Shown: in pieces, positions 1-64,000 of the stretch
Layout: every line of letters starts with the position of its first letter
Numbering within the stretch: position 1 is the stretch's first letter
From: Alistipes sp. ZOR0009
GTDB taxonomy: Bacteria > Bacteroidota > Bacteroidia > Bacteroidales > ZOR0009
DNA length: 64,000 bases
NCBI RefSeq assembly: GCF_000798815.1
Contig: NZ_JTLD01000033.1
Span: 1-64,000 of the forward strand
Direction: 5' to 3'
Notes under the pieces: model-generated
The model's input: the letters and a program-made list of their open reading frames with translations, nothing else
What the model was told of the DNA's origin: nothing
Databases searched by the model: none
Program-made: the position numbers and the translations under genes

Positions 1-27
1 AGCGGGAGAGTAGGTGGCCGCCAACCT
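1..27 (+). rRNA. rrf: 3' end of 5S rRNA (partial, cut by left edge)
   Basis: The first bases read GGGAGAGTAGGT followed by a GCCGCCAACC-like tail. This is the conserved 3' end of Bacteroidetes 5S rRNA (usual form GGGAGAGTAGGTCGxxGCC). A rho-independent terminator follows nine bases later. The rest of the gene, and presumably the rRNA operon, lies left of the window. The call rests on a short stretch, but position, strand and terminator agree. Confidence 0.75.
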
Positions 28-35
28 TACAAGAG

Positions 36-66
36 GCCCTAGAATTTTTTTCTAGGGCTTTTTTAT
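36..66 (+). terminator. Rho-independent terminator of the 5S/rRNA transcript
   Basis: A 9-bp perfect stem (GCCCTAGAA / TTCTAGGGC, 36-44 and 50-58) with a T-only loop is followed by a run of T. It sits directly after the 5S end and before the porin promoter. Confidence 0.85.
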
Positions 67-67
67 T

Positions 68-75
68 TATCTTTG
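68..75 (+). promoter_or_regulatory. -7 box of the porin promoter
   Basis: TATCTTTG matches the Bacteroidetes -7 consensus TAnnTTTG and lies 7 bases before the ATG at 83. No TTG is found 19 nt upstream because the terminator T-run occupies that place. The transcript would be nearly leaderless. Confidence 0.5.
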
Positions 76-82
76 CAACAGT

Positions 83-2071
83 ATGCTTAAAAGAATATCT
101 ACTCTCGCGCTGTTCTTAATTATTACGATTGCAGTTTTTGCTCAGGCTCCTGAACGAAATGTATCCGTATCTGAAAAAATGGCTACTCCAGATTCACTCT
201 TAAATAAGAAATTGAATAGTTTCTATTTTAATGATAGTTTGAATCGAATTCGGCTGTTTGCATGGAATGTTAGTTCTTATACGAATATCCCTACGCGTAT
301 CAAGTTAGATACTGGGCAAAGGAATGTGCAGCGTGTGTATCCATTTTACGAGATGGATAATGTTGGTGCTGTTTATTTGGGGAATATCGGTAGTGCTACT
401 GTTAATCTTGATTTTTTTAAGAATGTAGCTAAGACTCCGTTCTTTTTTCAAAATGTGTATACTCCATTCTTGTCTACTCCTGATGATGTAAAGTTCTATA
501 ATACAAAAGTACCTTATTCTAGAGTCAGATATGTAACTGCTGGGAATAGAACCAACGCAGAGGAAATTTTTGGACTTACGTTAGCTCAGAACGTATCGCC
601 CTCCTTAAGTTTTGGGATTAACTATGATCGTTGGGGAACGAAAGGCATGTACAAGAGACAAAGGTCTAAGACGAAAGATTTTAGCGCATATGCCTCTTAT
701 TTAGGGAAAAAATATACAGCATATGCGGGATATATATACAACCTAGCCGACGTTCAGGAAAATGGTGGTGTTGCTGATGAAAAGGAAATTAGAGATACAG
801 TTATCAAGCCTGAGTATATCAACATTAAGCTCCGCAATGCTTCTAACATTGTGCGAAATAATACATTCTTTCTGTCTCAGACTTATGGGGTGCAATTGTC
901 TAATTCAGAAAACTTCACGAAAAATGGTATTTATTCCGGCCCATTGTTATTGGTTGGAATGTATTCAAAATATGCAACGTATCACCGTATTTACAAGGAT
1001 GATATGTCTGAAGTTGACCAAATTAAGTATTATAACAACTTCTACATCGACCCCAAAATAAGTTACGATTCTACCCGATTACGAGAGATTGATAACCGAT
1101 TCTATGCGCAGATTCGTCCATATACTGACAATTCTTTGCTGAATTTGTTTGGAGGGGGGATTGGCTACCAGAACTTGAAGTACTATATGTTCAATTTTAG
1201 AGATTATCTTTATGGGAATAAGAGTACAACCAACTATAATGCCTATGTTTATGGTTATGCCTCTGGAAAATTCAGAAAGTATATAGATTGGAATGCTTTT
1301 GGGAAATTAGTGCTTGCTGGCTATAATTCGGGTGATATAGATACCAAAGGAACCGCTTCGTTTTCTATCTATCCATGGGAGAAGGAGGTGAAATTGGTAG
1401 GTGAGTTTAAGTTTAAAACAGAGACTCCAGATTTTTACATTTCAAACTTTTTTTCTAACCACTTTAAGTGGAATAATAATTTTGAAAGAGTTGTTGATAC
1501 TAGAGTTGAGTTAAAGTTAGATATTCCATTTCTTGATTTAGAAATTGGTGCTCGTCAAGCGGTAGTTGATGGCTACATTTATTTTGCAAAAGATACCTTG
1601 CCGAAGCAAGCAGGCAGCGTAATTAGTGTAACGTCTGCATATCTTAAGAAAAATTTGGCCATTGGCCATCTGCATTTAGATGGGCAGGTTTTATTTCAGA
1701 AATCATCAAAAAAAGATATACTCCCACTGCCAGCAATTGCTGCGAATGTTGCCGTTTACTATCAGTTTAATATTGTGAAAAATGTACTAAAATCTCAACT
1801 AGGTGTTGATGTTAAGTACAATTCGGCATACTATACTTACGCCTACAATCCTGCTGTTGGTCAGTTTCATCTCCAGAATGTACGAAAGGTTGGAAACTAT
1901 CCGTGGATGGATGCTTTTGCCAACTTTAAGTGGAAAAGGGCTGCCTTATTTTTTAAGGTGACGAATATCGGTAAGGATTATGTAGGAGATTACGATTACT
2001 TCTCAGCATTAGGCTATCCAAGAGTGCCTATTCAGTTGCAGTACGGCCTTACATGGTCGTTCTACGATTAA
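83..2071 (+). CDS. Putative outer-membrane porin (Porin_10 family)
   Basis: 662 aa. A signal peptide (about residues 1-21, ending VFAQ|AP) is followed by a long stretch of alternating hydrophobic and aromatic strands rich in Tyr, Phe and Asn. It ends in aromatic residues (LTWSFYD), as outer-membrane beta-barrels do. Overall sequence and length fit the Bacteroidetes 'putative porin' family (Porin_10), which is expected to form a passive channel; the solute is unknown. It follows the rRNA terminator and has its own -7 box at 68-75. The lytic transglycosylase starts 76 bases downstream on the same strand without an obvious terminator between, so the two may be cotranscribed. The family call is by recognition of the sequence; transport function is inferred. 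Confidence 0.75.
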   Translation: MLKRISTLALFLIITIAVFAQAPERNVSVSEKMATPDSLLNKKLNSFYFNDSLNRIRLFAWNVSSYTNIPTRIKLDTGQRNVQRVYPFYEMDNVGAVYLGNIGSATVNLDFFKNVAKTPFFFQNVYTPFLSTPDDVKFYNTKVPYSRVRYVTAGNRTNAEEIFGLTLAQNVSPSLSFGINYDRWGTKGMYKRQRSKTKDFSAYASYLGKKYTAYAGYIYNLADVQENGGVADEKEIRDTVIKPEYINIKLRNASNIVRNNTFFLSQTYGVQLSNSENFTKNGIYSGPLLLVGMYSKYATYHRIYKDDMSEVDQIKYYNNFYIDPKISYDSTRLREIDNRFYAQIRPYTDNSLLNLFGGGIGYQNLKYYMFNFRDYLYGNKSTTNYNAYVYGYASGKFRKYIDWNAFGKLVLAGYNSGDIDTKGTASFSIYPWEKEVKLVGEFKFKTETPDFYISNFFSNHFKWNNNFERVVDTRVELKLDIPFLDLEIGARQAVVDGYIYFAKDTLPKQAGSVISVTSAYLKKNLAIGHLHLDGQVLFQKSSKKDILPLPAIAANVAVYYQFNIVKNVLKSQLGVDVKYNSAYYTYAYNPAVGQFHLQNVRKVGNYPWMDAFANFKWKRAALFFKVTNIGKDYVGDYDYFSALGYPRVPIQLQYGLTWSFYD

Positions 2072-2147
2072 TGTTGTAGAGGCTTATTTGAACATAGTTT
2101 GTACTTCTGTTGTTGAACTACAAACTATTCTACTCAAAATAACGGGT

Positions 2148-3467
2148 ATGAAAGGAACACGACTAATTGTATCCCTGGTCATATTCTTTGTTCTACTTTT
2201 TTCTTGTTCTCGGGATAATATTCGAGAGACGAGTTTTAGAGGTTTGGGCTTAAAGGAGAGTAAGTATTTAACTGCAATTTTAGAGGTTAATACACCAGGT
2301 TATTTTTTAAAAGGCGGGCAGCCAACTGGCTATCATTATGAAATGCTCAAAGCCTATGCTAGACAGAGAGGACTTTACCTTAAGATTATTCCCTTTACAT
2401 CAAAAGAAAGTGCGGCGCAGTTTCTTAAATCTGGTAAAGCAGATATTTTAGCCATAGAAAATAGTTCTGTTGCAGACGAGCCAGGGTTGCTTAAAACCGT
2501 TCCTCACTGGAAGCTTCATTACTCAATTTTATCTTTTTCTTCTGTAAAGTTGGGCAGTTCAGATGCTATATATATTCCAAGCAGCTTGCTAACTCAGGAC
2601 GAACTTGCTGATTTGAAAGGTAAATATCGTAATGTTGTAACGTTTAATGGCTTGAATACAGGCTTACTGGTTGAGCACCTTCAGATGAAAAGGCGATCAT
2701 GCGCTATTGTTCAATCCTCTGTAGCGGAAGCTATTAGCCTAAAGTATTCTGGGGTTCATATCGAAGAAATGAAGGATTTTGGAGCAAACTCGTGGTATGT
2801 CTCGAGTAAAAATTCATTCCTATTAGATTTGAATAAATGGATTGCAGAAACTCGCAATTCTGCAAATCACTCAAGTTACTATTCATCTTTTTACCAAAAC
2901 TATAAGGTAAACAGAGCATTGTCAAGTGGTGTAAACTTGACTGGTGAGTTTTTCCTTTCGGAATATGATGAAGTCGTAAAGAATTTTAGTTCAAAAATAG
3001 GTTGGGATTGGCTTCTAATTTCCTCTTTGATCTACCAGGAATCTCAATTTAAACCATCTGTAGTATCGTCTAGAGGGGCAAAAGGTTTGATGCAGGTTAT
3101 GCCAGAAACTGCGAATCAGTTTGGTTACCATTCAGTTCATTCTGCATCAACCAATATTTACATTGGAACTCGGCTTCTTTCTCGTTTGGCTAGGATTTTT
3201 TCTAAGTATCCAATTGGTATTGAAGAGCAAAGAAAGTTTGTTTTGGCGGCTTACAATGGAGGTATTGGAAGAGTTCTCGATGCAATGCGAATAACGGCTA
3301 AATATGGAAGAAATCCTTATAATTGGGAGGATGTATCCATCTTCTTCTTGCGAAAAAATCCTAGTTTAGTGAATCCTCATAAGGTTAAAAATGAGAACGA
3401 AACAACTCGCTTTGTGAAAGAGGTGTTGGAGCGCTACTATAATTATAAGGCTCTTTCATTAAGTTAA
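2148..3467 (+). CDS. mltF: Membrane-bound lytic murein transglycosylase, MltF-like lipoprotein
   Basis: The frame is open from 2088, but the ATG at 2148 gives a clean lipoprotein signal peptide with lipobox LFSC and Cys20, so that start is chosen (439 aa). Residues about 45-260 look like a periplasmic solute-binding domain (SBP_bac_3 type). Residues about 275-430 are an SLT lysozyme-like domain with the motif IYQESQF (catalytic Glu near residue 298), then GAKGLMQVMP and AAYNGG. This two-domain order is that of MltF, which cleaves the MurNAc-GlcNAc bond to give 1,6-anhydro ends at the inner face of the outer membrane. Its last four bases overlap the convergent Nudix gene. Confidence 0.88.
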   Translation: MKGTRLIVSLVIFFVLLFSCSRDNIRETSFRGLGLKESKYLTAILEVNTPGYFLKGGQPTGYHYEMLKAYARQRGLYLKIIPFTSKESAAQFLKSGKADILAIENSSVADEPGLLKTVPHWKLHYSILSFSSVKLGSSDAIYIPSSLLTQDELADLKGKYRNVVTFNGLNTGLLVEHLQMKRRSCAIVQSSVAEAISLKYSGVHIEEMKDFGANSWYVSSKNSFLLDLNKWIAETRNSANHSSYYSSFYQNYKVNRALSSGVNLTGEFFLSEYDEVVKNFSSKIGWDWLLISSLIYQESQFKPSVVSSRGAKGLMQVMPETANQFGYHSVHSASTNIYIGTRLLSRLARIFSKYPIGIEEQRKFVLAAYNGGIGRVLDAMRITAKYGRNPYNWEDVSIFFLRKNPSLVNPHKVKNENETTRFVKEVLERYYNYKALSLS

Positions 3468-4096
3468 GCATTCCGTTCCAAGAGAAGCATCCTTAGCTCA
3501 TTTAGAATCATCGCTGTAGCACCCCAAATTTTTTCGTTTTGAATTAAAAAAGCTGGGGTAACAATATTTCCTTTAGGAGTATTAACTTCTGCATTAACCA
3601 AGGTTGATGCAAGCAGTTCTTCAATTTGAGCCTCTATAATATACTCAACTTCGTTGTTGGATGGTTGAAATACGGGAGGCTGTAAGGTATAGGCTAGCAC
3701 GGGTTTTACTGTAAATTCGCTTACTGGAATATATACGGTTGTTAATTCGTTAGCTACATTTATGGATGACGGTTCAACACCAATCTCTTCTTGAGCCTCT
3801 CTTAAAGCCGTTTGAATTAAATTGCTGTCAAACTTTTCATACTTTCCGCCTGGAAAGGCAACCTGAGAACTGTGATGACCATTATATTGCGGACGTTTTA
3901 TTAGGCAAAAGTGGACTTTTGAGTCAGCCTCGTAAAATAGTATTAAGACGGCACTTTTTCTTGTTTTTTCTGTCGGCTTTTTATCTTTATACAAGGCTAG
4001 TCGAAAAGGAGGATATGCTTGAATGTGTGCTTTTTCTCCTTTTAAATCTTCCGTCCTAAAGCTGGTTAATATTTCTATGGTTTCGACTAAATTCAT
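3464..4096 (-). CDS. Nudix hydrolase, CoA pyrophosphatase-like (NudL type)
   Basis: 210 aa. The Nudix box runs from GGKYE through REAQEEIG near residues 80-105, with the Arg and paired Glu residues that bind metal and the pyrophosphate. Just before it is the sequence VAFPGG, typical of the CoA-diphosphatase (NudL/YeaB) branch, which hydrolyses CoA and related nucleotide pyrophosphates in the cytoplasm. The start codon overlaps the stop of the upstream permease as TAATG (one shared base), so translation is probably coupled. Substrate is assigned by family only; other Nudix substrates are possible. Confidence 0.8.
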   Translation of the reverse strand: MNLVETIEILTSFRTEDLKGEKAHIQAYPPFRLALYKDKKPTEKTRKSAVLILFYEADSKVHFCLIKRPQYNGHHSSQVAFPGGKYEKFDSNLIQTALREAQEEIGVEPSSINVANELTTVYIPVSEFTVKPVLAYTLQPPVFQPSNNEVEYIIEAQIEELLASTLVNAEVNTPKGNIVTPAFLIQNEKIWGATAMILNELRMLLLERNA

Positions 4097-5340
4097 TATT
4101 CGTACCTTATAATTTCGGCTGGCGATATTCTTCCTATTAATACTAATGGTATAAGCATGAAGAGGCCTAACAGAATAAATGTGGCAATGTTTAGCACTAT
4201 GATTGATAATATATCAATGCTAATGGGGACACTTGCTAGAAAGTAGGTGGATTCCTCTAACTTAATGATTCCTGTGTATTTTTGAATTAAGCAAATTAGC
4301 AATCCAACTATATTGCCCCAGAGTAATCCTTTTAAAACAATAGAAGCAGACAGAAAAACAAAAACTTTGCGTAGCGCTTTTGCTGGCATCCCAAGTGCTT
4401 TTAGAACACCAATCATTTTTACTCTATCTAAAAGCAGGATTAGAATTCCTGTAATCATATTAATTCCTGCTACAAAAAGCATTAGTATAAGAACAACCAA
4501 TGCGTTCATATCTTGAAGATTGAGCCAATCAAAAATGTTGCTCATGGTTTCTTTTATGCTCTGTATGCGAAGCCTAGAACCATCACTATACAGCTTATAC
4601 CCTGCAATCTCTTGTATTTTGTTGTTTGTTTCATCTATCTTGTTGAAATCTTTAAGGAGGATATCAAACCCAGCATATTCGTTAGGACTCCACCCATTTA
4701 ATTTTTGGGTGTGACGTAAATCGCTGATTACGTACTTGCTATCGAATTCGGTGAACTTTGTATCGTAAATTCCCACAATGGTAAATGCTCTTTGGCGAGG
4801 TGGATTTTGAACGAAATACGTTCTGATTTTATCACCTAACTTCATTTTAAGTTTTGATGCTAGGTTTTTTGATATCAAAACATCGTTTGATGTTGTTGCG
4901 CTGTTGTAGTTTGGTATTTGCCCTTCAACTAGGTTCGATTTAAAAAAATTCCAGTCGAAAGATTTATCAACACCTTTTAGAATGACCCCTTGTATTTCGG
5001 TTTGCGATTTTATTATACCCGGTTTTATTGTAAAGGGATGGATAGATTTTACATTATCGACTTTAAGAAGCTCGGCGATGGGAACTTTTTTTGCGTTTAA
5101 GGGCGAAATTTCGAGAGATGCATTTGCTTCTAGGTTGTTGATTTGAATAGGAGCCGTGAAGCCCGTTACTTTTTCTCTGATTTCCTTTTTGAAACCGGTT
5201 ACTATTGCTAGCGCAATAACCATAACGGCAGTACTAATTGCAATGCTGATGGCTGCAATGCGGCTCATTCGTTGAGCGATTAAACCTTGGTAGTTACGCT
5301 CTTTAACGAGCCTTTGAGCAATAAAAAGTTCAGTATTCAA
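4096..5340 (-). CDS. ABC transporter permease, LolC/LolE (FtsX) family
   Basis: 414 aa. The N-terminus is cytoplasmic with FIAQRL, followed by one membrane span near residues 25-50, a periplasmic domain of about 230 residues (MacB_PCD-like), and three further spans near 275-305, 325-350 and 370-400. The C-terminal motif is PAEIIRYE. This is the LolC/LolE topology. With LolD, such permeases extract lipoproteins from the inner membrane and hand them to a periplasmic carrier. The likely ATPase, lolD, is not adjacent but lies at 10.5 kb, an arrangement common in Bacteroidetes. The gene is coupled to the Nudix gene downstream. A MacB-type exporter permease is the alternative reading. Confidence 0.8.
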   Translation of the reverse strand: MNTELFIAQRLVKERNYQGLIAQRMSRIAAISIAISTAVMVIALAIVTGFKKEIREKVTGFTAPIQINNLEANASLEISPLNAKKVPIAELLKVDNVKSIHPFTIKPGIIKSQTEIQGVILKGVDKSFDWNFFKSNLVEGQIPNYNSATTSNDVLISKNLASKLKMKLGDKIRTYFVQNPPRQRAFTIVGIYDTKFTEFDSKYVISDLRHTQKLNGWSPNEYAGFDILLKDFNKIDETNNKIQEIAGYKLYSDGSRLRIQSIKETMSNIFDWLNLQDMNALVVLILMLFVAGINMITGILILLLDRVKMIGVLKALGMPAKALRKVFVFLSASIVLKGLLWGNIVGLLICLIQKYTGIIKLEESTYFLASVPISIDILSIIVLNIATFILLGLFMLIPLVLIGRISPAEIIRYE

Positions 5341-5422
5341 CGGTTGTGATTTTGCTAAAACTAATGGGATGAAGATAGCATAATTGCAGCTATGAAAAAA
5401 GAGAGGATGATTGTACTGAAAG

Positions 5423-5449
5423 TAAAAAAGGGAGCAAGTGCTCCCTTTT
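5423..5449 (-). terminator. Terminator of the aminotransferase transcript
   Basis: Read on the minus strand, a GGGAGCA/TGCTCCC stem extended by A:T pairs runs into TTTTTT, six bases after the aminotransferase stop codon. Confidence 0.85.
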
Positions 5450-5454
5450 CTATA

Positions 5455-6654
5455 CTATTCCGTTTTTCCTGGATATACTTTTAGTGCTTCGGCTAGGCAA
5501 TCCATTGCATTTTTTAAGTCCTCTATTTTTAGAACATATGCAATACGAACTTCGTTTTTACCCAATCCGTTAGTTGCATAAAAACCTGTAGCAGGAGCAA
5601 CCATCACGGTTTGATTTTTATATTCAAACGAATCGAGTAGCCATTGGGCGAATTTGTCAGAGTCGTCGATAGGAAGCTTTACCACTGTGTAGAAGGCTCC
5701 CTTAGGTGTTGGGCAGTAAACGCCAGGCATGTTGTTGAGCGCACTAACCATGAAGTCTCTGCGTTCAATATACTCATTGTAAACCCCTTCAAAATATGAC
5801 TTTGGAGTGCGAAGTGCTGCCTCTGATGCAATTTGGCCAATTGCGGGAGGACATAGGCGTGCTTGTCCGAATTTAAGAACTGCCGACATGAGCTCTTGAT
5901 TGCGGGAAATTAGTGCGCCAACTCGTGCTCCACACATGCTATATCGTTTCGATACAGAATCGAATAGAACTACGTTGTCTTCTATCCCTTTTAGGTTTAA
6001 GCACGAGAAATGCTTTTCTCCATCGTAACAGAATTCACGGTAAACTTCATCAGCAAAAAGGAATAGATCATATTTCTTTATTATGCTGCTTAATGTCTCT
6101 AGCTCTTCTTTTGTGTAAAGGTAACCAGTTGGATTATTAGGGTTACAAATTACAATACCTCTTGTTTTGGGAGTGATAAGTTTTTCAAACTCAGAGATTG
6201 GGGGTAGAGCAAAATTATTTTCGATAGAAGCTGTAATCGGTTTTACAACAACCCCTGTTTGAAGCGCAAAGCTGTTATAGTTTGCGTAGAATGGTTCTGG
6301 AATGATTACCTCTTCGCCTGGATTCAGGCACGCTCCAAATGCAAATGTGATTGCTTCAGATCCTCCAGTTGTTATAAGTATATCTTTTGCAGAAATATCA
6401 ATACCTTCCTTTTGGTAGTACTCGGCGAGTCCTTTGCGGTACGATTCATTTCCTGCAGAGTGGGTATACTCAATTACCGTTTCTTTTATGTTCTTAATTG
6501 CTTCCAACGCTTCTGTTGGAGTTGGAATGTCAGGCTGTCCGATGTTGAGATGGTAAACTTTTACCCCTCTTTTTTTTGCAGCTTCGGCAAATGGAACCAG
6601 CTTTCTGATGGGAGACGCTGGCATTACAGCCGATTTTTCCGATAATTTAGGCAT
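5455..6654 (-). CDS. PLP-dependent class I aminotransferase (aspartate aminotransferase-like)
   Basis: 399 aa, usual length for the family. Visible motifs are GGSEA (phosphate region, about 97-101), NPNNPTG (about 171-177), ADEVYREF (about 201-208, Asp to PLP nitrogen) and SVSKRYSMCGARVG, where Lys236 should form the Schiff base. It catalyses amino transfer between an amino acid and a 2-oxoacid in the cytosol; subgroup Ib aspartate/alanine aminotransferases are the closest in pattern. It begins 21 bases after the stop of the DUF1573 gene and probably shares its promoter. A terminator follows the stop at once. Substrate specificity cannot be fixed from sequence alone. Confidence 0.85.
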   Translation of the reverse strand: MPKLSEKSAVMPASPIRKLVPFAEAAKKRGVKVYHLNIGQPDIPTPTEALEAIKNIKETVIEYTHSAGNESYRKGLAEYYQKEGIDISAKDILITTGGSEAITFAFGACLNPGEEVIIPEPFYANYNSFALQTGVVVKPITASIENNFALPPISEFEKLITPKTRGIVICNPNNPTGYLYTKEELETLSSIIKKYDLFLFADEVYREFCYDGEKHFSCLNLKGIEDNVVLFDSVSKRYSMCGARVGALISRNQELMSAVLKFGQARLCPPAIGQIASEAALRTPKSYFEGVYNEYIERRDFMVSALNNMPGVYCPTPKGAFYTVVKLPIDDSDKFAQWLLDSFEYKNQTVMVAPATGFYATNGLGKNEVRIAYVLKIEDLKNAMDCLAEALKVYPGKTE

Positions 6655-6675
6655 ATAGTCCTTGTTAGGTTGTTA

Positions 6676-7068
6676 TTACTGTTTTGGAGGAAGAATCTCC
6701 CCCTTTATGGTGAGTGTTACCATGCTCGTAGTTGCGTTTGAGTAAACGTATACCAGCTTGGTGAAGACACCGACAATTTGAGAGTTGTAGGTTACTTTAA
6801 TTTTTCCCGTTTTTCCTGGCGCAATAGGCTCCTTCGACCACTCTGGAGTCGTACATCCACAGGATGGGTTAACGCTAGTAAGAATTAAAGGAACTTTTCC
6901 TGTATTCTTAAATTCAAAGAAGTAGCTTGCATCTCCTTTGTGTTCGAGCTTGTTGAAGTTGTGCTCGAGTGTTTTAAACTCAATGGTAGGTGCATTTGGA
7001 TTTTGAGCCGTTGCGACAGATATTGCCGCAAAGAAAATCATTGTAAATGTTGCAAGTAGCTTGTTCAT
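6676..7068 (-). CDS. DUF1573 exported protein
   Basis: The frame is open upstream to 7185, but the ATG at 7068 gives 130 aa with a normal signal peptide (MNKLLATF..., cleavage after TAQ) and lies 29 bases downstream of a -7 box, so this start is preferred. The mature part is a single DUF1573 domain: an immunoglobulin-like (ASH/MSP-type) beta-sandwich with the family's NTGKVPLILTSVNPSCGCT stretch and a following YNS. The role of DUF1573 proteins is not established; they are very common in Bacteroidetes envelopes. First gene of a likely two-gene unit with the aminotransferase. Confidence 0.85.
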   Translation of the reverse strand: MNKLLATFTMIFFAAISVATAQNPNAPTIEFKTLEHNFNKLEHKGDASYFFEFKNTGKVPLILTSVNPSCGCTTPEWSKEPIAPGKTGKIKVTYNSQIVGVFTKLVYVYSNATTSMVTLTIKGEILPPKQ

Positions 7069-7096
7069 TGTTGTTACAATTTCATAAGTTTTGGTG

Positions 7097-7104
7097 CAAA
7101 GGTA
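7097..7104 (-). promoter_or_regulatory. -7 box for DUF1573-aminotransferase unit
   Basis: On the minus strand the sequence is TACCTTTG (TAnnTTTG). It is placed 28 bases before the ATG at 7068 and inside the longer open frame, which argues against the upstream start. No TTG at the standard spacing was found. Confidence 0.55.
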
Positions 7105-7426
7105 AGGTTTATGCTCTATTCTTATTATCAAGCACCATACTTTATTTATAAGAATAGGATTAAAAATGGGTGATCCCTTCGCCACTTTGGCTTTACGGCT
7201 CTATTTTTAACAGAATAATAGTTAGCTGAATCCCATTACTCGCTAGGTTTTTGATATTTTGCGCCTTCCATAAAACGGCCGCAATTTCTATTTTTATTTA
7301 GATGACAGCAGGAAAGACCATATCTCTTATCTTTTTTTGAATTGGAATTCGAAAAAAATAATAAATTTGCGCCTTACATGCTTAGAGGTGTAATAATAAG
7401 AAAGACAATTAATAAATTTTCAACCA
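7105..7426. other. Divergent intergenic region between DUF1573 and secDF
   Basis: About 320 bases without a gene. The left edge serves the leftward DUF1573 promoter and the right part holds the secDF -7 box (7362-7369). A short palindromic run AAACGGCCG lies near 7273. Nothing else recognised. Confidence 0.5.
7362..7369 (+). promoter_or_regulatory. -7 box of the secDF promoter
   Basis: TAAATTTG matches TAnnTTTG. A TTG lies at 7342-7344 (17-nt spacing) and a TTTG at 7336-7339 (22-nt spacing). The predicted leader to the ATG at 7427 is about 50 nt. Confidence 0.6.
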
Positions 7427-10390
7427 ATGCAGAATAGAGGAGCGATTACTTTTATCGCAGTTGTACTAGCTATTGCCAGCTTATTTCAACTCTCGTTTTC
7501 GTTTGTAACATCGAGGGTGGAGAAGAAGGCAGCGGAGTACGCAAATGGGGATCAACGTAAGTTGTCCAACTACCTTGATTCTATGAAGAATCAGCCTGCG
7601 TACTTATTCAATTTATACACTTATCAGGAATGTAAGGATAGGGAAATCAATCTCGGTCTTGACCTTAAGGGTGGTATGAACGTTACCATGGAGGTCTCTG
7701 TTGCCGAAATCCTAAAAAGCCTTTCGAACCATAGCGCAGACAGCTCTTTTGTAAAGGCTATCGCTCGTGCTACGGAGATGCAAAAGACTAGCAAGGATGA
7801 TTTTATCTCTTTATTTGATAAGGCATTCAAAGAGGTTGCTCCTAATGGAAAACTTTCGAAAATTTTTGGCACCTACGAGCTGAAAAGTCAAATTACACCA
7901 GAATCAACCAATGAGCAGGTAATTACAGTTCTTCGTAAGCAAGCTGATGGAGCGATTGCCAACTCGTTCAACGTTCTTCGTAATCGTATCGACCGCTTTG
8001 GGGTAGTTCAGCCAAATATCCAACGTTTGGGTAACTCTGGTCGTATTCTTGTGGAGCTTCCAGGTGTTAAAGATCCTTCTCGTGTTCGTAAGCTGCTTCA
8101 AGGAACGGCAAACCTTCAGTTTTTTGAAACCTATGAGCTGTCTCAGCTTGCTCCATCTTTGATGGCTGCCAACAGCAAGATTGCTGAAATTCAAAAAATG
8201 GGAATTGCTCCTGTTGCTAAGGATACAGCTGCAAAAGTTGCTGCTCCTGCTCAAAAGAATTCTTTGAAAAAGCAGGTAGGTAAGGATACCTCTAAGGTGA
8301 ACAGAGCAGATATGCCGCTATTCTCGGTGTTGACTCCATATTTTGATGGACAAGGTGGCGTTGCTCCTGGTGCCATTGTGGGAACTGCAAAGATTTCTGA
8401 TACATCTAAGGTGAATGCCTTTATCAATATGCCAACCGTTAAGGCTTTATTCCCTCGCGACTTAGTGTTGATGTGGAGCGTTAAGCCTATCGTAACTAAG
8501 GATAAGAAGGAAACCGATAGAATTGAACTTTACGCAATCAAGCTAACAGGCCGCGATGGCAAAGCTCCTCTTGATGGATCTGTTATTGTTGATGCTTCTA
8601 AGCAGTTTGACGATCGCCAAGGTTCTGTAGAGGTTGGTATGTCAATGAATGCAGAAGGTGCAAAGACTTGGGCTCGCCTTACTGCAGATAATGTTGGAAA
8701 GCAAATTGCCATTGTTCTTGATGGATTTGTATATTCTGCTCCTAAAGTAAATCAAGCAATTGAAGGAGGACGTTCTTCTATTTCAGGTAACTTTACAACG
8801 CAAGAGGCAGAAGACTTAGCCAACGTGCTAAACTCCGGTAAACTTCCTGCTCCTGCTAAAATCGTACAAGAGGACGTTGTTGGTCCATCTTTGGGTCAGG
8901 AGTCTATTAATGCTGGTATGATTTCGTTTATCATAGCCTTCCTGCTTGTTCTTGGATACATGGTATTCTTCTACAGCGGTGCTGGTTTGGTTGCCAATGT
9001 CGCTCTTCTTGCTAACCTTTTCTTCCTATTTGGAGTTCTTGCTTCGTTTAAGGCTGTTCTTACACTTCCTGGTATTGCAGGTATTGTACTTACCATGGGT
9101 ATGGCGGTTGATGCGAACGTTATTATCTACGAACGTATTAAGGAGGAAATGCGACTTGGAAAGGGCTTACGCCTTGCTCTTAAGGATGGCTTTAAGCATG
9201 CGCTTCCTGCAATCATCGATGGTCAGCTAACTACTTTGATTACGGGTATTGCTCTTTACATCTTTGGTTCTGGTCCTGTTCAAGGTTTTGCTACAACGCT
9301 TATCATTGGTATCGCTACTTCGTTGTTCACATCAATCTTTATAAGCCACTTGGTATTCGATTGGTGGTTGAATAAGGGACGCGACATTAAGTTCTTTACA
9401 AAGCTTACTGAAAACTTCCTACATAACACAAAGATCGACTTTGTTGGTATTCGTAAGTACGCCTACATCTTCTCTATAACTGTTATTACGCTAGGAACTG
9501 CTTCGTGGGTAATAAAAGGTTTTAACTACGGTGTTGACTTTACCGGAGGTAGAACGTATACCGTAAGATTTGACAAGAATGTAAGCACTAATGAGATCAG
9601 ACATGAACTTGGCGCTGCTTTTGGCGAAAGTCCAGAAGTAAAGCAATTTGGTCCTGCTACACAGGTGAAGATTACCACCAAGTACATGATCGAAGATAAC
9701 AAGAGTAATGTTGATAGCATCATCAGCAAAAAACTTTACGTTGCACTAAATAAGTACAACACTAAGCAGCTAACTTATGATGAGTTTGCAACAACTACCA
9801 AGACTCCGATTGGCATCATGTCTTCTTCGGTTGTTGGTCCATCTGTGGCAGACGACATTAAGTTGGGAGCGATTATTGCTGTAATTGTATCTCTAATTGC
9901 TATCTTTATTTATATCGCTATCCGATTCAGACGTTGGCAGTGGGGACTTGGAGGTGTTGCCTCTCTATTCCACGATACAATGTTTGTGCTTGGCTTCTAC
10001 TCGCTGTTCTCTGCCATCATGCCATTTAATATGGATGTGGACATGAGCTTTATTGCGGCGATTCTGACCATTATCGGTTACTCAATCAACGACACGGTGA
10101 TTATCTTCGACCGTATCCGCGAGTATCGTAGAGATTATCCAAAGCGTGAGCTTAAGGTAAACATCAACCAAGCAATTAACAGCACCCTTGCGAGAACATT
10201 CAATACCGTAGGTACTGTATTGGTGGTTCTTTTTGCCATCTTCTTTTTCGGGGGCGACGTTATTAGAGGTTTCTCTTTTGCATTATTGCTTGGTGTACTT
10301 ATTGGTACATTCTCTTCAGTGCTTGTTGCAACTCCAATTGCTTACGACCTATTTAAGGATGGGGAAGAGCAGAAAAATCTTCATGAATAA
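7427..10390 (+). CDS. secDF: Protein translocase subunit SecDF (fused SecD-SecF)
   Basis: 987 aa, the SecD and SecF chains in one polypeptide as is usual in Bacteroidetes. The SecD half has an N-terminal span, the DLKGGMNVTMEV motif (P1 head base), a long periplasmic region, then the six-span bundle with GMAVDANVIIYERIKEE near residue 560 (the Asp in the proton path). The SecF half starts near 670 with its own span, then GVDFTGGR near 705, GPSVADD, and IGYSINDTVIIFDRIRE near 885. The protein uses the proton motive force to pull exported proteins out of SecYEG. The SecD periplasmic part carries an Ala/Lys-rich insertion (about residues 265-300). It is followed by its own terminator, so it is probably monocistronic. 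Confidence 0.97.
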   Translation: MQNRGAITFIAVVLAIASLFQLSFSFVTSRVEKKAAEYANGDQRKLSNYLDSMKNQPAYLFNLYTYQECKDREINLGLDLKGGMNVTMEVSVAEILKSLSNHSADSSFVKAIARATEMQKTSKDDFISLFDKAFKEVAPNGKLSKIFGTYELKSQITPESTNEQVITVLRKQADGAIANSFNVLRNRIDRFGVVQPNIQRLGNSGRILVELPGVKDPSRVRKLLQGTANLQFFETYELSQLAPSLMAANSKIAEIQKMGIAPVAKDTAAKVAAPAQKNSLKKQVGKDTSKVNRADMPLFSVLTPYFDGQGGVAPGAIVGTAKISDTSKVNAFINMPTVKALFPRDLVLMWSVKPIVTKDKKETDRIELYAIKLTGRDGKAPLDGSVIVDASKQFDDRQGSVEVGMSMNAEGAKTWARLTADNVGKQIAIVLDGFVYSAPKVNQAIEGGRSSISGNFTTQEAEDLANVLNSGKLPAPAKIVQEDVVGPSLGQESINAGMISFIIAFLLVLGYMVFFYSGAGLVANVALLANLFFLFGVLASFKAVLTLPGIAGIVLTMGMAVDANVIIYERIKEEMRLGKGLRLALKDGFKHALPAIIDGQLTTLITGIALYIFGSGPVQGFATTLIIGIATSLFTSIFISHLVFDWWLNKGRDIKFFTKLTENFLHNTKIDFVGIRKYAYIFSITVITLGTASWVIKGFNYGVDFTGGRTYTVRFDKNVSTNEIRHELGAAFGESPEVKQFGPATQVKITTKYMIEDNKSNVDSIISKKLYVALNKYNTKQLTYDEFATTTKTPIGIMSSSVVGPSVADDIKLGAIIAVIVSLIAIFIYIAIRFRRWQWGLGGVASLFHDTMFVLGFYSLFSAIMPFNMDVDMSFIAAILTIIGYSINDTVIIFDRIREYRRDYPKRELKVNINQAINSTLARTFNTVGTVLVVLFAIFFFGGDVIRGFSFALLLGVLIGTFSSVLVATPIAYDLFKDGEEQKNLHE

Positions 10391-10407
10391 TCTTTCATAC
10401 AAATATG

Positions 10408-10436
10408 AGGGCAGCCCATCGAGCTGCCCTTTTTGT
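10408..10436 (+). terminator. Terminator of secDF
   Basis: The stem AGGGCAGC/GCTGCCCT (10408-10415 and 10423-10430) with a 7-nt loop is followed by TTTTTGTTTTT. Confidence 0.9.
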
Positions 10437-10523
10437 TTTTAAGGGTTGCCCTAGTTGTGTGGACTTCGTATTTTATGTAATAATTGAACCGTATTTTATA
10501 TCTTCGTAGCAAAGAAGGTGACA

Positions 10524-11180
10524 ATGATTACAGTAAAAGATATAAGGAAGGAATTTGGCACGCTCGAGGTGCTTAAAGGCATTAATCTCGAAATAGAATC
10601 CAACCAGGTGGTTAGCATTGTTGGTGCTAGCGGTGCGGGTAAGACAACCCTTTTGCAGATAATGGGGAGCTTAATGAAACCCACATCTGGAGATGTTCTT
10701 ATCGAAGGCGCAAGCATTTGTGGTATGAAGGAGGCCGAACTTTCCGATTTTCGAAACAGGCAGATTGGGTTTGTGTTTCAGTTTCATCATCTTCTTCCCG
10801 AGTTTTCGGCGTTGGAGAATGTCTGCATTCCAGGCTTTATTGCCAAGCGATCTCAGCGCGAGGTGGAGGCACAAGCTAAGGAGCTGCTCGATTTGTTGGG
10901 CTTATCCCATCGAATGAGCCATCGGCCACAGGAACTCTCAGGAGGAGAGCAGCAGCGTGTTGCTGTAGCTCGCGCTTTAATCAACAACCCTTCGGTAATT
11001 TTTGCCGACGAGCCTTCTGGCAATCTCGACTCTTCCAGCAAGCAGGATTTGCATAGCCTTTTCTTTAAACTTCGCGACCAGTTTAAGCATACCTTTATCA
11101 TTGTAACGCACGACCACGAGCTGGCGCGTATGTCTGATAGGACGATCACCTTAAACGATGGCTTTGTCATTAATGAGTAG
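10524..11180 (+). CDS. lolD: Lipoprotein-releasing ABC transporter ATPase LolD
   Basis: 218 aa from the ATG at 10524; an in-frame GTG at 10518 is possible, but AAGAAGG at 10512-10518 is placed as a ribosome site for the ATG. The Walker A is GASGAGKTT (about residues 36-44), the Q-loop is [10 protein letters not shown], the signature is [15 protein letters not shown] and the Walker B is [12 protein letters not shown], followed by the H-loop THDHE. The LLPEF loop and length fit LolD rather than general ABC ATPases. It should power a LolC/E permease such as the one at 4.1-5.3 kb to sort lipoproteins to the outer membrane. It overlaps the next gene by eight bases, suggesting an operon with the TIGR02757 gene and trmN. 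A MacB- or FtsE-like ATPase is the alternative. Confidence 0.88.
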
Positions 11181-11967
11181 TGACAACCTAATAGAGGTAA
11201 AGGAGTATCTTGAGGAGCAGTACCACCGTTACTGCACCTCCTCGTTTATCGACGACGATCCCATTCAGATTCCTCATCTCTTCGACTCCCAACAGAATAT
11301 CGAAATAGCGGGCTTTTTTGCCGCCACCTTTGCTTGGGGACAGCGAAAAACAATCATTTCAAAGTCGAAGGAGCTTATTGCGCGGATGGATAATAATCCC
11401 CACGAATTTATTTGCAGCTTTACCGAGGCCGATTTGAAAAGCCTTGTAGGGTTTCGGCATCGTACCTTTGGAGATAAGGATGCCGTTAGCTTTGTTCGTG
11501 CGCTCTCCGCAATATACCGGAATCACCTCTCTATGGACCTATTTTTGGGCAGTAGAGGCGTAAGTAATCCAGTGGATGCCATTAGGGCGATACGTTCGTG
11601 CTTCCTCGAAACGGAAGGTGTTTATAGTACCTCTATGCGCCATGTTGCCAATCCAGATGCAGGATCGGCTGCTAAGCGGTTAAATATGTTTTTTAGGTGG
11701 ATGGTACGATCTTGCCGAGAGAATGTCGACTTTGGACTTTGGCAGTCGTTGCAGCCGAAAGATCTTTTAATACCTTTAGACTTACATGTTGGGAATGTCT
11801 CCCGCGAGTTAGGGTTGCTGCAGCGCAGGCAAAACGATTTTAAGGCGGTACAGGAACTCACGGAGGTCCTCCGGACATTTGATCCGTTAGATCCAATTCG
11901 GTACGATTTCGCATTGTTTTCGATTGGCGTTAGCGGAGGGATAGCAAGTGGCGAACAGGAAATCTAA
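11173..11967 (+). CDS. TIGR02757 (DUF2400) family protein
   Basis: 264 aa from the ATG at 11173, which overlaps the lolD stop by eight bases; an in-frame ATG at 11158 would add five residues. The sequence matches the conserved Bacteroidetes family TIGR02757: a helical protein with [14 protein letters not shown] near the N-terminus, FRHRTFG mid-way, and [17 protein letters not shown] near the C-terminus. The last motif resembles helix-hairpin-helix DNA glycosylase folds, but catalytic function has not been shown. It lies between lolD and trmN in a tight same-strand cluster (5 bases to trmN), which suggests cotranscription but not a shared pathway. Confidence 0.8.
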
Positions 11968-11972
11968 TATAT

Positions 11973-12689
11973 ATGGCAAATACGTGGTTTCAGTTTAAGC
12001 AATTTAAGGTAGAGCAGGGTAAAACGGCCATGAAGGTGGGTACCGATGGCGTGCTTCTTGGCGCATGGGCTAATGTTAATGAAGCCGCTTCCATTCTCGA
12101 TGTGGGAACGGGGACAGGCCTAATTGCGTTAATGGTTGCGCAGCGGAATTCCGAGGCAGCAGTAACGGCTATTGATATTGATTCTGATGCTGTTGATCAA
12201 GCGTTGGAGAATGTGGAAGCCTCCTCATGGCGCGGGAGAATAGCGGTGACGAATGCCGACTACGGAACCTTTCGGCAGGGAGAATCCGAACTTTTTGATC
12301 TTATAGTTTCCAATCCACCCTATTTTAAGCAGTCGTTAAAGCCTGATCAGAAGTCGCGCGCAATTGCTCGGCACGACCATAAGCTGCCGCACGAAACCCT
12401 TATTGAGCGTTCTGTCGATTTACTTACTTCTGCTGGGCGTTTAAGTGTTATTCTGCCCTACGTTGAAGGGAGCGTGTTTATTGCGATGGCTGCCGCCAAG
12501 GGGCTTTTTTGTATCCGAAAAACAAACGTTTATCCCACGCCCGATGGCGGTATAAAGCGCTTGCTGCTCGAGTTCTCTAAGGTACAGCAGGCGTTAATCG
12601 AAAACGACCTGGTGGTGGAGGATAGGGGAAGGCACCTATACTCGAAAGATTACCTTTCGTTAACGGGCGATTTCTACCTGTTTGGCTAA
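11973..12689 (+). CDS. trmN: tRNA1(Val) (adenine37-N6)-methyltransferase
   Basis: 238 aa. The early motif KVGTDGVLLGAWA (about 21-33) is diagnostic of the YfiC/TrmN6 family. SAM-binding motif I is ILDVGTGTG (41-49), the acidic loop is AIDID (66-70), and NPPY at 114-117 is the catalytic motif for methylation of an exocyclic amino group of adenine. The enzyme modifies A37 of tRNA1(Val) in Escherichia coli; the tRNA target here is inferred. Last gene of the lolD cluster, followed by a terminator about 100 bases on. Confidence 0.85.
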   Translation: MANTWFQFKQFKVEQGKTAMKVGTDGVLLGAWANVNEAASILDVGTGTGLIALMVAQRNSEAAVTAIDIDSDAVDQALENVEASSWRGRIAVTNADYGTFRQGESELFDLIVSNPPYFKQSLKPDQKSRAIARHDHKLPHETLIERSVDLLTSAGRLSVILPYVEGSVFIAMAAAKGLFCIRKTNVYPTPDGGIKRLLLEFSKVQQALIENDLVVEDRGRHLYSKDYLSLTGDFYLFG

Positions 12690-12785
12690 TTTCTGCCTGC
12701 TAGTAGGTGCAAACTGCACATTTTCCACTTTGTGAGCATTGCTAAGGGGTATTGTCGATTTAATATGCTAAATAAAAATATGAGC

Positions 12786-12820
12786 AAAGGCATGGCGATT
12801 TTGAGTCCATGCCTTTTTTA
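12786..12820 (+). terminator. Terminator of the lolD-TIGR02757-trmN unit
   Basis: A 10-bp stem AAAGGCATGG/CCATGCCTTT with an 11-nt loop is followed by TTTTTA. Confidence 0.88.
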
Positions 12821-12987
12821 ATTTATTTTATTAACAAAATAAAGTGTTAAAAAAGATTTTAAGCTTGCAAGCGGTGTAATTAGTAAAATTGTAACTACAT
12901 CAATGCGTTAAATCGATAAATTGTAATTAGAATTATGGTGTATTTAATCAATTTAACATTTTCGTTTGTCGTTTATCATAAAAAACA

Positions 12988-13018
12988 TTTGGAAAATTCG
13001 TAGAGGATGGTACCTTCG
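12988..13018 (+). promoter_or_regulatory. Promoter of susC1
   Basis: TTTG at 12988-12991, a 19-nt spacer, then TACCTTCG at 13011-13018 (one mismatch to TAnnTTTG). This is the canonical Bacteroidetes spacing. It implies a leader of about 190 nt before the ATG at 13215. Confidence 0.75.
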
Positions 13019-13214
13019 CATCGTGCGTTGTAAAATTACAAGCTGAAAGCACAGCGCATTTTTTTTGAATTGTATGATTTTGTGAAAAATCAGTAGAGAA
13101 TGCCAACTATTAAAGTTCGGCACCTGCCCTTCGGGGTTTTTGAATTGTAATTCTAGCCACGGCTAGGAGATGTTACCAATTTTATTTTTACTAACTACTA
13201 AACAATTTGAATCT
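13019..13214 (+). promoter_or_regulatory. Long structured leader of susC1
   Basis: Three successive foldable elements are visible. The first is TGCCAACT paired with AGTT(C)GGCA at about 13100-13122. The second is a short CCC-TTC-GGG stem followed by TTTTT at about 13127-13141, which looks like a weak terminator. The third is CTAGCC-AC-GGCTAG at about 13153-13167, about 48 bases before the start codon. The arrangement could act as an attenuator; that is inference from pairing by eye. Confidence 0.35.
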
Positions 13215-16200
13215 ATGAGACGATTTCTATCGTTCTTGCTGATTCTTTTAGTTGGTGCAAGCACTGCGCTTGCTCAGCAACGAAAAGTATCAGGCCAGGT
13301 TACCTCGATGGATGGTAAGGAAACCTTACCAGGGGTAAACGTTTTTGTAAAAGAATTTCCCACCACTGGAACTATCACCGACATTGACGGAAAGTATGAG
13401 CTCAAATCTCTTCCTGCAGGCTCCAAAACGCTTGTTTTCCGTTTTGTTGGTATGAAGCTTATTGAACGTCCGATCACAAGCGACGTTATTAATGCAAAAA
13501 TGGAAGCCGACAACCAGCAAATTGAGGAGGTTGTTGTTACCGGTTACGGTACTTATAAGAAGCAGGCTTTTACGGGATCGGCATCAACCATCGACTCTAA
13601 GAAAACGATGGATGTACCAACCGTATCTATCGAAAACAAGCTTGCGGGTGCTGTTGCAGGGGTAAACATTACCTCTACTTCTGGTCAACCTGGCTCGGTG
13701 CAGTCTGTTAGCATCCGTGGTATGGGTTCGATGAATGCCGGAAACCAACCTCTTTACGTTATTGACGGTGTTCCGATGATGACTGGTAATGCGAGCTCTT
13801 TCTCCTACGAGTCGGCTGGTAGTAGCCTTTTGTCTACGCTAAATGCCAACGATATTGAGAACATGACCGTTATTAAGGATGCTGCGGCAGCCTCTCTTTA
13901 CGGTTCTCGTGCGGCAAATGGTGTGATCGTAATCACCACCAAGCGTGGAAAAGCCGGAAAGACAAAGTTCAACGTTAAGTCGGATTTTGGTTTCTCTGAC
14001 ATGGCTATCAACTATCGTCCAACCTTAAATGGCGACGATCGTCGTGAGATTCTTCACCTCGGTCTTGTTAACTACGCTACCAAGAATGGTATTGCAGATC
14101 CTACTGGTTATGCCAACACCAACATTGATACCTACGCAGGTAAGCCTTGGAGTGGCTATACAGATTGGAGAGACTTGCTTCTTCAAAGAGGTATGCACCA
14201 AAACCACGAGGTTTCGGCAGCAGGTGGTTCGGAGAATACCAACTTCTACTCATCGCTTTCGTACACCAGCCAACAGGGTATTACCCTTAACTCCGACTTC
14301 GAGCGTGTTACAGGTCGTTTAAACCTTAACCACAAGGCGGGTAACTTTAACATGGGTGCGAACGTAACTTTTGCTTCAACCGAGCAAGACGTAAATACGG
14401 AAGGAACAAGCTTCTCTAACCCATTGATGGCTTTATCTATGACTATCTCCCCATCTTCTTATCCTTATAACGAAGATGGAACCTATGCTACCTACTTCCC
14501 TGCGTTGAATGCTGATAGCAACCCGCTGCAATCGTCTAATGTTAACTACAATAAAAGTAAGATTATTCGTACGCAGAATAACGTTTTTGCAGGATATAGC
14601 ATCACCAAGGACCTTTCGGTAAAACAAACCTTGAGCTTAGACTTTAACAACACCAACAGCTCTGTTTGGTGGGATCCTCGTTTTGGCGATGGTAAAGGTT
14701 CTAAAGGTGTTATGCAGAAGTACTCCATTAACAGAACTCGTTTAAGTTCTCAAACGCAGGCTCAGTACGTAAAGACATTTGCCGATGTTCATAACGTAGA
14801 CGTGCTAGCAGCCTACGAGTTGGAAGATAATAAAACCGAAAGCCTTTACGGTAACGGTAATACCTTCCCTTCGTTCCAGAAGCCAGAAATTGGAAATGCT
14901 TCAACCACCCGTGCTTCTAGCTCTACCGATGGCCATAGAATGATCTCCTATGTAGGTCGTGTAAACTATAACTACGATAACAAGTACTTTGTGGGCGGTA
15001 GCTTCCGTCGCGATGGAACTTCTCGCTTATCTCCAGATTCTCGTTGGGGTAACTTCTGGTCTACCTCGGCCTCTTGGATGTTCACCAAGGAAGACTTCAT
15101 GTCTTCTCTACAGAACGTGGTATCTAACGGTAAGCTACGTTTATCTTACGGGGTAAACGGTACGCAACCTTCCGACCTTTACGGCTTTATGGCTCTTTAC
15201 GGTTACGGATATAACTACAACGGAAACCCCGGATCGGCCGAAACCCAGCTCGAGAACTCGGGCTTGAAGTGGGAGAAGAACTACGCAACCAACATCGGTT
15301 TAGACTTTACCCTTTTCAACCGTTTAAGCTTTACTGTTGACTACTACAACCGCGATACCAAGGATTTGATCATGAATCTTCCTGTTTCTCAAACAACCGG
15401 ATTCTCTAACTACCTGGTAAATATCGGCGAGATGAATAACCGTGGTTTCGAGTTCGAGATTACCTCTAGAAACTTTGCAACTAACGACTTTACTTGGACA
15501 ACCAGCTTTAACCTAACTCACAATAAGAATAAGGTTACCAAGCTAGATGGCAACCAAACCGAAATTATCGATGGTCGCCTAATCCATAAGGTAGGATATG
15601 CCTACAATACCTTCTACCTAAGAGAGTATGCTGGTGTAGACCCACAAACTGGTAAGGAGTTATTCTATACCAACGACGGTACAGGTGGTACAACTACCAA
15701 TCCAAGCGCCGCCAAGTATGTAACTGCCGGATCAGTTGATCCTAAGGTAAGCGGAGGTTTGTCTAACAACCTACGTTGGAAGGATTTTGACCTTAACTTC
15801 ACCTTTACCTACTCGCTAGGTGGTAAGGCTTACGATAACGCTACTTGGATTCAAAGTAACGGAGGTACCTACAACTACTACGGTAACGTACCTAGCTACT
15901 ACGACATCAACAAGGTATGGACTGGCCCTGGCGATACCAAGGCAACCCTTCCTCAGTTTACCTACGGTAATACCAACAACGTATCAACTCGTTGGCTGAA
16001 ATCGACCGATCACCTACGCCTAAAGAACCTAACCTTTGGCTATAACATTCCAAAGAACTGGGTAGCTAAGGCCGGATTCGAAAAGGTTCGTCTATACTTC
16101 TCTGGTACCAACCTGCTTACCTTTAAGGATAAGGATCTATACTTCGATCCAGAGGTGCCAACCAACGGTATTGTGCTGTTCACGGCTCCTGCTTTAAGAA

Positions 16201-16232
16201 CTCTTGCATTTGGTATTGACATTGGGTTCTAG
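13215..16232 (+). CDS. SusC/RagA-type TonB-linked outer-membrane transporter (SusC1)
   Basis: 1005 aa from the ATG at 13215, where a signal peptide (MRRFLSFLLILLV..., cleaved near ALAQ) starts; the frame is open from 13170. Residues about 22-100 are a CarboxypepD_reg-like domain (VSGQVTSMDGKETLPGVNVFV). A TonB-box-like segment, EEVVVTGYGT, comes next, then the plug domain with GMGSMNAGNQPLYVIDGVP and GSRAANGVIVITTKRGK, and a 22-strand barrel ending in GIDIGF. It imports an oligomeric nutrient with its SusD lid, driven by TonB. Codons are strongly C-ended (AAC, TAC, TTC, ACC), unlike susC3, which suggests high expression. susD1 starts about 54 bases later. Substrate unknown. Confidence 0.95.
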   Translation: MRRFLSFLLILLVGASTALAQQRKVSGQVTSMDGKETLPGVNVFVKEFPTTGTITDIDGKYELKSLPAGSKTLVFRFVGMKLIERPITSDVINAKMEADNQQIEEVVVTGYGTYKKQAFTGSASTIDSKKTMDVPTVSIENKLAGAVAGVNITSTSGQPGSVQSVSIRGMGSMNAGNQPLYVIDGVPMMTGNASSFSYESAGSSLLSTLNANDIENMTVIKDAAAASLYGSRAANGVIVITTKRGKAGKTKFNVKSDFGFSDMAINYRPTLNGDDRREILHLGLVNYATKNGIADPTGYANTNIDTYAGKPWSGYTDWRDLLLQRGMHQNHEVSAAGGSENTNFYSSLSYTSQQGITLNSDFERVTGRLNLNHKAGNFNMGANVTFASTEQDVNTEGTSFSNPLMALSMTISPSSYPYNEDGTYATYFPALNADSNPLQSSNVNYNKSKIIRTQNNVFAGYSITKDLSVKQTLSLDFNNTNSSVWWDPRFGDGKGSKGVMQKYSINRTRLSSQTQAQYVKTFADVHNVDVLAAYELEDNKTESLYGNGNTFPSFQKPEIGNASTTRASSSTDGHRMISYVGRVNYNYDNKYFVGGSFRRDGTSRLSPDSRWGNFWSTSASWMFTKEDFMSSLQNVVSNGKLRLSYGVNGTQPSDLYGFMALYGYGYNYNGNPGSAETQLENSGLKWEKNYATNIGLDFTLFNRLSFTVDYYNRDTKDLIMNLPVSQTTGFSNYLVNIGEMNNRGFEFEITSRNFATNDFTWTTSFNLTHNKNKVTKLDGNQTEIIDGRLIHKVGYAYNTFYLREYAGVDPQTGKELFYTNDGTGGTTTNPSAAKYVTAGSVDPKVSGGLSNNLRWKDFDLNFTFTYSLGGKAYDNATWIQSNGGTYNYYGNVPSYYDINKVWTGPGDTKATLPQFTYGNTNNVSTRWLKSTDHLRLKNLTFGYNIPKNWVAKAGFEKVRLYFSGTNLLTFKDKDLYFDPEVPTNGIVLFTAPALRTLAFGIDIGF

Positions 16233-16286
16233 AATACAATGAATATAATCGAGCAACCCCGTTGCTCCTTTAAAAACGAATTCAAG

Positions 16287-17783
16287 ATGAAAAGATTTTA
16301 CAAGTATATGGCAGTTGCTATTGCAGCGGTGGGGGTATCATCCTGCAGCAACGACTGGTTGGATAGAGAGCCTAGCACCTCTATCCCAACAGAAAAAGCT
16401 ATAACCTCGTACTACGATTTGGTTACAGCACAGAACGGTATGTATGACGGCCTGCAGGAGGATCAAAACTACTACGGAGCCCGTATGTTCTACTACGGCG
16501 ATGTACGTGGTGATGATATGCAGTCTACAGCTCCCGGAAAGAGAACGCATCCTCTTTACGAAATGAACTATACTGTAGAGAGCGCCCCCGAAATGTGGGC
16601 AACCCCCTACAACGTAATTCGTCGTGCCAACAATATCATTAAGGCTGTAGAGAATGGCCAGGTAAAGGATGGCGTTGCGGCTAACATCAACGACATCGTT
16701 GGTCAGGCCTATGCCGTACGCGCTTTGGTGCTGTTCGATTTAACCCGCGTATACTCGCAGCCATACTATGTTAGCAACGGAGCTGGTCTTGGAGTACCTA
16801 TCGTGCTAACTCCTGGAGGCTATACTGCCAAGGTTGGACGCAGCACGCTCAAGGAGTGCTACGATCAGATTATTGCCGACCTAAACAAGTCGGTTACCCT
16901 TTTGGCTAGCTCCAAAAAGGTGGGATACATCAACTCTTGGGCTGCAAAGGCGCTACTCTCTAGGGTATACCTTTACAAGGCCGACTACGCCAACGCCTAC
17001 ACAACCGCCGTTGACGTAATTACCAAGAGCCCCTACAGGCTATGGACCAATAGCGAGTACGTAAACGCTTGGTCTTCGGCTGGTAACTCGGAGCTTCTTT
17101 TCGAAATCGTAAACAAGGGTAGCGACGACTGGGTAGACCGCGAAGCTATCGGTTACCTGCTTGCCGAAAAGGGATACGACGACTACATCATCACCAAGAA
17201 CTTCTACGATTTGGTTAACCAAAATCCGAACGACGTTCGCCTAGGTATGTTTACCATTCCTGCAACGTTGGATAAGAATGGCAAGAAGAAGATCAACGGG
17301 GTAGATGTTACCGGAATGAAGATTTATCTGACCAAGTTCCCCGGTCGTGCAGACTTTAGCCCCAACGATGTTCGTGTAAACAACATCCCAGTGCTACGCT
17401 TATCAGAGATTTACCTTATAGCAGCAGAGGCAGCACTTCAGGGTGGTGCTACGGCAGCCGACGCAACCAAGTATTTGGATGCTATCGTAAACCGTGCTGA
17501 CAATGCCACGCATGTGGTAGAAGCAGACGTAACGCTTGACCGCATTCTTAAGGAAAGACGTTTGGAGCTCGTTGGCGAAGGACAGCGCTTCTTTGATGCC
17601 ATGAGAACCGGAAAGACAATTACTAGGTATACTGGTGCTGCTGATAAAGGATGGCATAGTACGCTGCCCGATATGAAGTCGGCCAGCTTCGACAACACCT
17701 ACTATCGTGCAATTCTCCCCATCCCTAAGGTGGAGGTTGACGCCAATCCTCTCATAAAGGATCAGCAAAATAAGGGATACTAG
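16287..17783 (+). CDS. SusD/RagB-type nutrient-binding lipoprotein (SusD1)
   Basis: 498 aa from the ATG at 16287, which gives a lipoprotein signal with SSC (Cys20); the open frame begins at 16239. The N-terminal half carries the TPR-like helices of the family (WDREPST-like start, AVRALVLFDLTRVY near residue 150), and the C-terminal SusD_RagB part has RLSEIYLIAAEAALQGG and ERRLELVGEGQRFFD. It forms the surface lid over SusC1. Codon bias is like susC1. A strong terminator closes the two-gene unit. Confidence 0.95.
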   Translation: MKRFYKYMAVAIAAVGVSSCSNDWLDREPSTSIPTEKAITSYYDLVTAQNGMYDGLQEDQNYYGARMFYYGDVRGDDMQSTAPGKRTHPLYEMNYTVESAPEMWATPYNVIRRANNIIKAVENGQVKDGVAANINDIVGQAYAVRALVLFDLTRVYSQPYYVSNGAGLGVPIVLTPGGYTAKVGRSTLKECYDQIIADLNKSVTLLASSKKVGYINSWAAKALLSRVYLYKADYANAYTTAVDVITKSPYRLWTNSEYVNAWSSAGNSELLFEIVNKGSDDWVDREAIGYLLAEKGYDDYIITKNFYDLVNQNPNDVRLGMFTIPATLDKNGKKKINGVDVTGMKIYLTKFPGRADFSPNDVRVNNIPVLRLSEIYLIAAEAALQGGATAADATKYLDAIVNRADNATHVVEADVTLDRILKERRLELVGEGQRFFDAMRTGKTITRYTGAADKGWHSTLPDMKSASFDNTYYRAILPIPKVEVDANPLIKDQQNKGY

Positions 17784-17806
17784 TAGTTTGATTTAGCAGT
17801 TAATAG

Positions 17807-17843
17807 GAAGGAGCACCTTGTTGAAAGGCGCTCCTTCTTTTTT
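17807..17843 (+). terminator. Terminator of susCD1
   Basis: The stem GAAGGAGC/GCTCCTTC (17807-17814 and 17830-17837) is followed by TTTTTT. Confidence 0.88.
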
Positions 17844-17940
17844 ACTCGTATGCGGCAGCAGCCGGTAGCCCATCTCTTGCTATCAAAAGCGGCTACGATA
17901 CCCCTACCGCAGGGGGCACTTCAAAATAAGACGTATCGTT

Positions 17941-18564
17941 CTAGTGGGCAAATATTCTTACCGAATCGCTGTAAACCAGCGTCTCGTCTGCCCCCTGGTA
18001 GGCGCATCTAAACTCGTACTCCTTTCCAGGTGTAAAGCCCGAAATATTTTTCTTACGCGTAGTCGATGGGGTTAGCCTCCATTCCGTCATGTTGGCAGGT
18101 GCAGGCACCGGCGCCGAGTAGAAGTTGTACACCTTCGCGTTGCTATTGGCATCTACCGAAACGAGCACGTCACCCATATTTTCGCCTCCTGTAACCTTAA
18201 ACCCTTCGGGCTTTGGTAGCGTACCAACCTTTTTATTATCCTTTGCAATCGTAAAGCCAGTTGTTTGCAGCTTGCTTAAATCGCCCTTTGCCTGCCGGTT
18301 TACCTCTAGGGCTATTTCCCGTAAGGCATCCGATAGCACGCGCCTAGACGCATTTTTGGCAATAATATCAGCCGAAGTCCCATTCTGCGCCTTGGCTAGC
18401 TTGGTTTCGTAGTCGGTGTTAATAACCTTCAGGTTGGGTATTACCTCTGCCTCGAAGGTGAAGTTGGGGTTGCCCGTTAGGCAGTTATGAACGGATCTGC
18501 CTGTGATGGGAAGCTCGCTATCTGAGAGCTTGGAGTAGTCAATGCAAACTTCGTGTTTGTTCAT
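17941..18564 (-). CDS. Cytoplasmic FN3-like protein of unknown function
   Basis: 207 aa without signal peptide or membrane span. The N-terminal half is helical (VHNCLTGNPNFTF, then an Ala/Lys/Arg-rich helix to about residue 100). The C-terminal half (about 115-207) is beta-rich and reads like one fibronectin type III or similar sandwich domain, with ISGFTPGKEYEFRCAY and a final SDSVRIFA. The layout, including an early 'TGNxxFxxP-like' segment, resembles small FN3-containing proteins seen widely in Bacteroidetes, whose role is not known. It stands alone on the minus strand among SusCD genes. A 21-bp tandem array lies about 230 bases upstream of its start. No consensus -7 box was found. Function not assigned. 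Confidence 0.65.
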   Translation of the reverse strand: MNKHEVCIDYSKLSDSELPITGRSVHNCLTGNPNFTFEAEVIPNLKVINTDYETKLAKAQNGTSADIIAKNASRRVLSDALREIALEVNRQAKGDLSKLQTTGFTIAKDNKKVGTLPKPEGFKVTGGENMGDVLVSVDANSNAKVYNFYSAPVPAPANMTEWRLTPSTTRKKNISGFTPGKEYEFRCAYQGADETLVYSDSVRIFAH

Positions 18565-18793
18565 GTTAGCTGTTTTTATTTATAGTTTAACTTCCTTGTT
18601 GTTTGCTAAATGATTAACAACGGGAGGTTTTGAAAAGTTCTTTTTTGGCTCTTTTTTTTCTGTTGGAGCATAGAGGGCTTTGTGCATATGTGAATACGAT
18701 GGTGTATAAATTTTCAGTTTACCCTGTTAACGTGCAGTATGCGTGGATTGTACAGTTGTTTTGCCTTGTTTGTTACTTCCCATAACTGATTAG
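18565..18793. other. Intergenic region upstream of the FN3-like gene
   Basis: About 230 bases with T-rich runs and no recognisable gene or consensus promoter. Together with the array and the following stretch it makes the 1-kb gap between the FN3-like gene and susC2. Confidence 0.4.
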
Positions 18794-18976
18794 TAATGGC
18801 TCATTTCTTATCAGTTTTGCGCTATTTCTTATCAGTAATGGCTCATTTCTTATCAGTTTTGCGCTATTTCTTATCAGTAATGGCTCATTTCTTATCAGTT
18901 TTGAGCTATTTCTTATCAGTAATGGCTCATTTCTTATCACGCTATTTCTTATCAGTAATGGCTCATTTCTGTTCAG
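18794..18976. repeat. 21-bp tandem array 1 (alternating A/B units)
   Basis: Nine head-to-tail units, 21 bp each except one fused pair lacking six bases (18920-18955). All units share the 3' part ATTTCTTATCAG; the 5' part alternates between TAATGGCTC and TTTTGCGCT (once TTTTGAGCT), giving a 42-bp super-period. The last unit is diverged (ATTTCTGTTCAG). There are no spacers, so it is not a CRISPR. Because 21 is a multiple of three, a frame stays open through the array (18796-18993, a heptad of the type MAHFLSV/LRYFLSV); I do not call it a gene. Confidence 0.95.
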
Positions 18977-19411
18977 TAATAAGCTGCCACTGAAGAGGAA
19001 CTTGAGGGAGTAGCGGCAGGCGCTTGCTGTTCACAAAAGAATGATGGGTAATTGCTCATTATTTAAATAAAGCCTGAATATCGGGGATTTCGGGGATTCG
19101 GGAAGCTGTGTCTAGGGGATGCTGTAGACCTGTTTTCGTAGAAGGCTATTCTGGCAACTTGAATGGTATTGTATGGAATGGTCAGATAATCAACTAAATG
19201 CGAATTGTTATTGTGTATTAACATATGTATTTAAATGTGCCTTTATAGGTGTTTTGCATAAATTAAGATTGTGTTTTTGTTTGTAGCCTTATTTAGGGTA
19301 ACAGCTTATAAATTATAAGCAAAAGCAGGTTCGTATAGCTAAATTGCAATGTAAAAAAACAGTATTGGTTACAGTTAATTACGAAAAATTGACACTGACA
19401 GCTTGTTTTTA
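18977..19411. other. Non-coding stretch between array 1 and the susC2 promoter
   Basis: About 435 AT-rich bases. A short direct repeat TCGGGGATT occurs twice near 19080-19098. No ORF, RNA gene or terminator recognised. Confidence 0.4.
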
Positions 19412-19441
19412 TTGTTTAGTAGATTTTAAGTGCTACTTTTG
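19412..19441 (+). promoter_or_regulatory. Promoter of susC2
   Basis: TTG at 19412-19414, 19-nt spacer, TACTTTTG at 19434-19441. The leader of about 115 nt contains a perfect 8-bp hairpin, TCCACCAT-gaggg-ATGGTGGA, at 19503-19523. Confidence 0.8.
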
Positions 19442-19542
19442 CATATGTTGCTGGCTGGATATTTAGGCTAATCTTTTGTATTGGTAAGTAGCCTGCTGCA
19501 GCTCCACCATGAGGGATGGTGGAAGAGTGAATTAATCAAATA

Positions 19543-19610
19543 ACAAACTGCTAAACAAACTATTATGAGGCGATTTCTAACGTTACTCGTAACGCTAGTT
19601 GTCTTTGGCG
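19543..19610 (+). repeat. SusC 5' cassette, copy in susC2
   Basis: From 22 bases before the ATG to codon 15 this copy is nearly identical to those in susC3 and susC4. Inside the gene it carries the palindrome CGTTAC-TC-GTAACG at 19581-19594. Differences from the other copies begin around the tenth codon. Confidence 0.85.
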
Positions 19611-22600
19611 TTGGCTCAGCGCTAGGGCAAGTAAAGCAAGTCACTGGGGTTGTTACATCTGCGGATGACAAGCAATCCATTCCAGGGGTAAGCGTTTTTG
19701 TAAAGGAAGCTCCATCTGTGGGTGCTTCAACGGACATCAACGGAAAGTACACCCTTAAAAATGTTCCTGCAAATGCAAAAACTATTGTATTCCGATTCGT
19801 AGGATACACTTCGGTAGAGCTTCCTATTAGTGCTACCTTAGACGTGGCGCTTCAGTCTGAGGCTCAAAAAATCGATGAGGTAATGGTTGTAGCCTATGGT
19901 ACTGCTAAGAAGAGTGCCTTTACTGGTTCTGTTGCTCAGATTAACGAAAAAAAGTTGGAGCGTAAGAACGTTTCTGAAATTTCTAAAGCTCTAGCTGGTG
20001 AGGTTGCTGGTGTTGCCATTGTAAATACATCAGGTCAGCCAGGTAGTAATGCAACCATTAGAATCCGTGGTTTTGGATCTGTAAATGCAAGCCAAAGCCC
20101 TCTTTACATTGTTGATGGAGTTCCTTTTAACGGAGACATTAGCTCTATTTCTCCTAGTGATATTGCAACGACTTCTGTTTTAAAGGATGCAACAGCTACC
20201 GCCATTTATGGTGCTAGAGGTGCCAATGGGGTAGTTCTGATTACAACCAAAAAGGGTGATAGAAACTCTTCTTCTATTGATGTAGAAGTTAAAACGGGTT
20301 GGAATATGAAGCTGCTTCCAAGCTACGATGTAATTAGCAATCCTGAGCATTTTATGGAGTTGACTTGGGAGTCTATGCGAAATAGAACGATTGCAGTAGG
20401 TTACGACGCCACTCCTGCTGGTTCTTTGAAGTTGTCAGATCCTGCTGCTTATGCTGCTGGTTTTAAAGCTTATTGGGATGCAAACTATGCTGCTGCTGGT
20501 GTTAATGCTTCGAAGTATATATTCGATGGCAATCAGAAAGGGATCAACAGCGTATATAACATGTGGAAAGCAGATGGAGATAAGCTTATAGATCCTACAA
20601 CTGGAAAGTTTATTAAAGGTATCGAACGTAAGTACACTCCAGAAGATTGGGAGGATAATATCTTTAGAACAGGAAAGAAGGTTGAAGCCTCTGTAAAATT
20701 TAGTGGTGGAAATGAAAAGACTCAGTATTTTTCTTCATTTGGTATCAATAATGACCAGGGGTACTACATTGGTTCTGACTTTTCTCGCTTAAATGCTCGC
20801 TTAAACGTAAACCATAAGCCTAAGGAATGGCTTAAGGGAAGCGTAAATATGGCCTACTCTTACATGGAGACAAACAATCCGGGACAGACTGGTTCTGCCA
20901 ATAACGGATTCTACTTTGTAAATAATATTCCGTCCATTTATCCTGTTTTTCAACGTGATGAAAATGGAGCGCTAATTCCTGATATGCTTGTTGGGGGTAA
21001 CCGTTACGACTATGCTTTTAGCAGCTTAGGCGGAAGGCCTTTTGGTGATGGTATTAATCCTGCAGGCGCCGTAAGATTAGACAAAAGAAGAACATTTGCA
21101 CATCAAATTTCTGCAACATCGAACTTGGAGGCTACTTTGGCTCAAGGTTTAACATTGAGCACAACTTTCGGAACCCAAGTTTTGGCTAACGATCTATCTT
21201 CTCTTACTAATCCATATTACGGAGATGCTGCTGGTTTAGGTAGAATTTACAAAGAAATGAATATTCTTTCTTCGTACACTTGGACTCAGATGCTTAGATA
21301 TGCTACTAAGTTTGACGGAGGACATAACGTGAATGCTTTTATTGCTCACGAAGTTACTTCGGAGGATAACAAGTACAATAACGGACAGAAGGATGGTTTG
21401 GTTGAGCCAGGAACGCTAACTTGGAACAATGCCGTAAACATGTCTTCAATGAACTCGTATATTGTCGACTACTTTATTGAGTCTTACTTTGGTCAGGTAA
21501 ACTATGACTACAAGGAAAAGTATTTTGTATACGGAACAATCCGTCGCGATGGCTCTTCTCGTTTCCCCAATAACAGATGGGGTAACTTCGGTGCAGTTGG
21601 TGCTGCATGGGCCATTTCTTCAGAGGATTTCATGAAACAATTCGAGTTTATTCGTAGCATGAAACTTAAGGCTAGCTATGGTATTCTAGGAAACCAAGAT
21701 ATTGGGAACTATCCCGCCTACAACAACTATGCAATTGAAAACCTTGAAAAGAAACCAGCCTTTGTATATAACTACAGAGGAAATATGGATCTTACTTGGG
21801 AAAAAAGTAAGATGTTCAACGTTGGTTTGGAGTTCTCTTTAGGAAACTATATTGATGGTGAGGTTGAGTACTTCAGAAAAAACACGGATAACCTTCTTTT
21901 CTATAAGAGAGTTTCTCCTTCTATTGGATTTGAAAAAGTTCCCGTAAACGATGGTAAACTATTAAATACAGGTATTGAGTTTAATTTTACGGCTCACCTA
22001 GTAAATACTAACGACTTGCGAGTTGATTTCAGAATTAATGGCTCGCACATCAACAACGAAATGAAGAGAATGCCTATTGACGAGGCTACAGGAAAGGAAA
22101 AAATTGTTGATGACCAGGGTGCTTATGCTTATACCAAAGGCCATTCTTTATACGACTTTTATGTTAGAGAGTATGCTGGGGTAGAGGCTCAAACAGGTTT
22201 ACCACAGTGGAATCGTTACTACTACATGGATGGAGCAAACAAGGTGACTATTTCTTCGATGGAAGAATTCTTAGCTGGTGATAAAAAAGGTAGTAAGGTG
22301 TTGGTGGAAAAAACATTTGATTACAACAATGCTACTAAAAAGTATATTGGAAAATCAGCAATACCTGCTTTAACAGGGGGCTTTGGTTTCGATGTATCGT
22401 ACAAAAACTTCACGCTAGCAACTCAATTCTTGTATAGCCTTGGCGGATATTCTTACGACAATATGTACGCAGGTTTGATGTCAAATAACGAATCAGGTGG
22501 AAACAACTGGTCTACTGATATAGAGAAGCGTTGGCAAAAGCCCGGAGATGCAACTTCTATTCCTCGTCTAACAAATGACTACGATAAGGATGGCTATAGC

Positions 22601-22852
22601 GTTTCTGATAGAGGTATTGTAAAGAGTAACTACTTAAACCTAAACAATATTCTTCTATCTTACGAGTTGCCAAAGAATATCGTAAGCAAGTTGAGCGTTA
22701 AAGGTGCTTCTATAAGCGTAAGTGGTGATAACCTCTGGTTGACAACCAAAAGAAAGGGCTATGTTCCTTCTACATCAGTTAGTGGTAGCAACGACAGCTA
22801 CAGGTACTCTCCTTTGAGCACCGTATCTGTTGGATTAAAGGTTCAATTCTAA
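19565..22852 (+). CDS. SusC/RagA-type TonB-linked outer-membrane transporter (SusC2)
   Basis: 1095 aa. The signal peptide MRRFLTLLVTLVVFGVGSALGQ is nearly identical to those of SusC3 and SusC4. Then come the CarboxypepD_reg-like domain (about 23-100), the segment DEVMVVAYGTAKKSAFTGS (TonB-box region and plug start), plug motifs GFGSVNASQSPLYIVDGVP and GARGANGVVLITTKKG, and the barrel ending VGLKVQF. It should import an unknown oligomer with SusD2. It has its own promoter and a hairpin in the leader; susD2 begins 12 bases after the stop. No degradative enzyme is near. Confidence 0.95.
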   Translation: MRRFLTLLVTLVVFGVGSALGQVKQVTGVVTSADDKQSIPGVSVFVKEAPSVGASTDINGKYTLKNVPANAKTIVFRFVGYTSVELPISATLDVALQSEAQKIDEVMVVAYGTAKKSAFTGSVAQINEKKLERKNVSEISKALAGEVAGVAIVNTSGQPGSNATIRIRGFGSVNASQSPLYIVDGVPFNGDISSISPSDIATTSVLKDATATAIYGARGANGVVLITTKKGDRNSSSIDVEVKTGWNMKLLPSYDVISNPEHFMELTWESMRNRTIAVGYDATPAGSLKLSDPAAYAAGFKAYWDANYAAAGVNASKYIFDGNQKGINSVYNMWKADGDKLIDPTTGKFIKGIERKYTPEDWEDNIFRTGKKVEASVKFSGGNEKTQYFSSFGINNDQGYYIGSDFSRLNARLNVNHKPKEWLKGSVNMAYSYMETNNPGQTGSANNGFYFVNNIPSIYPVFQRDENGALIPDMLVGGNRYDYAFSSLGGRPFGDGINPAGAVRLDKRRTFAHQISATSNLEATLAQGLTLSTTFGTQVLANDLSSLTNPYYGDAAGLGRIYKEMNILSSYTWTQMLRYATKFDGGHNVNAFIAHEVTSEDNKYNNGQKDGLVEPGTLTWNNAVNMSSMNSYIVDYFIESYFGQVNYDYKEKYFVYGTIRRDGSSRFPNNRWGNFGAVGAAWAISSEDFMKQFEFIRSMKLKASYGILGNQDIGNYPAYNNYAIENLEKKPAFVYNYRGNMDLTWEKSKMFNVGLEFSLGNYIDGEVEYFRKNTDNLLFYKRVSPSIGFEKVPVNDGKLLNTGIEFNFTAHLVNTNDLRVDFRINGSHINNEMKRMPIDEATGKEKIVDDQGAYAYTKGHSLYDFYVREYAGVEAQTGLPQWNRYYYMDGANKVTISSMEEFLAGDKKGSKVLVEKTFDYNNATKKYIGKSAIPALTGGFGFDVSYKNFTLATQFLYSLGGYSYDNMYAGLMSNNESGGNNWSTDIEKRWQKPGDATSIPRLTNDYDKDGYSVSDRGIVKSNYLNLNNILLSYELPKNIVSKLSVKGASISVSGDNLWLTTKRKGYVPSTSVSGSNDSYRYSPLSTVSVGLKVQF

Positions 22853-22863
22853 AACGTAGAACG

Positions 22864-24339
22864 ATGATAAAAGCAAAATATTTATTGGGTTTCCTATCGT
22901 TAGGAGCCTTGCTGGTTGGCTGTAGTGAAGATAATTTCGACAAGAGGCCTACTGAAACAATATCAGATAAGAACTTGCAGGAGCAGTATAAAAAGGATCC
23001 AAAGGTTATTGATGGAATGATCCGAGGCGCTTATTTTATGCTATTCAAAACAGGTTCAGGAGGTACAACTGGGCACTCTGACTTTGGTCAAAAGTCGGTT
23101 GATATTTCTACTGATATTTTATCAGGAGATATGGCGCAACGAAAGAGTAGCTACGGGCATTTTTATAATAATGAGGAGTTGCTTTCTACTACAAGAACAA
23201 GTGGAACAAACCAGATGTACTGGAAGTACTATTTCAAAGTTGTGAAGTCTTGTAATGACATTCTATCGCTGTTCTTTGAGAATGATACTGAGCAGCCTAA
23301 AGAAAATCAGGCAAAATGGGGGCAAGCAAAAGCTTTACGAGCTTATGCTTACTATAACTTGGCAATGATGTATTCGAAGGGGTATAGCTCTCCAGATGAT
23401 CTTTGTGTTCCTATATACAATGTTAAAAACATGGATGTTGCTGCTCCTTTGAGCTCTGTTCGTAAGGTGCTGGAATTTGCAAAGAAAGACTTGGAAGATG
23501 CAGTAGTTGCGCTAGCTGGATTTAAGCGTGACGGAAAGTACCAAATTGACGAATATGTTGCTTCTGGTATGCTTTCTTACGTTTATTTGACAGTTGGAGA
23601 GTACGACAAGGCAATTGCATCTGCTGATAAGGTGTTGGCTGCATACAAGCCAATGACTGCGCTTGAAGTTACAGGTGGATTAAATTCTATTGCTGCTCCA
23701 AGTTTGATGTGGGGAGTGGATATAACCAATGAGAACTCTGGGAGCTTAGTGACATTTTGGGGGCATATGGATATTTATACTTATAGCTATGTTTATGCTG
23801 GTGCTCGTAAAACCATTGACAAAGGCTTGTATGATCAGATATCAGCACAAGATGTAAGAAAGTACCAGTTTAGTAGTTCATCGTTACTTCCTTTGTGGAA
23901 GTTTTATGATAAGGGGCGTGTTAATGGTGGAGACAGAAAATGGGAAAATGATATTTTCTGGATGAGAGCCGATGAGTTTATTCTTGTAAAGGCTGAGGCT
24001 CAGGCACGTTCTGGAAAGGCTGGTGATGCTTCGACAACATTAAACACCCTTTTAAGCAAAAGAGCCGCTGTTGAAGGAACACCTGGATGTTTCCCTGCAG
24101 GCACACCTGCTGGCGCACCTACCTACGACATGACCAACATTCTAGATGCTGTATACTTGCAGTGGAGAATCGAAACTTGGGGAGAAGGACGTGCTCTTTC
24201 TATTATGAAGCGTTTCCAAAAGAGCGTAAAAAGAGGTGTAAATCACTCAGAATATCCTGGTGCGGTTATTTCTTATGATGATCCACGCCTGACGTTTGCA
24301 ATTCCTGAAGTTGAGGCTGTTAATAACCCTAACTTCTAG
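22864..24339 (+). CDS. SusD/RagB-type nutrient-binding lipoprotein (SusD2)
   Basis: 491 aa with lipobox LVGC (Cys20). Family features include AKALRAYAYYNLAMMYSKGY (about residue 160), WMRADEFILVKAEAQARSG in the C-terminal SusD_RagB domain, and VYLQWRIETWGEGRALSIMKRF near the end. It begins 12 bases after susC2 and is followed by a terminator, so the unit has two genes. It binds the substrate of SusC2 at the cell surface; the substrate is unknown. Confidence 0.94.
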   Translation: MIKAKYLLGFLSLGALLVGCSEDNFDKRPTETISDKNLQEQYKKDPKVIDGMIRGAYFMLFKTGSGGTTGHSDFGQKSVDISTDILSGDMAQRKSSYGHFYNNEELLSTTRTSGTNQMYWKYYFKVVKSCNDILSLFFENDTEQPKENQAKWGQAKALRAYAYYNLAMMYSKGYSSPDDLCVPIYNVKNMDVAAPLSSVRKVLEFAKKDLEDAVVALAGFKRDGKYQIDEYVASGMLSYVYLTVGEYDKAIASADKVLAAYKPMTALEVTGGLNSIAAPSLMWGVDITNENSGSLVTFWGHMDIYTYSYVYAGARKTIDKGLYDQISAQDVRKYQFSSSSLLPLWKFYDKGRVNGGDRKWENDIFWMRADEFILVKAEAQARSGKAGDASTTLNTLLSKRAAVEGTPGCFPAGTPAGAPTYDMTNILDAVYLQWRIETWGEGRALSIMKRFQKSVKRGVNHSEYPGAVISYDDPRLTFAIPEVEAVNNPNF

Positions 24340-24363
24340 AATAAAACATACACTTTTAATTGG

Positions 24364-24396
24364 CAAGGCTACCTTTTAGGTAGCCTTGCTTTTTTA
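24364..24396 (+). terminator. Terminator of susCD2
   Basis: A 10-bp stem CAAGGCTACC/GGTAGCCTTG with a 5-nt loop is followed by CTTTTTT. Confidence 0.92.
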
Positions 24397-24597
24397 TGCT
24401 ATGTCATGATACTGATGCCTATAAATGAGGTGAAATTGTCTTATTCGGTTTTTGGAATGCGTTCTGGTTCGAATTATGAGTAGTCTGACGAACTGTAAGC
24501 AACTTTAGAAATCAGGTTATCAACAGCAACTAGAATGCTATTTTTTACTTTCAGATAAGCATAGATTAACTAATATTCGAATAAATTAAGTCGAAAG

Positions 24598-24627
24598 TTG
24601 CTTGTGTGAATAAATGTTATAAATTTG
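24598..24627 (+). promoter_or_regulatory. Promoter of susC3
   Basis: TTG at 24598-24600, 19-nt spacer, TAAATTTG at 24620-24627. It lies exactly 104 bases before the ATG, the same distance as in susC4. The gap 24397-24597 shows nothing else. Confidence 0.85.
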
Positions 24628-24687
24628 CAAATGTCGATTTCGTATTATCAATGGGCTGGTTTGCGCTTAGTTTTTCGGAATCAGACA

Positions 24688-24769
24688 AATGAAAATTTAT
24701 TACAAACTGCTAAACAAACTATTATGAGGCGATTTTTAACGTTACTCGTAACGCTGCTTGTTTTTGGTG
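24688..24769 (+). repeat. SusC 5' cassette, copy in susC3
   Basis: From 36 bases before the ATG to base +46 of the gene, this copy differs from the susC4 copy at one position only (base +13). It contains CGTTAC-TC-GTAACG at 24740-24753. The promoter-to-ATG distance is also the same (104 bases), so the whole 5' region is a recent duplication or is kept alike by recombination. Confidence 0.9.
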
Positions 24770-27700
24770 TTGGCTCAGCGCTAGGACAGGTAAAGCAAGT
24801 TACTGGGGTTGTCAAATCTTCGGATGATAAGCAGCCCATACCAGGCGTAAGCGTTTTTGTGAAGGAGGCTCCTTCTGTGGGGGCTTCTTCTGATCCTAAC
24901 GGAAAGTATGTTTTAAAAAACATACCCGCTAATGCAAAAACTATTGTGTTTAAATCCGTAGGGTATGCCACTGTGGAATTTCCTATTAAAAATGTGTTAG
25001 ATGTTGCTCTTCAGCCTGAGTCTCAAAAGATAGAAGAGGTGATGGTTGTTGCTTATGGGACTTCAAAAAAGAGTTCTTTTACAGGATCAGCAGAGTCTGT
25101 AAAATCCGAGAAGTTGAGCACAAGACCGATTGCGAATGTAACAAAAGCATTAGATGGAATGGTTGCAGGTGTTCAAACAACGTCTGGTTCAGGTCAACCT
25201 GGTTCAGGAGTTTCTATAGTTGTTCGTGGATATGGATCGATAACATCATCTCAATCTCCACTTTACGTTGTAGATGGTGCCCCTTACGATGGGAATATTT
25301 CATCGATTAATCCTAATGACATTGAATCTATGACTATTCTGAAAGATGCTTCTTCTGGAGCTCTTTATGGAGCCAGAGGGGCTAATGGTGTGATTATGAT
25401 CAATACGAAAAAGGGTAAGGCAGGTAAAGTTAAAGTTAACTTCAAGGCTAACTGGGGAGTTGCTTCTCGTTCAATTCCTCGATATGAAACAATGGATGAG
25501 GCTGGTTACTTGGAAACCGTTTTTCAATCATATAAAAATAAATCCATCATTTCTGATGGGCTTTCACCCGAAGCAGCTGCAATTGCTGCGCTAGAAGCGA
25601 TGAGAAGTGGTTCTGCTGCGATATTTGGAAATAACGAGGAGTATAATCCATATAATTATTCTATAAACCAATTGATTGATCCTAAAACGGGAAAAGTAAG
25701 GTCTGATGCAAAATTACGCTATCATGAAGATTGGCTTGATGAAGTGATGGCTAAGAATCCACTTCGTCAAGAGTATGTTACGTCATTCTCTGGCGGAGAT
25801 GAAAAGACTAGATATATGTTTTCCGCAGGATACTTAACAGAAGAGGGGTTGTTGAAAACAACAGAATTTAACAGGTATAATGGTCGGTTAAATATTGACT
25901 CAGATGTTGCAAAATGGTTAAAAGCAGGGATGAGTGCAAGTTATTCAAGGAATGAGAGTAATTCTGCTCCAGAGAATAGTTCTGCAAATTCTAATGTTTG
26001 GTATACCAATCAGTTGATGGCTCCTATATTTCCTGTTTATAAAAAAGATGATAAAGGGCAAACTATTTACGATAATTTAGGGAGTCCGGTGTTTGATTAT
26101 GGGGTGAACCGTCCTGCAGGCGCTACTGCAAATTGGAATACGATTGCAACTCTTTATGATGACATGTACAGTTCTAGCAGTGATAATTTGAGTGGGCGTA
26201 TCTTTACTGATATTGGTAACTTGAATTCTGGTCCTTTGAAGGGGTTGACGTTATCTGTAAGTTATGGTTTTGATCTTATAAACTCAGCAAGCGCATCTTA
26301 CTATAATCCATATAATGGAAATTCTGTTGCGGTGAAAGGATCACTTTCTAAGGCTAATGGGAGAACTTTTAGTTACACGTTTAACCAAATTCTCAAATAT
26401 GATCGCAAAATAGGAGAGCATCATTTTGAAGCATTAGCAGGTCATGAGTTTTATAAGTATAGATATGATTACTTGGGTGCATCGAAAACAGGTTTCCCAT
26501 TTGGAGGTCTATTTGAACTAGATGCTGCGACTTCTATTACTGCTGCAAGTAGTTATCAGAACAATTATGCAATTGAGTCTGTATTGTCCAGATTTGGATA
26601 CGACTATGGCGATAAGTACTACTTTTCAGCAAGTTTTAGAACCGATGGTTCCTCTAGGTTTCATGAAGATAATCGTTGGGGGAATTTTTGGTCAGTAGGT
26701 GGAAATTGGAGAATTTCACAAGAATCCTTTTTACAAGGAGTATCTTGGTTAAATAACTTGGCAGTAAAAGCAAGTTATGGAGTTCAAGGTAATGATAATG
26801 TCAATACACTTTATGCTTGGCAATCTTTATATGACTTGGGGTATCCTAATGCTTCTATGAGTGGAGCTCTTATTACGTCTTTGGAGAATAAGGGGCTTAA
26901 ATGGGAAAAAAATTCAAACCTTAACATAGGTGTTGAGTTGAAAGTTTTTAACAGAGTTTCTGCAACTATCGAGTGTTATGAAAGAAAGACAACCGATATG
27001 TTAATGGATTTTCCAATGGCGTCATCTTTGGGATTCGATGGATATCGAAAAAATATTGGATCGATGAGAAATAGAGGGCTTGACATGACAATTGGGGTTG
27101 ACGTTTTAAAAAGTAATGATTTTGTATGGAGAACAACTTTAATTGGCTCTGTAATTAAGAATAAAGTATTAAAACTTGCTGATAAGCCAGAGATTATATC
27201 TGGTAATTATATAATAAAGGAAGGAGAAACTCTAAATTCTTATTATACATCGAGTGCAGCTGGAGTTGATCCTGCGACAGGTAAGCAGTTGTATTGGGTT
27301 TGGGATATTGATGCTGATGGAAATAAGGGGCAGAAGTATGTTTCTGATAATATGACCAAAGCAACAACATGCCGTGAAATAAAAGGGAGTAGAATTCCAG
27401 ACTTATATGGGTCAATTAATAATGAGTTTAGATATAAAGGCATTGACTTTTCCTTTCTATGTACTTATTCCTTAGGGGGGAAAATTCTAGATGGAGTTTA
27501 TAGTACTTTGATGTATGGAAATTACGTGGGTCAGGCACGAAGTAGACATTTAGAGAGAGCATGGAAGCAGCCAGGGGATGTAACGGATGTTCCTAGGATA
27601 GAAATTGGGACTACTCAGGTTACTACCGATAATAATCTAATTGATGCTTCGTATTTTGCTATTAAGAATGTTACTGTTGGTTACACCTTACCTTTTAAAT

Positions 27701-27870
27701 GGTTAAAAACCGCTGGTATTGAATCCTTTCGGGTGACAGCTGCAGGAGATAATATTGCGATGTTCACGCACTTAAAGGGAATGAATCCTCAGTATAACTT
27801 CACTGGAGGAACTAATTTTGGTTATGTTCCAACAAGGAATATTACATTTGGAATTGATGTTAGATTTTAA
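24724..27870 (+). CDS. SusC/RagA-type TonB-linked outer-membrane transporter (SusC3)
   Basis: 1048 aa from the ATG at 24724, the point where the shared SusC signal peptide begins; the frame is open from 24625, but that part overlaps the promoter. Domains: signal (1-22), CarboxypepD_reg-like (about 24-100), EEVMVVAYGTSKKSSFTGS, plug with GYGSITSSQSPLYVVDGAP and GARGANGVIMINTKKG, then the barrel ending FGIDVRF. Residues 1-105 are much closer to SusC2 than the rest is. Codons are AT-rich (AAT, TAT, TTT) compared with susC1. First gene of a three-gene unit with susD3 and a lipoprotein. Substrate unknown. Confidence 0.95.
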   Translation: MRRFLTLLVTLLVFGVGSALGQVKQVTGVVKSSDDKQPIPGVSVFVKEAPSVGASSDPNGKYVLKNIPANAKTIVFKSVGYATVEFPIKNVLDVALQPESQKIEEVMVVAYGTSKKSSFTGSAESVKSEKLSTRPIANVTKALDGMVAGVQTTSGSGQPGSGVSIVVRGYGSITSSQSPLYVVDGAPYDGNISSINPNDIESMTILKDASSGALYGARGANGVIMINTKKGKAGKVKVNFKANWGVASRSIPRYETMDEAGYLETVFQSYKNKSIISDGLSPEAAAIAALEAMRSGSAAIFGNNEEYNPYNYSINQLIDPKTGKVRSDAKLRYHEDWLDEVMAKNPLRQEYVTSFSGGDEKTRYMFSAGYLTEEGLLKTTEFNRYNGRLNIDSDVAKWLKAGMSASYSRNESNSAPENSSANSNVWYTNQLMAPIFPVYKKDDKGQTIYDNLGSPVFDYGVNRPAGATANWNTIATLYDDMYSSSSDNLSGRIFTDIGNLNSGPLKGLTLSVSYGFDLINSASASYYNPYNGNSVAVKGSLSKANGRTFSYTFNQILKYDRKIGEHHFEALAGHEFYKYRYDYLGASKTGFPFGGLFELDAATSITAASSYQNNYAIESVLSRFGYDYGDKYYFSASFRTDGSSRFHEDNRWGNFWSVGGNWRISQESFLQGVSWLNNLAVKASYGVQGNDNVNTLYAWQSLYDLGYPNASMSGALITSLENKGLKWEKNSNLNIGVELKVFNRVSATIECYERKTTDMLMDFPMASSLGFDGYRKNIGSMRNRGLDMTIGVDVLKSNDFVWRTTLIGSVIKNKVLKLADKPEIISGNYIIKEGETLNSYYTSSAAGVDPATGKQLYWVWDIDADGNKGQKYVSDNMTKATTCREIKGSRIPDLYGSINNEFRYKGIDFSFLCTYSLGGKILDGVYSTLMYGNYVGQARSRHLERAWKQPGDVTDVPRIEIGTTQVTTDNNLIDASYFAIKNVTVGYTLPFKWLKTAGIESFRVTAAGDNIAMFTHLKGMNPQYNFTGGTNFGYVPTRNITFGIDVRF

Positions 27871-27882
27871 CGGAGGCAGATT

Positions 27883-29433
27883 ATGAAAAAGATTATATAT
27901 GCAATTGCTCTTTTTGCGGCGTTCTCTGTAAGCAGTTGTACAGATGAGTTGAATACAGTCCCTTCCGACAAGGTTTCTGGGCCAACTATTTTTAAAGATG
28001 CAACTAGTGCAGAAACAGCTATTAATGGTGTTTATCGGATGTTGTACGTAATGGGATGGAGTTCAAGTTGGGCTCATGAGAATTGCGGTCAAACAGCAAT
28101 AAATCTTCTCGCAGATCTTATGGCGGAAGACCATTTGATGCAGGATCAGGGATCGGGATGGTTTTATGAAGATTATCGTCTAAACGTGCATGGAGATTTT
28201 TCGGGTAAAAGTGGAAGATCCTATTCTATTTGGAACTTTTATTATACAATGATCTGTAATGTAAACTATATAATTGCTTCAGAATCGGCTATGGCTGGAG
28301 ATCCAGAATTAAAACAAAGTATTATAGGTCAGGCTTATGCTATGCGAGCTTTTGCGTATAGTTATTTGATACAACTTTATCAACAAACCTATGTTGGGCA
28401 TGAGACTTATCCTGGAGTTCCTTTGTACACAGAACCTACAGTTGCAGGATCTGTAGGGAAGCCAAGGGGGACTGTTCAGCAAGTATATGATTTGATTAAT
28501 GCAGATCTAGGAAAGTCCATTACTTTGTTAGGTGGGGTGAAAAATAAAGTTCACAAGCATGCCTCTCAGGTTGATTACTATGTGGCAAATGGTATTAAAG
28601 CGCGAGTAAGCCTTGTTCAGGGGCATTATCAAGATGCTATTGATGCAGCAAAGGAAGCTCTTGGAAGACCTGATTTGAAAGTTGCAACCGTAAAAGAGTT
28701 GGGCGGGAATAATAGTGTAAAGGTGTCTGATGTTCTTTGGGGAGTGGAAATAATCAAAGATCAGACAAGTGGCGTTGGTAGTTTTTTTGCCCACATGGAT
28801 GCAGATGTTCCCGGTTCATATGGATCTAAAGCACGTCAATGTATTAGTTATGGTTTGTATAATCTGATATCAGATACTGATGAACGTAAGTCTTCTTGGT
28901 TTAGGGGGAAGTTAACCCCAGACATTGGTTTAAATTCAAATGTAAGTTACTGTCAAACTAAGTTTAAAATGGCTGATTATTCTACACGAACCGGAGATTA
29001 TATCTTTATGCGTGCAGAAGAAATGATTTTAATTAAGGCGGAGGCAGAATGTAAATTAGATAAATATCCGGAAGCGCGAACTACTCTAAAATTATTGGGA
29101 AATGCGAGGGATAGTAAGTTTGAGGATCGATTAGCATTACGAACTGATGCAAAAACTTTCAATAGTGATACAAATGCTCCGTTGCAAACGCTTATGGATG
29201 AGATCTTATTCCAAAGAAGGTTGGAGCTGTGGGGCGAATTTGGTAGGATATTTGATTTACAAAGGTTAGGGTTAGGTTATAGTCGAGTTTACGATAAGTC
29301 GAATCATACTGAAAAAGTGTCGACTAAACCTACAACAGCAGCTTCTCCGTTATTTATTCTTCCTTTACCTCAATCAGAGATTGATGGGAATGAAAATATA
29401 ACAGACAAGGATCAAAATCCTATTGTAAGGTAA
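27883..29433 (+). CDS. SusD/RagB-type nutrient-binding lipoprotein (SusD3)
   Basis: 516 aa, lipobox VSSC (Cys19), starting 12 bases after susC3. Recognisable parts are GQAYAMRAFAYSYLIQLYQQTY (about residue 150), FMRAEEMILIKAEAECKLDKYPEAR, and LFQRRLELWGEFGRIFDLQRLG near the C-terminus. It is expected to be the surface lid and binder of SusC3. It shares the AT-rich codon use of susC3. Confidence 0.94.
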   Translation: MKKIIYAIALFAAFSVSSCTDELNTVPSDKVSGPTIFKDATSAETAINGVYRMLYVMGWSSSWAHENCGQTAINLLADLMAEDHLMQDQGSGWFYEDYRLNVHGDFSGKSGRSYSIWNFYYTMICNVNYIIASESAMAGDPELKQSIIGQAYAMRAFAYSYLIQLYQQTYVGHETYPGVPLYTEPTVAGSVGKPRGTVQQVYDLINADLGKSITLLGGVKNKVHKHASQVDYYVANGIKARVSLVQGHYQDAIDAAKEALGRPDLKVATVKELGGNNSVKVSDVLWGVEIIKDQTSGVGSFFAHMDADVPGSYGSKARQCISYGLYNLISDTDERKSSWFRGKLTPDIGLNSNVSYCQTKFKMADYSTRTGDYIFMRAEEMILIKAEAECKLDKYPEARTTLKLLGNARDSKFEDRLALRTDAKTFNSDTNAPLQTLMDEILFQRRLELWGEFGRIFDLQRLGLGYSRVYDKSNHTEKVSTKPTTAASPLFILPLPQSEIDGNENITDKDQNPIVR

Positions 29434-29458
29434 TTAATGAATTTACAGGAGGAAAATT

Positions 29459-30238
29459 ATGAAAGCAAGAATATTATTTTTTTTACTAGCTATCTTTGTA
29501 TATGTATCCTTTGTGTCGTGTAATAAGGATGCAGAAGGAGTCATTTATAATGAGAATGTAAATACGGTCTCATTTGCTTCTACACAGATGAATATCGAAG
29601 TTACAGCAGATGATAAAGGTGTTGTTAAATTTCCTGTTTATAGAGGATCCAAAGACGGTGATTTAAGTGTTGACTTGACGATGACTTCATCGAGCAACCT
29701 TTTTTCATTGAAAACTCCATCAGTTAAATTCAGTAAAGATGAATCTGTTGTTTATGCAGAATTGAGTTTCGGTGATGTAAATAATTTGGGAGTTACAGAT
29801 GAGTATCAAGTAAAGGTCTCAATAGCAAATGAAGATAAATTGTCTATATCAGGTGTTGCTACGTTAGTTGTAAAATTGAAACGCAAATTAACTTGGGAAG
29901 TGTATGGTGTAGGTAAGTATACTTCAGGATTGTTTGGTGAGGCGTGGGATCAAACTATCGAAAAGGCCAAAGAAGGAAATATTTATAGACTGCCAGATTG
30001 TATTTTTAAAGGTTATCCTTTTGTTTTTGTGTTGAGTGAAGATGGTCAGTCTTTAGCTTCATGGTCGGTTCAAGCGTCTGGTTATAAACATAATACTTAC
30101 GGAATGGTGTACTTCTCTGGAAAATCTATGGTTAGAACTGGTCAGACATTGGCATTTACATTGCAAGGTCTTGTGGTTGTAAATGGTAAATATGCTGTTT
30201 TGGTAAAAAGTTTTACAGAAACATTAGAATTGCCATAA
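29459..30238 (+). CDS. Surface lipoprotein of the susCD3 unit, function unknown
   Basis: 259 aa with lipobox FVSC (Cys21). Residues about 35-135 look like an immunoglobulin/Calx-beta-type sandwich domain (VSFASTQMNIEV, VKFPVYRGSKDGDLSV). Residues about 140-259 form a second beta-rich part (LTWEVYGVGKYTSGLFG, YRLPDCIFKGYPFVFVL) like those in lipoproteins that often follow susD in Bacteroidetes. By position it is the counterpart of SusE/SusF and may bind the same ligand at the surface. It starts 25 bases after susD3 and ends at a terminator. Confidence 0.65.
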   Translation: MKARILFFLLAIFVYVSFVSCNKDAEGVIYNENVNTVSFASTQMNIEVTADDKGVVKFPVYRGSKDGDLSVDLTMTSSSNLFSLKTPSVKFSKDESVVYAELSFGDVNNLGVTDEYQVKVSIANEDKLSISGVATLVVKLKRKLTWEVYGVGKYTSGLFGEAWDQTIEKAKEGNIYRLPDCIFKGYPFVFVLSEDGQSLASWSVQASGYKHNTYGMVYFSGKSMVRTGQTLAFTLQGLVVVNGKYAVLVKSFTETLELP

Positions 30239-30258
30239 GAAATTTTGTCTATAACTTT

Positions 30259-30292
30259 AAGGGTTACCATCACAGGTAACCCTTTTGTTTTG
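30259..30292 (+). terminator. Terminator of the susCD3-lipoprotein unit
   Basis: A 10-bp stem AAGGGTTACC/GGTAACCCTT with a 6-nt loop is followed by TTGTTTTG. Confidence 0.88.
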
Positions 30293-30463
30293 TATTAGGA
30301 CTAAAATCGCATTTAAGCCTTTAGGGAGCGTAGGTTATTTGTTTGAAAGCTTATGAATTTCAACTAGGTCATTAGATTATTAAAGGAATTGTAATGAAAA
30401 ATTAGATTTAGAATGATTATTGCAACTAATATTAACCGTAATTATTAAAAATTTAAATAAGTA

Positions 30464-30493
30464 TTGTCGTTGTGAAATAATGTTATAAATTTG
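30464..30493 (+). promoter_or_regulatory. Promoter of susC4
   Basis: TTG at 30464-30466, 19-nt spacer, TAAATTTG at 30486-30493, 104 bases before the ATG. The surrounding sequence (TGTTATAAATTTGCA, then TGTCGATTT) matches the susC3 promoter. The gap 30293-30463 is AT-rich and shows nothing else. Confidence 0.85.
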
Positions 30494-30553
30494 CAGGTGT
30501 CGATTTTGATTTATCTAGAGGTGATTGCACACCTGATTTCGCAAGATCGGTAG

Positions 30554-30635
30554 AATGAAAATTTATTACAAACTGCTAAACAAACTATTATGAGGCGATT
30601 TCTAACGTTACTCGTAACGCTGCTTGTTTTTGGTG
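30554..30635 (+). repeat. SusC 5' cassette, copy in susC4
   Basis: It matches the susC3 copy over 82 bases with one difference. It contains CGTTAC-TC-GTAACG at 30606-30619. After about codon 25 the two genes diverge quickly. Confidence 0.9.
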
Positions 30636-33600
30636 CTGGCTCGGCGCTTGGACAAGTAAAGCAAGTAACAGGAAAGGTATTGTCCGCAGAGGATAAGCAA
30701 CCGATTCCTGGAGTTAGTGTATTTGTTAAGGAGGCATCAAGTGTTGGTACATCAACCAACGTTGAGGGTCAATTTACACTTAAAAATCTTCCTGTCAACG
30801 CAAAGACTTTAGTTTTTAGGACTGTAGGTTTTCAAACTCAGGAGGTTGCAATTAAGAGTGGTGAGATTAATATAATCTTATCTCCCGAGACTCAAAAGAT
30901 TGATGAGGTCGTGGTGACTGCAATGGGTATGAAAAAATCGGAGAAGACATTAGGCTATGCTGCATCAACAGTAAAAAGCGAAGATCTACTCGCAGGACGT
31001 TCTGCATCTGTAATGTCGGGTATTGCAGGTAAAGTTGCAGGAGTGAATGTCTCTTCATCCGGACAAACAGGAACTTCTCAAAAGGTAATTGTACGTGGTT
31101 ATTCTTCTTTTTCACAAAACCAGCCACTGTATGTTGTTGATGGAGTACCTATTCAAAACAGTTTCTCGGGAAGCAGTAGTAGTTCTGATGCTGTAGACTT
31201 TGGAAACCAAGCTGGCGACATCAACCCCGATGACGTTGAGTCTCTAACCGTTCTAAAAGGAGCATCAGCAACCGCTCTTTATGGTTCAAGGGCTGCCAGT
31301 GGTGTAATAATGATTACCACTAAAAGAGCTCAACAGGATGAGAAAATTACAGTTGAGTACAATGGTTCGTTTACGGCTAGTAATGTGCTTCGAGTGCCTC
31401 AAACTCAAAATGTTTTCGGACAAGGATGGCCTGATTGGGATAGAATGGAAAATGGCTCATGGGGTCCAAAATTAGATGGTCGTCTTCATGATTGGGGAGC
31501 ACCACTTGATGCAAACGGGAAATTTGATCCAAATGCTAAAGGCCGCATTAAAAGGTTTTCATATGTTGAAGATAACTTAAGAAACTTTTATGAAACAGGT
31601 TTTGAAACCAACAACTCCGTAAGCATTAAGGGAGGTACTAAAAATACAGGCTTGGTATTTTCGTATGGAAACTCTTATGCTAACGGTGTAATTCCTACTG
31701 ATGCAGACAAGTACAGTCGAAACACTTTTTCGTTTAGAGGAAATACGAAGTATAACAACTTTGATATCAATTACTCTGTTAACTATGTTCGCAAAGATAT
31801 GAACAATGTAAGTGCAGGGCAGGGGGATAATGGAGCTACTATCTTTCCTGAATTGTTGCAGCATGCTGTTGATGTAGACTTCCAAGATACAAAGGATCTA
31901 AACAACATTTACAATAATACAGACAATTACTATACTGTTTATGCGGAAAATCCTTGGTGGGTTGTTAAAAACAATGGGAATAAGTATCAGGACGATCGCG
32001 TATACGGGAAAACAGAATTAAACTACCAAATTCTAAAAGGACTTAAAGCAATAGCTCGTTTAGGAGGTGATTTTACCAACTCTCGTCAACAAAGATGGAA
32101 TGCGATTGCAAGAAGAACAGTAGGTAGTTATGCTGCCGAAGGTGGGAAGAAAAATGAAGTAGGCTACTATAATGAGAGAAATGATGCATGGGATCAAATT
32201 GATTTTACAGGTTTACTATCTGGAAACTACAAGTTAACAGAAGATGTTGGATTCGATGGTGTTTTGGGTTACAACTTCAACCAACGTTCATCTTCTTATC
32301 ATAATTCATCGCTATCAGGTTTGGTACAACCTAATTGGTATAGTTTAGAAAATGGAGAAGTAATGCCTATAACCAGTTCTGGTATTTCAAGAAGAAGATT
32401 GATTGGCGCATTTAGCCAAATGAATTTTGATTTTAGAAACTACTGGTTCTTAACAGTTTCTTTAAGAAATGACTGGTCTTCAACTTTACCTAAGGGTAAA
32501 AATAGTTTCTTTTACTGGGGATTAAATACTTCTGTAATCTTAACAGATATGTTTAAATCATTGCAAAGTGATAATGTAAACTTTATAAAGTTAAGAGCGG
32601 CTTACGGTCAAACGGGTAATGACGCCCCTGCTTATAGAACACAATCAGCCTATTATCCAACTCAGATTGGTCTTGGGTTTGGGGATTTATATTTCCCATA
32701 TGGAGGAGTCCTTGGATTAACAGAGAGCAACCGTTTAGGAAATATGGGGCTTAAGCCTGAAATTACTACTGAACTTGAGTTTGGTATTGATGCTCGCTTT
32801 TTCAAGAATAGATTAACATTTGATATTGCTTACTACAATAAAGAGACTAGGGATCAAATCATTTCTGCTACAGTGGCGCCAGAAACAGGTTACACTTCTA
32901 GAACACAGAATATTGGTAAAATCCAAAATCAAGGTATTGAAGCAAATATGCGCATTATTCCTGTTAGAACATCTGATTTGGAATGGGAAATAGGTGTAAC
33001 TTTTGCAAAGAATAAAAGTAAGGTAAAAGAACTCTGGGCCGGTACTGACAGGTATCTCATCGTATCTGGATATGACATAGATTTCACAGCCATTGTAGGT
33101 AAACCTCTTGGTCAATTCCTTGCCCCTGCGGAACTTCGGGTTGCAGAAGGAGAGCATAAAGGTAAAATTGTTGTTAATTCAGCAGGTCGACCTCAAATTG
33201 ACGCAAGTAAAAAGGATAATGTGGGAACTTCGCAGCCTGATTTTACAATGGGGTTCAATACGCGTGTAACCTACAAGGGGATAACTCTTAGCGGTGTTTT
33301 AGATTGGCGAAAAGGTGGTCAATTCTGGAGTTACACTTCTCATATTATGAATTTTAATGGTAATGCCACTAAAACTACATTTAACGAAAGACAACCGTTT
33401 GTTATCCCTAATTCTGTAAAGCAGACAGGTGTTGATGCAAATGGGAAACCTGTTTATGTAGAAAACGACATTCCTATTGCTAATAATGCAATGTATGATT
33501 ATTATAACAACTCTAAAAACACTCCAATTCAAAAGACTTTTGTGCTTCCTAAGGATTATCTAAAGTTGAGAGAAATTGCGGTATCATACTCTTTACCTAG

Positions 33601-33802
33601 TAAACTTTTCAAAAAGGGTTATGTTAAAGGAGTTAGTTTTGGAGTTGTGGGACGTAACCTGTTCTTATGGACACCTAAAGACAATAATTTTGTAGATCCA
33701 GAGGCTACCAATTTTGGAAATGACATCACCTCAGAACTTGGTGAGTTTGCAGCAGCCCCAACAACGAGGAATTACGGAGGTAGTTTAAAAATCACTTTTT
33801 AG
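30590..33802 (+). CDS. SusC/RagA-type TonB-linked outer-membrane transporter (SusC4)
   Basis: 1070 aa. The signal peptide is the shared SusC form ending GSALGQ. Then come the CarboxypepD_reg-like domain (about 24-100), DEVVVTAMGMKKSEKTLGYA, plug motifs GYSSFSQNQPLYVVDGVP and GSRAASGVIMITTKR, and a barrel ending GGSLKITF. The plug belongs to a different SusC subgroup from SusC2/SusC3 (AMGMKKSEKTLGY against AYGTxKKSxFTGS), although the first 25 codons are almost identical in DNA. It pairs with SusD4. Substrate unknown. Confidence 0.95.
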   Translation: MRRFLTLLVTLLVFGAGSALGQVKQVTGKVLSAEDKQPIPGVSVFVKEASSVGTSTNVEGQFTLKNLPVNAKTLVFRTVGFQTQEVAIKSGEINIILSPETQKIDEVVVTAMGMKKSEKTLGYAASTVKSEDLLAGRSASVMSGIAGKVAGVNVSSSGQTGTSQKVIVRGYSSFSQNQPLYVVDGVPIQNSFSGSSSSSDAVDFGNQAGDINPDDVESLTVLKGASATALYGSRAASGVIMITTKRAQQDEKITVEYNGSFTASNVLRVPQTQNVFGQGWPDWDRMENGSWGPKLDGRLHDWGAPLDANGKFDPNAKGRIKRFSYVEDNLRNFYETGFETNNSVSIKGGTKNTGLVFSYGNSYANGVIPTDADKYSRNTFSFRGNTKYNNFDINYSVNYVRKDMNNVSAGQGDNGATIFPELLQHAVDVDFQDTKDLNNIYNNTDNYYTVYAENPWWVVKNNGNKYQDDRVYGKTELNYQILKGLKAIARLGGDFTNSRQQRWNAIARRTVGSYAAEGGKKNEVGYYNERNDAWDQIDFTGLLSGNYKLTEDVGFDGVLGYNFNQRSSSYHNSSLSGLVQPNWYSLENGEVMPITSSGISRRRLIGAFSQMNFDFRNYWFLTVSLRNDWSSTLPKGKNSFFYWGLNTSVILTDMFKSLQSDNVNFIKLRAAYGQTGNDAPAYRTQSAYYPTQIGLGFGDLYFPYGGVLGLTESNRLGNMGLKPEITTELEFGIDARFFKNRLTFDIAYYNKETRDQIISATVAPETGYTSRTQNIGKIQNQGIEANMRIIPVRTSDLEWEIGVTFAKNKSKVKELWAGTDRYLIVSGYDIDFTAIVGKPLGQFLAPAELRVAEGEHKGKIVVNSAGRPQIDASKKDNVGTSQPDFTMGFNTRVTYKGITLSGVLDWRKGGQFWSYTSHIMNFNGNATKTTFNERQPFVIPNSVKQTGVDANGKPVYVENDIPIANNAMYDYYNNSKNTPIQKTFVLPKDYLKLREIAVSYSLPSKLFKKGYVKGVSFGVVGRNLFLWTPKDNNFVDPEATNFGNDITSELGEFAAAPTTRNYGGSLKITF

Positions 33803-33827
33803 CACATAAATTTAAAATTTGATCAAG

Positions 33828-35291
33828 ATGAAAAAAAATTCAATCTTCATAATTCTTATATCCGCTTTTTTTATGCTCACCGCATGTGAAAGTTTTCTGG
33901 ATATAAATAAAGATCCTAATTATCCTGAGAAAGCGTCACCAAAGTTGTTGCTACCTTCAAGCATTGCTTGGACTGCATCTAGAGTCGGTTCTGATCTACA
34001 GATGATAGGTAGTTTTTGGTGTCAGCATTACACTCAGAACAATACGGCTAACCAGTACAACACAACAGTAACGTATGCTCTAACTTATTCTAGTTACAAT
34101 GGTGTTTGGTCTGCTGCATATGCTGGTGCATTGAAAGATCTAAAGTCTATAGTAGAGACCTCGGAAGCAGAAAAGCAGTGGAACTACTATGTGCCCGCAA
34201 AAATACTTATGGCGTTCAATTTTCATGTTTTAGCAGATTTTTACGAAACAGTTCCTTTTAACGAGATTTTACAGGGGGAGGCTAACATGAAACCTAAGTA
34301 TGATGACGGGAAGACTGTTTATGCAGGAATTATTAAGTTACTTGACGAGGCTATTGAAAAGAAGGATTTGGCAATAGCCGCAAATGACGAAAATCCCATT
34401 AAGGCAGAGGATTTTGTTTATAATGGCGACATGAAAAAATGGATTCAGTTTGCAAAATCACTAAAATTTAAGGTTTTAATGCGTGATTATGAGGCAAATA
34501 AAGATGCTCTTGCCAAACTTATTGCCGACAACGATTTTGTAACTGTTGATGCTAGAATGAATGGATTTGTTGATCAAGAAAATAAGTCCAATCCTTTTTA
34601 TGAAAATGACAGAAGAAAATTGAACACAACTAATAATATAAAAGCTTCAAATACACTATTAGCATTTTTATCCGTTAAGAATGACCCTAGGATTGCCAAC
34701 TTTTTTGAAAAGGCCAAAGGTATTTATAAGGGTATACCATATGGTAATACATCGATTTCTTCTTCCGCTTTACCAAGTAATACAACTTCACGCGCCATGC
34801 TAGCGGCAACAGATCCTGTATACTTTTTGTCGGTTGCAGAATCGTACTTTACACTAGCAGAGTATTATGCCAGAATACCTAATGCGGCTAAAGCAAAAGA
34901 GTTTTACGATAAAGCAGTAAATGAGGCATTTCTTCGCTGGGGTTATACTAATGCTGCTGACTTTACTAAAGTTGGAGGTGCTTATGAATTTCCTAGTGAT
35001 GATACTAAAATGATTGAAGCAATAATTACACAAAAGTGGATAGCTTCTACAAGATGCCAAGCATGGGACTCCTTCTTCGATATTAATAGAACGGGATATC
35101 CAAAGTTAGGTACTAAGCAAACTACAGAAGGTGGTTATGTTGTTGGTCAGCTTGTTCCTGCAGCCAACAGCGTTCTTAATGCAGGAGAACTTCCTCGAAG
35201 ACTAATTATTCCTAAGAGTTCTTCAGACTATAATCCCAATGCCCCCAAGATTATCCCGATTGCACAAAAGATGTGGTGGCATAAGCAATAA
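33828..35291 (+). CDS. SusD-like lipoprotein, SusD_2 type (SusD4)
   Basis: 487 aa from the ATG at 33828 (an in-frame TTG lies at 33819), lipobox LTAC (Cys20). The early motif ESFLDINKDPNYPEKASP and the general pattern fit the SusD-like_2 subgroup that pairs with SusC proteins of the AMGMKKSEK type, in agreement with its partner. Later parts include AESYFTLAEYYARIP and ITQKWIASTRCQAWDSFFDINRTGYP. It begins about 25 bases after susC4. Confidence 0.92.
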   Translation: MKKNSIFIILISAFFMLTACESFLDINKDPNYPEKASPKLLLPSSIAWTASRVGSDLQMIGSFWCQHYTQNNTANQYNTTVTYALTYSSYNGVWSAAYAGALKDLKSIVETSEAEKQWNYYVPAKILMAFNFHVLADFYETVPFNEILQGEANMKPKYDDGKTVYAGIIKLLDEAIEKKDLAIAANDENPIKAEDFVYNGDMKKWIQFAKSLKFKVLMRDYEANKDALAKLIADNDFVTVDARMNGFVDQENKSNPFYENDRRKLNTTNNIKASNTLLAFLSVKNDPRIANFFEKAKGIYKGIPYGNTSISSSALPSNTTSRAMLAATDPVYFLSVAESYFTLAEYYARIPNAAKAKEFYDKAVNEAFLRWGYTNAADFTKVGGAYEFPSDDTKMIEAIITQKWIASTRCQAWDSFFDINRTGYPKLGTKQTTEGGYVVGQLVPAANSVLNAGELPRRLIIPKSSSDYNPNAPKIIPIAQKMWWHKQ

Positions 35292-35348
35292 AAAAGAGAG
35301 GTAAGAATCTTTCGATTCTTATGTTATTAACATTAAAAAGTTTCATTA

Positions 35349-35855
35349 ATGAAGATATTAAAGTTATTTACATTAATAAGTCTCTTCTCTTTAGCTTTTG
35401 CAAGCTGTGAGACTTATGAGGATCAAAAAGTAGAATATTCTCCTTTGTTTCCTCTTTGCGGACAATGGGTAGTAAGCATACACGATGCTGCTACAGGATC
35501 CCTAATTCCTAATGGTGATGGTTATACGCTTTATACCTATAATACCTCATCGAATGTCGATAACATTATGTGGGTTAGATTGTCTAATAGTGCGAACCCT
35601 TTTGGTGTTTTGGGTAAAGTGAATTGTTCTGTAGCAGAGAAGTCATTTAGCATTGTAAAAGGAGTTAACACTTTTTTTACGACTGACAATGAACTGACAA
35701 TTACTGAAGGTAAGGTCGTTTTAAATGGATTTGATACTCCATCGGGCGGTAAAAGCGATTTTATTTCGTTTAAGATGAAACCAACAACGAATAGTACTGT
35801 AACCTATTTGATAAAGGGTTTCAGAAGAACTGCTTGGCCTGAAGATATGCCTTAA
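35349..35855 (+). CDS. Small lipoprotein of the susCD4 unit, function unknown
   Basis: 168 aa, lipobox FASC (Cys20). The mature part is beta-rich with CGQWVVSIHDAATG, VDNIMWVRLSNS and FISFKMKPTTNSTVTYLIKG, suggesting one small barrel or lipocalin-like fold. Such proteins are often found after SusD_2-type genes; some are annotated as putative lipid-binding, which I cannot confirm. It starts 57 bases after susD4 and is followed by a strong terminator. Confidence 0.55.
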   Translation: MKILKLFTLISLFSLAFASCETYEDQKVEYSPLFPLCGQWVVSIHDAATGSLIPNGDGYTLYTYNTSSNVDNIMWVRLSNSANPFGVLGKVNCSVAEKSFSIVKGVNTFFTTDNELTITEGKVVLNGFDTPSGGKSDFISFKMKPTTNSTVTYLIKGFRRTAWPEDMP

Positions 35856-35877
35856 AATTTACTTGGTAAATAATTTC

Positions 35878-35914
35878 AAGAGGCTGTTTAATGAGAATTA
35901 AACAGCCTCTTTTG
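35878..35914 (+). terminator. Terminator of the susCD4 unit
   Basis: A perfect 15-bp stem (35878-35892 with 35897-35911) and a GAGA loop, ending in TTTTG. The longest stem of any terminator in the window. Confidence 0.9.
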
Positions 35915-36793
35915 ATAAAATTTTAAATAATTACATCGTAATTATTCTATTTCGAAGACAAAAGAATATGAATGACTAAGCGGATTGGCTTATATATGTG
36001 AGATTTTTATAAAAATTTTCCTCTTAGAGCACTCTCAGGGGCAGGATAATTCTATTTTGTAGATAATTGGTGTTAATTATTTATTTTATAAAGCCTTAAA
36101 TCTTGGTAAAGATTAATCTTGCGTATGAGTTGCTTTACGATGGAGATTATATATGGAGTCGAACCGCTTGAAAACGGTAAAAAGAGGAGGTTTTGGAGGA
36201 GATATCTGTCCGAATTCATCTCATGAAGTTATTGTTTTCATTCTTTGAGGAAAGACATCATTCTTGTTGATGTTTTCAGATACTGAAGAAATAAAGGGTT
36301 TTTAGTTTGTGTGTTTAGTTTTATGTGTTGATTATCATGTAATTAAACAGATTTGACAGTTGTCCATTCGTTTTTTATTTATAAGAACTAATAGTTTTGG
36401 ATTGAAGAATAAGTTAGCCTTATTGGCATTGTTTGTTTATAATTATGATTTTTAAAAGAAACTCATGTTGAATGCCTGGTTTTTTTGTGATTATATGGAT
36501 TGAAATCAAATATATAATAGGAACTAACGGTTAAAGATCTGCTATTGTTAAAGTCGTCAAAGGTAAGTTTGGTTTTTATAAAAAACGAACTTAATATTTT
36601 TGTATTAAGGTGAATAAATTTAATTTACAGGGCGGGTTTGTTGGAAAATAGCAGAATGAGATTATGAGATAGAAGATCAGCAAGGTATTTAAGTACGAGT
36701 TAAGTTTGTTTCGATGAATTATTATTTTCTCTTCATAAGAAAAACTAAATCCCTTTCACTATTTTTGAATTTCAAATCAAACCAGATATAACC
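35915..36793. other. Long AT-rich non-coding gap before mutS
   Basis: About 880 bases without a credible ORF on either strand, no RNA gene recognised and no long repeat. A possible promoter for mutS is TATTTTTG at 36595-36602 with TTTG at 36568-36571 (23-nt spacing), which would leave a 190-nt leader. Largest unexplained gap in the window; it marks the end of the SusCD region. Confidence 0.45.
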
Positions 36794-39409
36794 TTGGCTG
36801 AAGAAAAGAAATATGTAGAAACTCCGCTGATGAAGCAGTACTATAGCGTTAAGTCGAAGCATCCTGACGCTATTTTGCTTTTTAGGGTGGGGGATTTCTA
36901 CGAGACATTTGGCGAAGATGCCATCAGAGCGAGTGAGATATTGGGGATAACGCTTACACGTCGTGCCAATGGTTCAGCCTCATTTGTGGAGCTAGCAGGA
37001 TTTCCTCATCATGCTCTTGATAACTATCTTCCTCGTTTAGTTCGTGCAGGTCAGCGTGTTGCCATATGTGAGCAGCTCGAAGATCCTAAGCTGACAAAAA
37101 AAATTGTTAAACGAGGTATAACAGAGTTGGTTACTCCTGGTGTAGCCTTTAATGATAATGTTCTGGAACACAAGGAAAATAACTTTCTTGCTTGTGTGTA
37201 TGCAGATAAAAAATTAGCTGGAGTTTCTTTTCTTGACGTTTCAACTGGGGAGTTTTTTGCGGCTCAAGGGACCTTTGAGTACGTTGATAAGCTCTTAACC
37301 AATTTTTCTCCCAAAGAAGTTCTCTATCAGCGCGGTACTGACCATGAATTTGAGGCTCACTTTGGCTCTAAATTTTACACTTATAAGGTTGACGAATGGG
37401 TTTTTGGCAAAGAGATTGGCTATGAAAGGCTGCTGCGTCATTTTCAAACGGCCTCATTAAAGGGGTTTGGAGTAGAGGATATGCCTTATGCAATTTCTGC
37501 GGCAGGAGCAATTCTTTACTACTTAGATTTAACTCAGCACCATCAGGTGGGCCATATCCGTTCCATCTCTCGCTTGGAGGAAGATCGCTATGTATGGCTC
37601 GATAAGTTTACAATTCGCAACTTGGAGTTGTTCAATTCGGTAAACGAGAATGCTAAAACGCTTATTGATGTTATAGATCAAACTATTTCTCCAATGGGAG
37701 GTAGATTGATTAAGCGTTGGTTGGCATTGCCTTTAAAGGACATATCTGCTATAAATACCCGATTAAATGTTGTCGAATTTCTTATTGACAAGGAAGATGT
37801 TCGAGAAGGTTTGTCGCAGCATATCTATGAAATAGGTGATCTGGAGCGCATAATATCGAAAGTTGCCGTAGGTCGGGTAACACCTCGCGAAGTGGTTCAT
37901 TTGCGTAATGCACTTTATGCAATAAAAGGCATAAAGGAGGAGTGTGCCTTGGCAGAAAACGGCTCTTTAAGAGATTTGGGCGAACAGTTAGCCTTATGCG
38001 AGAATATTAGGCAGCGAATAGAGCATGAAATTCGGCCAGAGGCTGGTAATATTTTAGGGAAAGGAAGCATTATTGCAGATGGTGTAAATGCGGAGCTTGA
38101 TGAGATCCGCGCTATCATGAATCACGGGAAAGATTTTTTGCTGCAAATACAGCAGCGAGAAATTGAGAGAACCGGGATTACCTCTCTAAAAATTAGCTAC
38201 AATAACGTTTTTGGATACTATATAGAGGTTCGGAATACACATAAAGATAAAGTTCCTTCTGATTGGATTCGGAAGCAGACTTTGGTAAGCGCTGAACGGT
38301 ATATTACAGAAGAACTTAAGCATTACGAGGAGAAAATACTTGGAGCTGAAGAAAAGGTTCTTGCACTAGAGCAGCGGATTTTTAGTGAGGTGGTATCTGC
38401 ATTGGTAGAATATATTGCACCTATACAGTTAAATGCGTCGTTAGTTGCTCGGCTAGACTGCCTAATTGGCTTTGCTAAGGTGGCGTTGATGAATGGCTAC
38501 AGTCGTCCTTTGCTGGTGGATTCTGATGTTTTGGACATAAAAGATGGAAGACATCCCGTAATTGAAAAACAGCTGAATCATGATCAGCAGTATATTGCTA
38601 ATGATGTTTATTTAGATTCGAAGAACCAGCAGGTAATCATGATAACTGGACCCAATATGGCCGGTAAAAGTGCTCTTCTGCGGCAAACGGCGCTCATTGT
38701 GCTGATGGCTCAGGTTGGCTGTTTTGTGCCTGCATCTGCTGCTAAAATAGGGATTGTTGATAAGATTTTTACAAGAGTTGGAGCTACCGATAATATATCG
38801 CAGGGCGAATCGACTTTTATGGTTGAAATGCATGAGGCTGCCAGTATTTTGAATAACCTCTCTCCTCGAAGTCTTGTTTTGTTGGATGAAATTGGGAGGG
38901 GAACAAGTACGTACGATGGAATCTCAATAGCTTGGTCAATGGTCGAATACATTCACGAGCATCCTACAGCACGTGCAAAAACGCTATTTGCAACCCACTA
39001 TCATGAACTTAATGAAATGGAAAATTCTTTTGATCGAATTAAGAATTACAACGTTTCAGTAAAAGAGGTTGATGGTAAGGTGCTGTTCATGCGTAAGCTA
39101 GTTAAAGGAGGTACTGAGCATAGTTTTGGTATTCATGTTGCTCAAATGGCGGGAATGCCTCGTAGTGTGGTTGAACGGGCTGGAGATATATTGAAAGAAC
39201 TGGAGAGTGCTCATAGAGGTAACGGACTCGATAAGCCTGTAGACCAGATTGCAGCACATAGAGAAGGGATGCAACTTAGCTTTTTTCAGTTAGATGATCC
39301 TGTTTTGAAAAAGATTCGAGACGAAATTAAGGGGATGGATATTAATAATTTAACACCTATAGAGGCGTTGAATAAGCTCAATGAAATAAAAAAAATTGCA
39401 GGATTGTAG
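36794..39409 (+). CDS. mutS: DNA mismatch repair protein MutS (TTG start)
   Basis: 871 aa. The start is TTG at 36794: [20 protein letters not shown] aligns with the normal N-terminus of Bacteroidetes MutS, and no ATG is available before residue 13. The mismatch-reading motif (Phe-x-Glu, in VGDFYETFG) is near residues 36-42. The connector and lever domains fill 130-540. The ATPase domain has Walker A GPNMAGKS near 620 and [12 protein letters not shown] near 700, then ATHYHEL. It recognises mispairs and recruits MutL. The rare start codon may keep expression low. Confidence 0.97.
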
Positions 39410-39451
39410 TCGTTTTGGGCAATCTCCTTTTGGAGATTTGCCCAAAATGAC
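39409..39451 (+). terminator. Hairpin after mutS, overlapping the tRNA promoter
   Basis: An almost perfect inverted repeat (39409-39427 with 39432-39451, one bulged T) begins at the last base of the mutS stop codon. The U-tract is missing; after the stem the sequence goes straight into the -7 box of the tRNA genes. It likely terminates or stabilises mutS mRNA. Confidence 0.6.
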
Positions 39452-39459
39452 TAAATTTG
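39430..39459 (+). promoter_or_regulatory. Promoter of the tRNA-Gly/tRNA-Leu unit
   Basis: TTG at 39430-39432 (in the loop of the mutS hairpin), 19-nt spacer formed by the right arm of the hairpin, TAAATTTG at 39452-39459. The tRNA-Gly begins 49 bases further on. Confidence 0.8.
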
Positions 39460-39508
39460 CATTCGCATTTGGGAAGGGAAACTTCCGGAATGAAGTTCTT
39501 AAAATTAT

Positions 39509-39581
39509 GCGGAAATAGCTCAGTTGGTAGAGCACAACCTTGCCAAGGTTGGGGTCGCGAGTTCGAGTCTCGTTTTCCGCT
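39509..39581 (+). tRNA. tRNA-Gly (anticodon GCC)
   Basis: Cloverleaf by eye: acceptor GCGGAAA/TTTCCGC, D-arm GCTC...GAGC, anticodon stem CAACC/GGTTG with loop TTGCCAA, T-arm with TTCGAGT, discriminator T as expected for glycine. 3' CCA is not encoded. Confidence 0.95.
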
Positions 39582-39587
39582 CGAGTT

Positions 39588-39672
39588 GCCTGGATGGTGG
39601 AATAGGTAGACACGCAGGACTTAAAATCCTGTGGCCATTGCGGCCGTGCGGGTTCGATTCCCGCTCCAGGTA
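39588..39672 (+). tRNA. tRNA-Leu (anticodon TAA)
   Basis: Acceptor GCCTGGA/TCCAGGT, anticodon stem CAGGA/TCCTG with loop CTTAAAA, a long variable arm (TGGCCATTGCGGCCG), T-loop TTCGATT, discriminator A. The long variable arm makes it class II. It lies 6 bases after the tRNA-Gly, so both come from one transcript. Confidence 0.95.
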
Positions 39673-39679
39673 CATTCTA

Positions 39680-39717
39680 AACCCTTTGTAGATTATGAAT
39701 CTGCAAAGGGTTTTTTG
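39680..39717 (+). terminator. Terminator of the tRNA-Gly/Leu transcript
   Basis: The stem AACCCTTTG...CAAAGGGTT, extended by AGAT/ATCT across a T-G wobble, is followed by TTTTTTG. Confidence 0.9.
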
Positions 39718-39907
39718 TTATTGTCTAGATTGTCATTGCTTTTTATTCTTTACGTTTTGGGCGTTATCGGTTTATTTTTAAAATAAAACGGAAGAAGTTG
39801 TTTAATAAATCTCAAAAAAAATACTAAATTTAACACATGGGGCGTGTGATGATGGGTAGATGGAGATGAAGGCCTCTCTTTATTGACAATATCTAACGTT
39901 CTAAAAT

Positions 39908-41098
39908 ATGCCAAATCTTGTTGCTATACCTCTAAAAACAAATGTTTCTATTGTTGAGGTTTCTTCTTCTGGTTTAATCGAAATTTGTCAGATTGCCTTT
40001 AAGGGGCAGGCTAAAGTTGTTGTTTGTGATAATGAAAAAATTGTCTCATTGGTAAAGGCTGGGGCAGAAACATACATTTATGCTCACAAAATAGTTGATT
40101 GTGCTCCTTTATTAATTTGGGAGAAGTGTATTCATGATGTGTGCTATTCTCATATAGCTGTAAAGGGGAATGTTGTGTATTTAGGGGCATTCTACTTGCC
40201 CAATATTTCGCTCGACCCTTTGGTCTGTATAGATTTTGCTGGAAATGAAGTGAGAGTAAAATCGGAAGTTCAATACAAACGATATTCGGGGAAGAGTATT
40301 TTACATATGAACGTGTATGAAAATTCTCTTTATCTATTTGAAAATCATTATCCAATGGGTGTTGTTGAATATGATGTCTCAAATCCATTTGAACCAAGGT
40401 TTTTGAAAGTGCGCGAGCTAGAGGTCACGACAAAACTTCAGTTCATCAAAAGAATTGCGGTAGCTAATGGTAGAATGGCCGTTGTTTCTAACTACAACGA
40501 CAATCTAAATTTAACCAACTATCTGCATGTATATGGTAAGACGGCTGTTACCTTGAGGTCGTATTTTGATAATATCTACCAGAATGATCCGAAGTATATA
40601 GAACTCCGAAAAGAAATGGGGGTGTTGCCCGAAAATGTTGAGTTGAAGGGGGCTTATAGTAGCCTGTATTATCTGAGGAAAGTAGTATCAGCTCCTTTTG
40701 CATCTTTACTGTCTTCTGTAATTCGCAAGCGGCATGTTTCTAAATTCAACATTAAGCAATTGAGTTATGCTACAGATCAGACTATCGATGTTGAGCATCC
40801 TATCCGAATTGTTGACGTTCTTTTTAGTCTGAATGACATGCTTTTTATGATCGCAAACGGGCAGGTTTGCTTTTTAGACGTAAGGTCAATGGAGACTCCG
40901 TTTGTCTACTTTGTCGATGGAGCAGTTGCCAATCCGATAAGGCTCATTGATGCAGGAATTCCTGATGCTGTGATTGTAAGTAGTGATACGGAATATGCTC
41001 TTGTATTTGTTGTAAAAGGAGAGAAAGGGCAGGAGAGGGCTGAATTTAGGAGTGAGGTTAAGTATAAAAAGGAATTTTTGATGCTGAAAAACAGATAA
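39908..41098 (+). CDS. Unknown protein, possibly beta-propeller
   Basis: 396 aa, no signal peptide and no clear membrane span. It consists almost wholly of short beta-type segments with repeated patterns such as HIAVKGNVVYLGAFYL, LHMNVYENSLYLFEN, IKRIAVANGRMAVVSNYND and FSLNDMLFMIANGQVCFLD, spaced about 50-70 residues apart. This suggests a propeller of six or seven blades, in part like LVIVD-type repeats (VVEYDVSNPFEP). A Lys/Arg-rich segment lies near 265-275. I do not recognise a named family. It stands between the tRNA terminator and a small unknown gene on the same strand (92 bases). Confidence 0.6.
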   Translation: MPNLVAIPLKTNVSIVEVSSSGLIEICQIAFKGQAKVVVCDNEKIVSLVKAGAETYIYAHKIVDCAPLLIWEKCIHDVCYSHIAVKGNVVYLGAFYLPNISLDPLVCIDFAGNEVRVKSEVQYKRYSGKSILHMNVYENSLYLFENHYPMGVVEYDVSNPFEPRFLKVRELEVTTKLQFIKRIAVANGRMAVVSNYNDNLNLTNYLHVYGKTAVTLRSYFDNIYQNDPKYIELRKEMGVLPENVELKGAYSSLYYLRKVVSAPFASLLSSVIRKRHVSKFNIKQLSYATDQTIDVEHPIRIVDVLFSLNDMLFMIANGQVCFLDVRSMETPFVYFVDGAVANPIRLIDAGIPDAVIVSSDTEYALVFVVKGEKGQERAEFRSEVKYKKEFLMLKNR

Positions 41099-41190
41099 CG
41101 ATCTTTTGATGCACATTTTTTTTTACATACATTGCCTCGGTGCATGATGGTTAAAATTGTGCTGTTGACGTAGTTCAAAAAGGTTTTGTT

Positions 41191-41448
41191 ATGGCTAGTT
41201 TTTCTGTAATTATATCCAAGGTGAAGGAGAGCGTTGGTGATTTATCCAATCTAAATCGTCAATTTGATAACTTTAGGGATGCCTTTAGTTATTTTGGAGA
41301 TGTTTGCGATATGAAGAATATTGATTATGAATTTAAGGGGGAGACTACAACTAATGCAGGAGGCCCTGGATATCCGTATACCGTTAGCTTGGTAGTGGAA
41401 GGAGTAGAAGAGCACCTTGATGAGCAAATATTTTTGTGTGGGTGTTAA
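41191..41448 (+). CDS. Small unknown protein (85 aa)
   Basis: No signal or membrane segment. The first half is amphipathic helix (ISKVKESVGDLSNLNRQFDN), the second is beta-type with GGPGYPYTVSLVVEGVEEH, and it ends in CGC. Codon use looks ordinary and a good terminator follows directly after the stop, which supports it being real. It may be cotranscribed with the propeller-like gene. Family not recognised. Confidence 0.5.
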   Translation: MASFSVIISKVKESVGDLSNLNRQFDNFRDAFSYFGDVCDMKNIDYEFKGETTTNAGGPGYPYTVSLVVEGVEEHLDEQIFLCGC

Positions 41449-41451
41449 ACA

Positions 41452-41490
41452 AGAAGGAAGCGGAAATAAAATCTCCGCTTCCTTCTTTGT
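41452..41490. terminator. Terminator between convergent genes
   Basis: The 13-bp stem AGAAGGAAGCGGA/TCCGCTTCCTTCT (41452-41464 and 41474-41486) is followed on the plus strand by TTGTTTT. It serves the small unknown gene and overlaps the end region of the sigma-factor gene, for which the reverse strand has only a weak T-run. Confidence 0.8.
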
Positions 41491-41491
41491 T

Positions 41492-41998
41492 TTAATATTT
41501 GTGCTCAAAATCTTTTAGCGAATTCATCAATTTCTGGCGGGAGAAAAAGATCCGACTTTTTACAGTGCCAATTTTTAGGTTTAGCATTTCTGCTATCTCC
41601 TTGTATTGGAATCCAGAATTATGCATTTGGAAAGGAATACGGAATTCATCCTCTAGCAAATCAACTTTTTTGCTGATTTCGCTGTGCGAAAATTCAACTT
41701 CAGGATTGATTTGATCGGGCTTGCTGTTCATCAAATACTGATTATCGCTTGTGTCAAATGTCGTATTTTGCTTTATGCTTTTTCTATAGTTGTTGATGAA
41801 CGTATTTTTCATGATGGTAAAAGTCCAAGCTTTAAGATTGGTGTTATCTTCAAACTTTTCCTTGTAGGTTAACGCCTTAAGAAAGGTTTCTTGCAATAAG
41901 TCCTTGGCATCCTCTCTGTTTGCAGTGAGGCTATACGCGAAGCGTTCCAAGCTTTGCTCTAGGTTGAGCAATTGGTTACTAAATTCAGCTGCAGTCAT
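41492..41998 (-). CDS. ECF-type RNA polymerase sigma factor
   Basis: 168 aa. Region 2 is residues about 10-75 (YSLTANREDAKDLLQETFLKAL, LKAWTFTIMKNTFINNYRK); region 4 is about 105-160 with the helix-turn-helix YKEIAEMLNLKIGTVKSRIFFSRQKL. No region 1.1 or 3, as in ECF factors. It directs RNA polymerase to a special promoter class. No anti-sigma (FecR-like or other membrane) gene is adjacent, unlike most ECF genes that control SusCD loci. Its own promoter is the housekeeping type (42047-42076). Confidence 0.9.
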   Translation of the reverse strand: MTAAEFSNQLLNLEQSLERFAYSLTANREDAKDLLQETFLKALTYKEKFEDNTNLKAWTFTIMKNTFINNYRKSIKQNTTFDTSDNQYLMNSKPDQINPEVEFSHSEISKKVDLLEDEFRIPFQMHNSGFQYKEIAEMLNLKIGTVKSRIFFSRQKLMNSLKDFEHKY

Positions 41999-42046
41999 AG
42001 ACGTTGGTTTTATGTTTATTTAAACTTAGTCAAAATAAATGTCTAA

Positions 42047-42076
42047 CAAATATACGCTATCGGTTAAACATATCAA
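42047..42076 (-). promoter_or_regulatory. Promoter of the ECF sigma gene
   Basis: On the minus strand: TTG at 42076-42074, 19-nt spacer, TATATTTG at 42054-42047. The leader is about 45 nt. Confidence 0.8.
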
Positions 42077-42434
42077 TACCCTCAAATGGCAACTACCCAG
42101 TTTTTGATAATTAGTCTAAATAATAACAATGATCAGCTGTATTAAATCAGCGACTTACCTGTGTCGTATAAATTATTTCTAAATAAAATTGGTTTGGCTG
42201 ACTATCAACTACAATTTACGATGCGCTAGAATCCGAATACTATTTTTTTAAGCTAATAAATATTAAAGAAAAATATTATCAATTTAATATGCTGGAATTT
42301 TTTTTCGCATAGGTAATGATAGATGATTGGAAATCGGTTGTTTATGGTATTGCTAATAGCGAATATTTTGATGTCTTGCCGCAGTAGATTCGGGCATTAG
42401 TGGTGATATTTAATGTATTTATTATGTTGGATTG
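42077..42434. other. AT-rich intergenic region
   Basis: About 360 bases upstream of the sigma-factor promoter and downstream of the O-methyltransferase. No ORF, RNA gene or repeat seen. Confidence 0.4.
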
Positions 42435-42475
42435 CTATAAAGACGTCATCAAGATTTAGCATGACGTCTTTATAG
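42435..42475 (-). terminator. 15-bp perfect inverted repeat after the O-methyltransferase gene
   Basis: CTATAAAGACGTCAT pairs exactly with 42461-42475, with an 11-nt loop. It lies 23 bases beyond the stop codon. The T-run is only the one within the stem, so termination may be partial; an operator is less likely given its place. Confidence 0.6.
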
Positions 42476-42497
42476 TTCGTCTTAATTTGTTATGGTA

Positions 42498-43148
42498 TTA
42501 TTTTTTTCTTTTCATTTTTATAAATGTCATTCCATCTCTAAATGGGACAATGACGTTTTCAACATCTGGATCGTCTTGTACCATCTGGTTGAACTTTAAT
42601 ATTTGTTGTGTGTAGAGGTCTGTTGGTGTGGGCGTTTCTATAACTTTGCCATCCCATAGGACATTGTCGGCAAGAATAAAGCCTTCGTCGGTAATAAGCT
42701 CTTTTGCCATTTTGTAATATTCTGGATATTCACGCTTGTCTCCGTCTATAAAGATAAGGTCAAACTTTAAATTTAGGTTTGGAGCGAGCTTTAGGGCTGA
42801 CCCAACGTGCTGTACTATTTTATTGGTGTATCCACTGCGTTCAATGAAATCACTAGCAAGCTCTTCTAGCTCGTCATTTATTTCAAAAGTGTGTAGGCAT
42901 CCGTCATCCGTTAATCCTTTGGCCAAACAAATTGCCGAATAGCCTGTGAATGTGCCTATTTCAAGTATAAACTTAGGTTTGATCATGTAGCTGATCATTT
43001 CCAGTATTTTTCCCTGTATATGGCCAGATACCATTCTAGGCTGGAGCACATGAAGATGGGTTTGGCGATTGAGTTCTGCAAGCAAGTGATCTTCTTGGGT
43101 TGTGTGCTGTTCGATGTAACGTTCTATAGCCGTGTTCTTTTGAAGCAT
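42498..43148 (-). CDS. SAM-dependent O-methyltransferase (class I, catechol-type)
   Basis: 216 aa from the ATG at 43148, one base after the stop codon of the upstream peptidase; the frame is open to 43202, but that would overlap the peptidase gene. SAM-binding motif I is LEIGTFTGYSAI, followed by HTFEIN, then the metal site region DLIFIDGDKREYPEYY and LADNVLWDGKV. This is the methyltransferase_3 (CaffeoylCoA/catechol) family, which methylates hydroxyl groups using a divalent metal. Substrate unknown. Translationally coupled to the M16 peptidase. Confidence 0.88.
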   Translation of the reverse strand: MLQKNTAIERYIEQHTTQEDHLLAELNRQTHLHVLQPRMVSGHIQGKILEMISYMIKPKFILEIGTFTGYSAICLAKGLTDDGCLHTFEINDELEELASDFIERSGYTNKIVQHVGSALKLAPNLNLKFDLIFIDGDKREYPEYYKMAKELITDEGFILADNVLWDGKVIETPTPTDLYTQQILKFNQMVQDDPDVENVIVPFRDGMTFIKMKRKK

Positions 43149-43149
43149 T

Positions 43150-44370
43150 TTAAGTGTATAGTAGAGTTGATAACGCGTTTTCTTCAAATATCTCGTTAGC
43201 AATTTCCATTAGCTTATCTCCTGATATGGAACTGATTCTTTCTGTTATTAAATCCATTTTGTCAACAGAGTTGTAGACTAATAAGCTTTTGGCGTTTGTG
43301 AGCATTAGCTGCTCGTTGCTTTCTGCAGATATGGCAAGTTGACCTAAAACTTGCTTTTTTGCTCGGTGCAGCTGCATGATCCCGAGTCTTTGGGATTGCA
43401 GCTTCTTCATTTCTCCAATAACCAGCTCTCGACTTCTCTCAAAATTGGACTTGTCCGTTCCTAAGTAGATGGAGAAAACTCCTGTGTCCGTGTATGGGGT
43501 GTAGTTTGCTTCAACATTGTATGTAAGTCCGTATTTTTCTCGCAGCGTATAGTTGAGTCGGGAATTTGGTGCTGGACCTCCAAGTATATTGGTTAGTAGG
43601 AGTAGTGGTATTCTTTTATCGTCAGAAAAGGCATAACCTCTGTTTCCTAGTATAAAATGTGTTTGGTAAGTGTTTTTACTTACTTGTTTTTTAAAAGGAG
43701 TATATGGAAGCAGTAAGTCTCTGCTATATGATCTGAAGTTGGCTGGTAATGATCCGAAATATTTATGAACGATTGCAAGTGCTTTATCGGGTTTTATTTT
43801 ACCTACGCTGCTAAATACCATTTGATCGGTATTGTACGTTCTTTCGATAAATTTCAATACGGCGTCTCTATTGAAGGATTTTAGATGCTTTTTTGTTCCA
43901 AGGATATTGCGGCCTAACGATGTTTCGTTGAAGAGAAGGTCTTCGAAGTCATCAAAAATGAGATCGGCAGGGCTGTCTTTATACGAGTTTATTTCGTCTA
44001 GAATAACTTCCTTTTCCTTGATCAGCTCTTTTTCGGGGAAAATGGAGTTAAACGCAATGTCAGCAATTAGCTCTACGGCTTTTTCAAAGTCTGTTTTTAG
44101 AACAGTTGCATGGATTGCTGTTTCCTCTTTCGATGTATAAGCATTAATTTCACCACCGACATCTTCTAGTCTGGAATTGATGTGGTATGTTTTTCTTTTT
44201 GAGGTGCCTTTAAATAGGACGTGCTCTATGAAATGCGCGAGCCCATGTTCGTGAGGAAATTCATCGCGGGTGCCTGAGTTGATTAGAAGCCCGCAATGCG
44301 CTACCGCCGATTTGTTGTATTGATGAATGAAGCGAATTCCGTTAGGAAGCTGGAAAATCTGAAAATCCAT
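43150..44370 (-). CDS. M16 family zinc metallopeptidase (processing-protease type)
   Basis: 406 aa from the ATG at 44370; a GTG at 44385 is in frame but lies within the -7 box. The zinc site is HFIEH (His46-x-x-Glu-His50, inverted HxxEH), with the third ligand in EVILDEI about 75 residues on. The C-terminal M16_C domain has the R/Y pair (LNYTLREKYGLTYNVEA). The protein resembles single-domain bacterial peptidases of the mitochondrial processing peptidase type (PqqL/YmxG-like). No signal peptide, so it should be cytoplasmic. First gene of a two-gene unit with the O-methyltransferase. Confidence 0.88.
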   Translation of the reverse strand: MDFQIFQLPNGIRFIHQYNKSAVAHCGLLINSGTRDEFPHEHGLAHFIEHVLFKGTSKRKTYHINSRLEDVGGEINAYTSKEETAIHATVLKTDFEKAVELIADIAFNSIFPEKELIKEKEVILDEINSYKDSPADLIFDDFEDLLFNETSLGRNILGTKKHLKSFNRDAVLKFIERTYNTDQMVFSSVGKIKPDKALAIVHKYFGSLPANFRSYSRDLLLPYTPFKKQVSKNTYQTHFILGNRGYAFSDDKRIPLLLLTNILGGPAPNSRLNYTLREKYGLTYNVEANYTPYTDTGVFSIYLGTDKSNFERSRELVIGEMKKLQSQRLGIMQLHRAKKQVLGQLAISAESNEQLMLTNAKSLLVYNSVDKMDLITERISSISGDKLMEIANEIFEENALSTLLYT

Positions 44371-44384
44371 ACAAATAATTTGCA

Positions 44385-44392
44385 CAAAGGTA
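44385..44392 (-). promoter_or_regulatory. -7 box of the M16 peptidase unit
   Basis: TACCTTTG on the minus strand, 14 bases before the ATG at 44370. A clear TTG at 19 nt is lacking. Confidence 0.5.
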
Positions 44393-44528
44393 GTAATCTT
44401 ACGCTAATAGTAAGGCTTGCTAGTGAGTTGTCGCTTCTTTAACTTATTTTTTTGATAGGAGATGCTTTTGAACTTTAGGTAGTTCGTTATTTTAGCACGG
44501 ATAAATCTTAAAAATAGGCTGTGGGATG

Positions 44529-44558
44529 TTGCAGGTTTGGAAAATTGAAGTACCTTTG
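44529..44558 (+). promoter_or_regulatory. Promoter of the tRNA-Phe pair
   Basis: TTG at 44529-44531, 19-nt spacer, TACCTTTG at 44551-44558. Confidence 0.8.
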
Positions 44559-44591
44559 CATCGTCTTTGAAAAACGGCTTAGCGGCTAAAA

Positions 44592-44667
44592 GGTGCCATA
44601 GCTCAGTTGGTAGAGCAAAGGACTGAAAATCCTTGTGTCCCCGGTTCGATTCCTGGTGGCACCACCA
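44592..44667 (+). tRNA. tRNA-Phe (GAA), copy 1, CCA encoded
   Basis: Acceptor GGTGCCA/TGGCACC, anticodon stem AAGGA/TCCTT with loop CTGAAAA, T-loop TTCGATT, discriminator A followed by CCA in the DNA (44665-44667). Confidence 0.96.
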
Positions 44668-44700
44668 AACGAAAGTTTAACGCAGGCTAATCATTGACAA

Positions 44701-44773
44701 GGTGCCATAGCTCAGTTGGTAGAGCAAAGGACTGAAAATCCTTGTGTCCCCGGTTCGATTCCTGGTGGCACCA
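44701..44773 (+). tRNA. tRNA-Phe (GAA), copy 2, CCA not encoded
   Basis: Identical to copy 1 over all 73 bases; after the discriminator the DNA reads CAAG, so CCA must be added. A 33-base spacer separates the copies. Confidence 0.96.
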
Positions 44774-44774
44774 C

Positions 44775-44805
44775 AAGCCCAAGTTTTACTTGGGCTTTTT
44801 TATTT
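44775..44805 (+). terminator. Terminator of the tRNA-Phe transcript
   Basis: The stem AAGCCCAAGT/ACTTGGGCTT with a 3-nt loop is followed by TTTTTATTTT, two bases after the second tRNA. Confidence 0.9.
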
Positions 44806-44834
44806 TCTCCATTTTTCGTCCGTAACATTTCTCC

Positions 44835-44842
44835 TATATTTG
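44835..44842 (+). promoter_or_regulatory. -7 box of the M48 peptidase gene
   Basis: TATATTTG matches TAnnTTTG, 51 bases before the ATG. At the 19-nt position only T-rich sequence is found. Confidence 0.55.
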
Positions 44843-44892
44843 TGTTTTAAATCGAGGTTGAAGAATATTACACACACTCAAACCATTTAGTT

Positions 44893-45693
44893 ATGAGAAA
44901 ATTTTTGATGTTTGCGTTGGGCGCAGGTATTTTTATTTCCGCTTGTACTACCGTTCCTGTAACAGGGCGTAAGCAGCTTTCGTTAGTGTCTTCTGGCGAA
45001 ATGGTCGCTCTTGGCGAGCAGAATTACAAGGAGACTCTTGGGCAATCAAAATTGTCGACTAATAAAATTCAAACCGAACAAATTAAGCGAGTTGGCCTGA
45101 AAATTCAAAAGGCTGTAGAAAAATACATGGCTGATAATGGGCTTGCTTCTAGGCTTGAAGGTTTTAATTGGGAGTTTAATCTCATAAAGAATGATACTAT
45201 CGTAAATGCCTGGTGTATGCCTGGAGGTAAGGTTGCCTTTTATACTGGGATTCTACCCATTTGTAAAGATGATAATGGAATAGCTGTAGTTATGGGGCAC
45301 GAAATAGCCCATGCTATTGCTAACCATGGAGCTGAGAGAATGTCTCAGGCAATGGCTTTGGAAATGGGAGGAAAATTAGGGGCTGTACTATTGGGTGGGA
45401 AATCTCAGCAAACTCAGCAGGTATTCCAAACTCTATATCCAATAGGAGCGCAGGTTGGTGTAATTCTTCCTTATAGTAGAGATAACGAGTTAGAGGCTGA
45501 TAAGATGGGGCTTATCTTTATGGCTATGGCAGGATATAATCCGGATACGGCAATCCCTTTTTGGCAACGTATGGCAGATATGAGTAAAGGAGGAAAAAAT
45601 CCTCAGTTTCTTTCGACTCACCCTGCAGAAAATACCCGTATTGATAAGATTCGGGCATCATTGCCAGAAGTGATGAAGTACTATAAGAAATAA
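44893..45693 (+). CDS. M48 family metallopeptidase lipoprotein
   Basis: 266 aa, lipobox ISAC (Cys18). The zinc motif HEIAH begins at His136 and is followed by AIANHGAERMSQ; the third ligand is Glu201 in DNELEADKMG. The early motif VTGRKQLSLVSSGEM is typical of the M48C (LoiP/BepA/Oma1-like) group. It should act as an envelope quality-control protease on misfolded outer-membrane proteins, anchored by its lipid on the periplasmic side. No TPR domain follows, so it is the short (LoiP-like) form. Monocistronic between its -7 box and a shared terminator. Confidence 0.92.
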   Translation: MRKFLMFALGAGIFISACTTVPVTGRKQLSLVSSGEMVALGEQNYKETLGQSKLSTNKIQTEQIKRVGLKIQKAVEKYMADNGLASRLEGFNWEFNLIKNDTIVNAWCMPGGKVAFYTGILPICKDDNGIAVVMGHEIAHAIANHGAERMSQAMALEMGGKLGAVLLGGKSQQTQQVFQTLYPIGAQVGVILPYSRDNELEADKMGLIFMAMAGYNPDTAIPFWQRMADMSKGGKNPQFLSTHPAENTRIDKIRASLPEVMKYYKK

Positions 45694-45725
45694 AAAAGGG
45701 CGGTTTTAAAACCGCCTTTTTTTAT
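45694..45725. terminator. Bidirectional terminator between M48 and PorE-like genes
   Basis: The stem AAAAAGG-GCGGTTTT / AAAACCGCCTTTTT has A-runs on one side and T-runs on the other, so it can act for both converging transcripts. Confidence 0.88.
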
Positions 45726-45732
45726 TTTGTCA

Positions 45733-47712
45733 CTATTTGTTTTTTGGCATGTAGGTGCTTGAAATAACTTTAAACTCAGTCCTTCTATTTAGTTGGTGAG
45801 CAATATCTTTTTGTTCGTCGTTGGTGAGGCCGGATATTATTTGTTCGTTTAATGCTGTTCCTGCCTTTAAGAATGGGTATTGTTTCGCCATAGCTTCGTC
45901 AACAATTTTTGGCGTAGAGGAAGAGTAGCCTTTGGCCCTGAGCCTTTCTGTCGGAACACCTTTCTCGATAAGGTAGTCTACGACCGCTTGTGCTCTTTTT
46001 TGAGATAGGTTGTAGTTGTACTCTATAGTCCCTCTGCTGTCTGTATGGCTTCCAAGTTCAATTATAATGGAAGGATTGTCGTTCAGTGTTTCAATCAGCA
46101 TATCAAGAGCTGCTGTAGATTTTGGGTTTAGCTCCCATTTGTTGAAATCGTAGAAAATATTGGGAACCTCTACAGGTCTTTCGTATGAGGTGAGCTCTAT
46201 TTTTGCATTGTATTCTTTGCTTTGCTTTATTTCGAATGTATTTAACTTATACTTGCCATTCAGGTAGCCTTTCTTAGTCCCAATTACAATGTAGTCAGTA
46301 TTTGGCTTCATCATAAATTTGAAAGTGCCATCAAGATTTGTTTGGCTGTTTAGCGTGGAGCCGTCATTTCCTAGCAACTTAACAATTGCATCCTGTAGTG
46401 GTTTCTGTGTTTTACTGTCAATGATTGTTCCCGAGATATTGATTGAAATGGGGGGGAGGTTGAACATGTAGATGTCGTCGCCACCTTTTCCTCCAGGTCT
46501 TCTAGATGAAAGGTATCCAGCTTCTTTTCCTGGGAAAAAGACAATCCCAAAATCATCTGAAGATGTATTTATTGGATATCTCATATTTTCGACCACCCAG
46601 TCGTTCCCATTGGGTTTCGCCTTAAATATGTCTAATCCTCCCATTCCGGGTTTTCCATTAGATGAGAAATAGAGGGTACCATCAGTATGGATGTATGGGA
46701 AAACTTCGTCGTTTGGAGTGTTTATTGAAATGCCGAGATTTTCGGGCTTACTCCAGCTGCCTTTGTTTCCATCTCGCGTAATCTTCCAGAGGTCAAGGCC
46801 TCCTAATCCTCCACTCATATTTGAGGAAAAGTAAAGCGTGTTCCCATCAGCAGAAAGAGAAGGGTGGGTAACGATGGTGCTGTCGTCTGCAATAGGAATA
46901 AGTGTAATGTCAACGTATCGCTCACCTTCCTTTTTACCCATGTATATTTCACAACCCATTTGTTTGCGCTTTGCAAGTCGTGCGCGGGAAAATATTATTG
47001 TGGAGCCATCTTCGTTAAAGGTGCATGTGGCTTCTTCTACCTCTGTAGATATTCCTAAAATTGGCTTGGGTGCTGTCCATTTTTCTCTTTTATCTATTTG
47101 AGAAATGAATATGTCAGAGAACTTCTCACCTGTAGTCTTGTGGGTGGTAAAGCCGGTTGCAACATCTCTTGATGAAGAAAATATAAGTGTGTTAGGCTCG
47201 TTGGGGATGATGCAAGGCGAAAAATCGTTGTAACGTGTATTGGCAAAAGGTAGTGGTTCGACAGAATAGTTGGTGGGGGTTTGCTTCCACTTTTGAGCAA
47301 ACTCTACCGATTGAATTCCCATCTCAGCATCTCTAGAGTTTGGTTTTAGCTCTTTGTACTTTTTGAAGGAATTTAGCGCTTTTTCGTAGTTTTCGTTGAT
47401 TAACAAAACTTTGGCATAGTTGAGGTAGAAGTCCCCTTCTGAAAATCCTTTGTCGAGGGCTTTTTCGTAGAATATTTCTGCCTGGCGATTTTGTCCGATT
47501 CTTCGATACGATTCTCCTATTTTATAGAATACACCTCCGCGTTGAGCCTTATCAATCGCTTGAATAAAGTCTCCATTGCGATAGGTTGCAATCGCTTCGA
47601 CATACGCTCCTGCGTTGAAAAGAGCGTCAGCTTTATCTAAAAGCTGCTGTTGGGCATTCGCGCTCATACTTAAGCCGATTAGCCCTAATATTCCAACAAG
47701 TATCCTTTTCAT
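45733..47712 (-). CDS. PorE-like OmpA-family envelope protein (TPR, propeller, CRD, OmpA)
   Basis: 659 aa. Signal peptide 1-20 (SANA|QQQ). Residues about 22-150 are TPR-like helices. Residues about 155-430 hold five PD40/WD40-type blades (TLIFSSSRD, TIIFSRAR, TLYFSSNMSGG, TLYFSSNGKPG, AGYLSSRRPGG). About 435-510 is a CarboxypepD_reg-like domain. About 520-655 is an OmpA_C domain with LGSHTDSRG and LSQKRAQAVVDYL for peptidoglycan binding. Order and length match PorE of the type IX secretion system of Porphyromonas gingivalis, which anchors the machine to peptidoglycan. The N-terminus is a type I signal rather than a lipobox, and no other T9SS gene is here, so a paralogue of different role is possible. 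It follows the DUF4105 gene by 62 bases. Confidence 0.8.
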   Translation of the reverse strand: MKRILVGILGLIGLSMSANAQQQLLDKADALFNAGAYVEAIATYRNGDFIQAIDKAQRGGVFYKIGESYRRIGQNRQAEIFYEKALDKGFSEGDFYLNYAKVLLINENYEKALNSFKKYKELKPNSRDAEMGIQSVEFAQKWKQTPTNYSVEPLPFANTRYNDFSPCIIPNEPNTLIFSSSRDVATGFTTHKTTGEKFSDIFISQIDKREKWTAPKPILGISTEVEEATCTFNEDGSTIIFSRARLAKRKQMGCEIYMGKKEGERYVDITLIPIADDSTIVTHPSLSADGNTLYFSSNMSGGLGGLDLWKITRDGNKGSWSKPENLGISINTPNDEVFPYIHTDGTLYFSSNGKPGMGGLDIFKAKPNGNDWVVENMRYPINTSSDDFGIVFFPGKEAGYLSSRRPGGKGGDDIYMFNLPPISINISGTIIDSKTQKPLQDAIVKLLGNDGSTLNSQTNLDGTFKFMMKPNTDYIVIGTKKGYLNGKYKLNTFEIKQSKEYNAKIELTSYERPVEVPNIFYDFNKWELNPKSTAALDMLIETLNDNPSIIIELGSHTDSRGTIEYNYNLSQKRAQAVVDYLIEKGVPTERLRAKGYSSSTPKIVDEAMAKQYPFLKAGTALNEQIISGLTNDEQKDIAHQLNRRTEFKVISSTYMPKNK

Positions 47713-47774
47713 CTTATGTTGTTATGAACGCCTTACCTTAAAGGTCGAATGTTAATAATTAAAGGTTTCCTATT

Positions 47775-48956
47775 TCACTTTTTATTACTACGCTTTGCCG
47801 TTCTGGGAGTGTATCGTTGAAAGCTAATTTGAACAGCTGTAACGACAATCGTAATTAATATAGGTATAATTGCTGGGTGAAACTGCTGTGGGAAATGCCC
47901 CCAACTTGCTAATAGCATAATCGCGATTATACCTATAATTATAAAATAGTATCGCTGTATTTTATTGATGGTGGATTTTCCTGCTGCTCTAAAAAATATG
48001 ATATTGAGAGGAAGAGCCCAAAGAATGTTTAGATTTTGTTGTACCGCCTTATGCTCAGTTACAAAGGTGATAGTAGTCAGAACTAGCCCAAGCACTCCGA
48101 GTACAAAGTAGAATATTGAGCAGTATATTCTCGAATAGTTGCTTGCCGAAAATCCAAGCAAGGAGAGCGTTAGCATTGCAAAGAAAATCGATGTAGGCGT
48201 TAGGAAGTTAACCGTTTGGTATGGTTCTTTTATCGATGCTAGCAGGGTTCTTGTTTCTTCAACAAGAGGTTCCCCGTTTAATTTCTTACTTCCAGCGGCA
48301 ACTTGCCTCATGTATTCTGGCAAAAACATCTTTTCAGAATTATTGGTGATTTTATCTGCTGGTAGCCCAAGAGCTAAGTTGATGCCAAAGTCAACCCACG
48401 GATAACCCTTTAAAAAGGATCGTAACATTTGTCGGTATGTCATCGAGGGGTAGTTGGTTGATGCTCTATTGAATACGGACTGGTCGTTCAGCCCTTGTTC
48501 AATGATATCTCTGATGCGAGTAGCGCAGTTGTTGTCAAGGAAGGCATACCTGTAGTATCTGTTGGCAGGAAGGTAGTTCTCCTCTAAAAGCGATATGATT
48601 TTTTCTTTTTCTGCTTTCGAAAGGTTTAGAGTCTGTTCTAGCAGATCGCGTTCGTCCCAGAAATAGCTCTGGTAGAAGTCGTTGTAGTTGTTTGCTGCGA
48701 GCATGTAGTCTAAGTTTCCTTTGAGGAATTTAATCCCAAAATTTGGAGTATTAAAGTCGAAGACTCCATAGTTATAAACAACGTCAATGCCTTTTAGCGG
48801 AATTTGAATTCTTATGGCGCTGTGGCCAAATAGGGAGTACAATTCATTTCCAGGAGAGGCTGTTAATATGCTTATGGTTACATTTTTGTAGCTTTCTGAT
48901 TTGCAGTAAAAACTTGATATCAAAATAGATACTAAAATCAAAACTCGTTTTATCAT
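47775..48956 (-). CDS. DUF4105 (Lnb_N) domain membrane protein
   Basis: 393 aa. An N-terminal signal/anchor (1-20) leads into the DUF4105 domain, about residues 25-180, with SLFGHSAIRI and FLDNNCATRIRD: the His and Cys of this papain-like (NlpC/P60-related) fold. The C-terminal third has about five membrane spans between 250 and 380. The domain is the N-terminal part of lacto-N-biosidase-type (Lnb) proteins, but its activity in Bacteroidetes is unknown. It lies just upstream of the PorE-like gene on the same strand and may share its transcript. Confidence 0.82.
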   Translation of the reverse strand: MIKRVLILVSILISSFYCKSESYKNVTISILTASPGNELYSLFGHSAIRIQIPLKGIDVVYNYGVFDFNTPNFGIKFLKGNLDYMLAANNYNDFYQSYFWDERDLLEQTLNLSKAEKEKIISLLEENYLPANRYYRYAFLDNNCATRIRDIIEQGLNDQSVFNRASTNYPSMTYRQMLRSFLKGYPWVDFGINLALGLPADKITNNSEKMFLPEYMRQVAAGSKKLNGEPLVEETRTLLASIKEPYQTVNFLTPTSIFFAMLTLSLLGFSASNYSRIYCSIFYFVLGVLGLVLTTITFVTEHKAVQQNLNILWALPLNIIFFRAAGKSTINKIQRYYFIIIGIIAIMLLASWGHFPQQFHPAIIPILITIVVTAVQISFQRYTPRTAKRSNKK

Positions 48957-49019
48957 TGCATGCTAGGGTTATTCAAATTGCATTTAAATATAGCGAAAGA
49001 AATAAAACAACCTAAGAGA
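48957..49019. other. Start of the glnN-DUF4105 intergenic gap
   Basis: Leader side of the DUF4105 gene; AT-rich with no consensus -7 box (a TATATTTA on the minus strand near 48992 is the nearest). Confidence 0.3.
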
Positions 49020-49164
49020 TCATAAAAACAAAAAAGCGCCTGCTTCACGGCAGTCGCTTTCTTTTCGGTTAAGGTTTAGCTATAAGAAAGTTTGAGGTTT
49101 GAAAGGTTTGCTACCTAAACTTAAATATATATGACCAACAGCCAAATAACTTTCAATGATTATT
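49020..49164 (-). ncRNA. Candidate small RNA of about 145 nt
   Basis: On the minus strand a -7 box TAACTTTG (49178-49171) is followed, about 105-150 bases on, by a strong intrinsic terminator: AAAGCG, CTGC, loop, GCAG, CGCTTT and then TTTTGTTTTT (about 49066 to 49020). No ATG occurs between them and no ORF on this strand uses this terminator, so the transcript would be non-coding. No known family recognised (not tmRNA, 4.5S or RNase P). A TTG at the -33 place is not seen, so the promoter is the weaker half of the evidence. Confidence 0.4.
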
Positions 49165-49178
49165 TGATGACAAAGTTA

Positions 49179-49517
49179 TAATTAAATTTAAATAATTAAC
49201 TTTTTTTCGAAAAAAAATAGTGAAAAAGTTGTTTTTTTTTGAAATTAAATAAAATTTATTGTTAATCAGTGATTTGTATTTGCGCTATTTTGTTCTTGCA
49301 AATTGAAATATCTTGTTTTTTCTGTTCATGTAAAATTTTAGGGTAGTCCTATTGGAGGGAACTTAGTGAAAAAGGTTCAAAAAGGTTGGCTAATGATAAT
49401 GTTGCTAGGTGGAGTTTTATTCTGAACGGTTGTTAGTTGTTTTTTGTGGGCTTTTGTTAGTTTGGGAACCATCGAGTTTGTCTTTAAGATGAGTTTTGTT
49501 TGATTATTTTTTGTTTG
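49179..49517. other. Low-complexity gap upstream of glnN
   Basis: 49196-49260 is rich in A and T runs; from about 49430 the plus strand is almost only G and T (up to about 49570). No ORF seen. Confidence 0.4.
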
Positions 49518-49525
49518 TATCTTTG
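49497..49525 (+). promoter_or_regulatory. Candidate distal glnN promoter
   Basis: TTG at 49497-49499, 18-nt spacer, TATCTTTG at 49518-49525, giving a leader of about 110 nt. Confidence 0.5.
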
Positions 49526-49609
49526 TTTTTATTGGGGTGTCTTGTGTTTTTTTTGTGTTTTTTTTATGAAAAAGCGCACAAAAAACAGGGGTGTATTTGA
49601 AAAAGGTTG

Positions 49610-49617
49610 TATATTTG
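49610..49617 (+). promoter_or_regulatory. -7 box of a proximal glnN promoter
   Basis: TATATTTG, 23 bases before the ATG at 49640. No TTG at 19 nt. With the distal candidate it makes a possible tandem promoter, as expected for a nitrogen-regulated gene; this is inference. Confidence 0.5.
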
Positions 49618-49639
49618 TCCGAGCATTAAAAAACAAACT

Positions 49640-51832
49640 ATGGCAACTCTTCGATTTAAAGCACTAACAGATTTAGTAAACAAAAAGGCAGAACGGCTGT
49701 CTCCTTCTTGCGAGAATATTTCGAAGTATTATAGCGAAAATGTTTTCGATCGCGCAAAAATGCGTCAGTACTTATCCCCTGAAGCTTACGAAAGTGTGGT
49801 AAGTGCAATTGAGGAGGGGCGAAGAATCGATCGTAAGGTGGCGGATCAAATAGCCGCGGGCATGAAAGCTTGGGCCATGGATCGAGGTGCAACACACTAC
49901 GCCCACTGGTTTCAACCATTAAATGACTCTACTGCCGAAAAGCATGATTCATTTTTTGAACCACTATGGAATGGTGGCTCTTTTGAGTCTTTTAAAGGTT
50001 CCATGTTGGTACAGCAGGAGCCCGATGCGTCAAGTTTTCCCAATGGCGGTTTGCGCAATACGTTTGAAGCAAGAGGTTATACCGCATGGGATCCTTCTTC
50101 TCCTGCCTTTGTTCTTGAAGGAACTCTTTGTATACCAACTATATTTGTGGCATATACGGGTGAGGCTCTTGATTTTAAAACGCCTCATATAAAATCGTTA
50201 AATGCGCTAGATAAAGCGGCTACCGATGTTTGCCAATATTTCGATAAGGATGTAAAAAAGGTAAGCGTAACCCTAGGGTGGGAGCAGGAATACTTTATAA
50301 TTGATGAAGGATTGTTTCTTGCACGACCAGATCTGATGATCACCGGCCGAACGCTTATGGGAAATATTTCCGCAAAAGATCAGCAGCTAGAAGATCACTA
50401 TTTTGGTTCGATTCCTGATCGGATTAAAATATTTATGGAAGATTTTGAAGTAGAATGCTATAAATTAGGTATTCCGTTAAAGACTCGTCATAATGAGGTT
50501 GCTCCCAACCAGTACGAATGTGCTCCGATGTTCGAGGAGGCTAATCTGGCGGTTGATCACAACCTGTTGTTGATGACGGTTATGCATCGTGTGGCTCGTA
50601 GACATAAGCTTAGAGTTCTTTTCCACGAAAAGCCTTTTAAAGGAATTAATGGCTCTGGAAAGCACGCCAATTGGTCTATGATGACTGATACGGGAACAAA
50701 CCTGCTTTCTCCTGGGAAGACTCCTAAAACGAACATCCAATTCCTAACTTTCATGATTAACAGCATGAAAGCCGTAGATGAGCATGCCGCATTATTGCTT
50801 AGTAGCATAGCAAGTTTTTCTAACTCACATCGTTTAGGCGGTAATGAGGCTCCTCCTTCAATCATGTCGGTATTTTTGGGGACTACTCTTTCTAATATTT
50901 TAGATCAGATAGAGGAGCGAATTACAGATAAGAAGCTAACTCCTGACGAAAAAACAGAAATAAAGCTTGATATTGGGCGTATTCCAGATATCCTTCTAGA
51001 TAATACTGATCGTAACCGCACCTCTCCATTTGCATTTACAGGTAATAGGTTTGAGTTTAGGGCCGTAGGTTCGTCTAGCAACACTGCTTCTCCTTTGATT
51101 ATCCTTAATACAGCAATGGCTCAACAGCTGGTGAGGTTTAAGGCTGAAGTTGATAACCTGATTGAAGTAAAGGGAGTTAAAAAGGATGAGGCGATTCTAC
51201 AGGTGCTTCGACAAATTATTGTAGAAACGAAAAAAATCCGCTTTGAAGGGAATGGTTATAGTAAGGAATGGGTGGAAGAGGCTGCTCGTCGTGGGTTGGC
51301 TAGTATTCCAGACCTACCTGCTGCTTTTAAGGAATTCCTTAACCCGAAGTCTGTTCGTTTATTTGAAGAGTTTGGGGTGCTCAACCTTTCGGAAATCCAT
51401 GCGCGTATTGATATTCGTTTGGAAGCAATGGAGAAAAAGATTCAAATTGAATCGAGACTATTGGGCGATTTGGCTATCAACCACATTATTCCAACGGCTG
51501 TTAAATATCAGAATACCCTTATTGAAAACCTAAAAGGGCTTAAAGAGTTATACGGAGCGGGTGAGTTTGAAACATTTGCTGCACCTCAGGTTGATACGCT
51601 AAAAACAATTTCGCAGCATATTATTGAGATTCGCACAAAAGTTTTGGATATGATTGAAGAGCGAAAGGTTGCCAATAATATTGATGCGATTGAAGATAAG
51701 GCTGATGCCTACTACTTTAAGGTGTTGCCATATTTTGAAGAAATCCGCTACCACATTGATAAGCTAGAAGCGCTTATTGATGACGAGTTGTGGCCTCTCC
51801 CAAAGTATAGAGAACTGTTGCTATTGAACTAG
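49640..51832 (+). CDS. glnN: Glutamine synthetase type III
   Basis: 730 aa from the ATG at 49640; upstream codons to 49607 overlap a -7 box. The length of about 730 aa and the motifs RGATHYAHWFQPL, GWEQEYFIID, KTRHNEVAPNQYECAPMFEEAN, NGSGKHANWSM and NRTSPFAFTGNRFEFRAVGSS are those of GSIII (GlnN), the dodecameric form common in Bacteroidetes and cyanobacteria. It makes glutamine from glutamate, ammonia and ATP. No PII or GlnB gene is near. It is monocistronic, with a terminator 50 bases after the stop. Confidence 0.97.
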   Translation: MATLRFKALTDLVNKKAERLSPSCENISKYYSENVFDRAKMRQYLSPEAYESVVSAIEEGRRIDRKVADQIAAGMKAWAMDRGATHYAHWFQPLNDSTAEKHDSFFEPLWNGGSFESFKGSMLVQQEPDASSFPNGGLRNTFEARGYTAWDPSSPAFVLEGTLCIPTIFVAYTGEALDFKTPHIKSLNALDKAATDVCQYFDKDVKKVSVTLGWEQEYFIIDEGLFLARPDLMITGRTLMGNISAKDQQLEDHYFGSIPDRIKIFMEDFEVECYKLGIPLKTRHNEVAPNQYECAPMFEEANLAVDHNLLLMTVMHRVARRHKLRVLFHEKPFKGINGSGKHANWSMMTDTGTNLLSPGKTPKTNIQFLTFMINSMKAVDEHAALLLSSIASFSNSHRLGGNEAPPSIMSVFLGTTLSNILDQIEERITDKKLTPDEKTEIKLDIGRIPDILLDNTDRNRTSPFAFTGNRFEFRAVGSSSNTASPLIILNTAMAQQLVRFKAEVDNLIEVKGVKKDEAILQVLRQIIVETKKIRFEGNGYSKEWVEEAARRGLASIPDLPAAFKEFLNPKSVRLFEEFGVLNLSEIHARIDIRLEAMEKKIQIESRLLGDLAINHIIPTAVKYQNTLIENLKGLKELYGAGEFETFAAPQVDTLKTISQHIIEIRTKVLDMIEERKVANNIDAIEDKADAYYFKVLPYFEEIRYHIDKLEALIDDELWPLPKYRELLLLN

Positions 51833-51881
51833 CATTATAATATAACCCTAAAAAGGTCAGCTTTAGGTTTATAGTCCGTCC

Positions 51882-51921
51882 TCCCATAGGATGCCGAGAA
51901 GGTCTCCTATGGGATTTTTTC
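51882..51921 (+). terminator. Terminator of glnN
   Basis: The 10-bp stem TCCCATAGGA/TCCTATGGGA (51882-51891 and 51904-51913) is followed by TTTTTTCG. Confidence 0.9.
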
Positions 51922-52103
51922 GTTTAAGCTATCGTCTACTATAGAGGTTGAATTATGACTAAATAGATTTAACATGGTAACTGTACATGCTTTATTCAAA
52001 TACATTTGGGGCTTTTAATTGTAGGTTGGATGATGTTTCTTCTTAAAGGAGATGGAGACTTTAGGTTGATGCATCATCTGACCACTATAAAATAAGGTTG
52101 ATT

Positions 52104-52616
52104 ATGAAACTGGTTTGTCAAATTGTTGTAGGCGCGTTGTTGTTGGGGAGTTGCAGCAAGGAAAGCGATAACGTTGCTGTTAGCACAACTCCTCCTCCTG
52201 TGTCCTCGAGTAAAAATGTAGTGAATAAAGCCAGCATGTTGGCTCTAGTTAATGAAGTTAGAGCGAAGGGGTGTAATTGTGGCTCTACCTATATGCCTCC
52301 GGTTGGTCCCTTAACGTGGAACGATAACTTAGAAAAGGCAGCACTAGTGCATACCGTAGATATGATTACGAAAAGCTTTTTTGAGCATACCGGGAGTGAT
52401 GGTTCAACTCCTTCGCAAAGGGTGACCAATGCTGGCTATTCATGGATGGCTACAGGTGAGAATATTGCTATGGGCTATACTTCAGAGAAGGATGTTATGA
52501 ATGCTTGGTTGGCTAGCGAGGGGCACTGTCTTAATATAATGCGGAAGGAATTTAAAGAGTTGGGTGCTGCTAGGGTAGGTAATTATTGGACTCAAGAATT
52601 TGGAACTCCTCGGTAA
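52104..52616 (+). CDS. CAP/SCP-domain lipoprotein
   Basis: 170 aa from the ATG at 52104 (an in-frame TTG lies at 52098). Lipobox LGSC (Cys17), then a Ser/Pro linker to about residue 45. The CAP domain follows with LTWNDNLEKAALVHTVDM, FFEHTGSDGSTPSQRV, GENIAMGY, AWLASEGHCLNIM and WTQEFG. The His and Glu positions of the CAP cavity are present (FFEH, GENIA, GHCLNIM). Function of bacterial CAP proteins is mostly unknown. Cysteines (CNCG and GHC) may form a disulphide. A second CAP protein is at 59.0 kb. Confidence 0.88.
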   Translation: MKLVCQIVVGALLLGSCSKESDNVAVSTTPPPVSSSKNVVNKASMLALVNEVRAKGCNCGSTYMPPVGPLTWNDNLEKAALVHTVDMITKSFFEHTGSDGSTPSQRVTNAGYSWMATGENIAMGYTSEKDVMNAWLASEGHCLNIMRKEFKELGAARVGNYWTQEFGTPR

Positions 52617-52683
52617 TTGGCCGGATAATGAGTGTCGAAGTCTAATTTCAGAGGCTGGCGTATTGCTTGAACTGTTTTGCAAA

Positions 52684-52706
52684 AGCCCCACCATTTGGCG
52701 GGGCTC
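52684..52706. terminator. Terminator between the CAP lipoprotein and ugd
   Basis: The stem GCCCC-A-CC/GG-C-GGGGC with an ATTT loop has T-rich flanks on both strands (TCGTTT plus, TTTTGC minus); it can end both convergent transcripts. Confidence 0.7.
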
Positions 52707-52731
52707 GTTTCAAACGACTGATAGTCTAGTA

Positions 52732-54099
52732 TTAGGCATGCTTTACTGCAGGCCTAACACCAATTACGTTATTCGCTAAAATAGGTAATCGTCCAATGCT
52801 AAAATAGTTGAATCCAAGCTGATGCATTTCAGCAGGGTCGTAGATGTTGCGTCCGTCAAAAATGGTATTTCCTCTCATGAGTTTTTCGATAGCCTTGAAG
52901 TCTGGAAGCCTAAACTCGGGCCACTCTGTTAGTAAGAAGAGCGCATCTGCATCAATGATTGCTTCATACGGTCCTTGACAGTATTCTATTTTATTTCCAA
53001 AGTGGTGTCGAGCTTCTTTTTGGGCTACTGGATCGTAGGCTTTGACCTTTGCGCCGTTTTGAAGAAGGTGCTCAATTATTACTATTGAAGGTGCTTCTCT
53101 CATATCATCGGTCTGAGGTTTAAAGGCTAAGCCCCAGATACCAAATGTGCGATCTGTTAAGTCACCATCGAAGAATTTCACGGCTTTTTGGAAAAGAACA
53201 TTTTTTTGGCGTTGATTTACATCTTCTACCGCTTGCAGTATTTCTAACTTATGATGGTGCTCTTTGCCTGTTTGTATGAGGGCTTTCACATCCTTGGGGA
53301 AGCAAGATCCTCCATAGCCAATGCCGGGATATATAAATTTGTTGCCAATTCGGTTGTCGCTTCCAATCCCTTTGCGTACCCAATTTACATCTGCGCCAAC
53401 TATTTCGCAAAGGTTGGCGATGTCATTCATGAAGCTAATCTTAGTGGCTAGCATTGCATTTGCCGCATATTTAGTCATCTCTGCAGATGGAATGTCCATT
53501 ACGATAATTGGGTGTCCGTTGAGTACAAACGGGGCATAGAGGCGTTTCATTAAGTTTTCGGCTTCTTCCGATTCTACACCTACCACGATTCTGTCAGGTT
53601 TTAGGAAGTCGTCAATGGCATTTCCTTCTTTTAGAAACTCTGGGTTGGAAACAACGTCGAAGCCGAATGTTGCTTTTCGCTTAGCGTACTCCTCTTGAAG
53701 CGCGGATTTTACCTTTTTTGCAGTACCTACGGGAACCGTACTTTTGGTAACTACGGCCAGATAGTGGTCGGCGTATTGTCCTATTTCTCGGGCTACACCA
53801 ATTACGTATTTTAGATCTGCGCTACCGTCTTCGTCAGGAGGCGTTCCTACGGCAATAAACACAGCCTCGCTATCGGTTAGGCTATCTTTTAGGCTTGTGG
53901 AGAAGTGCAGCCGATCTTTTGCCACATTTCGTTCTACAAGCTGTTCCAGACCTGGTTCGTATATGGGAATAACCCCCTTTTTCAGGCCTTCAATTTTTTC
54001 GATATTCACGTCAACACAGGTTACATCGACACCCGTTTCTGCAAAGCAGGCGCCTGTTACAAGACCGACATACCCGCTCCCCACAATAGTAATCTTCAT
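52732..54099 (-). CDS. ugd: UDP-glucose 6-dehydrogenase
   Basis: 455 aa. Rossmann motif GSGYVGLVTGACFAETG at 7-23, then VGTPPDEDGSADL, KSTVPVGT, NPEFLKEGNA, the catalytic-Cys motif YGGSCFPKD near residue 260, and the second nucleotide domain with WGLAFKPQTDDMREAPS near 320-336. It oxidises UDP-glucose to UDP-glucuronate with two NAD+. No capsule or glycosyltransferase gene is next to it; it stands alone. Confidence 0.95.
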   Translation of the reverse strand: MKITIVGSGYVGLVTGACFAETGVDVTCVDVNIEKIEGLKKGVIPIYEPGLEQLVERNVAKDRLHFSTSLKDSLTDSEAVFIAVGTPPDEDGSADLKYVIGVAREIGQYADHYLAVVTKSTVPVGTAKKVKSALQEEYAKRKATFGFDVVSNPEFLKEGNAIDDFLKPDRIVVGVESEEAENLMKRLYAPFVLNGHPIIVMDIPSAEMTKYAANAMLATKISFMNDIANLCEIVGADVNWVRKGIGSDNRIGNKFIYPGIGYGGSCFPKDVKALIQTGKEHHHKLEILQAVEDVNQRQKNVLFQKAVKFFDGDLTDRTFGIWGLAFKPQTDDMREAPSIVIIEHLLQNGAKVKAYDPVAQKEARHHFGNKIEYCQGPYEAIIDADALFLLTEWPEFRLPDFKAIEKLMRGNTIFDGRNIYDPAEMHQLGFNYFSIGRLPILANNVIGVRPAVKHA

Positions 54100-54419
54100 C
54101 TTACTCTACTTTTAAAGATGGATGTTGGTACAAAATGTTTCGTGCAGGAGTTTGGCTGTTGTGTACGTTTGTTTGATTGGCTCCTACCCGAAGTTGTTTC
54201 ATAAGAGAAACACAATTTACAGCGGGAATGTAAAATGATTCTACCTATATATAATTAAGAAATCCTAAATAGTTTGAAAGTGAGTTTTGGGAGGTTCGTA
54301 CTTGCGAATAGGATGGGGCTTAAAGGGTTTAAAAGGCGGCTGTGTCGCAGTTGCAGGAGCTTACATAGGGATGTATTGTTAAAATGTAATGGCCAGTAAA
54401 ACAAAACGCTGAGCGGTAG
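54100..54419. other. Divergent region between ugd and rplM
   Basis: About 320 bases; the right part precedes the rplM promoter. No gene or structure recognised. Confidence 0.4.
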
Positions 54420-54450
54420 TTGGCTGTTTGAAATATTAGTTGTACTTTTG
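54420..54450 (+). promoter_or_regulatory. Promoter of the rplM-rpsI-rpsB-tsf unit
   Basis: TTG at 54420-54422, 20-nt spacer, TACTTTTG at 54443-54450. Leader about 60 nt. Confidence 0.75.
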
Positions 54451-54452
54451 CA

Positions 54453-54471
54453 AACCCCTTATAGTGGGGTT
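54453..54471 (+). promoter_or_regulatory. Leader hairpin before rplM
   Basis: AACCCC (54453-54458) pairs with GGGGTT (54466-54471) across a 7-nt loop, placed at or just after the predicted transcription start. L13 operons are commonly autoregulated through leader RNA, so this is a candidate L13-binding structure; not proven by sequence. Confidence 0.4.
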
Positions 54472-54515
54472 GGATCACAGTTATATTTAGGTATTAACCA
54501 AAAATTTACAGTAAA

Positions 54516-54971
54516 GTGGACGCACTAAGTTACAAGACTGTATCTGTCAACAAGGTATCTGCTCCGAAAGAGTGGGTAGTGATAGATGCAACCAATCTAG
54601 TAGTGGGCCGCCTTGCTTCTCAAGTTGCGATGATTCTGAGAGGTAAGCACAAGCCTTCTTTTACGCCAAACTCAGATTGTGGTGATAACGTAATCATCAT
54701 CAATGCTGAAAAGGTACGCTTTACCGGTAACAAGCTTACCGATAAGGTTTATGTTCGCCACACTGGCTACCCAGGTGGACAACGCTTTGCAACTCCTGCT
54801 GATATGCTAAAGCGTAAGCCTCTTTTCGTTGTAGAAAAGGCTGTTAAGGGTATGCTACCAAAGAACCGCCTAGGTGCTGCTTTGTTCCGTAATCTACACG
54901 TTTACGCTGGCGCAGAGCATCCACATGAGGCTCAACAACCAAAAGTTATCACCGTTAATAAACTTAAGTAA
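54516..54971 (+). CDS. rplM: 50S ribosomal protein L13 (GTG start)
   Basis: 151 aa. The start is GTG at 54516, matching the family N-terminus in Bacteroidetes (MDxLSYKTxSxNK). Motifs WVVIDATNLVVGRLAS, GDNVIIINAEK and HTGYPGGQR are those of L13. First gene of the ribosomal unit; the stop TAA shares its last base with an ATG at 54971. Confidence 0.97.
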   Translation: MDALSYKTVSVNKVSAPKEWVVIDATNLVVGRLASQVAMILRGKHKPSFTPNSDCGDNVIIINAEKVRFTGNKLTDKVYVRHTGYPGGQRFATPADMLKRKPLFVVEKAVKGMLPKNRLGAALFRNLHVYAGAEHPHEAQQPKVITVNKLK

Positions 54972-54976
54972 TGAGC

Positions 54977-55366
54977 ATGGAAGTTGTTAACACTATTGGA
55001 AGAAGAAAAGCAGCTGTAGCTCGTATTTACATGACCCCTGGGAAGGGCGAAATCGTAATTAACGAAAAACCGCTAGAGGCTTATTTTACAACTGGAGTAC
55101 TTCAGTACACTGCAACCCAAGGTCTTATTGTTACTAACCAGCTTGGTAAGTACGACATTAAGGTAAATCTTGATGGAGGTGGTGTTAAGGGACAAGCAGA
55201 GGCGCTACGTCTTGCTATCTCTCGCGCACTATGCGAAATTGACAACGAAACTTACCGTCCTGCGCTTAAGGCTAGTGGCCTTCTAACTCGCGACTCTCGC
55301 GTAGTTGAGCGTAAGAAGCCAGGTCAACCAAAGGCTCGTAAGAAATTCCAGTTCAGCAAACGTTAA
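54977..55366 (+). CDS. rpsI: 30S ribosomal protein S9
   Basis: 129 aa from the ATG at 54977, where the family start MEVVNTIGRRK lies; an ATG at 54971 overlapping the rplM stop would add two residues. The C-terminal tail ends KKFQFSKR, the tail that reaches the P-site tRNA. Motif GGGVKGQAEALRLAISRAL is present. Translation is coupled to rplM. Confidence 0.96.
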   Translation: MEVVNTIGRRKAAVARIYMTPGKGEIVINEKPLEAYFTTGVLQYTATQGLIVTNQLGKYDIKVNLDGGGVKGQAEALRLAISRALCEIDNETYRPALKASGLLTRDSRVVERKKPGQPKARKKFQFSKR

Positions 55367-55524
55367 TATTTTTTCTTCTTCCAACAACTGCGGATTGGGT
55401 TTCAAACCTACAAGACTACATCAGATGTACTACTTGGAAGTTGCCCAGCTGCGAAAAACTGACGAGATCGTAATGCTACTCGCTAGTTGACGAAGAGGTT
55501 TTAAACAAAGTAAAACACAAAAAA
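55367..55524 (+). promoter_or_regulatory. rpsI-rpsB intergenic leader, possible S2 regulation site
   Basis: 158 bases, long for a ribosomal operon. CTTCCAA (55378-55384) can pair with TTGGAAG (55434-55440), enclosing a second stem GGTTT/AAACC, followed by CAGCTG. No -7 box of good match is visible. S2 synthesis is autoregulated through an rpsB leader in many bacteria, so a regulatory fold is plausible here. Confidence 0.35.
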
Positions 55525-56346
55525 ATGCCAAGAACAAATTTCAACCAGCTGCTAGACGCTGGTGTTCACTTCGGTCACTTGAAGAGAAAGTGGAACCCTA
55601 AAATGGCTCCTTATATCTTTATGGAGCGTAACGGTATTCACATTATCGACCTTCACAAGACCGTTGTAAAGCTAGATGAGGCTGCAAACGCCCTAAAACA
55701 AATCGCAAAATCAGGCCGTAAGGTTCTTTTTGTTGCTACTAAGAAGCAAGCAAAAGATATCGTTTCGGAAAGAATAGGTCAAGTAAACATGCCATATGTT
55801 ACCGAGCGCTGGCCCGGTGGTATGCTTACCAACTTCCCAACCATCCGTAAGGCGGTTAAGAAGATGGCTTCTCTTGAGAAGATGACCAATGATGGTACTT
55901 TCGATGCGCTTTCTAAGCGTGAGAAACTACAAATCACCCGTCAACGTGCTAAGCTTGAGAAGAACTTAGGATCTATCGCAGATCTTACTCGTCTTCCTGC
56001 TGCTCTTTTCATCGTTGACGTTCAAAAAGAAGCAAACGCCGTTCGTGAAGCAAAGAGGCTTAACATTCCAGTATTTGCTATGGTAGATACCTGCTGTGAT
56101 CCAACACCAATTGATTATGTTATCCCAGCTAACGACGACGCTTCAAAGTCTATCAGCCTAGTAATCGACGTAGTTGCTTCTGCTATTCAAGAAGGACTAG
56201 AAGAGCGCAAGGTTGAAAAGGAAAAGGATAAGGACAGCCAACCTGCTAAGGCTGAAAAAGCTGGTAAGGCAAAGGTTAAGAAGGCTACTGTAGCTGACGA
56301 GGCTGATGCTGAAGCTCCTGCTCAGGCAGAAGAGAGCGCAGAATAA
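55525..56346 (+). CDS. rpsB: 30S ribosomal protein S2
   Basis: 273 aa. Motifs LLDAGVHFGHLKRKWNPKM, ATKKQAKDIV, ERWPGGMLTNF and DTCCDPTPIDYVIPANDDA are diagnostic. The last 45 or so residues are an Ala/Lys/Glu-rich tail (EKEKDKDSQPAKAEKAGK and on) beyond the conserved S2 core, as found in several Bacteroidetes. Followed by tsf after 32 bases. Confidence 0.97.
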   Translation: MPRTNFNQLLDAGVHFGHLKRKWNPKMAPYIFMERNGIHIIDLHKTVVKLDEAANALKQIAKSGRKVLFVATKKQAKDIVSERIGQVNMPYVTERWPGGMLTNFPTIRKAVKKMASLEKMTNDGTFDALSKREKLQITRQRAKLEKNLGSIADLTRLPAALFIVDVQKEANAVREAKRLNIPVFAMVDTCCDPTPIDYVIPANDDASKSISLVIDVVASAIQEGLEERKVEKEKDKDSQPAKAEKAGKAKVKKATVADEADAEAPAQAEESAE

Positions 56347-56378
56347 TCCGATTTCAATAACTGATAAAGAATATAACT

Positions 56379-57203
56379 ATGGCAATTAGTGCACAAGACG
56401 TAGCGAAGCTACGTAAAATGACCGGTGCCGGGATGATGGACTGCAAGAAGGCTCTTGAAGAAGCTAATGGCGACTTCGAGCGTGCTCAGGACCTTATCCG
56501 CGAAAGAGGTAAGCTTATCGCCAGCAAGCGAGCTGACCGTGAAGCTACTGAAGGTGCCGTTATCGCTAAAACTACTGCCGATGGCAAGCGTGGTGCTGTT
56601 ATCTGTCTTAACTGCGAAACTGACTTCGTGGCTAAGAATGCAGATTTCGTAGCTCTTGCTGAAAGCATCCTAAACCTTGCTATCGAGCAAAACCCAGCAA
56701 CCCTAGAAGACCTTCTTGCTCTTAAGATGGGTGAGCTTTCTGTAGCTGATCTAGTTACCGAAAAGTCTGGTGTTACTGGCGAAAAGTTGAGCGTTTCTTT
56801 CTACGGAAAGCTTGAGGATGGATACGTTATTCCTTACATCCACATGAACAACAAACTTGCAACTTTGGTATCTTTCTCTAAGGGTATCAACGAAGAAGTT
56901 GCTAAGGATGTGGCAATGCAGGTTGCTGCTATGAAGCCTGTAGCGCTTGATAAGAGCTCTACTCCAGCTGATGTAGTGGAAAAAGAACTTCACATTGCTA
57001 AGGAACAACTTCGTCTTGAAGGTAAGTCTGAGGATATGATCGAAAAGATCGCTCCTGGTAAGCTTAACAAGTTCTTCAAGGAAAGTACTCTTCTTGCTCA
57101 AGACTTCATCAAGGATAACAAGATGAGCGTTGAGGCTTATGTTAAGAGTGCTGATGCTGAAGTTAAGGTTACTGGTTTCGTTCGCTACTCTCTAAACGAC
57201 TAA
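56379..57203 (+). CDS. tsf: Elongation factor Ts
   Basis: 274 aa. The N-terminal UBA-like domain has KLRKMTGAGMMDCKKALEEANGD; the core has the TDFVAKN motif that displaces GDP from EF-Tu. It is the nucleotide-exchange factor of EF-Tu. Last gene of the operon, in the usual rpsB-tsf order, with a terminator 20 bases after the stop. Confidence 0.97.
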   Translation: MAISAQDVAKLRKMTGAGMMDCKKALEEANGDFERAQDLIRERGKLIASKRADREATEGAVIAKTTADGKRGAVICLNCETDFVAKNADFVALAESILNLAIEQNPATLEDLLALKMGELSVADLVTEKSGVTGEKLSVSFYGKLEDGYVIPYIHMNNKLATLVSFSKGINEEVAKDVAMQVAAMKPVALDKSSTPADVVEKELHIAKEQLRLEGKSEDMIEKIAPGKLNKFFKESTLLAQDFIKDNKMSVEAYVKSADAEVKVTGFVRYSLND

Positions 57204-57223
57204 ATTTTTATCGTTTATACCTC

Positions 57224-57253
57224 AAAGGGCTGCAGCAATGCAGCCCTTTTTTT
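57224..57253 (+). terminator. Terminator of the ribosomal operon
   Basis: The 10-bp stem AAAGGGCTGC/GCAGCCCTTT with a 6-nt loop, then TTTT. Confidence 0.92.
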
Positions 57254-57261
57254 GCTTACTA

Positions 57262-57305
57262 GAAGGCAAAAAGAAAGCCCCGCTCAAAAACATGAGCGGG
57301 GCTTT
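57262..57305 (-). terminator. Terminator of gpmI
   Basis: A 13-bp perfect stem AAAGCCCCGCTCA/TGAGCGGGGCTTT (57274-57286 and 57293-57305) is followed on the minus strand by CTTTTTGCC. Confidence 0.88.
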
Positions 57306-57330
57306 TATCTTGTAATATGCTATTGGATGC

Positions 57331-58848
57331 TTATACCAAAGGCGTTCCTGTCATTTCTGCAGGGGCAGGGATGTCCATTAGCTTAAGCACGGTTGGCGCG
57401 ATATCAGCCAGCACGCCGCTTTTTACGCTCTTAATCTCATCGTCAACTACGATGAAAGGAACTGGGTTAAGCGAGTGGGCGGTATTTGGCGAGCCGTCTT
57501 CGTTCATGGCGTTGTCGGCGTTGCCGTGGTCGGCGGTGATAAGTACGGTGTATCCGTTGGCGCGAGCCGCAGTAACAACCTCCTTCACGCATGCGTCTAC
57601 CGCGTGGATTGCCTTAAGGATCGCATTCATGTCGCCGGTGTGGCCTACCATGTCGCCGTTGGCAAAGTTCAGCGCAACGAAGTCGACCTCTCCCTTTTTA
57701 AGTTCGGCAACGATGGCGTCCTTAACGCCGTAGGCGCTCATTTCTGGCTGTAGATCGTAGGTGGCTACCTTTGGCGATGGGATAAGGATACGGCTTTCGT
57801 TTTCGAATTCAGCCTCGCGTCCGCCGCTGAAGAAGAAGGTTACGTGAGCGTACTTTTCTGTTTCGGCGATACGTATTTGCTTCTTTCCAGCCTTCGATAC
57901 CACTTCGCCAAGGGTGTTGGTTACGTTATCCTTGTCGAAAAGGATGTGTAGGCCTTGGAATTTGGCATCGTATGGGGTCATGGTATAGTAGTGAAGCGGA
58001 ATGGTCTTCATTCCAGCCTCTGGCATGTCTTGCTGGGTAAGCACAATGGTAAGCTCCTTGGCGCGGTCGTTGCGGAAGTTGAAGAAGATCACCACGTCGC
58101 CCTCCTGAATGGTACCTACAGGCTTGCCGTCTGCGTCAACCTGTACTACTGGCTTGATGAACTCGTCGGTTACGCCCGCATCGTAGGAGTTTTGTACGGC
58201 CTCTACCATGTTGGTGGTTGGTGTACCGGTTCCGTGTACCATTAGGTCGTACGATTCCTTTACGCGCTCCCAACGCTTGTCGCGGTCCATGGCGTAGTAG
58301 CGGCCAATCATGGTGGCAATCTTTCCGGTTGATTTGGCCAGATGTGCCTCTAGCGCCTCGATGAATCCTTTTCCGCTCTTAGGGTCGGTATCTCTACCAT
58401 CCATAAAGGCATGAACGAAGGTCTTGTCGATTCCGTAAGCCTTAGAGATTTCGGTTAGCTTGAAAAGGTGATCGAGCGAGCTGTGAACGCCTCCGTCCGA
58501 AACAAGTCCCATTAGGTGAACCTGCTTTCCGTTTTCCTTGGCGTAGGTGTATGCGTTTACGATTTCTGGATTCTCAAGAATGGAGTTGTCGCGGCAGGCA
58601 ATGTTGATCTTTACCAAATCTTGGTAAACGATACGCCCTGCACCGATGTTGAGGTGACCTACCTCAGAGTTGCCCATTTGTCCTTCTGGAAGGCCTACGT
58701 CTTCGCCGCTGGTGCGCAGCTCGGAGGTGGCGTAGCTTGCCTCTAGGCAGTTAATGAATTCTGGGTTTGCTTTGTAGATGGCGTCTGCCTTGTCGTGCTT
58801 GCCGTGGCCCCAGCCATCGAGGATCATCAAAAGAACTTTTTTTCCCAT
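57331..58848 (-). CDS. gpmI: 2,3-bisphosphoglycerate-independent phosphoglycerate mutase
   Basis: 505 aa from the ATG at 58848; the open frame to 58896 reaches the -7 box region. Metal ligand Asp11 is in MILDGWG; the nucleophile Ser61 is in [16 protein letters not shown]; further sites are [18 protein letters not shown], and [11 protein letters not shown] and [11 protein letters not shown] in the C-terminal metal site. It interconverts 3- and 2-phosphoglycerate in glycolysis using two Mn2+ ions. Codons are C/G-rich and biased as in highly expressed genes. Confidence 0.97.
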
Positions 58849-58893
58849 GTTGATATGTGAATTTCTGTAATGTAATTCGTGCTTAAAATCAGG

Positions 58894-58901
58894 CAAAAGT
58901 A
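58894..58901 (-). promoter_or_regulatory. -7 box of gpmI
   Basis: TACTTTTG on the minus strand, 45 bases before the ATG at 58848. A TTC rather than TTG lies 19 nt upstream. Confidence 0.55.
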
Positions 58902-58993
58902 GCCCTATTTTTTTAGTTTTGAAAGTAACAGTTTCTATTGGTTTAGGTTGCCCTTTAGTTCGTTAAATAAGTTAAAGGTCTACTGCTTTATGC

Positions 58994-59023
58994 TTGTTTG
59001 GATGGCTTTTGAGCCTACTTTTG
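58994..59023 (+). promoter_or_regulatory. Promoter of the secreted CAP gene
   Basis: TTG at 58994-58996, 19-nt spacer, TACTTTTG at 59016-59023. Leader about 25 nt. Confidence 0.8.
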
Positions 59024-59051
59024 CTCCCCAACATTCATAATACCGACTGTA

Positions 59052-59726
59052 ATGCTTAGATATGTAGCCGCATTTGCTTTTTCGGTGCTGGGGTTAACGC
59101 TTTGTGCGCAGCAGCCTTGGCCTGATTCGCTGAATACTGCTAAAACCGCAACCTACCTATCGCCCGAAGAGCGAAACGTAATTCTAGAGATGAATAAGGT
59201 TAGAACCAACCCAAAGCGCTACGCGCAGGAGGTGGTGGCCGCCATGAAAAAGCGCTTCGTCGATTCCGAAAGCCCGCTGATTTACCTTAAGGACGATGGC
59301 CGTAGAATTATGACCACCGAGGGGGTGAAGGCCATTGACGAGTGCGTACAGGAGCTAATGCGGGCAAAACCTGTTGGCATGATATACCCATCGAAGGGGG
59401 TGTGGCGGGCAAGCCGCGACCATGCCAAAGATCAGGCAAGCACAGGGGCAACAGGCCATAGCTCTAAGAACGGAGCCTCTCCGTGGGATAGAATGGATAA
59501 ATATGGCGCAAGAGTTGGCTATGCTGGCGAGAATGTAGATTACGGTAATGCCGATGGGCTTGGTATCGTGCTCAGCTTGCTTATTGATGATGGGGTCCCA
59601 TCGCGTGGGCATCGGCACAATATTATGAGCGGCAACTTCCGAATGGCTGGCGTTGCCATAGGGCCTCATCCTACCTACGGCTTTATGTGCGTGATAGACT
59701 ATGTGACAAAATTTGTTGATAAGTAA
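59052..59726 (+). CDS. Secreted CAP/SCP-domain protein
   Basis: 224 aa with signal peptide (MLRYVAAFAFSVLGLTLCAQ, cleaved near residue 20). The CAP domain (about 45-220) has ILEMNKVRTNPKRYA, WRASRDHAKDQASTGATGHSS, YAGENVDYG, GHRHNIMSGNFRMAGVAIG and a C-terminal FMCVIDYVTKF. Cavity His and Glu residues (TGHSS, AGEN, GHRHNI) are kept. This is the 'CAP domain-containing protein' family with the early NxxRTNPxxYA motif; role unknown. It has its own promoter. Confidence 0.88.
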   Translation: MLRYVAAFAFSVLGLTLCAQQPWPDSLNTAKTATYLSPEERNVILEMNKVRTNPKRYAQEVVAAMKKRFVDSESPLIYLKDDGRRIMTTEGVKAIDECVQELMRAKPVGMIYPSKGVWRASRDHAKDQASTGATGHSSKNGASPWDRMDKYGARVGYAGENVDYGNADGLGIVLSLLIDDGVPSRGHRHNIMSGNFRMAGVAIGPHPTYGFMCVIDYVTKFVDK

Positions 59727-59990
59727 AGCGTTTGGGACGCGACAAATGGAGATAGGCTTCTTCGAGTTTATCTCCCAATCGATTGTACCATAGGTATGGC
59801 ATTCCGGTAGGCTGCATGTTGCGGTTGTTTGGAGTATACTCTTGTTGTACGATCGGTAAATCGTTATCTTTTTCATTATCTAAGCAAAGCGGCGTATCTT
59901 TGTAGTAGTAAGGGGGCACTTCATTCTGCTACCGAACGTATCGGCATGCAGCAAAATGGTGAATGTGTGCCCCACAAATAAGGAACAGCC
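59727..59990. other. Intergenic region with candidate -7 box for the hydrolase operon
   Basis: About 260 bases. TATCTTTG at 59895-59902 matches TAnnTTTG, 89 bases before the ATG at 59991; TTG at 19 nt is absent. No terminator recognised after the CAP gene. Confidence 0.45.
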
Positions 59991-61415
59991 ATGAGATTTA
60001 CTCTTCTTCTAGTCGGATTACTTCTTTCCAGCAGCACCTTTGCGCAGGTTGACCGTAAGATTGTAGGAACCTGGATGGGCGAAATCGTTTCGGGCTCGCA
60101 ATCTTTTAGAATGGTGCTTCACCTAAAGGATGATGGTGGAACGCTATCGTGTACCCTCGATAGCCCCGATCAGGGGGCGCTGGGGCTACCTGTTAAGGGG
60201 GCAACGTTTGCTAATGGGCTGCTAAAGGTTGATGCATCGAACCTAAGCGCAGCCTACGAGGGGAAGCTACTTGCTGGAGACTCTACGGTTGTTGGTCGTT
60301 GGATGCAGGACGGGGTGGCTTTTCCGCTGAACCTATCGAAGCAGGAGAAGGCGGTAAAGCTTAATCGGCCACAGGAACCAGTTGCCCCATTTCCCTATAC
60401 CGTACAGCAGCTAACCGTAGATAATGCAGCTGGTGGCGCTGCGCTTTCGGCTACGTTGATAATTCCGAAGGGCGCTGGCACCTTTGCTGCCGTGGTGCTG
60501 CTATCCGATACGGGCCCTCACAATCGCGATGCCGAGGTGATGGGGCATAAGCCGTTTTGGGTGATGGCCGATTTCTTGGCTCGCAATGGTATTGCCTCCA
60601 TCCGATTCGACGAAAGGGGCGTGGGAAAATCGACCGGAAACTTTAAGGCTGCTACCACCAACGACTTTGCCTCCGATGCGCTAGCCGCGTTTCGGGTTCT
60701 TTACGCCAACCCAAAGGTTAACAAAAAGAAGGTAGGCCTTTTGGGGCATGGCGAGGGGGCTGTGGTAGCCGCGATGGTGGCTGGTGCCGAGCCTAAAGCT
60801 GCCTTTGTAACCCTGCTTAGCGGTATGGGAATAGTAGGGGAGGATATCCTGCTAAAGCAAGCTCGGGCAATTGCTCGGGCATCGGGAATGGCCGAAAGCG
60901 CCGCTGCCGAGGCCGAGGAGCTAAATCGGGAGATGTATAATATAGTAAAAACGGAACCAGATAATTCGCAAGCCATAACCCAGCTTACCGATATGGCTTG
61001 GACCGTTGCCAACGGCCAGCCTTCGCTATCGCGCGAGGAGCGGAGTGCGGTGGTAGACAACATATCAAAATCTTTTGCCACCCTGCTGCTACCTTGGTAC
61101 CGCGGCTTTCTGGTGCTAAATCCAGCCACCTACCTAGCAAAGGTTCGGGTGCCGGTGCTGGCGCTAAGCGGGGCAATGGATTTGGAGGTATCGGCCGACG
61201 AAAACCTGAAAGCCATAGAGGCTGCCTTGCGTGAGGGAGGAAATGCTACCTTTAAGGTGCTAAAAATTGACGAACTAAACCATCTTTTGCAGCACTGCAA
61301 AACGGGACTTCCCAACGAATATGGGGTTATCGAGGAGACAATATCTCCCGATGTGCTGCGCCTTGTAAAAGATTGGATCAAAAATGAGGTTGGACAGCCA
61401 GCACCAAAAAAATGA
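59991..61415 (+). CDS. Secreted alpha/beta-hydrolase fold protein lacking the nucleophile Ser
   Basis: 474 aa. Signal peptide 1-19 (SSTFAQ|VD). Residues about 22-130 are a beta-rich N-terminal domain (IVGTWMGEIVSGSQSFRMVLHL), as in several Bacteroidetes secreted hydrolases. The alpha/beta-hydrolase domain spans about 140-465, with VVLLSDTGPHNRD, RFDERGVGKSTG, and the elbow LLGHGEGAV. In this family the elbow is GHSxG; here codon 254 is GGC (Gly) instead of AGC or another Ser codon. The acid (SGAMDLEV, Asp397) and the His (LNHLLQH, His431) are kept. The gene overlaps fetA by four bases (ATGA) and is in its operon. It may be a non-catalytic binding protein, or the assignment of nucleophile may differ. 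Confidence 0.85.
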   Translation: MRFTLLLVGLLLSSSTFAQVDRKIVGTWMGEIVSGSQSFRMVLHLKDDGGTLSCTLDSPDQGALGLPVKGATFANGLLKVDASNLSAAYEGKLLAGDSTVVGRWMQDGVAFPLNLSKQEKAVKLNRPQEPVAPFPYTVQQLTVDNAAGGAALSATLIIPKGAGTFAAVVLLSDTGPHNRDAEVMGHKPFWVMADFLARNGIASIRFDERGVGKSTGNFKAATTNDFASDALAAFRVLYANPKVNKKKVGLLGHGEGAVVAAMVAGAEPKAAFVTLLSGMGIVGEDILLKQARAIARASGMAESAAAEAEELNREMYNIVKTEPDNSQAITQLTDMAWTVANGQPSLSREERSAVVDNISKSFATLLLPWYRGFLVLNPATYLAKVRVPVLALSGAMDLEVSADENLKAIEAALREGGNATFKVLKIDELNHLLQHCKTGLPNEYGVIEETISPDVLRLVKDWIKNEVGQPAPKK

Positions 61416-62032
61416 TACACGTAGAAAACCTATCGGTAAGCTTTGGGAGCGAGCAGGTGCTCCATAATATCTCCTTTGTGGCCCATCGGGGCCAAAAGGT
61501 GGCGCTTGCCGGCCCTTCGGGCAGCGGAAAATCCACCATTATAAACCTGCTAATGGGATTTGTGCACCCCTATGCCGGAAACGTTAGGGTGGCAGGGCTT
61601 ACCCTTAGCGAGCAAACCGTAAATCAGGTTCGGAGCCGCATTTCTTGGCTCCCACAGGAGCTGGCTTTTCGGCTCGATACCGTTCGCGAGCTCTTTTACC
61701 TTCCTTTTACCTACCGGATAAATCGGCACCTCTGCCCATCGGACGATGAGGTGCGGCGCCTATTCGACGAGCTGCTGCTCGATGTAGCGCTGCTGGATAA
61801 GCCGCTAGGCGAAATCTCGGGCGGACAAAAGCAGCGCATCGCCCTTGCTTCGGTGCTGCTCCTAAAAAGGGATATCCTGCTGCTCGACGAGCCTACCTCG
61901 GCGCTCGATGCCGAGTCGAGGGGAGCCATCATCGCTATGGTAAAGAGGCTAACGGATGTTACCGTGCTGGTATCCTCGCACGATGCCGAGTGGATGGATG
62001 CCGTGGATACGATAATCAATTTAAGGAGGTAA
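61412..62032 (+). CDS. fetA: ABC transporter ATPase, FetA (YbbL) type
   Basis: 206 aa. Walker A GPSGSGKST (about 33-41), Q-loop LPQELAFRL, signature EISGGQKQRIALASVLLL, Walker B DILLLDEPTSALDAES, and H-loop VSSHDAEWM. Pairing with an UPF0014-type permease immediately downstream (3 bases) identifies it as FetA, described in Escherichia coli as part of an iron exporter that aids resistance to oxidative stress. Substrate here is inferred. Overlaps the hydrolase gene by 4 bases. Confidence 0.85.
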   Translation: MIHVENLSVSFGSEQVLHNISFVAHRGQKVALAGPSGSGKSTIINLLMGFVHPYAGNVRVAGLTLSEQTVNQVRSRISWLPQELAFRLDTVRELFYLPFTYRINRHLCPSDDEVRRLFDELLLDVALLDKPLGEISGGQKQRIALASVLLLKRDILLLDEPTSALDAESRGAIIAMVKRLTDVTVLVSSHDAEWMDAVDTIINLRR

Positions 62033-62035
62033 AAA

Positions 62036-62815
62036 ATGGGAGTACAGGATATATCGTGGGTTGACCTTGGGCTAGGATACCTTTTGCTGGTGATTCCGCT
62101 GCTTGCCTTTCGGTACTACCAAACGGGGCTGGTGCGCAGTACGCTTATTGCCATTGCCCGAATGACCGTTCAGCTGCTGCTGGTAGGTGCCTACCTCGGC
62201 GTAATATTTCGATGGAATAGCGCATGGGTAAACATCCTGTGGGTAGTAGCTATGGTGGTGGTGGCAGCCTTTACCGTGGTTAGGCGAAGCGAGCTGAGCC
62301 GTAAACTATTTCTTGTTCCCGTGCTGATTGCCATTGCAGCCAGCGTTTTGCTGGTAGACGTCTACTTCCTAGGTGTTGTGGTGCGCCTCGACTTTCTTTT
62401 TGATGCCCGCTACTTTATTCCGATTACCGGAATGCTAATTGGAAACTGCCTATCCAACAATATTGTTGCGCTAAATACCTTTTACCATAGCCTTAGCAAG
62501 GAGCAAACCCTTTACCGATTTGCGCTGGCCAACGGCGCAACCCGTAACGAGGCGCTGGCAGGCTTTATGCGCGAGGCGCTTCGAAAATCGCTAAATCCCA
62601 CCATTGCTACCACGGCGGTGGTAGGCCTTATTTCCCTGCCGGGGATGATGACCGGGCAAATACTGGGAGGTTCTAACCCCGAGGTAGCCATAAAGTACCA
62701 AATAATGATTATGATTACCATTCTGGTATCTACCCTGCTAACGGTAATTCTTTCTATCCTTATCTGCAACCGCTTTGTTTTCGACGGCTTTGGTCGTTTA
62801 AGGACGGGAAAATAG
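62036..62815 (+). CDS. fetB: ABC transporter permease, FetB (YbbM/UPF0014) family
   Basis: 259 aa with about seven hydrophobic segments. Conserved stretches include RMTVQLLLVGAYLGVIF, YFIPITGMLIGNCLSNNIVALN, ALANGATRNEALAGFMREALRKSLNP and GLISLPGMMTGQILGG, all typical of UPF0014. With FetA it forms the membrane part of a putative metal or iron exporter. Last gene of a three-gene unit; a loose CCCTGC/GCAGGG stem follows the stop, then array 2. Confidence 0.9.
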   Translation: MGVQDISWVDLGLGYLLLVIPLLAFRYYQTGLVRSTLIAIARMTVQLLLVGAYLGVIFRWNSAWVNILWVVAMVVVAAFTVVRRSELSRKLFLVPVLIAIAASVLLVDVYFLGVVVRLDFLFDARYFIPITGMLIGNCLSNNIVALNTFYHSLSKEQTLYRFALANGATRNEALAGFMREALRKSLNPTIATTAVVGLISLPGMMTGQILGGSNPEVAIKYQIMIMITILVSTLLTVILSILICNRFVFDGFGRLRTGK

Positions 62816-62872
62816 GCAAACCCTGCTTGTAGCGCCCTCTGTGCAGGGGTAGACTCCCTTTTTAGGCTGATC

Positions 62873-63103
62873 TAAAGCGTTTCCCTCGCGTGGTTAGGAG
62901 TTTTTCTTGCAAGGAAAAGAGTTTTCCTCGCGAGGTTAGGAGTTTTCCTCGCAAGGAAAAGAGTTTTTCCTGTGAGGTTAAGAGTTTTCCTTGCAAGGAA
63001 AAGAGTTTTTGTCGCGAGGTTAGGAGTTTTCCTCGCAAGGAAAAGAGTTTTTCCCGTGAGGTTAAGAGTTTTCCTTGCAAGGTTAGGAGTTTTTGTCGCG
63101 AGG
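62873..63103. repeat. 21-bp tandem array 2 (11 units)
   Basis: Eleven head-to-tail units of exactly 21 bp. Consensus: a TTAGGAG or AAAAGAG start, then TTTTYCTYGCRAGG. TTAG- and AAAA-type units alternate up to the last two. Units 3 and 7 are identical, units 5 and 9 are identical, and 4 and 8 differ by one base, giving an 84-bp higher-order period. Many units hold CCTCGCGAGG or CCTTGCAAGG (10-bp palindromes), and AGGAAAA-GAG-TTTTCCT at 62912-62928 is a perfect hairpin. There are no spacers. Three frames stay open through it only because 21 is divisible by three. Confidence 0.96.
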
Positions 63104-63357
63104 TTATCTCTTAGCTCTTCAACATTTTCATTTAGCATTGGATGAATTCAAGGAGCTGTGTTTACCCTCTTTTTTTCGGAAAACAGAATTACACCTGCCT
63201 AAAGGTGGTTACGGGATGGCCAACGAGGCCGATGGTGTAGGCGAGGGCGGATAGCCGATGGCGCGGCTAGGCAAGCAACTTGGGTGGCGATACTAGGCCA
63301 AAAGGGATCTCCGCTGCGAGAAGCAATTCTTTGAGCGGCACTTTGCGATACCCGCAA
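63104..63357. other. GC-richer intergenic stretch
   Basis: About 250 bases without ORF or known RNA. A diverged start of a twelfth array unit (TTATCTCTTAGC) lies at 63104. Otherwise nothing recognised. Confidence 0.4.
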
Positions 63358-63392
63358 ATGAAAAAATCCCCAAAGCAAGGCTTCGGGGATTT
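63358..63392 (-). terminator. Terminator of the epimerase-like gene
   Basis: The minus strand reads AAATCCCC ... GGGGATTT followed by TTTTCATTT, 25 bases after the stop at 63417. Confidence 0.85.
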
Positions 63393-63416
63393 CGTATTTT
63401 AAGGTTTCAGTACTAT

Positions 63417-64000
63417 TTATTTGATAATATAGTCGTAGTGGATGATGTCGGTACCCACGGTATCGACGTTGATGTACTTAATCATGGCGGCGGCAACGTC
63501 GGTGGCCTTTACGGCACGGTACTTACGGAGCTTGCCTACCATCAGCAGGTTTAGCACACCCGATAGCGAGTGTCCAATCGATTCGGCTAGGCGATGCTCC
63601 TTGCGCTTGCCCAGCAGCAGCGAGGGGCGAAGCACTACCGTACGCCTAAAAGCTTCGGCGATGATGGCCTCCTCCATTTTTCCTTTGGTCTTAAGGTAAA
63701 AGTTGTTGGACTTACGCTGCGCCCCCACCGACGAAACGACGGCGATGTTCTTCACGCCGTTTTTGCGGGCGTGCTTGGCAATTTTTTTGGGGATGGTGTA
63801 GTCCACATACTTGAAGTTTTCCTGCGATTTGGCCTTCTTAATGGTGGTGCCGATGCAGATAAACAGATCGTCGCCAAACAGATGCTCGGCGGCGCTCTTG
63901 GGTTTCTCTAGCGTATTTTCGATAAACGTTATTTTTTGGCTCTCAACCGAGGGCTTTCGTCGGCCTATGGCCACAATTTCGGCGTAGCGTTCGTCTGCTA
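63417..64000 (-). CDS. NAD(P)-binding epimerase/oxidoreductase-like protein (5' part outside window)
   Basis: The frame runs through the right edge, so the N-terminus with the GxxGxxG dinucleotide motif is missing; at the edge it reads ADERYAEIVAIGRRKP, with no start codon needed. Visible parts are DDLFICIGTTIKKAKS, VDYTIPKKIAKHARKNGVKNIAVVSSVGA, FYLKTKGKMEEAI (the Tyr/Lys of atypical short-chain dehydrogenases, with YLKTKGK) and VVLRPSLLLGKR. This pattern is that of NAD(P)H-binding proteins like HTATIP2/FMP52. Substrate unknown. Codons are GC-rich. Confidence 0.82.
   Translation of the reverse strand, partial: ADERYAEIVAIGRRKPSVESQKITFIENTLEKPKSAAEHLFGDDLFICIGTTIKKAKSQENFKYVDYTIPKKIAKHARKNGVKNIAVVSSVGAQRKSNNFYLKTKGKMEEAIIAEAFRRTVVLRPSLLLGKRKEHRLAESIGHSLSGVLNLLMVGKLRKYRAVKATDVAAAMIKYINVDTVGTDIIHYDYIIK

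Follow-up and report, generated by a model that had tools for sequence, protein, structure and literature searches.

How do three susC genes whose bodies have little in common come to begin with nearly the same DNA? The question is raised by the window, a stretch of 64,000 nt from Alistipes sp. ZOR0009 (contig NZ_JTLD01000033.1, positions 1 to 64,000), in which susC2, susC3 and susC4 share a leader, a signal-peptide region and a palindrome inside the coding sequence, and in which the proteins of the same three genes are 22-29% identical beyond alignment column 300. SusC head exchange in Bacteroidetes is already known from site-specific inversion systems, such as the Bacteroides fragilis shufflon in which the invertase Tsr0667 rearranges SusC/SusD genes (Nakayama-Imaohji 2009, cited in PMC4747536). 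An earlier note on this DNA had proposed that heads may be exchanged or converted among susC bodies, more likely by conversion or deletion than by inversion, with the palindrome as the implied exchange site. Here we argue that the window holds tandem, complete susC-susD units whose heads are homogenised within the genome by homologous recombination and whose bodies diverge independently, a reading to which we give a probability of about three in four.

The array is built of complete units

The array is neighboured by a methyltransferase/DUF2400/ABC/secDF block on one side and by mutS on the other (Table 1). All three shared-head units are complete, comprising a promoter-like site, susC, susD and a terminator-like hairpin, and units 3 and 4 each add one lipoprotein-like gene. 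In a fourth unit, susC1-susD1, the leader and signal peptide (MRRFLSFLLILLV) are related to the shared ones but degenerate. The hallmarks of SusC/SusD transporters are present (CarbopepD_reg_2, plug, barrel and a downstream susD), the barrel receiving a Pfam score only in susC1 and susC4. The promoter-like site of susC2, which we take to be of the Bacteroidetes type going by the generally known consensus, is unlike that of susC3 and susC4 (TTG-N19-TACTTTTG and TTG-N19-TAAATTTG, respectively).

Two further features accompany the array. The divergent gap between a 207-aa gene and susC2 contains a 21-bp tandem repeat of about 9 copies (18792-18980) that alternates as a 42-bp unit, AGTAATGGCTCATTTCTTATC / AGTTTTGCGCTATTTCTTATC; the 12-mer TTTCTTATCAGT, typical of this repeat, is absent from both congener arrays described below. 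The 207/208-aa protein, without a Pfam match, is found with the array in the window (17941-18564, minus strand) and in the congener loci L072 (4575-5201) and L073 (17246-17872), and remnants of the 208-aa gene stand ahead of other susC units in the congeners.

Table 1. Features of the susC array in the window; susC2, susC3 and susC4 begin at their ATG, from which head positions are counted.
Feature	Position	Strand	Remarks
susC1	13215..16232	+	degenerate leader/signal peptide relative
susC2 promoter-like site	19412..19441	+	TTG-N19-TACTTTTG, from sequence
susC2 head	19543..19630	+	shared leader from -22 and codons 1-22
susC2	19565..22852	+	N-terminal extension (CarbopepD_reg_2) and plug; no Pfam score for the barrel
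Palindrome, susC2	19581..19594	.	CGTTAC-TC-GTAACG
susD2	22864..24339	+	
Terminator-like hairpin, end of unit 2	24362..24390	+	
susC3 promoter-like site	24598..24627	+	TTG-N19-TAAATTTG, within block repeated at susC4
susC3 82-base head block (-36 to +46)	24688..24769	+	
susC3	24724..27870	+	head like susC4/susC2; body orthologous to a G002 susC, 81% aa
Palindrome, susC3	24740..24753	.	CGTTAC-TC-GTAACG
susD3	27883..29433	+	
Unit 3 259-aa protein, probable lipoprotein	29459..30238	+	no Pfam match
Terminator-like hairpin, end of unit 3	30259..30284	+	
susC4 promoter-like site	30464..30493	+	TTG-N19-TAAATTTG
susC4 82-base head block (-36 to +46)	30554..30635	+	
susC4	30590..33802	+	body orthologous to a G002 susC, 91% aa
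Palindrome, susC4	30606..30619	.	CGTTAC-TC-GTAACG
susD4	33828..35291	+	SusD-like_2 type
Unit 4 168-aa lipoprotein	35349..35855	+	Lipid_bd (PF12888)

The shared head is restricted to the array

The head blocks of susC3 and susC4 differ at one of 82 nt, exactly as the earlier note had claimed, and its description also holds for susC2, which joins the shared block from -22 (no difference from susC4 between -22 and +31), and for the promoters of susC3 and susC4, whose -7 elements (of the TAnnTTTG kind) both lie exactly 104 nt upstream of the ATG. The promoter block of these two genes is 84% identical over 45 nt, and the stretch from the promoter to -36 is poorly conserved. The block itself is therefore real, but its confinement to 82 bases, with divergence of the coding parts soon after, does not hold. 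In an ungapped comparison of susC3 and susC4, similarity declines on either side of the block (25, 17, 17, 30, 29, 27, 22 and 19 matches per 30-nt bin from -120), and head similarity fades through the N-terminal extension domain, being gradually lost by about codon 60-110.

In the whole 4.4-Mb genome the head block occurs three times, always at susC2, susC3 and susC4, and about 70 other CarbopepD_reg_2 proteins of the same genome lack it. The possibility that the head is a feature of all susC genes is thus ruled out, and its sequence does not drift in step with the gene phylogeny either, as described below. Identity among 276 head pairs of CarbopepD_reg_2 proteins from this genome has a median of 35% and, outside the array, does not exceed 63%, a value reached by two genes whose bodies are 50% identical; the likeness of the heads in the array exceeds chance by far. 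A 22-nt match to the leader on contig C25 (E 0.006), which directly follows the stop codon of an unrelated ORF and precedes a terminator-like hairpin, was taken as chance. A scan for the head DNA pattern across GTDB genomes gave no match, and 96 genomes of the same order yielded no true head copy, the two weak hits (33-34 nt) not being susC starts.

Heads and bodies group differently

The comparison included three species: the window genome (W), G001 (a closed genome) and G002. Both congeners carry the array at the same place, between mutS and the methyltransferase/secDF block, with three head copies each, and G002 has a diverged fourth head (G2b) at a locus outside the array. The susC set compared consisted of ten genes (W_C2, W_C3, W_C4, G1_a, G1_b, G1_c, G2_a, G2_C3, G2_C4 and G2b), whose bodies form five orthologous pairs, each with 100/100 support: W_C2/G1_a, G1_b/G2_a, W_C3/G2_C3, W_C4/G2_C4 and G1_c/G2b. 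The bodies group by ortholog family and the heads by genome or array position. With the head taken as -30 to codon 60, the head tree rejects four of the orthologous pairings, i.e. W_C3 with G2_C3 (p 6e-6), W_C2 with G1_a (p 4e-29), G1_c with G2b (p 0.002) and G1_b with G2_a (p 0.02); the pairing of W_C4 with G2_C4 is not rejected (p 0.15). Within the head tract, same-genome paralogs are closer than orthologs for four of the five body pairs. The proposal that heads are exchanged or converted among susC bodies is supported by this incongruence across three species, although the part of it that made the palindrome the site of exchange is not (see below).

The heads of G1_a and G1_b are 98% identical in nucleotides over codons 1-22, with an identical run of 90 bases, and those of G2_a and G2_C3 are 97% identical over the same codons; at the third positions of shared residues, both pairs agree in 95% of cases in the heads versus 42-45% in the bodies. 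G1_c and G2_C4, each the susC closest to the methyltransferase in its array, have an identical head run of 87 bases on bodies that are 26% identical. GENECONV-like segments lie over the head in W_C2-W_C3, W_C3-W_C4, G1_a-G1_b, G2_a-G2_C3 and G1_c-G2_C4, at the permutation floor (p 0.001) of tests that take no account of uneven conservation along the gene, and no such head segment was found in the ortholog pairs. The two-parent breakpoints vary from +44 to +371 (about codon 15 to codon 120). W_C3 is W_C4-like to about +44, W_C2-like into the N-terminal extension and G2_C3-like beyond about +355, and W_C4 is W_C3-like to about +78 and then G2_C4-like; further breakpoints lie at about +145 to +185 and +290 to +371. 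Variable tract ends point to conversion tracts, as a site-specific site would not give them.

Upstream DNA has been involved as well. The 208-aa gene found ahead of susC3 in G002 has a 231-nt fragment of itself in front of susC4 of that genome. The fragment is 85% identical to the intact copy of the same genome, more than the 75% identity between the intact genes of G001 and G002, which indicates that upstream DNA also moved within that genome: a remnant of the upstream gene was copied along with promoter and head. Control loci also count in favour of exchange, since orthologous signal peptides there have drifted to 26-65% identity in amino acids with bodies at 54-85% (one near-identical gene excepted). 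N-terminal extensions, however, evolve faster than bodies there too, so that low similarity between orthologs in this region would alone be weak evidence.

A different explanation starts from the bodies: the head would be a fixed expression site, and bodies would be replaced by foreign DNA with the left crossover in the head and the right one in a neighbouring unit. Consistent with this view, G1_c and G2_C4 have retained a common upstream region, promoter and head at the same array end on unrelated bodies; the susC4 bodies of the window and G002 are more alike in nucleotides (82%) than mutS (76%); and body families sit at different places, and in different sets, across the three arrays. However, body replacement by itself explains neither the agreement of two heads within one genome nor the duplicated upstream-gene fragment in G002, and no donor was found, the nearest named relative of the susC4 body, from Parabacteroides chinchillae (L076), being only 60% identical in amino acids. 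We regard it as possible but doubtful.

The array as a whole (window 12700-36750 versus L071-L074) is inverted as a block relative to the mutS and methyltransferase/secDF flanks, the susC units running one way in the window and the opposite way in both congeners, and no convincing inverted repeats that would explain the inversion were found at the array ends. The G001 array also contains a Mutator-family (PF00872) transposase (L072 2847-4094).

The palindrome is not a likely crossover site

The palindrome CGTTAC-TC-GTAACG (CGTTACTCGTAACG) is present in all three heads, at +17 to +30 from the ATG, as previously described. The 4.4-Mb genome has no further copy, even when one mismatch is allowed, and G001 and G002 have three copies each, all in heads. 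With three copies per genome in three genomes, and these in heads only, the palindrome is ruled out as a repeated genomic element.

If the palindrome were the crossover site of a site-specific recombinase, the array would form a susC-head shufflon. Its occurrence in all array heads of the three species, and at no other place in their genomes, would fit such a role, and Bacteroides fragilis does shuffle SusC/SusD genes by site-specific inversion (PMC4747536). In this array, however, every copy is in direct orientation and no inverted head copy was found; the whole contig is devoid of a tyrosine recombinase (five are encoded elsewhere in the genome), and a search of the genome for serine recombinases found none. 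Nor are there silent, headless bodies, as each of the three shared-head susC bodies comes with a promoter-like site, a start, a signal peptide and a terminator-like hairpin of its own. No breakpoint was inferred inside the palindrome, and both G1_a and G1_b carry changes at its centre. When the head is recoded synonymously, a 6-bp inverted repeat of some kind (gap 0-8) arises in about 10% of cases; the exact 6-2-6 form appears in 0.1% of recodings of the five codons concerned, and the palindrome counts as one event because its copies are homologous. In view of the lack of headless copies, inverted sites, a recombinase on the contig and a breakpoint at the palindrome, a site-specific shufflon is not supported, and we consider it highly improbable; the five tyrosine recombinases on other contigs make a distant master invertase conceivable. 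The link to inversion of the Bacteroides fragilis type, drawn earlier, therefore stands as an analogy only.

A special RNA structure, whether formed by the palindrome or as a start-codon hairpin, was rejected, as the folding is ordinary compared with shuffles and synonymous recoding. The leader preceding the palindrome is conserved equally strongly, and the most plausible view of the palindrome is that it belongs to a conserved region around the translation start.

Selection on the translation start

The leader ACTGCTAAA(A/C)AAACTATT-ATGAGGCGATTT and the palindrome arms are retained in all nine array heads of the three species, and the leader and first ten codons are nearly invariant among them, which makes selection at the nucleotide level on the start region likely. 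Between genomes, third positions in the head agree in 70-80% of cases; since part of the head is thus conserved across genomes, selection contributes to its likeness. Could it be sufficient? Simple tandem duplication, after which strong purifying selection at the nucleotide level held the leader and first codons constant for translation initiation, mRNA structure or a common regulator, would require no exchange at all, and the leader of susC3 and susC4, which has diverged between promoter and -36 and kept its functional ends, agrees with such constraint. But one common target sequence would not yield species-specific heads, and the same-genome diagnostic differences, together with the rejected orthologous pairings, need exchange. 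In addition, the similarity reaches into the N-terminal extension, where nucleotide constraint is not evident, and the predicted folding of the start region is ordinary compared with synonymous resampling (fractions 0.08 to 0.35 for the nine array heads). Selection in place of exchange is accordingly an improbable explanation. Alongside exchange, selection on the start region may keep the homology patch in being.

Discussion

Concerted evolution of the susC heads is well supported by these comparisons. In the mechanism that we propose, the head would serve as a homology patch, and exchange inside it would join the promoter and head of one unit to the body of another, giving a functional chimera. 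The exchanged head would comprise the leader, the signal peptide and the N-terminal extension domain in whole or in part, and in the congeners the promoter too. Gene conversion and unequal crossing-over between direct repeats would be the homogenising route, and the bodies (plug, barrel and partner susD) would diverge and be gained and lost independently. Selection on -25 to +30, palindrome included, would keep the patch nearly identical and hence usable for recombination. The incongruence of heads and bodies, the variable breakpoints, the restriction of the head to the array and the completeness of the units are observed; that ordinary recombination is the enzymatic route, in which direction the individual exchanges went and that selection maintains the patch are inferred.

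The array resembles the Tsr0667 shufflon in that clustered susCD genes combine SusC heads with alternative SusC bodies. The Tsr0667 system, however, uses site-specific DNA inversion and a dedicated invertase, whereas the window has direct, complete and separately promoted copies with no recombinase near. The L076 locus of Parabacteroides chinchillae probably does represent a site-specific susC shufflon (3294-12991): a headless susC body and a complete susC on the other strand face each other over an inverted repeat of 38 nt within the N-terminal extension, with a tyrosine recombinase nearby, and none of these features is present in the window. In Alistipes sp. An66 (L077 8532-13228) a tyrosine recombinase gene lies directly upstream of a SusC4-like gene. 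In the case of RagA of Porphyromonas gingivalis, diverged bodies have a highly conserved N-terminus consisting of signal peptide and CarbopepD_reg_2, and the alleles are exchanged horizontally (PMC11817032, PMC5266723). The window resembles RagAB in this constancy of the N-terminal part over diverged bodies; RagAB is one locus with alternative alleles between strains, whereas here several paralogs of one genome would convert each other. As in concerted evolution of tandem paralogs generally, paralogs are more alike than orthologs within a limited tract with variable ends, but here the tract takes in the 5' head alone and leaves out the bodies. The array thus appears to be a variant of a known exchange, in which the same module is exchanged by homologous recombination among complete tandem units. 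The open-access literature searched contained no direct report of gene conversion of SusC heads, which is not proof of its absence.

A bolder view, which we put forward tentatively and consider rather unlikely, is that receptors are actively switched at this locus: identical 5' heads would act as patches for recombination, and SusCD specificities would be exchanged, dropped or added, and the whole array flipped between mutS and the methyltransferase, within a strain and with no dedicated recombinase.

In summary, the putative conversion tracts of the array can be read across species, and the array offers a concrete locus for testing how a receptor repertoire may diversify without an invertase. 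The findings also suggest that the N-terminal extension of SusC can be interchanged as a module of its own, independently of the barrel that binds the substrate.
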